Shown here piece by piece: positions 1-22,898 of a stretch of DNA of 22,898 nucleotides (its first letter is position 1; each line of letters opens with the position of its first letter). The stretch is from a bacterium (GTDB lineage: Bacteria > Electryoneota > JAOADG01): contig JAOADG010000007.1 of assembly GCA_026417415.1 (NCBI GenBank), forward strand, positions 1-22,898, written 5' to 3'. The notes under the pieces are model-generated. The model was not told the DNA's origin. It was given only the letters and a program-made list of their open reading frames with translations, and made no database searches. The translations under genes were made by a program, and so were the position numbers.

Positions 1-726
1 AATACTATCAATCATTAAAACTGGTGCAGAAGCTTCAAAAACATTTGCGTTTTGAGTGGAGAGAAGCTTTTCTTTGACTAACTGAAGAGTTTTTTTAGTG
101 CGTGTATTAATTAGAAAGTAAAAGGGTCGCGTTTGGTTTTGGACTTGCAAAGTACCTTTGATAGGATATTCACTAAAATATTTTCCTTGGAAAATGGATT
201 GAAAACCAATTAATAGGAATTCAGGTGAAATTTTTGATAACTCTTTTAATTGTTTTGTAAAATTGGTGATATCACGATCATTTGACAATACTAAATCACT
301 GACAATAATGGAAATATGTTCTGTCGTACTGTCGTTTTTCACTTGATTGACGATGTGATGGAGGGTTTGATCTAATGGGGTACTAATAGCATTGTAAAGT
401 GAAGGGTCTCTGATAGTGCGCGAAGAAAATTGTTGCTGGCGAAGAGAAGAAATGGTAAAGATGTCATAGCTGGAAATCGTGGTTTCTAAAACACGTTGGA
501 TAAAGTTGCCAGTTTCAAGACAATAAGTGCTTTGCGGATTAGTAACAAATCCACGCATCGACTCTGAGTCGTCTAAATAAATGCTTAAATGAATATTTTG
601 AGATTCTGAAACATAGGAAAGTTGCGGAAAACTGTTTAGAATGGTTTTAGAATCAGGTGCTTTGGAACAACTATTGAGAAAGAATAATAAGAATAAAAAC
701 AAAAAAAGATTTTTTTGTATTTGCAT
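1..726 (-). CDS. VWA-like lipoprotein, 5' part (cut by window edge)
   Basis: The frame is open for 242 codons from the ATG at 726 to base 1 without a stop, so the 3' end lies outside the window. The first 20 residues are a lipoprotein signal with a hydrophobic Leu/Phe run and lipobox LNSC, lipidated Cys20. Residues 45-57 (IHLSIYLDDSESM) give a beta strand followed by a DxSxS metal site (D52, S54, S56), as in von Willebrand factor A domains. HISIIVSDLV around 137-146 supplies a later strand with Asp144 in the place of another MIDAS residue. An AGGAG lies five bases before the ATG, which supports this start. It should be an envelope-anchored protein that binds a ligand or partner through a metal site; the partner is unknown. 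It lies 180 nt downstream of the TonB receptor gene on the same strand and probably has its own promoter. The VWA call rests on these motifs only. Confidence 0.75.
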   Translation of the reverse strand, partial: MQIQKNLFLFLFLLFFLNSCSKAPDSKTILNSFPQLSYVSESQNIHLSIYLDDSESMRGFVTNPQSTYCLETGNFIQRVLETTISSYDIFTISSLRQQQFSSRTIRDPSLYNAISTPLDQTLHHIVNQVKNDSTTEHISIIVSDLVLSNDRDITNFTKQLKELSKISPEFLLIGFQSIFQGKYFSEYPIKGTLQVQNQTRPFYFLINTRTKKTLQLVKEKLLSTQNANVFEASAPVLMIDSI

Positions 727-769
727 ACTTTCTCCTAATCAAAAGGAATTGAATTAGTTTAATAAAACC

Positions 770-778
770 TACAATGTA
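770..778. promoter_or_regulatory. 9-bp palindrome TACAATGTA upstream of the lipoprotein gene
   Basis: The palindrome lies 44 nt before the lipoprotein start. The same nine bases form the core of an 11-bp palindrome at 8193-8203 in front of the C25 protease gene. A regulator site is possible but unproven. No clear -35/-10 pair could be assigned to the lipoprotein gene. Confidence 0.25.
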
Positions 779-906
779 TAATCCTTATAAAGAAAAAGCA
801 AGCAAGAGAGGTGAGATTAAATCAAAGGTACTCATATAATACCTTAAAATAATAAGAAATACAATTGCTGTTTTAGAATACTGGTCAATGAAAGTCAATC
901 AATTCA

Positions 907-3237
907 CTACCACTCCACGGTAAAGCCGCCGATGGGGAAGAAGCCGATTTGGTGGATGTCCACCGTTTCGCGTTTTTTGCGATTCCAATAGGTGGTGAGG
1001 ATGTTTTTTCTATTGTACACGTTTTCTATAGAGAACCACGAGACCAAATTCCACCCTTTGAAATAGGTTCGGTTGTCATAACGTAGATCCAAGCGGTGGT
1101 ATGCTTTTTTACGGATGGTGTTGATGCGCGTGGTATCCAGCAGTGGGTAGTTGTAAGCCCTGGCTGCCGCGTAATCCAAAGGCGTAGCAGGTGATCCCGA
1201 GGAATAGGTCCATTTGAAACTAAACTGATACTTAGGATTTGGGACATAGCCACCGATTAAGTTGATCAAAAGGGGAGTATCAAAGTTTGAAGGACGAGCA
1301 ATCCCATCCTTGGGAGTATAAAAAGTGCGGGACCAAGTGATGCTGGATACGCCGTACAGACCGTGTTTTAACTTCTTTTGCAGCATCCACTCAATCCCAT
1401 AAGAAGTGCCGCTCCCATCATTATCCAAAGCAGACCAAGTTGCCACGGTGCCATAATTTGCCCCAGAATTCATTAGCGACAACCATTGCTTTTCTTGGCT
1501 ATAAACAGGGACTTGATGATACTGTTTTCCGTACAATTCCACACTCATGCGCGTGGTGGGAGTAAACAAATGCTCCATTCCCAATACCCAATGGTTGGCA
1601 TAATAACTTTTCAATGTACGGTTGGAGAGATTTAAGGCCGATATGATCAATGGGGGTGATTGATAAAACGTCCCGTAAGAAGCCGTCCATTTGGTGTTGG
1701 CGCTGTAGCGATAAGTCACGCTTGCTCGTGGTGAAAAGGAAAAGTAAGAGAACTCATCAAAATAGTCGTAACGCGCTCCCAATTGAACTTGCCAAAAAGG
1801 AGAAAGGGTTTGGATAACGCTTAAATAGCTAGCCAGTTTCATACCGCTTTGAGTTTTATCGGCTTGATGGTGAATAATCGTATCCGGTACAGGAGGAGGC
1901 GGCAAGCGAAAGGAAGTGCGTGGTTCATAAGTGTTCATACGATAAGTAAACCCCACTTGTTTTGCTTGGACGCCCACATTCAATTCAGTACGAGGGGATA
2001 GCCGCAAGGTCCAATCATTGCGCAATTCAGTTTCCCATTCTACATTGAGTTCTTTATGAAAGAGATGGTAGCGATTGATGGTATCTGACTCCAAGGTATC
2101 TACTTTCGTGTCATACTGGGCCCGATTATGGGATACAATCAGTTGCGTATAACCTAGTTTAGGAAAAAGATAAGTCGCACGCACTCCCAAAACCCCATTT
2201 TGGTTTTTCATATCTACTTTTTCGTTAAATGCCACGTCTTGATCTTCAAATTTAGGATTGATGAAAATTTTAGATTTTCCATAAATTCCCACAGAAGAAA
2301 TTTTCAAACGGTTAGAAAGTGGGACCGTCCATTTGTACTGATAATCTTCATACTTCGGTATCCCCTCAAATAATAGCAAGTCAGCCAATAAATCCAAATA
2401 ACTTTTACGTGCACTAATCCAATAGTTACTCCCTTTGCTGCCAATAGGTCCCTCTATGGTCCCTCCTGCTCCACTAAACCCAAGGTATGCACTCCCATGG
2501 AAATTGGGACTCCCTTCGCGATACTGTACATCCACCACCGCACTTGCTTTGTCTCCGTAGCGGGCAGGAAAACCGCCACTAAGAAAATTTACCTCTTGCA
2601 CCATATCATTGTTTATCACCCCGATTGGACCGCCGGTAGATCCTTGTGTTCCGAAATGATTGGGATTAGGAAATTCAAAACCATCTACCCTAAACAACAC
2701 TTCCACCGGTGAACCACCACGCACGATAAGGTCATTGCGATCATCGCTCACCATTTGCACTCCCGGCATTATAAGAATGGCCCGAGCCAAATCTTCTCGT
2801 GCTCCCGGTGCACGACGGATCTCTTCTTGAGTGAATTTAGCGGCACTGGTTGATATTTCAGGATTTTGTTGAAAAGGGTTGGCAGTGACCACCATTTCTT
2901 GGGCTTCAAGTGGGAGCATTTCTAACTGAACGTGGACTTGGGCTGTACGTGCTATGCGTACGTCAATTTCGCTCACTAATTTTTCAGCATACCCAAGTGC
3001 ACGGATACGAATGGAATACGTTCCTAAAGGTACGTTTTGGATAAAGAACCGTCCTTGTTCGTCGGTAGTACTCCCAATGGCAGTCCCTTCCAGTTGTACG
3101 CTGGCACCTATAATCGTCTCTTGAGTTTGGCGATCAATCACGGTCCCTTGAATGGATCCAGTTGCAGTGATTGCGGAAGAAATTTTGCAAAAAAGAAGGA
3201 TACCAGTAAGGAGGAAGCACTGAAAAAGAAGTTTCAT
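907..3237 (-). CDS. TonB-dependent outer-membrane receptor with N-terminal carboxypeptidase-regulatory-like domain
   Basis: This 776-residue protein has the SusC/FecA-like layout. A signal peptide covers about residues 1-22. A CarboxypepD_reg-like beta domain follows at about 27-110 (GSIQGTVIDRQT, then GSTTDEQGRFFIQNVPLGTY). A TonB-box-like EMVVTA sits near 114. The plug is at about 120-235, with DLIVRGGSP, VLFRVDGFEFPNPNHFG and GGFPARYGDKASAVVDV. The 22-strand-type barrel runs to the end, with a C-terminal aromatic (FTVEW). Such receptors use TonB-ExbBD energy to import large nutrients such as siderophores, cobalamin, glycans or peptides. The substrate cannot be read from the sequence, and no SusD partner is present. 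A GGAG five bases before the ATG fixes the start. It begins 15 nt after the C25 protease stop, so the two are almost certainly co-transcribed, which suggests uptake of protease products (inference). No TonB, ExbB or ExbD is encoded nearby. Confidence 0.93.
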   Translation of the reverse strand: MKLLFQCFLLTGILLFCKISSAITATGSIQGTVIDRQTQETIIGASVQLEGTAIGSTTDEQGRFFIQNVPLGTYSIRIRALGYAEKLVSEIDVRIARTAQVHVQLEMLPLEAQEMVVTANPFQQNPEISTSAAKFTQEEIRRAPGAREDLARAILIMPGVQMVSDDRNDLIVRGGSPVEVLFRVDGFEFPNPNHFGTQGSTGGPIGVINNDMVQEVNFLSGGFPARYGDKASAVVDVQYREGSPNFHGSAYLGFSGAGGTIEGPIGSKGSNYWISARKSYLDLLADLLLFEGIPKYEDYQYKWTVPLSNRLKISSVGIYGKSKIFINPKFEDQDVAFNEKVDMKNQNGVLGVRATYLFPKLGYTQLIVSHNRAQYDTKVDTLESDTINRYHLFHKELNVEWETELRNDWTLRLSPRTELNVGVQAKQVGFTYRMNTYEPRTSFRLPPPPVPDTIIHHQADKTQSGMKLASYLSVIQTLSPFWQVQLGARYDYFDEFSYFSFSPRASVTYRYSANTKWTASYGTFYQSPPLIISALNLSNRTLKSYYANHWVLGMEHLFTPTTRMSVELYGKQYHQVPVYSQEKQWLSLMNSGANYGTVATWSALDNDGSGTSYGIEWMLQKKLKHGLYGVSSITWSRTFYTPKDGIARPSNFDTPLLINLIGGYVPNPKYQFSFKWTYSSGSPATPLDYAAARAYNYPLLDTTRINTIRKKAYHRLDLRYDNRTYFKGWNLVSWFSIENVYNRKNILTTYWNRKKRETVDIHQIGFFPIGGFTVEW

Positions 3238-3252
3238 AAGGTCTCCAACGAT

Positions 3253-6200
3253 TTATTTGAGTAGAATTGCTTTTCTGACCAGTGTGGTTTGATTGGCAGT
3301 CAGTTGATAAAAATAGATACCGGATGGGAGTGAAGCCGCATTCCACATCACTTGATAGTTTCCAGCAAGTTTTCTTTCATTGAGCAAGGTTTTGATTTGG
3401 CGTCCTAAAGCATCATAAATCGTGAGGTTCACCCAAGCAGCATAAGGAACATCAAATTGGATGGTAGTAATGGGGTTAAACGGATTCGGTAAGTTTTGAT
3501 AGAGATGAAACTCACGCGGGAGCAGCGCAAGTTCATTGCTTCGGTTGGCACTAACATTTGACACCAGTAAAATGGGAATGCTAAAGGGCAGATTAATTGC
3601 ATTCCCCGTAAAACGCAACCAGCCCCGCGCAGTATCATTCAAAACCATTCCCATGGTGGACCATAGAATGGACATGTTTTGTGATTGATTGGGAGCAAGC
3701 GTAAAAGTCGTAGTATTAAGTACTCCCCAGCCCCGCTGAGGTGAGAAGCGGATGGCATGACTAGAGGGAATGGATTGATTGTGATACAATGTGAAATAGT
3801 AGTTACGATTGGCAGATTGCAACCCGATGGTCTGTCCAAAAGCAGGAACTTGTAGGGTTTGGTACTGAAAATCAATGGTCCCATTAGAATAGAGAATACA
3901 CTCAAAAGTTAAATTGGAATTGGGTTGCCCGTTTATCGTTACGTTAAGCCAAGCAAAAACTACCCGCTGATTGATGGTGTCCATGAAAACCCTTGTACCC
4001 CCTTCCGGTACAACCAGATCATCCCAATAAGGAGCGATGAATGCAGCTTGTTCCCAATAGGGCAAGGTTTGATTGGTAGGCACTGCACTTTCATTAGGAT
4101 TGGTTAAGGATAGCCAACCATTGGTACAAATCCAAGCCGAATCGTACGTATTCCCAAAATAGGGAAAAGAGAAGGGGAGTGGAATCGCATCGGAGGTAAA
4201 ATCATTTTGCCAAACATAACTGTTCCCTGCTTCGGGGTTAATCCAATTATAAACGGGACCATTGGGCTCATTGCTTTGCCTACAAGTCATGCGATTCGGG
4301 ATCAAGTCAAGCTGCAGTGAACCCTGAATAGATGTACTCCCGATATTTTGTAGAGTGTAATTGGTACGAAGGGTGTCGTTGGGAGGGAGCGATAGATTGA
4401 TATTGGGTACAGAAAATTGCAACGTACCGGGACCGACGATAACAAAACTTGCTATTGAAACGGTTTGGCTACTTTGGTCTAAGGTAGAAATTCGTAATCG
4501 CGCATTGTTGGAGGAAGCACCACTCACAGTCCAACTTTGACTCCCATCGTTGGGAGTAGCGCTAAACAATGTTTCCCAACTGCCAGTGGGATAATTGCGG
4601 TTAAGTTCAATACGAACTTGGGAGGCACTAGGCCGACCAGTCCACTGAATAGTAAAGGGCTGATTGTACCGCAATGTATCGTACGGGTTGGGTGAAACAA
4701 TATGAAGCAAAGTATCCGGGGGAATGGTGGTAAAAAGGATTGCGCTATTGGCGGTAGTACTATTGGGAATTGGGGCACTCCCATTGGAATACACATTGTT
4801 AAAACTGTAGGATAAAGCGCGCGTATAAGTACCATCTGCAATACCGATGGTAGCATAGTTAGGTTCTAACGGATCGCTATATTGGTCATTATGAAACCGC
4901 TGATACTGAAAGAGGATCGGACTATCCCCTGTAGGGGTGCGATAATAACGTGGATCATACAGGATTAGCTGAAAGCGATTTTCTCGTCCAGCCCCCCACA
5001 TACAGTACATATACCAAGAGATTACCAAACGATGATTGGTTGCATCATACCAAGAATACACTCCTCCAAAATCATCCCAAGTCACCAATTCAAACCAAAA
5101 CGGTGCAATTAGATTACGTGGCCCCTCTTGAGAAGGGAGTTGCCAGTTACGAAAATTGTCATAATGTGGTTGTGCTCCCAAAGCCGCCCAGCCGTTGGAG
5201 CATACGGTAATCGAATCGAAGAGGTTGCCATAGTATCGTACGCGGAATGGGAGAGGGATTACTGTGGAGCGATCATAAGTATAATTGGTATCGTACAATC
5301 CAAGATTGATGCCACTGCCACCCCATGCAGGGTTGATTTCAACCCAATTGAAGGTAGGACGTTGGGAATAGCTCACATCGCTGTTGTCGTAAGCCCAATA
5401 TCCGTAGGGATCAGGTCCTGTGGGATCGGTAGTAACGCGACTCCCACAAGTAAGTGAAAACGATAAGGTATCGCTCTGATTTTGATAAGACAAAAGGACT
5501 GAAAATGGAATCACTGTTCCCCGAATGGTAGCAGGACTTGAAGCAATTTGCCAAGCGCAGGTCCCTTGCGCATCACTCCCCAGTGCCGCAATGATGCGCA
5601 AATCATTTTGTACAGAAGCAAACAGAGATTGGGGAATGAGTCGCAAATTCAGTGGTGCACTCATAGCATACCCGCGATTTACCACCCGCAAGGAGCAAGT
5701 CACAGTACTCCCGGGCTGCCAAGTTTGCCCGCTGGGTATCCAATGGGCAAGATACTCAATTTGAGGTGCTCTTACCTGTAAAGTACAGGCGCGCTGGGAA
5801 ACAACCCCAAACACCGAATCTTGCCAGAATAGCAACACTGCGCCGTTTCGTACTTGGTTAGAGATGAAAAGCCGAAAAGTCGCAACTTGATTGGTTTGTG
5901 GATCCCAGATGGGAAAAGTAGGATTACCAGATACCACAATCTGGGGATTGGTGGATACCATACGTATCCCCGCATTGGTAAGTTGCATGGTACTAGTGTT
6001 GGTCAAGGTTAGCATCAGATCCAACACTTCGCCGGGTTCAGCAAGACCATTGTTGTTCCCAAAACGCCCTTGGGTCTGATCGTCTAATAAAGTGGCATTG
6101 CTGAAAGCAATGGGGCTTCCTGCAGTAACACTCAAAGTGTCTATACGAGTTAAGAAATTTCTTTTGCTTTCGCCGTTGGTAACGGTAAGAATAGCATTCC

Positions 6201-8142
6201 CACTTAACAAGGGAGTAAAGTTTAGGTGTACCGTACCATTGGCATCGGTATAACCACGCGCATAAGATAGGGTTTGACCGCTACTATTGCGTTGTACCAA
6301 CGTGACCATTACTTTTTCAAGGGGTTGTTGATCTTTGGTCACGCGAATTGCGGCATATGACGTGCCAGATACCAACGTGGGGTAAGACACTTGAACGCTT
6401 TTCGGTACACCCGTCCAAAGATTAGCGGTCCCGTCCCCCATTACATTGTTCCAAATGAAAAAGTTGTAAATACCGTTTGGATTTTGAGTCCCTAAATTGA
6501 TCCACAACCTTAATTTTCCGCCAAAATAGAGCGTTCCGGCGTAGCGCCCTTGCATCACTCCCAAAGTATAATATGTCCCGGTTGCAATACAATTGTTGGG
6601 GGAGGGATGGGTTTCATAGGATTGAGAAGCCATAGCGGTAATTGCACCACTGGGAGCAGTGGGAGAACCCAAACGGGTTAATGCTTCGTGCACGCCGGTG
6701 GTAGATGAGCCATACCATTCACCGGTCATACAACTCATATTAAAGGCAAAAAAGGGACGAAAGGTATTGGTCAAGTTTTGTACCTCGGTGGGACTGATTT
6801 GACTGATAAACGACGGTCGGTGTGCCCAAAAGAGTGCACCGGGGTTCAAACGTGAATTGATAAGCGAGGTAGAGACCACGCCGTTGTGTTCATCGTAATA
6901 GATGGTTCGCAGACCCACGGTACGCATCATTTCGTTACAAAAACGAATGGCAGGGCGATTGGAATACACTTCATTTGAGATACCCGCATACCCCCAACCG
7001 CGGTTGTACCAATTGGTATCTGCCATATACGGCGTTCGTTCGTATTGCAGGGTGCGGTTAATCATGGTTTGAAATTGGGAGAGGGTGTTTCCGGAAAAGC
7101 GGCTGATGGTAATGTCGGCAAGCATATCGTTGCCTGCCAATTGCGTATAAGGGTGATCACTGGGTTCATTGTTGATAAAATAAGTGGGCAAATCGTAGCC
7201 ACTGGTCCCACCATCGCCTACCAATAAGACAAATTCTAAGCGGGTGTCCGTTTGATTGTAATACTGTGTAATCAAAGATTGGAGGTCCGCGGTGCTGGTC
7301 CCTTGATTTAAGGGAGCAGTTAAAATCACATTCCGACCTGTTTGCTCTTTCCACTGGACAAAGCTGGAAAGTAAAGAGTGGAGCGAACTTCGTGCGATAA
7401 TCAATAACGAGCCGGGGAGCGCTTGTGATGCTTCTTCACACAGTTCATCGCTTCCAAGAATCTGTGCGTACAAGGGTGCGAAAGAAGGGACGGGTTGACG
7501 GGGCAAATGCAGTTCATTTTCACCCCTTCCACCTATAGGGACAATCTCTACTTCTGCAGAAGTGTAAATGCGTAAGGTTTTGGTGACGGGGTTATATTGC
7601 AGCGGTTGATACAAAAGGGTGGTCACACGGGCATCACGTAATATCGCAGGTGATCCCAAACGTACTAAAGTATTGGGAAAGAAATCGTTGGTGGAAAAGG
7701 TTTCAGCATCAAAAACCACTCTTGAAGTATCGCCAATTAAGGGCTGCTGGGGCATAATGTCTAAATTGGATTGCTCGGTAAAGGTCGCTTGGTGGATGCG
7801 AATCTCCACATTCCCAAAATTGGGAAGACGTATGGCGCGTGCCACTGCCGGCAATGAGGGTTTGCCATCTTCCCAAAGGCGCGTTTCCCCTTCAATGACG
7901 TAATGTTGGTATGGTTTTCCTTGAAATTCCACTGTTTGTTGTTTGATGTTAATTTCCCCAAAGGATAGACGCAAATGACCCACATCCAACACTTCAACTT
8001 GCAAAGGTACCGTGGAGGGATTGGGTACACCTAAGGTAGCATCTAAATCGCGCGTCCACTGGATCGCCAAAGCAACGGAGTGAAAACCAAGCCAGCCCAA
8101 CAAGCATATTCGCAAGTAAATCAAGGAACGGAATGGAACCAT
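3253..8142 (-). CDS. Gingipain-like C25 family cysteine protease with type IX secretion sorting tail
   Basis: This is a 1629-residue secreted protein, numbered here from the ATG at 8142. Order: signal peptide (about 1-26); gingipain-type propeptide region (about 40-235); C25 peptidase core (about 240-585) with SLLIIA, VLLVGDGG and LADITISRFSG strands; Cys471 in FNMSCMTGEW as expected nucleophile; a post-catalytic Ig-like domain (about 590-680). Then come beta domains including two copies of a nidogen-like module (about 905-1140 and 1295-1475, both with IPLPF...YFGN/YYGN...C(S/T)NGW), and the sorting tail (about 1544-1629; HLYQNLPNPFNP, SGIYFYQL, KAILLK). The usual Gly-His-Gly histidine motif is missing: the equivalent stretch reads GALFWAHRPS (His441), so activity is uncertain. 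An ATG 18 nt upstream (8160) is in frame, but a perfect AGGAGG lies between the two, six bases before 8142, which makes 8142 the better start. The tail predicts export through the type IX system to the cell surface. Confidence 0.88.
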   Translation of the reverse strand: MVPFRSLIYLRICLLGWLGFHSVALAIQWTRDLDATLGVPNPSTVPLQVEVLDVGHLRLSFGEINIKQQTVEFQGKPYQHYVIEGETRLWEDGKPSLPAVARAIRLPNFGNVEIRIHQATFTEQSNLDIMPQQPLIGDTSRVVFDAETFSTNDFFPNTLVRLGSPAILRDARVTTLLYQPLQYNPVTKTLRIYTSAEVEIVPIGGRGENELHLPRQPVPSFAPLYAQILGSDELCEEASQALPGSLLIIARSSLHSLLSSFVQWKEQTGRNVILTAPLNQGTSTADLQSLITQYYNQTDTRLEFVLLVGDGGTSGYDLPTYFINNEPSDHPYTQLAGNDMLADITISRFSGNTLSQFQTMINRTLQYERTPYMADTNWYNRGWGYAGISNEVYSNRPAIRFCNEMMRTVGLRTIYYDEHNGVVSTSLINSRLNPGALFWAHRPSFISQISPTEVQNLTNTFRPFFAFNMSCMTGEWYGSSTTGVHEALTRLGSPTAPSGAITAMASQSYETHPSPNNCIATGTYYTLGVMQGRYAGTLYFGGKLRLWINLGTQNPNGIYNFFIWNNVMGDGTANLWTGVPKSVQVSYPTLVSGTSYAAIRVTKDQQPLEKVMVTLVQRNSSGQTLSYARGYTDANGTVHLNFTPLLSGNAILTVTNGESKRNFLTRIDTLSVTAGSPIAFSNATLLDDQTQGRFGNNNGLAEPGEVLDLMLTLTNTSTMQLTNAGIRMVSTNPQIVVSGNPTFPIWDPQTNQVATFRLFISNQVRNGAVLLFWQDSVFGVVSQRACTLQVRAPQIEYLAHWIPSGQTWQPGSTVTCSLRVVNRGYAMSAPLNLRLIPQSLFASVQNDLRIIAALGSDAQGTCAWQIASSPATIRGTVIPFSVLLSYQNQSDTLSFSLTCGSRVTTDPTGPDPYGYWAYDNSDVSYSQRPTFNWVEINPAWGGSGINLGLYDTNYTYDRSTVIPLPFRVRYYGNLFDSITVCSNGWAALGAQPHYDNFRNWQLPSQEGPRNLIAPFWFELVTWDDFGGVYSWYDATNHRLVISWYMYCMWGAGRENRFQLILYDPRYYRTPTGDSPILFQYQRFHNDQYSDPLEPNYATIGIADGTYTRALSYSFNNVYSNGSAPIPNSTTANSAILFTTIPPDTLLHIVSPNPYDTLRYNQPFTIQWTGRPSASQVRIELNRNYPTGSWETLFSATPNDGSQSWTVSGASSNNARLRISTLDQSSQTVSIASFVIVGPGTLQFSVPNINLSLPPNDTLRTNYTLQNIGSTSIQGSLQLDLIPNRMTCRQSNEPNGPVYNWINPEAGNSYVWQNDFTSDAIPLPFSFPYFGNTYDSAWICTNGWLSLTNPNESAVPTNQTLPYWEQAAFIAPYWDDLVVPEGGTRVFMDTINQRVVFAWLNVTINGQPNSNLTFECILYSNGTIDFQYQTLQVPAFGQTIGLQSANRNYYFTLYHNQSIPSSHAIRFSPQRGWGVLNTTTFTLAPNQSQNMSILWSTMGMVLNDTARGWLRFTGNAINLPFSIPILLVSNVSANRSNELALLPREFHLYQNLPNPFNPITTIQFDVPYAAWVNLTIYDALGRQIKTLLNERKLAGNYQVMWNAASLPSGIYFYQLTANQTTLVRKAILLK

Positions 8143-8148
8143 CTTTAC

Positions 8149-8154
8149 CCTCCT
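8149..8154 (-). promoter_or_regulatory. Ribosome binding site that fixes the C25 protease start
   Basis: A perfect AGGAGG is followed by six bases (GTAAAG) and the ATG at 8142. The longer frame from the ATG at 8160 would place this site inside codons 3-4, so the shorter start is preferred. Confidence 0.85.
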
Positions 8155-8171
8155 ATTCATAAGTGGAATTT

Positions 8172-8243
8172 ACGAAACCAAAATAATGCAACTTACAATG
8201 TAAAAAGAAAAATGGAAAAAGAAAAATCAAAACTTGGTTTCGT
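8172..8243. repeat. Spaced 10-bp inverted repeat in the C25/CapA divergent region
   Basis: The arms ACGAAACCAA (8172-8181) and TTGGTTTCGT (8234-8243) are perfect reverse complements 52 nt apart, with centres 62 bp apart (about six helical turns). The right arm ends four bases before the -35 box of the CapA promoter; the left arm lies 30 nt before the C25 start codon. A palindrome, TTACAATGTAA, sits between them at 8193-8203. This resembles a two-site operator shared by the divergent genes; it could also be a weak long-loop hairpin. No regulator gene is nearby. Confidence 0.45.
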
Positions 8244-8247
8244 CCAC

Positions 8248-8276
8248 TTGTACCCACCGAATTTGTTTGATATATT
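8248..8276 (+). promoter_or_regulatory. Sigma70-like promoter for the CapA-family gene
   Basis: TTGTAC (8248-8253), a 17-base spacer, then TATATT (8271-8276). Transcription would start near 8283, giving a leader of about 50 nt before the ATG at 8334. The same -10 hexamer and spacing appear before the TPR gene. Confidence 0.6.
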
Positions 8277-8333
8277 CTTCAGAAAATATCGCTTACAAAT
8301 CCATTCCGTCCTTTCAGTTGGTTGAGGTACACT

Positions 8334-11258
8334 ATGAGCAAAAGGTATGTTCCAAATGTTTCCTTTGTATTAAGATGGATTTTCCTTTGGTTGTGCTTTG
8401 CATCACCCCTTTTTGCGTTACCTACACCCGAATGGCAAGCGATCCAAACACGTGAAATCACCATTATCCCCCTCTCTGAGTCAGCGGTAACACTCCGATG
8501 GATGCGGTTTTCGGGTGAATATGGTTGGAAGGTGTACGGTTCCCCGAATCCATATTTACCACTATCGGAGTGGAGCTTATTAACCCGTACGGATCGTTTG
8601 GAGATTACCCTTACCGGCTTACCGGGACGCGGATATTTTCGTATTGAAAACGATCCGAATGCACCGCGAACCAATGAAATCTTGTGGATCGGTTTTACAG
8701 GCAACCCAACCTTTCTTAGTTACGGCAACGAAGATCAAGAGCCCAATGGATATGCCATTACCAACGATGGTGATGACAACACCAATGCTTTGCGTTTAAC
8801 AGGGAACACTTGGAAAATGATGGCGATAGACCCACCACGTCCGATCCATCGTGATTTTGCAGTCGGTGCCTCCATCTTTCGGGAACGACGTTCGGAATGG
8901 CAAGCCATCGGTTTTTTGGATTCGAGTGGACGCTCTGTGTGGTTCGGTTTTGGTGCAAAAGAGACGCGCTGGTCCGATACGGTTCATTCCACTTGGCAAG
9001 AGGTCCCACCTTACAATTTTTGGTCCAGATGGCGAATGGATGTGGGTGAGCAGTTTATTCGCGCATACCGTCGGAACGGTTTGCTGACTCATCTTTTATT
9101 TGCTAATGACAACGATACTACTAACCCGCGTGGGATCTGGAAAGTTAGCCGCATCACCGATGCAAGTGGTGATCAATACAACATTCCACGACTCACGGTA
9201 CGTTATCAACGTCTCTCGGAAAACACCATTCTTTTAGAAGCATTGAACAATGGCCAACGGATAACGCGAGGCACGGTTTATTGGGATGGCGATTATGGTG
9301 TAGCATCCACCGGTGCTCAGACGCAACTTACCTTTCCTACCGGGGGTCAAAAGCGGATTTTGTGCCGCTGGAAAGATACCGATCGCTCCGAACGCTGGAC
9401 GTGGATACCCATCACCATCAACCTTCCGGAACCTGTTCGCACCGCTTTTACCTATTGCGGAGTTGGGGACATAATGATTGCACGTCGTTATGAAACTGAA
9501 GGATATATTGCGCAGTATGGTGCTGATGGATTATGGAATGGCGTGCGTAACTATTTAACCAGTTTCAATTTGGTTACAGGCAATACGGAATGTGCTTATG
9601 CATTGTCCGGCACGCCTCATCCCAATAAAACCTATCTGTTCAAAGGTCAACCCTCGTATGTAGGTGCGATTGTGCGTGGTGGTATTCAAGTGGCATCACT
9701 GGCAAACAACCACACGGGCGATTATGGCGATGATGCTTTGCGAGAGACCTTCTACCATTTTGAAAGCAATGGGTTGCTCTATTGTGGTGCGGGTATGAAC
9801 GATGAGGAAGCATGGCGTCCTACCATTGTCTATCGCGGTGGACAGCGGATCGGAATTTTGGGATATTGTACATTAACAGGGCGCGAACAAAATCAGCCGC
9901 CCTATTTAGAAGCGGGTCCAAACAAAGGCGGTTTCCGCTGGGCAACCCGTGAAAATATTCAGCGTGATTTTGCCATTGTGCGTCCGATGGTGGATATTTT
10001 AATCATTCAATTCCACGTTGGGTATATTGAATATACCACCGAACCTGATTTTTTGACCCAACCATCTACCATTGTAGATACGACCGGCTGGGATTCCGAA
10101 GAAGTCATTGCGGATACCAATGCGGTCAGTTTGTCCGATTATATGATTGAGAATGGTGCTGATTTGGTGATTTGCCACGGTCCACATGTTCCGCAGGCAG
10201 TGGTGAGACGTGCAGAGAATAAATTCATTGCCTATTCTTTAGGCAACTTTTTGTTTGATCAATACCTTCCTGAAACCTTTCCAACCATTACGTTTGAAGC
10301 CGATTTCAATCGTTTTAGTCAAGTTCGTGAAGCAAGAATTCGGCCGTTTTTTATAGACAACTATATGCCAGGACCTGCACGGGGCTTGTTAGCCAAGCGG
10401 ATTCTGAATCATATTGCCAGTTTGTCCTATGAACGTGGCACCATGCTGGTTGAGCCACCTGATACCGGTTTGGTGCGGATTGTATCGCGTGTAGGAGAAT
10501 ACCAACGGATTGGTTTTCCTGCAGAGACGCTTAGCATTCCCTTGCGTACGGTTGGAAACTATCGGATTAGCGCACCTTATGCTTTGGATGCTGGCGTGAT
10601 GATTGAACAGGTGACCATACTTCCACCTACAGGTGCCACCAGTGTTCAGTATCGGCTTGGCATTGACCAACTTTGGGGGGTTGGAAATATGGAAAATGAA
10701 GGGGCTCCGACCACCTTTGAATTTGAAGCAGGCGAATCCTTTGATGATTCCTTAGCGTTCACAGGCAGCCGTTCCATTCGTATTCGGCGTTCTTCTGGTA
10801 CTGCTACCATGACTGTACCGACTTTTCGTAGGCACGCTATAAATCGCAACCAAAATTACACGTTGGTAGGTTCCATTTTTCCGGGCGCCATTAGTGGAAG
10901 TAACATTCAGTTAAATTGTTACAATAGCCGTATAGGGGGCACCAATACTGGCAACGTGACGGTATTTACTGTGAATGCCGGCAATCAATGGGTCACCGAT
11001 TTTGCAGACATTACTTGGCCTAACAACACGGTTTGCACGCTAATCCGGTTGCGGCTTGCCAGCGGCGGTGCAACCACTTCCTATTTTGATGATGTGGCGC
11101 TTGTCTTGTGGGGCACCAATTGGGCAACTGCCACTCAATTCACTTTGCCCAATCCACATCGTTGGACACACATCCAATTGCGTACCTCTCAGATCGAATC
11201 GAGCGGTGACGTTAGGTTGGTCGTGCAACGTGCAAAGTATGTTGCACTTACGAGATAG
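8334..11258 (+). CDS. Secreted CapA/PgsA-type metallophosphatase-fold protein with extra beta modules
   Basis: This 974-residue protein has a signal peptide (about 1-28, ending SPLFA). An N-terminal FN3-like stretch follows (about 32-106), then a beta-rich region (about 115-295) resembling a laminin-G/glycan-binding fold. An Ig-like segment (about 300-365) precedes the PGA_cap/CapA domain (about 370-660). That domain shows the family's metal-site motifs in order: VGDIMI (Asp379), GNTEC (Asn417, Glu419), LANNH (to His460), FHVGYIEY (His561), CHGPH (His615, His618) and SLGNFLFDQ (about 636-644). The rest (about 750-974) holds a jelly-roll-like carbohydrate-binding module near 770-930. CapA proteins take part in poly-gamma-glutamate or capsule synthesis and resemble calcineurin-type phosphoesterases. 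No capB, capC or pgsB-like partner is present, so polyglutamate synthesis is not supported and a periplasmic or surface hydrolase acting on a polymer is equally possible. A GAGG six bases before the ATG at 8334 favours it over the in-frame TTG at 8322. There is no type IX sorting tail. Confidence 0.82.
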   Translation: MSKRYVPNVSFVLRWIFLWLCFASPLFALPTPEWQAIQTREITIIPLSESAVTLRWMRFSGEYGWKVYGSPNPYLPLSEWSLLTRTDRLEITLTGLPGRGYFRIENDPNAPRTNEILWIGFTGNPTFLSYGNEDQEPNGYAITNDGDDNTNALRLTGNTWKMMAIDPPRPIHRDFAVGASIFRERRSEWQAIGFLDSSGRSVWFGFGAKETRWSDTVHSTWQEVPPYNFWSRWRMDVGEQFIRAYRRNGLLTHLLFANDNDTTNPRGIWKVSRITDASGDQYNIPRLTVRYQRLSENTILLEALNNGQRITRGTVYWDGDYGVASTGAQTQLTFPTGGQKRILCRWKDTDRSERWTWIPITINLPEPVRTAFTYCGVGDIMIARRYETEGYIAQYGADGLWNGVRNYLTSFNLVTGNTECAYALSGTPHPNKTYLFKGQPSYVGAIVRGGIQVASLANNHTGDYGDDALRETFYHFESNGLLYCGAGMNDEEAWRPTIVYRGGQRIGILGYCTLTGREQNQPPYLEAGPNKGGFRWATRENIQRDFAIVRPMVDILIIQFHVGYIEYTTEPDFLTQPSTIVDTTGWDSEEVIADTNAVSLSDYMIENGADLVICHGPHVPQAVVRRAENKFIAYSLGNFLFDQYLPETFPTITFEADFNRFSQVREARIRPFFIDNYMPGPARGLLAKRILNHIASLSYERGTMLVEPPDTGLVRIVSRVGEYQRIGFPAETLSIPLRTVGNYRISAPYALDAGVMIEQVTILPPTGATSVQYRLGIDQLWGVGNMENEGAPTTFEFEAGESFDDSLAFTGSRSIRIRRSSGTATMTVPTFRRHAINRNQNYTLVGSIFPGAISGSNIQLNCYNSRIGGTNTGNVTVFTVNAGNQWVTDFADITWPNNTVCTLIRLRLASGGATTSYFDDVALVLWGTNWATATQFTLPNPHRWTHIQLRTSQIESSGDVRLVVQRAKYVALTR

Positions 11259-11289
11259 TTAGTCCTCTTTCAACACACCATTTTGGTAC

Positions 11290-11311
11290 CCCACCTCCTT
11301 CGGGAGATGGG
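11290..11311 (+). terminator. Rho-independent terminator after the CapA-family gene
   Basis: The hairpin has a 9-bp stem (CCCACCTCC/GGAGATGGG, one C-A mismatch) and a TTCG tetraloop, followed by the T-rich ATTTATCTT. It lies 31 nt after the stop codon and separates this gene from the porin unit. Confidence 0.65.
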
Positions 11312-11364
11312 ATTTATCTTCATCAAACCCGCGTCACTATTCTCTTTGAATAACACTCATAATT

Positions 11365-11396
11365 TCTTAACAATATCTTTGTAAAATTTGTTAAGA
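11365..11396. promoter_or_regulatory. Perfect 9-bp inverted repeat upstream of the phosphate porin; candidate Pho-type operator
   Basis: The arms TCTTAACAA (11365-11373) and TTGTTAAGA (11388-11396) are perfect and separated by 14 nt. Read on the minus strand, the element contains TTAACA and TTTACA nine bases apart, similar to TTnACA half-sites of PhoP boxes (known from Bacillus, where spacing is 11). TTAACAAT occurs again at 12792-12799 before pstS. Binding by a PhoB/PhoP-type regulator is inference from the neighbouring genes. Confidence 0.4.
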
Positions 11397-11454
11397 TGCT
11401 TTTTTACGATACCATTTCGTTAGCAAAAGCACGAATTTCAACCATTCTAAATGT

Positions 11455-11459
11455 AGGAG
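11455..11459 (+). promoter_or_regulatory. Ribosome binding site that fixes the porin start
   Basis: AGGAG lies five bases before the ATG at 11465. An in-frame ATG at 11396 has no such site, lies in the inverted repeat and would put a polar segment ahead of the signal peptide. Confidence 0.75.
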
Positions 11460-11464
11460 ATTCA

Positions 11465-12784
11465 ATGATTAAAAAATCGTTTGGTTCAAACTGGTGGATA
11501 GTATTGATGTTAGGGTGGATGTGGATGAATGTGAGTTGGTCAAGCGAAACCACAGATGAATCATTTACCGAAATGAAGGGGCATATAGATGCCATCAATG
11601 AAACCTTAACAGAAGTAAAAAACACGGTAGATAAGTTAAATAAAATCAAAGTTAGCGGTTATGTACAAGCCCAATGGCAAGTGGCAGATGGTGATGGAAT
11701 CGCTTCCTTTGCTGGTGGCAATTTTCCAATGGGCGTGCATCAAAGATTTGCGATTCGTCGCGGACGCGTAAAATTTGCTTATGAAGAAAAATTCTCTACC
11801 TATGTGGTTCAGTTGGATGTTACCCAAGGAGGAGTCAGAATCAAAGATGCTTACTTGCGAGTGAATGATCCCTGGAGATTAGGATTGGCACTAACTGCCG
11901 GTGGATTTGATCGTCCCTTCGGATTTGAAATTTCCCATTCTTCTGGTTTACGTGAATCACCGGAACGTTCACGAATTTTCCAAACCTTGTTTCCTGGCGA
12001 GCGAGATATTGGTTTTCAGTTCAGTTATGCAAATGAAATGGGTCCTCTTCATTTTCTCAATGCAAAATTCGGTGCATTTAACGGCACAGGGATTGAAGCC
12101 AATGAAAATGATAACCACAAAGATATCATCGGGCGGATTGGTGTAGCGTTGCCTATGTATGAACTGAATATGGCTTTGGATGGTGGTGTGTCGTTGTATA
12201 GGGGTAAAGTGAGAAACAATTCAAAATACTATTATGAAATGGAAAACAAAACGTTCAAATTGGATTCTTCTGCAAGCAACCAATGGAAATATCATGATAG
12301 AACCGTATATGGGGTAGATGTTCAGTATTATGCCGATCTTCCTTACATTGGTGGTTTTCAAGTACGTGCAGAGTACTTGATTGGCAAGCAGCCCTCAACA
12401 GAAAAATCAAATGCAATTTACTTAGGAACGGATGCGAATACACCTCTTTACCAACGTGAAATTCAAGGGTACTATTTCAAACTGATTCAAAATGTCGGTA
12501 CAAAAAATCAATTGGTTGTGAAATACGATACCTTTGATCCAAACACCAAGGTTAGTGGTGCCGATGTGGGTGCCTCTGGAAGTAATTTAACCGCAGCAGA
12601 TTTATCATACACGACCTTAGGGTTTGGAATCATTCACCATTGGGATGCAAATCTAAAAGTGACGCTTTATTATGACAAGGTGACCAATGAAAAAGCCAAT
12701 CAGGCGGCAACAGGTTCATTGGCTCCCTATCGGGAAGATTTGATGGACAATGTTTTTACCGTCCGATTGCAATATCGGTTTTAA
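11465..12784 (+). CDS. OprP/OprO-type phosphate-selective porin
   Basis: This 439-residue outer-membrane protein has a signal peptide at about 1-27 (ending NVSWSS). A short heptad-patterned, probably coiled-coil stretch follows (about 30-58, TEMKGHIDAINETLTEVKNT). The barrel starts at KVSGYVQAQWQ (about 61). FAIRRGRVKFAYEEKF and LTAGGFDRPFGFEISHSS are typical of the phosphate-selective porin O/P family (Porin_O_P). The chain ends in Phe (VRLQYRF), the usual signal for BAM-dependent barrel insertion. OprP forms anion-selective trimers that take up phosphate across the outer membrane. The gene sits 51 nt upstream of pstS on the same strand, which supports phosphate or polyphosphate as substrate rather than a general porin role. 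Length is close to the family's usual 400-450 residues. Confidence 0.88.
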   Translation: MIKKSFGSNWWIVLMLGWMWMNVSWSSETTDESFTEMKGHIDAINETLTEVKNTVDKLNKIKVSGYVQAQWQVADGDGIASFAGGNFPMGVHQRFAIRRGRVKFAYEEKFSTYVVQLDVTQGGVRIKDAYLRVNDPWRLGLALTAGGFDRPFGFEISHSSGLRESPERSRIFQTLFPGERDIGFQFSYANEMGPLHFLNAKFGAFNGTGIEANENDNHKDIIGRIGVALPMYELNMALDGGVSLYRGKVRNNSKYYYEMENKTFKLDSSASNQWKYHDRTVYGVDVQYYADLPYIGGFQVRAEYLIGKQPSTEKSNAIYLGTDANTPLYQREIQGYYFKLIQNVGTKNQLVVKYDTFDPNTKVSGADVGASGSNLTAADLSYTTLGFGIIHHWDANLKVTLYYDKVTNEKANQAATGSLAPYREDLMDNVFTVRLQYRF

Positions 12785-12835
12785 TAATATTTTAACAATT
12801 CCAACGTAAGATTAAATTTTCAGAAAGGATTCATT

Positions 12836-13663
12836 ATGAAAAAACTTCTTCTTCTTTTGCTTGTTGGTTTTATCGTGGTGTTGGTGTATGCGCAATCAAA
12901 AAACACCATTACCGTCAAGGGCTCTGATACTATGGTCATTTTGGCTCAACGTTGGGCAGAAATATACATGAGCAAGAATCCAACTACCACCATCCAAGTT
13001 ACAGGCGGTGGTTCAGGAACAGGGATTTCTGCTTTGATTAACGGTACTACCGACATTGCCAACTCTTCTCGTCCACTTAAGCCCAGCGAACGGGAAAAGT
13101 TAAAGCAGCGCTTTGGTTCATTGGGCGTAGAGGTTAAAGTGGCAAAAGACGGTTTGTCCATCTACTTACACGAAACTAACCCTGTAAAAGAGCTTACCCT
13201 TCAACAAATTCGGGATATCTATACCGGCAAAATTACCAACTGGAAAGAAGTGGGTGGCAATGATGCCAAGATCATTCTTTACGGTCGTGAAAACAATTCC
13301 GGTACCTACGTCTATTTCAAAGATGAGGTGCTTAACGGCGCCGATTTCGTTTCTACTATGCAGAGTTTACCGGGTACAGCAGCAGTCGTTAATGCGGTTT
13401 CCAAAGATAAAAATGGGATCGGTTTTGGGGGTGCTGCCTATGGAAAAGGGATCAAGTATTGTGCGGTAAAAGTAGACAACCAGTCCCCGGCCTATGAACC
13501 GACAGAAGAAAATATCCGTAGTGGAAAATATCCGATTAGTCGCTTTTTGTACATGTACCTTCGCAACAAACCGACCGGTGCGGTGAAAGAGTACATTGAT
13601 TGGATTCTAAGCGCGGAAGGACAAGAAATTGTAGCCAAAGTAGGTTATTTTCCCGTTAAGTAG
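12836..13663 (+). CDS. pstS: Phosphate ABC transporter substrate-binding protein PstS
   Basis: This 275-residue protein has a signal peptide (1-20, ending VYAQ) without a lipobox, so it is a free periplasmic binding protein. The phosphate-binding motifs are present: KGSDTM (28-33), TGGGSGTGISALINGTTDIANSSR (split here as GGGSGTG at 57-63 and DIANSSR at 73-79) and YGRENNSGTY (149-158; Arg151, Ser155, Gly156, Thr157). These residues hydrogen-bond phosphate in characterised PstS proteins. AAAGGA lies six bases before the ATG. It follows the porin by 51 nt and precedes pstC by 44 nt. TTAACAAT at 12792-12799 matches part of the inverted repeat before the porin, so phosphate-starvation control is plausible. 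Confidence 0.96.
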   Translation: MKKLLLLLLVGFIVVLVYAQSKNTITVKGSDTMVILAQRWAEIYMSKNPTTTIQVTGGGSGTGISALINGTTDIANSSRPLKPSEREKLKQRFGSLGVEVKVAKDGLSIYLHETNPVKELTLQQIRDIYTGKITNWKEVGGNDAKIILYGRENNSGTYVYFKDEVLNGADFVSTMQSLPGTAAVVNAVSKDKNGIGFGGAAYGKGIKYCAVKVDNQSPAYEPTEENIRSGKYPISRFLYMYLRNKPTGAVKEYIDWILSAEGQEIVAKVGYFPVK

Positions 13664-13707
13664 TGGCAATCGTTGTCGCTATTCAATTTGCGGTCTCTTG
13701 AGGTGTT

Positions 13708-14790
13708 ATGAACCATTCCAACCACTCGTACAATCAGGATAAACCTCCAAACCAGTTTGTTCAATCCATCGGCAAGAAACGACTTCATGTAAGCAATGTT
13801 CTTGCTGAAATCATTATCCGCTTGATTGGTTTTTTGAGTATTCTGATTATTCTTTCTATCTTTGTCTTTGTCTTTCGTGAAGCGTTCCCTATCTTTAGTC
13901 AAAAATCAAAAGGGACAACCCAAACTTCTGAATTGTTACAATCAGAAACCTATGGGGAAGAGCCAAGCAAAGATACCATCCAAGTATCACCAAAAACCAG
14001 TTTAGAGACATCCGGTCACGAAGGGACCGCCGATCTCAAAAATTTACTGGGCAAAGAGTGGCAACCCGTGTCTGAGCATCCGAAATACGGGTTGTTGCCT
14101 TTGGTAGCCGGTAGTTTCAAAGTTACCCTGATTGCTTTGTTGATTGCCGGTCCCATTGGTGTCCTTTCGGCATTGTACACTTCTGCCTTTTCACCCAAAT
14201 GGGCAAAGGAGTTGCTAAAACCGACTATAGAGATCTTGGCAGGGTTTCCTTCGGTGGTTATTGGTTTTTTTGCTTTGGTGGTGTTGGCAACGTTTATGCA
14301 AGAGACCTTTGGTTTTCATTATCGGTTAAATGCGTTTGTAGGGGGGATCGCATTGTCCTTAGCGGTTATTCCCATCATTTATACCATTACTGAAGATTCG
14401 CTGACTGCAGTACCTTATTCTTTGTGGGAAGCAAGTTTCGCATTGGGTGCTTCCAAATGGCAAACGGTTTTGTTTGTGGTGTTGCCGGCTGCACTGCCGG
14501 GGGTATTGGCTTCTTTGATTTTGGGGTTCGGACGTGCATTTGGAGAAACCATGATCGTGTTGATGGCAACCGGCAATGCTGCCCTTTTGTCGTTTAACCC
14601 ATTGGAACCGGTGCGGACTATGTCTGCGACCATCGGGGCTGAAATGGCAGAAGTGGTCTTCGGAGAGACCCACTATACCGTTCTCTTTCTTATCGGTTCT
14701 ATATTGTTTCTGTTTACCTTTACACTCAACGCCATTGTGGAATTTTACATACGACAGAAATTGATGCGTAAGTTTTTGGGGAAAGCATGA
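13708..14790 (+). CDS. pstC: Phosphate ABC transporter permease PstC
   Basis: At 360 residues this is longer than typical PstC (about 300-320). A transmembrane helix at about 38-58 is followed by a polar Ser/Thr/Glu-rich loop (about 62-118) that explains the extra length. The permease core contains GLLPLVAGSFKVTLIALLIA (127-146), EILAGFPSVVIGFFAL (175-190) and the EAA loop EASFALGASKWQTVLFVVLP (241-260), which contacts the ATPase. GAGG lies four bases before the ATG. The stop overlaps the pstA start by four bases (ATGA at 14787-14790), which implies translational coupling. It forms the inner-membrane channel with PstA. Confidence 0.95.
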   Translation: MNHSNHSYNQDKPPNQFVQSIGKKRLHVSNVLAEIIIRLIGFLSILIILSIFVFVFREAFPIFSQKSKGTTQTSELLQSETYGEEPSKDTIQVSPKTSLETSGHEGTADLKNLLGKEWQPVSEHPKYGLLPLVAGSFKVTLIALLIAGPIGVLSALYTSAFSPKWAKELLKPTIEILAGFPSVVIGFFALVVLATFMQETFGFHYRLNAFVGGIALSLAVIPIIYTITEDSLTAVPYSLWEASFALGASKWQTVLFVVLPAALPGVLASLILGFGRAFGETMIVLMATGNAALLSFNPLEPVRTMSATIGAEMAEVVFGETHYTVLFLIGSILFLFTFTLNAIVEFYIRQKLMRKFLGKA

Positions 14791-15692
14791 TCTTGAACAA
14801 GAAATGGATCGGGTATGGGATTGTTTGGTTTGGTGCGATTAGTGCCTTTGCTATTGTTTTGGTGGTTGCTGCTATTATGCTTCGCATTACCATTGGTGGG
14901 TGGAATGTATTATCGTGGGAATTTTTTACCACGGCACCCAAAGTAGGAATGACCGAAGGAGGCATTTTTCCAGCCATTGTGGGAACGTTTCTTTTGGTGC
15001 TCATTATGTCCATTGCGGGAGTTCCCATTGGGACCATTACTGCCATCTATTTGGCGGAGTATGCCAACCCACAATCACTCATTTCTAAGTTTGTTCGCTT
15101 TTCCGTCAATACCCTTTCTGGAGTTCCAGCGATTGTGTTTGGATTGTTTGGATTGGGCTTTTTTATCCAATTTGTTGGTAGTGGAATGGACCATTACCTC
15201 TATGATGGCAAAGTTTTACGATGGGGTCAACCGAATATCCTTTGGGCAAGTTTAACCATGGCACTACTTACCTTACCGGTGGTCATCGTTTCAGTGGAAG
15301 AAGCCATCAAAACCGTTCCAAGGGAATACCGTGAAGCTAGTATGGCGTTGGGAGCGACCAAATGGCAGACCATCTATAAAATCGTAATTCCCAATTCAAT
15401 CGGTGGGGTTTTGACCGGCGGTATTTTGGCAGTCAGTCGCGGTGCTGGGGAAGTGGCGCCCATTCTCTTTACCGGCGCAGCGTACTTTTTGCCCCATTTA
15501 CCCAAGTCACTTTCTGATCAGTTTATGGAGTTAGGGTACCATATTTATATTATGACCACCCAATCTCCCGATGTAGAAGCCACCAAAGGGTTGCAATTTG
15601 CAACTACCTTGGTGCTGCTGTTACTAACCTTCGCATTAAACTTTTCTGCGATCTTCATTCGCTATCGGTTTAGAAAACGATTGAAAAAGTAA
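14787..15692 (+). CDS. pstA: Phosphate ABC transporter permease PstA
   Basis: This 301-residue inner-membrane protein is the usual PstA size. It has an N-terminal helix (about 10-32), the GGIFPAIVGTFLLVLIMS segment (58-75), NTLSGVPAIVFGLFGLGFF (108-126) and the EAA loop EASMALGATKWQTIYKIVIP (183-202). The start overlaps the pstC stop. In most genomes pstB (ATPase) and phoU follow. Here the strand switches six bases after the stop to the convergent TPR gene, so the ATP-hydrolysing subunit must come from another locus. No hairpin terminator is visible in the six-base gap, so the two convergent transcripts probably overlap. Confidence 0.95.
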   Translation: MILNKKWIGYGIVWFGAISAFAIVLVVAAIMLRITIGGWNVLSWEFFTTAPKVGMTEGGIFPAIVGTFLLVLIMSIAGVPIGTITAIYLAEYANPQSLISKFVRFSVNTLSGVPAIVFGLFGLGFFIQFVGSGMDHYLYDGKVLRWGQPNILWASLTMALLTLPVVIVSVEEAIKTVPREYREASMALGATKWQTIYKIVIPNSIGGVLTGGILAVSRGAGEVAPILFTGAAYFLPHLPKSLSDQFMELGYHIYIMTTQSPDVEATKGLQFATTLVLLLLTFALNFSAIFIRYRFRKRLKK

Positions 15693-15698
15693 GTTCCG

Positions 15699-17306
15699 CT
15701 ATTTCAAGTAGGGTTTGAGATTCCGATTTTTCCAAAATTTAGGGAGTGGAAGCAACTCGGCAGGGACTTGCATATCCAACAATTGCTGCCTCTTTATGAT
15801 AAACGTGGGATTAAAATTGTAATGCGGTTGAAAACGGTATTGATCAATAAGAGCAACGGCAATGCGGTAATAGTCGCCTAATGATTTTGTTTTCGTGGTT
15901 ACAAGAACATCTTCGCTAGTAAATTGTGGTAGATTGTAGGTTGATAAAGAAAGGATGATAGCATCCAAACCTTCATTTTCCAACATCCACTCGGTTTGAT
16001 AGAAAAAATCCACGATGGCAAAATCCAACTCTTCGGTATAAAGGATTTCTCTTTCGTGGATGTTTTCAAGTTTTCTGTATAAAGAATGGGCTTCATCCCA
16101 TTTCTTTTCACCGATAAAATAGAATAAACTTTCGCTATAAATTACTTCTTTATTATCCATTTCATGAGTTTCACAGAATTCAATCCCTTTACGAATATCA
16201 AGGTCTGCTTGTTCTAATTGGTCGGTATCGTAATAAAACATACCCCGATGGATATGCAAAATTGCTTGCAGATAAGGAATTTTTACTTGATAAGCCAAAT
16301 CTATGGCGGTATTCACTTCTTCAAAAGCATCTTGATAATTCTTTTCTAAGAATAAAATTTGACTAATCAACAGATGGATGTATGCTTCCGAACGGGGATC
16401 AAGAATTTTTTTAAAAATTTCACACGATTCGACCAATAATGGTTTCACCATAGACAGTTCTTCGTGTGCCCATTTAAAGGTAGCTAAATTGCTAATTGCT
16501 ATCCCTAACATTCTAAGATTGTTGGCTTTACGGGTGCAATCAATCCCCAACTGAAAGTAATCTGGTGCCTTGTGCCAACGGTCGGTCTTACTTAGTAAAA
16601 GTCCTAAGTTGATATAGGCCACCCCTTCCAAATTGATCTCTTGAATGGATTTAGCGAGTTCAACACACTTTTCAAGCAATTTTTCGGCAGCGTGTAGTTT
16701 TCCTTGGGACATTAAAATTTTTGAATAATTGATGGATTGATTTACTTCATTGTAAACATCACCGACTTTATTGGATAGTTCAATCGCTTGACAAAGAAAT
16801 GGCTCTGCATCTTGTTTACGATTGGCTTCAATTAGAATGCATGCAATGTTACCCAGACAGATGGCTTCCAATTTTTGATTACCAATCTCTTGAAAAATGG
16901 TTAATGCTTTTTGTGTAAGTTCAAATGCAGAAGGGATATTGCCTTGCGTTCTGCGTAAATCTCCGAGAGTGCTAAGATACTTGCCATACAAAGTGCGATC
17001 TGCAAAATGCGCAGTTTTTTCAATTCCTAAGATAAGCAACAAATCGGCTGCATCCCATTCACCCATACGGATATAGACCGATGCCAATTTGAATGATAAA
17101 TCGGCTTCAAATTCTTGATCTTGTTGTGATTTGGCGTATTGTATTTCGTTGATTAAAAAATCTTCAAGTTCACGTAATTTACCGCTACGATACAAATTTT
17201 GAAAATGTTGATTGGTACGATAGATTCGCTCTTGGTGTTCATTTGAAAAAAAAGTAGTACCCTGTTGTGATGAATTTGAATCGGGTGCTTTTGGAGATGG
17301 GTTCAT
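15699..17306 (-). CDS. TPR-repeat protein of unknown function
   Basis: This 535-residue protein has no signal peptide or membrane segment and is probably cytoplasmic. From about 60 to 400 it consists of degenerate tetratricopeptide repeats, seen as paired helices with A/G-Y/F spacing (DLSFKLASVYIRMGEWDAAD, KYLSTLGDLRRTQGNIPSAF, AICLGNIACILIEANRKQDA, AYINLGLLLSKTDRWHKAPD). The spacing resembles the TPR_12 repeats of Rap/regulatory and kinase-associated TPR proteins. The last 130 residues are not recognised and no catalytic or DNA-binding domain is visible. The ATG at 17306 has no Shine-Dalgarno, but a good promoter ends about 31 nt upstream, giving a leader of only about 25 nt. Its 3' end faces pstA with a six-base gap. 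A scaffold or signalling role is all the repeats imply. Confidence 0.8.
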   Translation of the reverse strand: MNPSPKAPDSNSSQQGTTFFSNEHQERIYRTNQHFQNLYRSGKLRELEDFLINEIQYAKSQQDQEFEADLSFKLASVYIRMGEWDAADLLLILGIEKTAHFADRTLYGKYLSTLGDLRRTQGNIPSAFELTQKALTIFQEIGNQKLEAICLGNIACILIEANRKQDAEPFLCQAIELSNKVGDVYNEVNQSINYSKILMSQGKLHAAEKLLEKCVELAKSIQEINLEGVAYINLGLLLSKTDRWHKAPDYFQLGIDCTRKANNLRMLGIAISNLATFKWAHEELSMVKPLLVESCEIFKKILDPRSEAYIHLLISQILFLEKNYQDAFEEVNTAIDLAYQVKIPYLQAILHIHRGMFYYDTDQLEQADLDIRKGIEFCETHEMDNKEVIYSESLFYFIGEKKWDEAHSLYRKLENIHEREILYTEELDFAIVDFFYQTEWMLENEGLDAIILSLSTYNLPQFTSEDVLVTTKTKSLGDYYRIAVALIDQYRFQPHYNFNPTFIIKRQQLLDMQVPAELLPLPKFWKNRNLKPYLK

Positions 17307-17337
17307 AAATTTATGATAATTCTATAACGCCATTTGA

Positions 17338-17366
17338 AATATAAATTAGTATTTTGTAAAATGCAA
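17338..17366 (-). promoter_or_regulatory. Sigma70-like promoter for the TPR gene
   Basis: Read on the minus strand: TTGCAT (17366-17361), a 17-base spacer and TATATT (17343-17338). It lies between the terminase stop and the TPR start, so the TPR gene can be transcribed independently of the terminase gene. Confidence 0.6.
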
Positions 17367-17390
17367 GGATTTTTGAAAACATTTGAACTT

Positions 17391-18752
17391 TTACCATTTG
17401 ATACCGGATACTCGCCCTTGGTAATGGGTAGGCGGTTTTTGTTGGATATTGACTGCGAAATATCGCAAAGCATCAACCGTATGATCATAGCTTCCTTTGA
17501 TGGGCTTACCCGTGTGTTCATCGTAGCGATAACTTGACAAGTCGTTGATTAATCGTGAACACTGTGGGCTGATGCGAAGTTGGATTGTTCCATCTGCGCG
17601 TGCAAACATCATCCTTAGCCAATCTAAACCATCTTCTAAAAGCGAACGGCGTTGCATCAGTTTGATCCCTGCACCACTCAGAAAGTCAATCATAGGAATT
17701 CCACTATCGTTTTGTTGTAAGCCGGCAGGGTCACAGCTACTCCAAGTAAACTGTTGTTCTGTAAGTAACCACTTTCCGTCCATCATTCGTATTGCCAACA
17801 ACAGATCATCCCGTGTAGCGTTGGAACCAATCCATTCCTCAAAGACCACAAACTGGGAGGGGGTAATTTCTGCAATCCATAAAACCACAGGGGAGCGATA
17901 GCCAAAATCAATGCTACGAAAGCGTCTTCGTGCAGTATGGACCATTTCTATGGAAACAGGGTAGGGAAGCACATGCTGTTGTGGTGAGAATGCTTCTATC
18001 ACCCGTTGACCGTGGACTTCTTCTAAAGACAACTCATATTCGCGGCGCCATTGTGCTTCGGATAACTCCCGTTTTTGAAGGGTTTGCCATTCTTCACCAC
18101 GATCGGGACGCTCGCTGAAATGAATCCGTTGGAGGGCAAACCCAAACCGCTTCGGATCCGTTACCATCTTACCAAAGAGGTTGTGTTTTCCATTGGGTGT
18201 GCTAATTCCGATAAATTGGGCTTGGCGATCCAATGATGGTGAAATTGCAGACCAAATTTCGTCAGCATTTTCGGTAAAAGCCATTTCATCCCATAAAACG
18301 ATGGTGGGAGCAAAAAAGCGGATCGCTTCAGCCGTTGCAGGAAGTGTTAGAATGCGACTTCCTGAATTGGGGAAGGTCAATTGATTTTTAGTGGCGTGAA
18401 CCTTAAGGTTAAACCACAACGGCAATCGCCACGCCAAATTTCGGATGCGCTGGAGCAGCTCCATTGCACTCCGATGCTCTTTTGACAATAATAGGATTTC
18501 GCTTTTCCAGTGAAAGAGCGATCGGTACAACACCCATGATGCTGCAGCCCAAGTCGCACATACTTGACGTGATTTCAGCACCAAAAGCCGTGGGTGCGTG
18601 TCCATTGCCGTTATCAAGCGGTGTAAGTAGGGAAAAGGGGGAAAGCGTAAGACCCCACGGGTCGGGTGATCGGTAAAGCAGTAATTTTGAATAAAGTCCA
18701 GTGCTTGATTAGAAAGTGATTGGATTTCGTTACGAATAGCGTGTGGTTTCAT
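17391..18752 (-). CDS. Phage-type terminase large subunit (isolated)
   Basis: This 453-residue protein has the two-domain layout of DNA-packaging terminases. ATPase part: VLKSRQVCATW (58-68) matches the Walker-A-like KxRQxGxS/T motif, with Cys65 in the usual Gly place; LLLSKEHRSAMELLQRIR (87-104); Walker B TIVLWDE (150-156); coupling motif GISTPNG (182-188). RNase-H-like nuclease part: RSIDFGYRSPVVLW (279-292, Asp282), SSCDPAG (Asp341) and YDHTVDALRYF (422-432, Asp423/Asp427). In phages this enzyme cuts concatemeric DNA and pumps it into the capsid. Both domains look intact and the length is within the family's range. No small terminase, portal, capsid, integrase or lysis gene lies within several kilobases, so this is a prophage remnant, a domesticated copy or part of a small unrecognised element. 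No Shine-Dalgarno precedes the ATG. Confidence 0.85.
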   Translation of the reverse strand: MKPHAIRNEIQSLSNQALDFIQNYCFTDHPTRGVLRFPPFPYLHRLITAMDTHPRLLVLKSRQVCATWAAASWVLYRSLFHWKSEILLLSKEHRSAMELLQRIRNLAWRLPLWFNLKVHATKNQLTFPNSGSRILTLPATAEAIRFFAPTIVLWDEMAFTENADEIWSAISPSLDRQAQFIGISTPNGKHNLFGKMVTDPKRFGFALQRIHFSERPDRGEEWQTLQKRELSEAQWRREYELSLEEVHGQRVIEAFSPQQHVLPYPVSIEMVHTARRRFRSIDFGYRSPVVLWIAEITPSQFVVFEEWIGSNATRDDLLLAIRMMDGKWLLTEQQFTWSSCDPAGLQQNDSGIPMIDFLSGAGIKLMQRRSLLEDGLDWLRMMFARADGTIQLRISPQCSRLINDLSSYRYDEHTGKPIKGSYDHTVDALRYFAVNIQQKPPTHYQGRVSGIKW

Positions 18753-18806
18753 AACAAGAGGAAAAATTTTTCTTTTAGAAAGGGAAGAAAAAAAAGGGAG
18801 ATACCC

Positions 18807-18834
18807 ATTCTAAAATACGCTGCGACTGCGTCAA
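18807..18834 (-). promoter_or_regulatory. Sigma70-like promoter for the terminase gene
   Basis: Read on the minus strand: TTGACG (18834-18829), a 16-base spacer and TAGAAT (18812-18807); each box is five of six to consensus. The leader would be about 48 nt. One arm of the 9-bp inverted repeat lies wholly within the spacer. Confidence 0.55.
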
Positions 18835-18860
18835 AATTAGACCAGACACAATCGCAGCGT
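18817..18860. repeat. Perfect 9-bp inverted repeat at the terminase promoter
   Basis: The arms ACGCTGCGA (18817-18825) and TCGCAGCGT (18852-18860) are separated by 26 nt, centres 35 bp apart. One arm is between the -35 and -10 boxes of the terminase promoter and the other is 17 bases upstream of the -35, which would suit a repressor pair. Alternatively it folds as a long-loop hairpin ending the CPBP transcript, since its minus-strand 3' side continues ATTTTAG and, 22 nt further on, a run of eight T. Confidence 0.5.
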
Positions 18861-18891
18861 TACAATCATCTAAGGTCAAGCATTGAAGAGG

Positions 18892-21800
18892 TTATCGTTT
18901 GCTGAGTGGAACAGTCGCTTGGGGAGTAGAAAATAACCACCACAACACACTCCCGATTGCGAGGATAATAAACGCAATTCCGTGAAGTAGTACCGTTTGA
19001 TTTTGATACCCTACCGCTTCAACAAAGATTTGTAATGCAGTCAAAACAGCCACTCCTACAGCCACAGCCAAATAGTCGTTGCGGATCACATATGTTAGGG
19101 TAAGATACACCCCCAGCACCAAAACCCCACGTTGCAAAATAACCATCAGCATCTCACGCGCTTCCACCGCTTGGGAAGGTATGATCAACAATACTGAAAT
19201 AACTAATAAAATGCGTTGAAGGGGATTTTGAAATGCAATGCGCCATAAAAAGGACGTAAAGGCAATCATCGCCAAGAGTTGAAAAGCGTTACGTACCCAA
19301 TCCGATAGCATCATCAACATCGGAAAAGGAATGGCCAGCCACTTGGGTAGATCCCAACCGACAAATGCGATCCATTGCGGTTTCCAAGCAGCCAGAGCGG
19401 ATCGTAAAAATTGGACGATCAACCACACCCCGATGCAAAGAAGTGTGGCCAGCAAAACAGATTTGGCTTTCCTCCGTCGTGCTTTGCCTTGAAAAGCGTC
19501 AAGCACATTGGGAAAATACGATAAGACAAAAGCAAGAATCAAAACAAAACTTAAATAGATTACCCCCGAACTTAAAAGCCAAGTGATGAACAGAGTGGTT
19601 TGAAATACACCCCATGGGAGCGTAATCTGCTGAAAATACTGCTCTTTCAGCAAATAAAATTGTGAGGTCTGGCCGATTAGCAATAAAATACCGGGAACTA
19701 AAGAGAGTTGAAACGCTTTTTTCCAAGGGACTTCACCTGTGCGCGTTTTCAGAATTAACAAAACCGCTGCCCATCCGTAGAATAGGCCTAAGATGACCAA
19801 TTTCAAATTGTGCATCACCGTACGAAACAGCGTACTTCCTGTGCGATTGCGTTGCCACTGTTCGGGCAATTTGTGGAATGCTTTATCGGGGATAGTTATC
19901 CAATTGCCTTGTAAGGTGGCTGAAACTCTATATTTGGCTTCACCTAAGTGGCGCGGGTCCTGAGGGCGTGCTTCGTATTGAAAAGAGTGGTCTATACGAT
20001 GGGGAAGTTTATTGGTGGTAAATTCTTTTAACTCAAATTCTGATAACTGGATGCCGCGTTTTGCAAGTTCACTTTCTATGAGTGCTCGTGCCGAATCTTT
20101 GGATAGGGAATCCCCTACCATTTCTTCATAAACGTAAGGGGTAACCAAGCGTACTTTTCCGTTGCGGGAATCCACAGTTACCGTAAAGCGTAAGCGGTTT
20201 TCTGGTTTCCAAAAGCGCACCACCCAACCAGAAACGAAATCATTTTTGGAAAACCAATCATTGACTTTTGGGATAGAGCGCCAGCGTTTTAAGTAATAAT
20301 GAATGGGATGGTCTTTTGCAGCCCCCCCTTCTAAGAATTGAATGTACACACCATTTTCTAAGGTATCCGTGTTTGCCCATCCTGTTGCTCTTAGAGTATC
20401 TTTTGCAATGTTGAGGGCTTGCTCCCTTGAAACGGGAAACTCAATAAAATCGCCTAATTTAGGTATAGGAAGGACAGTTAAGAAAATCCCGATCAGTAGG
20501 ATTATCAACGTCCAGATCGGTTTAACCGTGGGCTGTGGCGCTTGGGTAGATGGTTCTAATTCTTTTAAGTCATCATTCTCATCTATCTCAATGTCTATGT
20601 CTTCAGTTGCTTCTGCTACTTGATCTATTTCACCATTGAGCAAACCGACTTCAGAAGCAAACCCACCTTTAAGAATATAGACCATCAGTGCAACCAGTAA
20701 AGGGATTACCATAATTCCGGTAGCCACAGCTGCAGTAAAAATAAAATACCAGTTATCGCTACGAAAGAGGAGCATTGCCGTATAGAGGGCATCCACCGTA
20801 TAATGCCATACCAACGCTGGGAGTACTCCCCACTTGAGCATTACGTACCCGATAATGATCCCCGCGATCCCAACTTCTAAGCCACGGATATAGAACGGCT
20901 GTTGTGGATAGTTGGAGTGCATAAATCCCCAAATCATAGCCGGGAGGGTTACTGCCAGCCACGTAAAGCGGCCACGAAACAGTTTTTGTAAAAAGGGGAT
21001 GGAAAACACTCTGCTCAAAAACTCTTCGCTTACTGCCGGGAAAAAACCGATGAATAGAACCGCTAACCACGGCATAGCAGTATTAAGTAAATCGGTATAA
21101 GGGACCTCCGAAGGACTCCAAGCACCGTACCTTTGGGACACTAAATAAAATGTTACCTGATAGGCCAAGAAAAAAGCGGTTAGCGTGATCCCTAAATAGA
21201 TCCCTTTGAAAGCGCTTTTGGTTTGCAGACCACGAAGGGTGAAGAGGTTCCGAATGGCAATTTGACCGAACATGCGTTCACGATAGATGGGTTCTGCCCA
21301 TGCGACTAACAGAAAGATAAACCAACCTTGCATCAAAGCGGTCAGAAAACTGGCAAGGAGGATCTGCATCACTTCACCAGAAAAAGAGGAGCTGGTATCA
21401 AAATCATACATGATCAAAGGAAACGTATTCAATTCATTGAATAAAACTAAAATAAAGGCAATGATACCAAAGATTGCGGCTAACTTCCACGGTACGTTCC
21501 GTTTGCGGACATTGATAAAGAAAACCACCACCATTGCTGCAATGGTCAACACAAATCCCACCGTGGCAATCATGGTAATCATTTGGTTGTAACTGCGGAG
21601 TTTTTCGTAGGACGCCATCCATTGTTGAGGGACAAAGAGATATTCGTGATAGCCGTGGATGCGATTCCCAAACACTTTGACTTGGTAGCGATAACTGGAT
21701 TCTTGCAACGGTTCAAACCCTTTGAGGCGCCATTCAAAGGTCCAATCTTCGCGATGAGGAAGGCCCTTTTTACGGGCGTACATCAGTTCTAATGGTTCTA

Positions 21801-22299
21801 TGGAGAGATTCATTACGGATTGCAAAAACTGCTCAGCAAGGGCACGGGCAGAATCTTCGGAAAGCATTGCCCCCATTGCGTTTTCGTCTATAGGGTGGTC
21901 AAAATAGACGATTTTACCTTCCGGCGAAACGTAAACCTTGAACTCTTCTTTGGTAGCGGGTTTGAACCAACGATGTTGCCAATACCACAGTTGAATAGGG
22001 TTACCAAAATACTGACTGGCTTTTTCAAGTCCTAATTCTTTTTCTAAATACAGTTTTGCATGGTTATCGTAATCAAAGCGTGAAGCATGGCGGTACTCCG
22101 AGGGGGGAGGGTTACCGATGTTAGATAGAAACTGGGTTGCGATAGTTTGAGCATCAGAACGGGTATAGCGAAATTGAATAGATGCTTCGGGGAATGCTTT
22201 GTGAAAGTATTTCCAGCTGAACAGGGTACAGCCCACCAAAATGACTGAACAGATCAGCAAGAAGCGAATGTCTTTGCGTTCAAAGGGTATGCGTTCCAT
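18892..22299 (-). CDS. Large CPBP (Abi) family intramembrane protease with duplicated flanking module
   Basis: This 1135-residue polytopic membrane protein has a first helix (about 12-29), an extracytoplasmic domain (about 40-235) and several helices (240-415). The CPBP protease core follows: SEEFLSRVF (Glu425, Glu426, Arg430), WGFMHSNY (His461) and VWHYTVDALY (His499), the glutate/histidine motifs of Rce1-like proteases. After the core comes an acidic cytoplasmic-type linker (about 557-583). A second copy of the extracytoplasmic-plus-helix module follows (about 590-910), then further helices to the end. The copies share LS(E/K)DSARAL (146/732), LPHR (180/765) and VPWK (269/857) at an offset of about 586 residues. 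CPBP enzymes cleave prenylated or membrane substrates or protect against bacteriocins; the substrate here is unknown. AAGGAG six bases before the ATG fixes the start. Typical CPBP proteins have 200-300 residues, so this one is very long. Confidence 0.85.
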   Translation of the reverse strand: MERIPFERKDIRFLLICSVILVGCTLFSWKYFHKAFPEASIQFRYTRSDAQTIATQFLSNIGNPPPSEYRHASRFDYDNHAKLYLEKELGLEKASQYFGNPIQLWYWQHRWFKPATKEEFKVYVSPEGKIVYFDHPIDENAMGAMLSEDSARALAEQFLQSVMNLSIEPLELMYARKKGLPHREDWTFEWRLKGFEPLQESSYRYQVKVFGNRIHGYHEYLFVPQQWMASYEKLRSYNQMITMIATVGFVLTIAAMVVVFFINVRKRNVPWKLAAIFGIIAFILVLFNELNTFPLIMYDFDTSSSFSGEVMQILLASFLTALMQGWFIFLLVAWAEPIYRERMFGQIAIRNLFTLRGLQTKSAFKGIYLGITLTAFFLAYQVTFYLVSQRYGAWSPSEVPYTDLLNTAMPWLAVLFIGFFPAVSEEFLSRVFSIPFLQKLFRGRFTWLAVTLPAMIWGFMHSNYPQQPFYIRGLEVGIAGIIIGYVMLKWGVLPALVWHYTVDALYTAMLLFRSDNWYFIFTAAVATGIMVIPLLVALMVYILKGGFASEVGLLNGEIDQVAEATEDIDIEIDENDDLKELEPSTQAPQPTVKPIWTLIILLIGIFLTVLPIPKLGDFIEFPVSREQALNIAKDTLRATGWANTDTLENGVYIQFLEGGAAKDHPIHYYLKRWRSIPKVNDWFSKNDFVSGWVVRFWKPENRLRFTVTVDSRNGKVRLVTPYVYEEMVGDSLSKDSARALIESELAKRGIQLSEFELKEFTTNKLPHRIDHSFQYEARPQDPRHLGEAKYRVSATLQGNWITIPDKAFHKLPEQWQRNRTGSTLFRTVMHNLKLVILGLFYGWAAVLLILKTRTGEVPWKKAFQLSLVPGILLLIGQTSQFYLLKEQYFQQITLPWGVFQTTLFITWLLSSGVIYLSFVLILAFVLSYFPNVLDAFQGKARRRKAKSVLLATLLCIGVWLIVQFLRSALAAWKPQWIAFVGWDLPKWLAIPFPMLMMLSDWVRNAFQLLAMIAFTSFLWRIAFQNPLQRILLVISVLLIIPSQAVEAREMLMVILQRGVLVLGVYLTLTYVIRNDYLAVAVGVAVLTALQIFVEAVGYQNQTVLLHGIAFIILAIGSVLWWLFSTPQATVPLSKR

Positions 22300-22484
22300 A
22301 ACCCACTCCTTTGGTAAATGCGATGGCTATAAGCCACTGGGGTAATCCGTAGAGAGATTAACCGATCCGATAAGTTGATTTGTGTCCACAGCAACTTTCG
22401 TTTCAGGTGTTCTGATGCCAATAAGAATAAGCATGAAAACTGACGGTAGTTTCTATTGTTTTCTGAAACCAGCTGTGAACTACG

Positions 22485-22514
22485 GTTATAAGAATAGAGT
22501 GAAGTTGATTTCAA
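22485..22514 (-). promoter_or_regulatory. Possible promoter for the CPBP gene
   Basis: Read on the minus strand: TTGAAA (22514-22509), an 18-base spacer and TATAAC (22490-22485), each five of six to consensus. The leader would be about 180 nt. It contains a short TGGCTATAAGCCA hairpin (22324-22336) about 25 nt before the start codon. Confidence 0.4.
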
Positions 22515-22559
22515 AAGGTTGCATGCTTCTTTTGAAATGAGTTCATTCAAAGAACCATT

Positions 22560-22898
22560 TGTATTGTAATAGAAAAATTTGAAATTTCCAAATCATTGAA
22601 CAAGGTATTTTAGAAAATGGAACCCTTGGAAAAAATAAACCTTCTTCATCACTGGGGATAGAAAACAGAGAAAAGGTTCACTACTTGGGTGGTTGTCTCC
22701 ACAATCGTGTGGTGATTGACGGTTGGCTCTTTTTCAAACGGGTTAACTTAAGGGTGAACATTGTATTTCAGTAGGCGATTGGTGTGGATAAAAGTTTGCT
22801 CTTTTACCAACAGGTCAACCGAAGAGTAAAAGTTAACGGATTCGCCGATATAGCCCGTGACCTTCTACTAGAAAATAGGATTTGGGTCGTCTTTGGTG
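22560..22898 (+). other. Right-end stretch without a convincing gene; open plus-strand frame interrupted by one stop
   Basis: No frame on either strand gives a normal gene. The best is a plus-strand frame open from 22583 to 22771 (63 codons, no ATG), a TAG at 22772-22774, then open from 22775 to the window end. Both parts encode similar peptides (VVIDGWLFFKRVNLRVNIVF and IGVDKSLLFYQQVNRRVKVN). This may be a decayed repeat-protein gene or its edge, or chance. Sequence beyond the window is needed to decide. Confidence 0.3.
22707..22830 (+). repeat. Two diverged ~55-bp direct repeats, 72-bp period
   Basis: Copy one (about 22707-22761) and copy two (about 22782-22833) both read GTGTGG, then a GCTCTTTT block (22726-22733 and 22798-22805). 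In the 29 bases after that block 19 are identical, with GG-T-AAC and GAGT/GGGT-AA in register. There is one 3-base length difference on the 5' side. The period is 24 codons and both copies lie in the same plus-strand frame. Confidence 0.5.

Follow-up and report, generated by a model that had tools for sequence, protein, structure and literature searches.

The terminase gene and its surroundings

We analysed a 22.9-kb stretch of bacterial DNA (the window), which carries an intact gene for a large terminase subunit (TerL). A Pfam scan of the protein gave Terminase_6N above the cut-off (E 8e-5). Its PHROG matches were TerL families, the best being phrog_2 (E 3e-28), and among solved structures T4 gp17 comes closest (E 2e-8 with the single sequence, 6e-21 with the family profile). 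The terminase reading frame reported in the initial annotation is real. The gene, its downstream neighbour and the motifs located in the TerL alignment are:

17391–18752, reverse strand: TerL, large terminase subunit of a probable gene-transfer-agent (GTA)-like set (453 amino acids, ATG start, intact)
15699–17306, reverse strand: TPR protein (535 amino acids), directly downstream of TerL
18552–18575, reverse strand: ATPase motif I region of TerL, residues 60–67 (KSRQVCAT; family form KSRQ[MV]xx[TS]W)
18285–18293, reverse strand: Walker B motif of TerL, residues 154–156 (WDE), invariant
17907–17909, reverse strand: nuclease-domain acidic residue D282 of TerL (SIDFGYR), invariant
17730–17732, reverse strand: nuclease-domain acidic residue D341 of TerL (CDPAG), invariant
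17472–17474, reverse strand: nuclease-domain acidic residue D427 of TerL (DH..DALRY), invariant

The TPR gene follows TerL on the same strand after 84 nt. Upstream, at a distance of 139 nt, is the gene for a 1135-residue protein with a CPBP (Rce1-like) domain; a Pst-type transporter is a more distant neighbour. These surroundings are as originally described. Pfam detected no phage domain in the other scanned open reading frames of the window, and the window contains no tRNA gene. A promoter-like sigma-70 site (TTGACG-16-TAGAAT, 18834–18807) is located upstream of TerL, so the proposed promoter has a matching site. However, four such sites were found in the window against 2.9 ± 1.7 expected, which is not above chance. 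The base composition of the gene is not atypical (46.5% GC compared with 43.6% for the window). A plasmid search with TerL gave only weak matches to prophage-type terminases, and a contig-level search for close relatives yielded one locus, in a metagenome-assembled genome deposited as 'Calditrichaeota bacterium'.

The catalytic motifs of the ATPase and of the RNase H-like nuclease were recognized in the initial annotation, and the alignment bears this out. Lys60, Ser61, Arg62, Gln63 and Trp68 of motif I are invariant in the family, as are the WDE sequence and the acidic triad of the nuclease. ATPase and nuclease architecture and motifs are those of T4 gp17-type terminases (PHROG 2, Terminase_6N). 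Unlike in that type, motif I lacks its glycine family-wide, and identity to the best full-length matches among phage TerLs in GenBank is no more than about 24%. The cysteine in KSRQVCATW had been read as a replacement of this glycine. This reading has to be dropped: all aligned family members have Met, Leu, Val, Ile, Phe or Cys at that position and never Gly, so that the cysteine stands for Met or Leu.

Partner genes elsewhere in the genome

The genome of the window (G000) comprises 2.2 Mb in 40 contigs. TerL is present in a single copy, on contig C36. Single genes for the major capsid protein (MCP, on C18) and for a portal, a connector-like protein (c1) and a protease (all on C17) were found elsewhere. 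C18 also carries a decoration protein. On C17 there are also a further protein (c4), an amidase and putative membrane proteins of small size; cellular genes, among them those for a sensor kinase-like protein and a regulator, are interspersed between these. Contig C28 carries a TerS homologue beside genes reading as rsmG, mnmG and mnmE. Since these four contigs are short, the physical spacing of the scattered genes is given at contig level only. The description of a lone terminase accordingly holds for the 22.9-kb contig and fails for the genome. C17, which carries the portal and the protease, also has reading frames that by eye resemble Cas2 and Cas1 (L067, 496–1886).

Only one other genome, which represents another genus, belongs to the family of the window (G001; TerL 56% identical). 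Its gene order is membrane protein, TerS, TerL and TPR genes. The TerS-like reading frame directly upstream of its TerL matches the TerS on C28 with E 2e-18, and the membrane-protein gene beside it has a homologue beside the TerS on C28. In the genome of the window, C28 has the membrane protein and TerS, and C36 has TerL and TPR. Comparison of these two genomes suggests that an ancestral TerS-TerL-TPR block was split by a rearrangement between TerS and TerL in this family, and TerL would look solitary in the window for that reason. The TPR neighbour thus recurs in the only other member of the family. The TPR proteins of the two genomes share only about 21% similarity, so their orthology is not certain. 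The TPR protein is at most a candidate member of the set.

A conserved head-and-packaging set across the phylum

A first search with TerL covered 61 genomes and gave full-length homologues in most genomes of the same phylum, mostly at about 36–41% identity. The counts for the phylum cover 39 genomes. Profile searches of the fetched loci detected TerL in 33 of these 39. The portal likewise occurs in 33, the MCP in 34, and c1 and the protease in 35 each. Nearly all are single-copy; where a core gene had a second entry, this was a very weak match or a split or partial one. Two genomes (G013 and G036) had none of the five core genes, which indicates that the set can be lost.

According to neighbour clustering, most genomes share one arrangement: decoration protein (c6), MCP (c3), c4, connector-like c1, TerS where present, TerL, portal (c2) and protease-like c5. 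Variable genes follow c5, in some genomes a membrane protein and an amidase. In three genomes (G003, G006 and G008) the coordinates place the cassette genes tens of kilobases apart yet collinear. The set genes lie among housekeeping genes in the chromosome, both there and on the four contigs of the window's genome.

The MCP matches phrog_3922 (E 1e-43) and Pfam Phage_capsid_4, and its best identity to a GenBank phage MCP is only about 29%. The portal matches phrog_3753 (E 9e-30) and the decoration protein phrog_4588, and the amidase is also backed by PHROG or Pfam families. The match of c5 is weak (phrog_18299, E 0.08); together with its position in the cassette it hints that c5 may be a prohead protease. 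A structure model of c1 is of moderate quality (pLDDT 69). Its β-part resembles phage baseplate and tail domains, with matches to the phi812 baseplate (9eui, E 5e-6) and to tail proteins in BFVD. Given its position, a C-terminus that appears helical by eye and these β-domains, we describe c1 as connector-like, a tentative label that depends on the moderate model. The AlphaFold model of c4 (about 121 residues) is a β-sandwich (pLDDT 67). A PDB search with the MCP, portal and connector profiles gave nothing, and the MCP and portal profiles matched no chain at E ≤ 1. RcGTA structures are expected in the PDB, and in this respect the set differs from RcGTA.

Further genes recur near the cassette. 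An XRE-type helix-turn-helix protein was seen in three families (L042, 2719–3156, reverse strand; homologues in G004, G006, G009, G011, G015, G018 and G023) and is a candidate regulator of the system. In family f2 (L034, 13011–14416, and homologues) two genes with apparent signal peptides are located between protease and amidase. They encode proteins of 186 and about 285 residues, the latter LamG-like, and occur in several genomes; one of the LamG-like proteins has a match to a PHROG of virion structural proteins.

Vertical inheritance and selection

We compared a tree of the concatenated TerL, MCP, portal, c1 and protease from 33 genomes with the RpoB tree. The two have 25 of 30 splits in common. 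Shuffling of the labels gave a mean of 0.24 common splits (maximum 3), and shuffling within families a maximum of 17 in 1000 trials. Patristic distances in the two trees correlate with r = 0.94, and all multi-member families are monophyletic in each of the five gene trees.

Nei-Gojobori dN/dS values were 0.05–0.36 where dS was unsaturated. The dN/dS comparison proposed earlier therefore indicates purifying selection for such pairs in the phylum; within the window's own family dS is saturated. The rate of that family relative to RpoB (2.4–2.9) is at the fast end of the range of the phylum (0.8–3.0), so that some relaxation of selection is possible there. The dN/dS values, the invariant motifs and the congruence with the RpoB tree support long-term maintenance of the gene under purifying selection.

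Integrase, replication and tail genes, and mobile relatives

The flanks of the cassette were scanned at 12 loci with 79 flanking reading frames. These are mostly housekeeping genes, together with six amidases and a few helix-turn-helix regulators. Among the 25 best-represented PHROG and Pfam families there was no integrase, replication or tail gene. Neither neighbour clustering nor PHROGs revealed tail or receptor-binding genes near the cassette. A functional prophage would be expected to show integrase or replication genes and a tail module at one locus with its head genes; there were none in the scanned reading frames of the window or among the best-represented families of the flanks.

Six IMG/VR contigs contain the cassette. 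Five are short pieces with 56–72% identity and are probably host DNA. The sixth (L099, 1893–2618) carries a divergent set in which TerL is inverted relative to the portal, with a tyrosine-recombinase-like reading frame nearby; it could be a mobile relative of the set. In GenBank, a faecal record named 'Bacteriophage sp.' (MT835508.1, L150) contains a short island of TerS, TerL, portal, protease, MCP and connector at 16031–22134. By its gene content (ribosomal proteins, secY, rpoA) this record is a piece of a bacterial chromosome.

Relatives outside the phylum

A broad sample of 347 genomes from other phyla or groups contained 12 with MCP-like genes. A related MCP is common in a second phylum, to which G333 belongs: of the 80 genomes sampled there, 73 have it, and 72 of these carry it once; the second entry in the remaining genome (G439) is a partial match. 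In three single-contig genomes of this phylum (G402, L163; G420, L164; G466, L165) a single locus holds the portal, a TerL-like gene, the protease and c1, and decoration protein and MCP were also recognized there in the first two. The TerL profile search misses most TerLs of the second phylum, and divergent TerLs adjoin the portal in its complete genomes. A 470-residue BNR/propeller-like protein adjoins the cassette in the single-contig genomes.

In a family represented by G318, also outside the window's phylum, all six genomes have the MCP, once each. Two further genomes (G092 and G235) have close TerLs. At two loci (L159 of G318, 3909–11709, and L160 of G181, 944–8869) the cassette is followed by genes that by eye resemble purC (SAICAR synthetase) and efp (EF-P).

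That at least two other groups have single-copy relatives suggests that the lineage is wider than the window's phylum. These relatives might even belong to one ancient, tail-less-looking GTA-like lineage with a compact cassette that became fixed and vertically inherited in several bacterial phyla. We offer this as a tentative idea, with its chances somewhat below even.

TerS and a possible mechanism

TerS-like reading frames of 75–105 residues are located upstream of TerL in several families and lack an N-terminal extension that family f6 retains. Families f2 and f4 showed no such frame upstream of their TerL. Identification by profile is weak, with one member matching a TerS PHROG (E 0.005). 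The TerS of RcGTA lacks a DNA-binding domain, which has been proposed to permit unspecific packaging (PMC6854486). Short TerS proteins without a recognizable N-terminal DNA-binding region would be an indirect hint that random host DNA is packaged here as well.

As annotated, the retained TerS, TerL, portal, connector, MCP, decoration protein and protease are the parts that would be needed for a DNA-filled head. We propose the following sequence of events. TerS would bring TerL to cellular DNA at no specific site. The terminase would then cleave the DNA and pump it via the portal into a capsid of MCP and decoration protein, matured by the protease. Packaging would end by a headful mechanism and the connector-like protein would seal the head. 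Finally, holin-like and amidase genes near the cassette could lyse a subset of the cells, freeing particles filled with host DNA. From these genes we infer particle formation, packaging of host DNA, lysis with release, and transfer in this phylum. A set spread over tens of kilobases or several contigs could hardly fit whole in one particle.

Comparison with known systems

For comparison we took GTAs as defined by Kogay et al. 2022 (PMC9662315). Their definition includes particle proteins derived from caudoviricetes, and TerL, portal, MCP, decoration protein and amidase do match phage families. It also includes mostly vertical inheritance with co-diversification with the host, as seen here in the shared splits, correlated distances and monophyly. 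Further elements are particles filled mostly with random host DNA, a gene set of their own too large for complete packaging in one particle, and delivery of the DNA to other cells; the short TerS bears only indirectly on the first of these, and the spread of the set on the second. Chromosomal fixation, scattered loci, co-diversification and the short TerS appear to fit those parts of the definition that can be judged from sequence (PMC9662315).

Rhodogtaviriformidae (RcGTA, Alphaproteobacteria) likewise have caudoviricete-derived head and packaging genes that are chromosomal, vertically inherited and sometimes distributed over several loci (PMC9662315). The short TerS-like frames of several families parallel their TerS without a DNA-binding domain (PMC6854486). 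In contrast to RcGTA, the present set belongs to a different host phylum, has no tail genes beside the head genes and is known from genes alone.

FpGTA of Faecalibacterium is encoded by a compact chromosomal TerS-TerL-portal-MCP operon, as here, and combines a TerS without an obvious DNA-binding domain with the lack of a visible tail, both also features of the present set (PMC12946183). It is near-universal in its host genus and has its lysis genes at a second locus (PMC12946183). FpGTA is reported from one Gram-positive genus, and the likeness drawn here is one of description. By analogy, the particle encoded here may possibly be tail-less or have a separately encoded tail, as suggested for FpGTA (PMC12946183), or it may be a particle that does not deliver DNA. 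A third comparison is PBSX of Bacillus subtilis, which is likewise a domesticated phage set in the chromosome. It packages random host DNA and acts as a tailocin (PMC12946183), whereas no tail genes were seen here.

A literature search on GTAs together with Calditrichota, Calditrichaeota or Zixibacteria returned nothing relevant, and a broader search turned up no account of a set like this one; both covered mainly open-access, non-preprint papers. The phylum-wide set points to an undescribed GTA-like system in uncultured bacteria.

Interpretation

Taken from sequence comparison, the most probable role of the TerL in the window is that of packaging ATPase and nuclease in a domesticated, caudoviricete-derived and vertically inherited head-and-packaging set, i.e. 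a GTA-like system. We hold this with good though not full confidence.

A domesticated capsid set could also serve another use, such as PBSX-like killing, a DNA-storage or stress particle, or packaging without delivery. The missing tail and receptor-binding genes near the cassette are in line with this, and, as PBSX illustrates, a GTA-like particle can exist without delivering DNA; delivery by FpGTA is itself unproven (PMC12946183). On the other hand, portal, protease and a TerL with intact ATPase and nuclease residues are retained, which implies DNA packaging, and killing of the PBSX type requires a tail, of which none was seen. We regard such other uses as unlikely.

Very unlikely is the decayed prophage with one surviving gene that was considered initially, in which TerL would have survived by chance while the rest of a phage genome degraded. 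The window has no other phage gene and the set is spread over four contigs, as decay might leave it. Yet MCP, portal, protease, connector, decoration protein, TerS and amidase are present in single copies elsewhere in the same genome, with all core head genes intact. The catalytic residues are invariant, the GC content is not atypical and the genes follow the host tree throughout the phylum. This phylum-wide conservation largely refutes the decayed prophage. Homologues in prophages with portal and capsid genes had been named as the mark of a simple remnant. Portal and capsid genes do accompany the homologues; the loci, however, are single-copy and vertically inherited, with no integrase in the scanned neighbours.

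Recruitment of TerL alone for DNA repair, recombination or defence, the second initial suggestion, has hardly any probability left. TerL is apart from TerS in the window's genome and stands beside TPR genes in both members of the family, but portal, MCP, protease and connector are present in that genome, and TerL co-occurs and co-diversifies with the portal and capsid genes throughout the phylum, which makes a non-packaging task unlikely. Recurrent independent prophages of one phage family infecting the whole phylum, which the phage-like proteins and the six IMG/VR contigs might recall, are close to negligible in view of the single copy in about 85–90% of species, the gene order common across families, the congruence with RpoB, the lack of an integrase among the best-represented families of the scanned neighbours, and the probable host origin of the five short contigs.

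For the analysis of such genomes, the set illustrates that a solitary 'phage remnant' gene can belong to a scattered, conserved system, and that short contigs in viral catalogues and 'phage' records may be host chromosome. GTA gene sets have been characterized in very few lineages, and how widespread GTAs are has been called an open question (PMC11841831, PMC12946183). A set of capsid and packaging genes that is fixed in a phylum of uncultured bacteria, follows the host tree and is probably shared with other phyla would broaden the known range of GTA-like systems. It would supply profile models for their detection and a test of why cells retain them. If the tentative idea of one ancient lineage is true, the exchange of genes by way of capsids would be a long-established trait of those groups.
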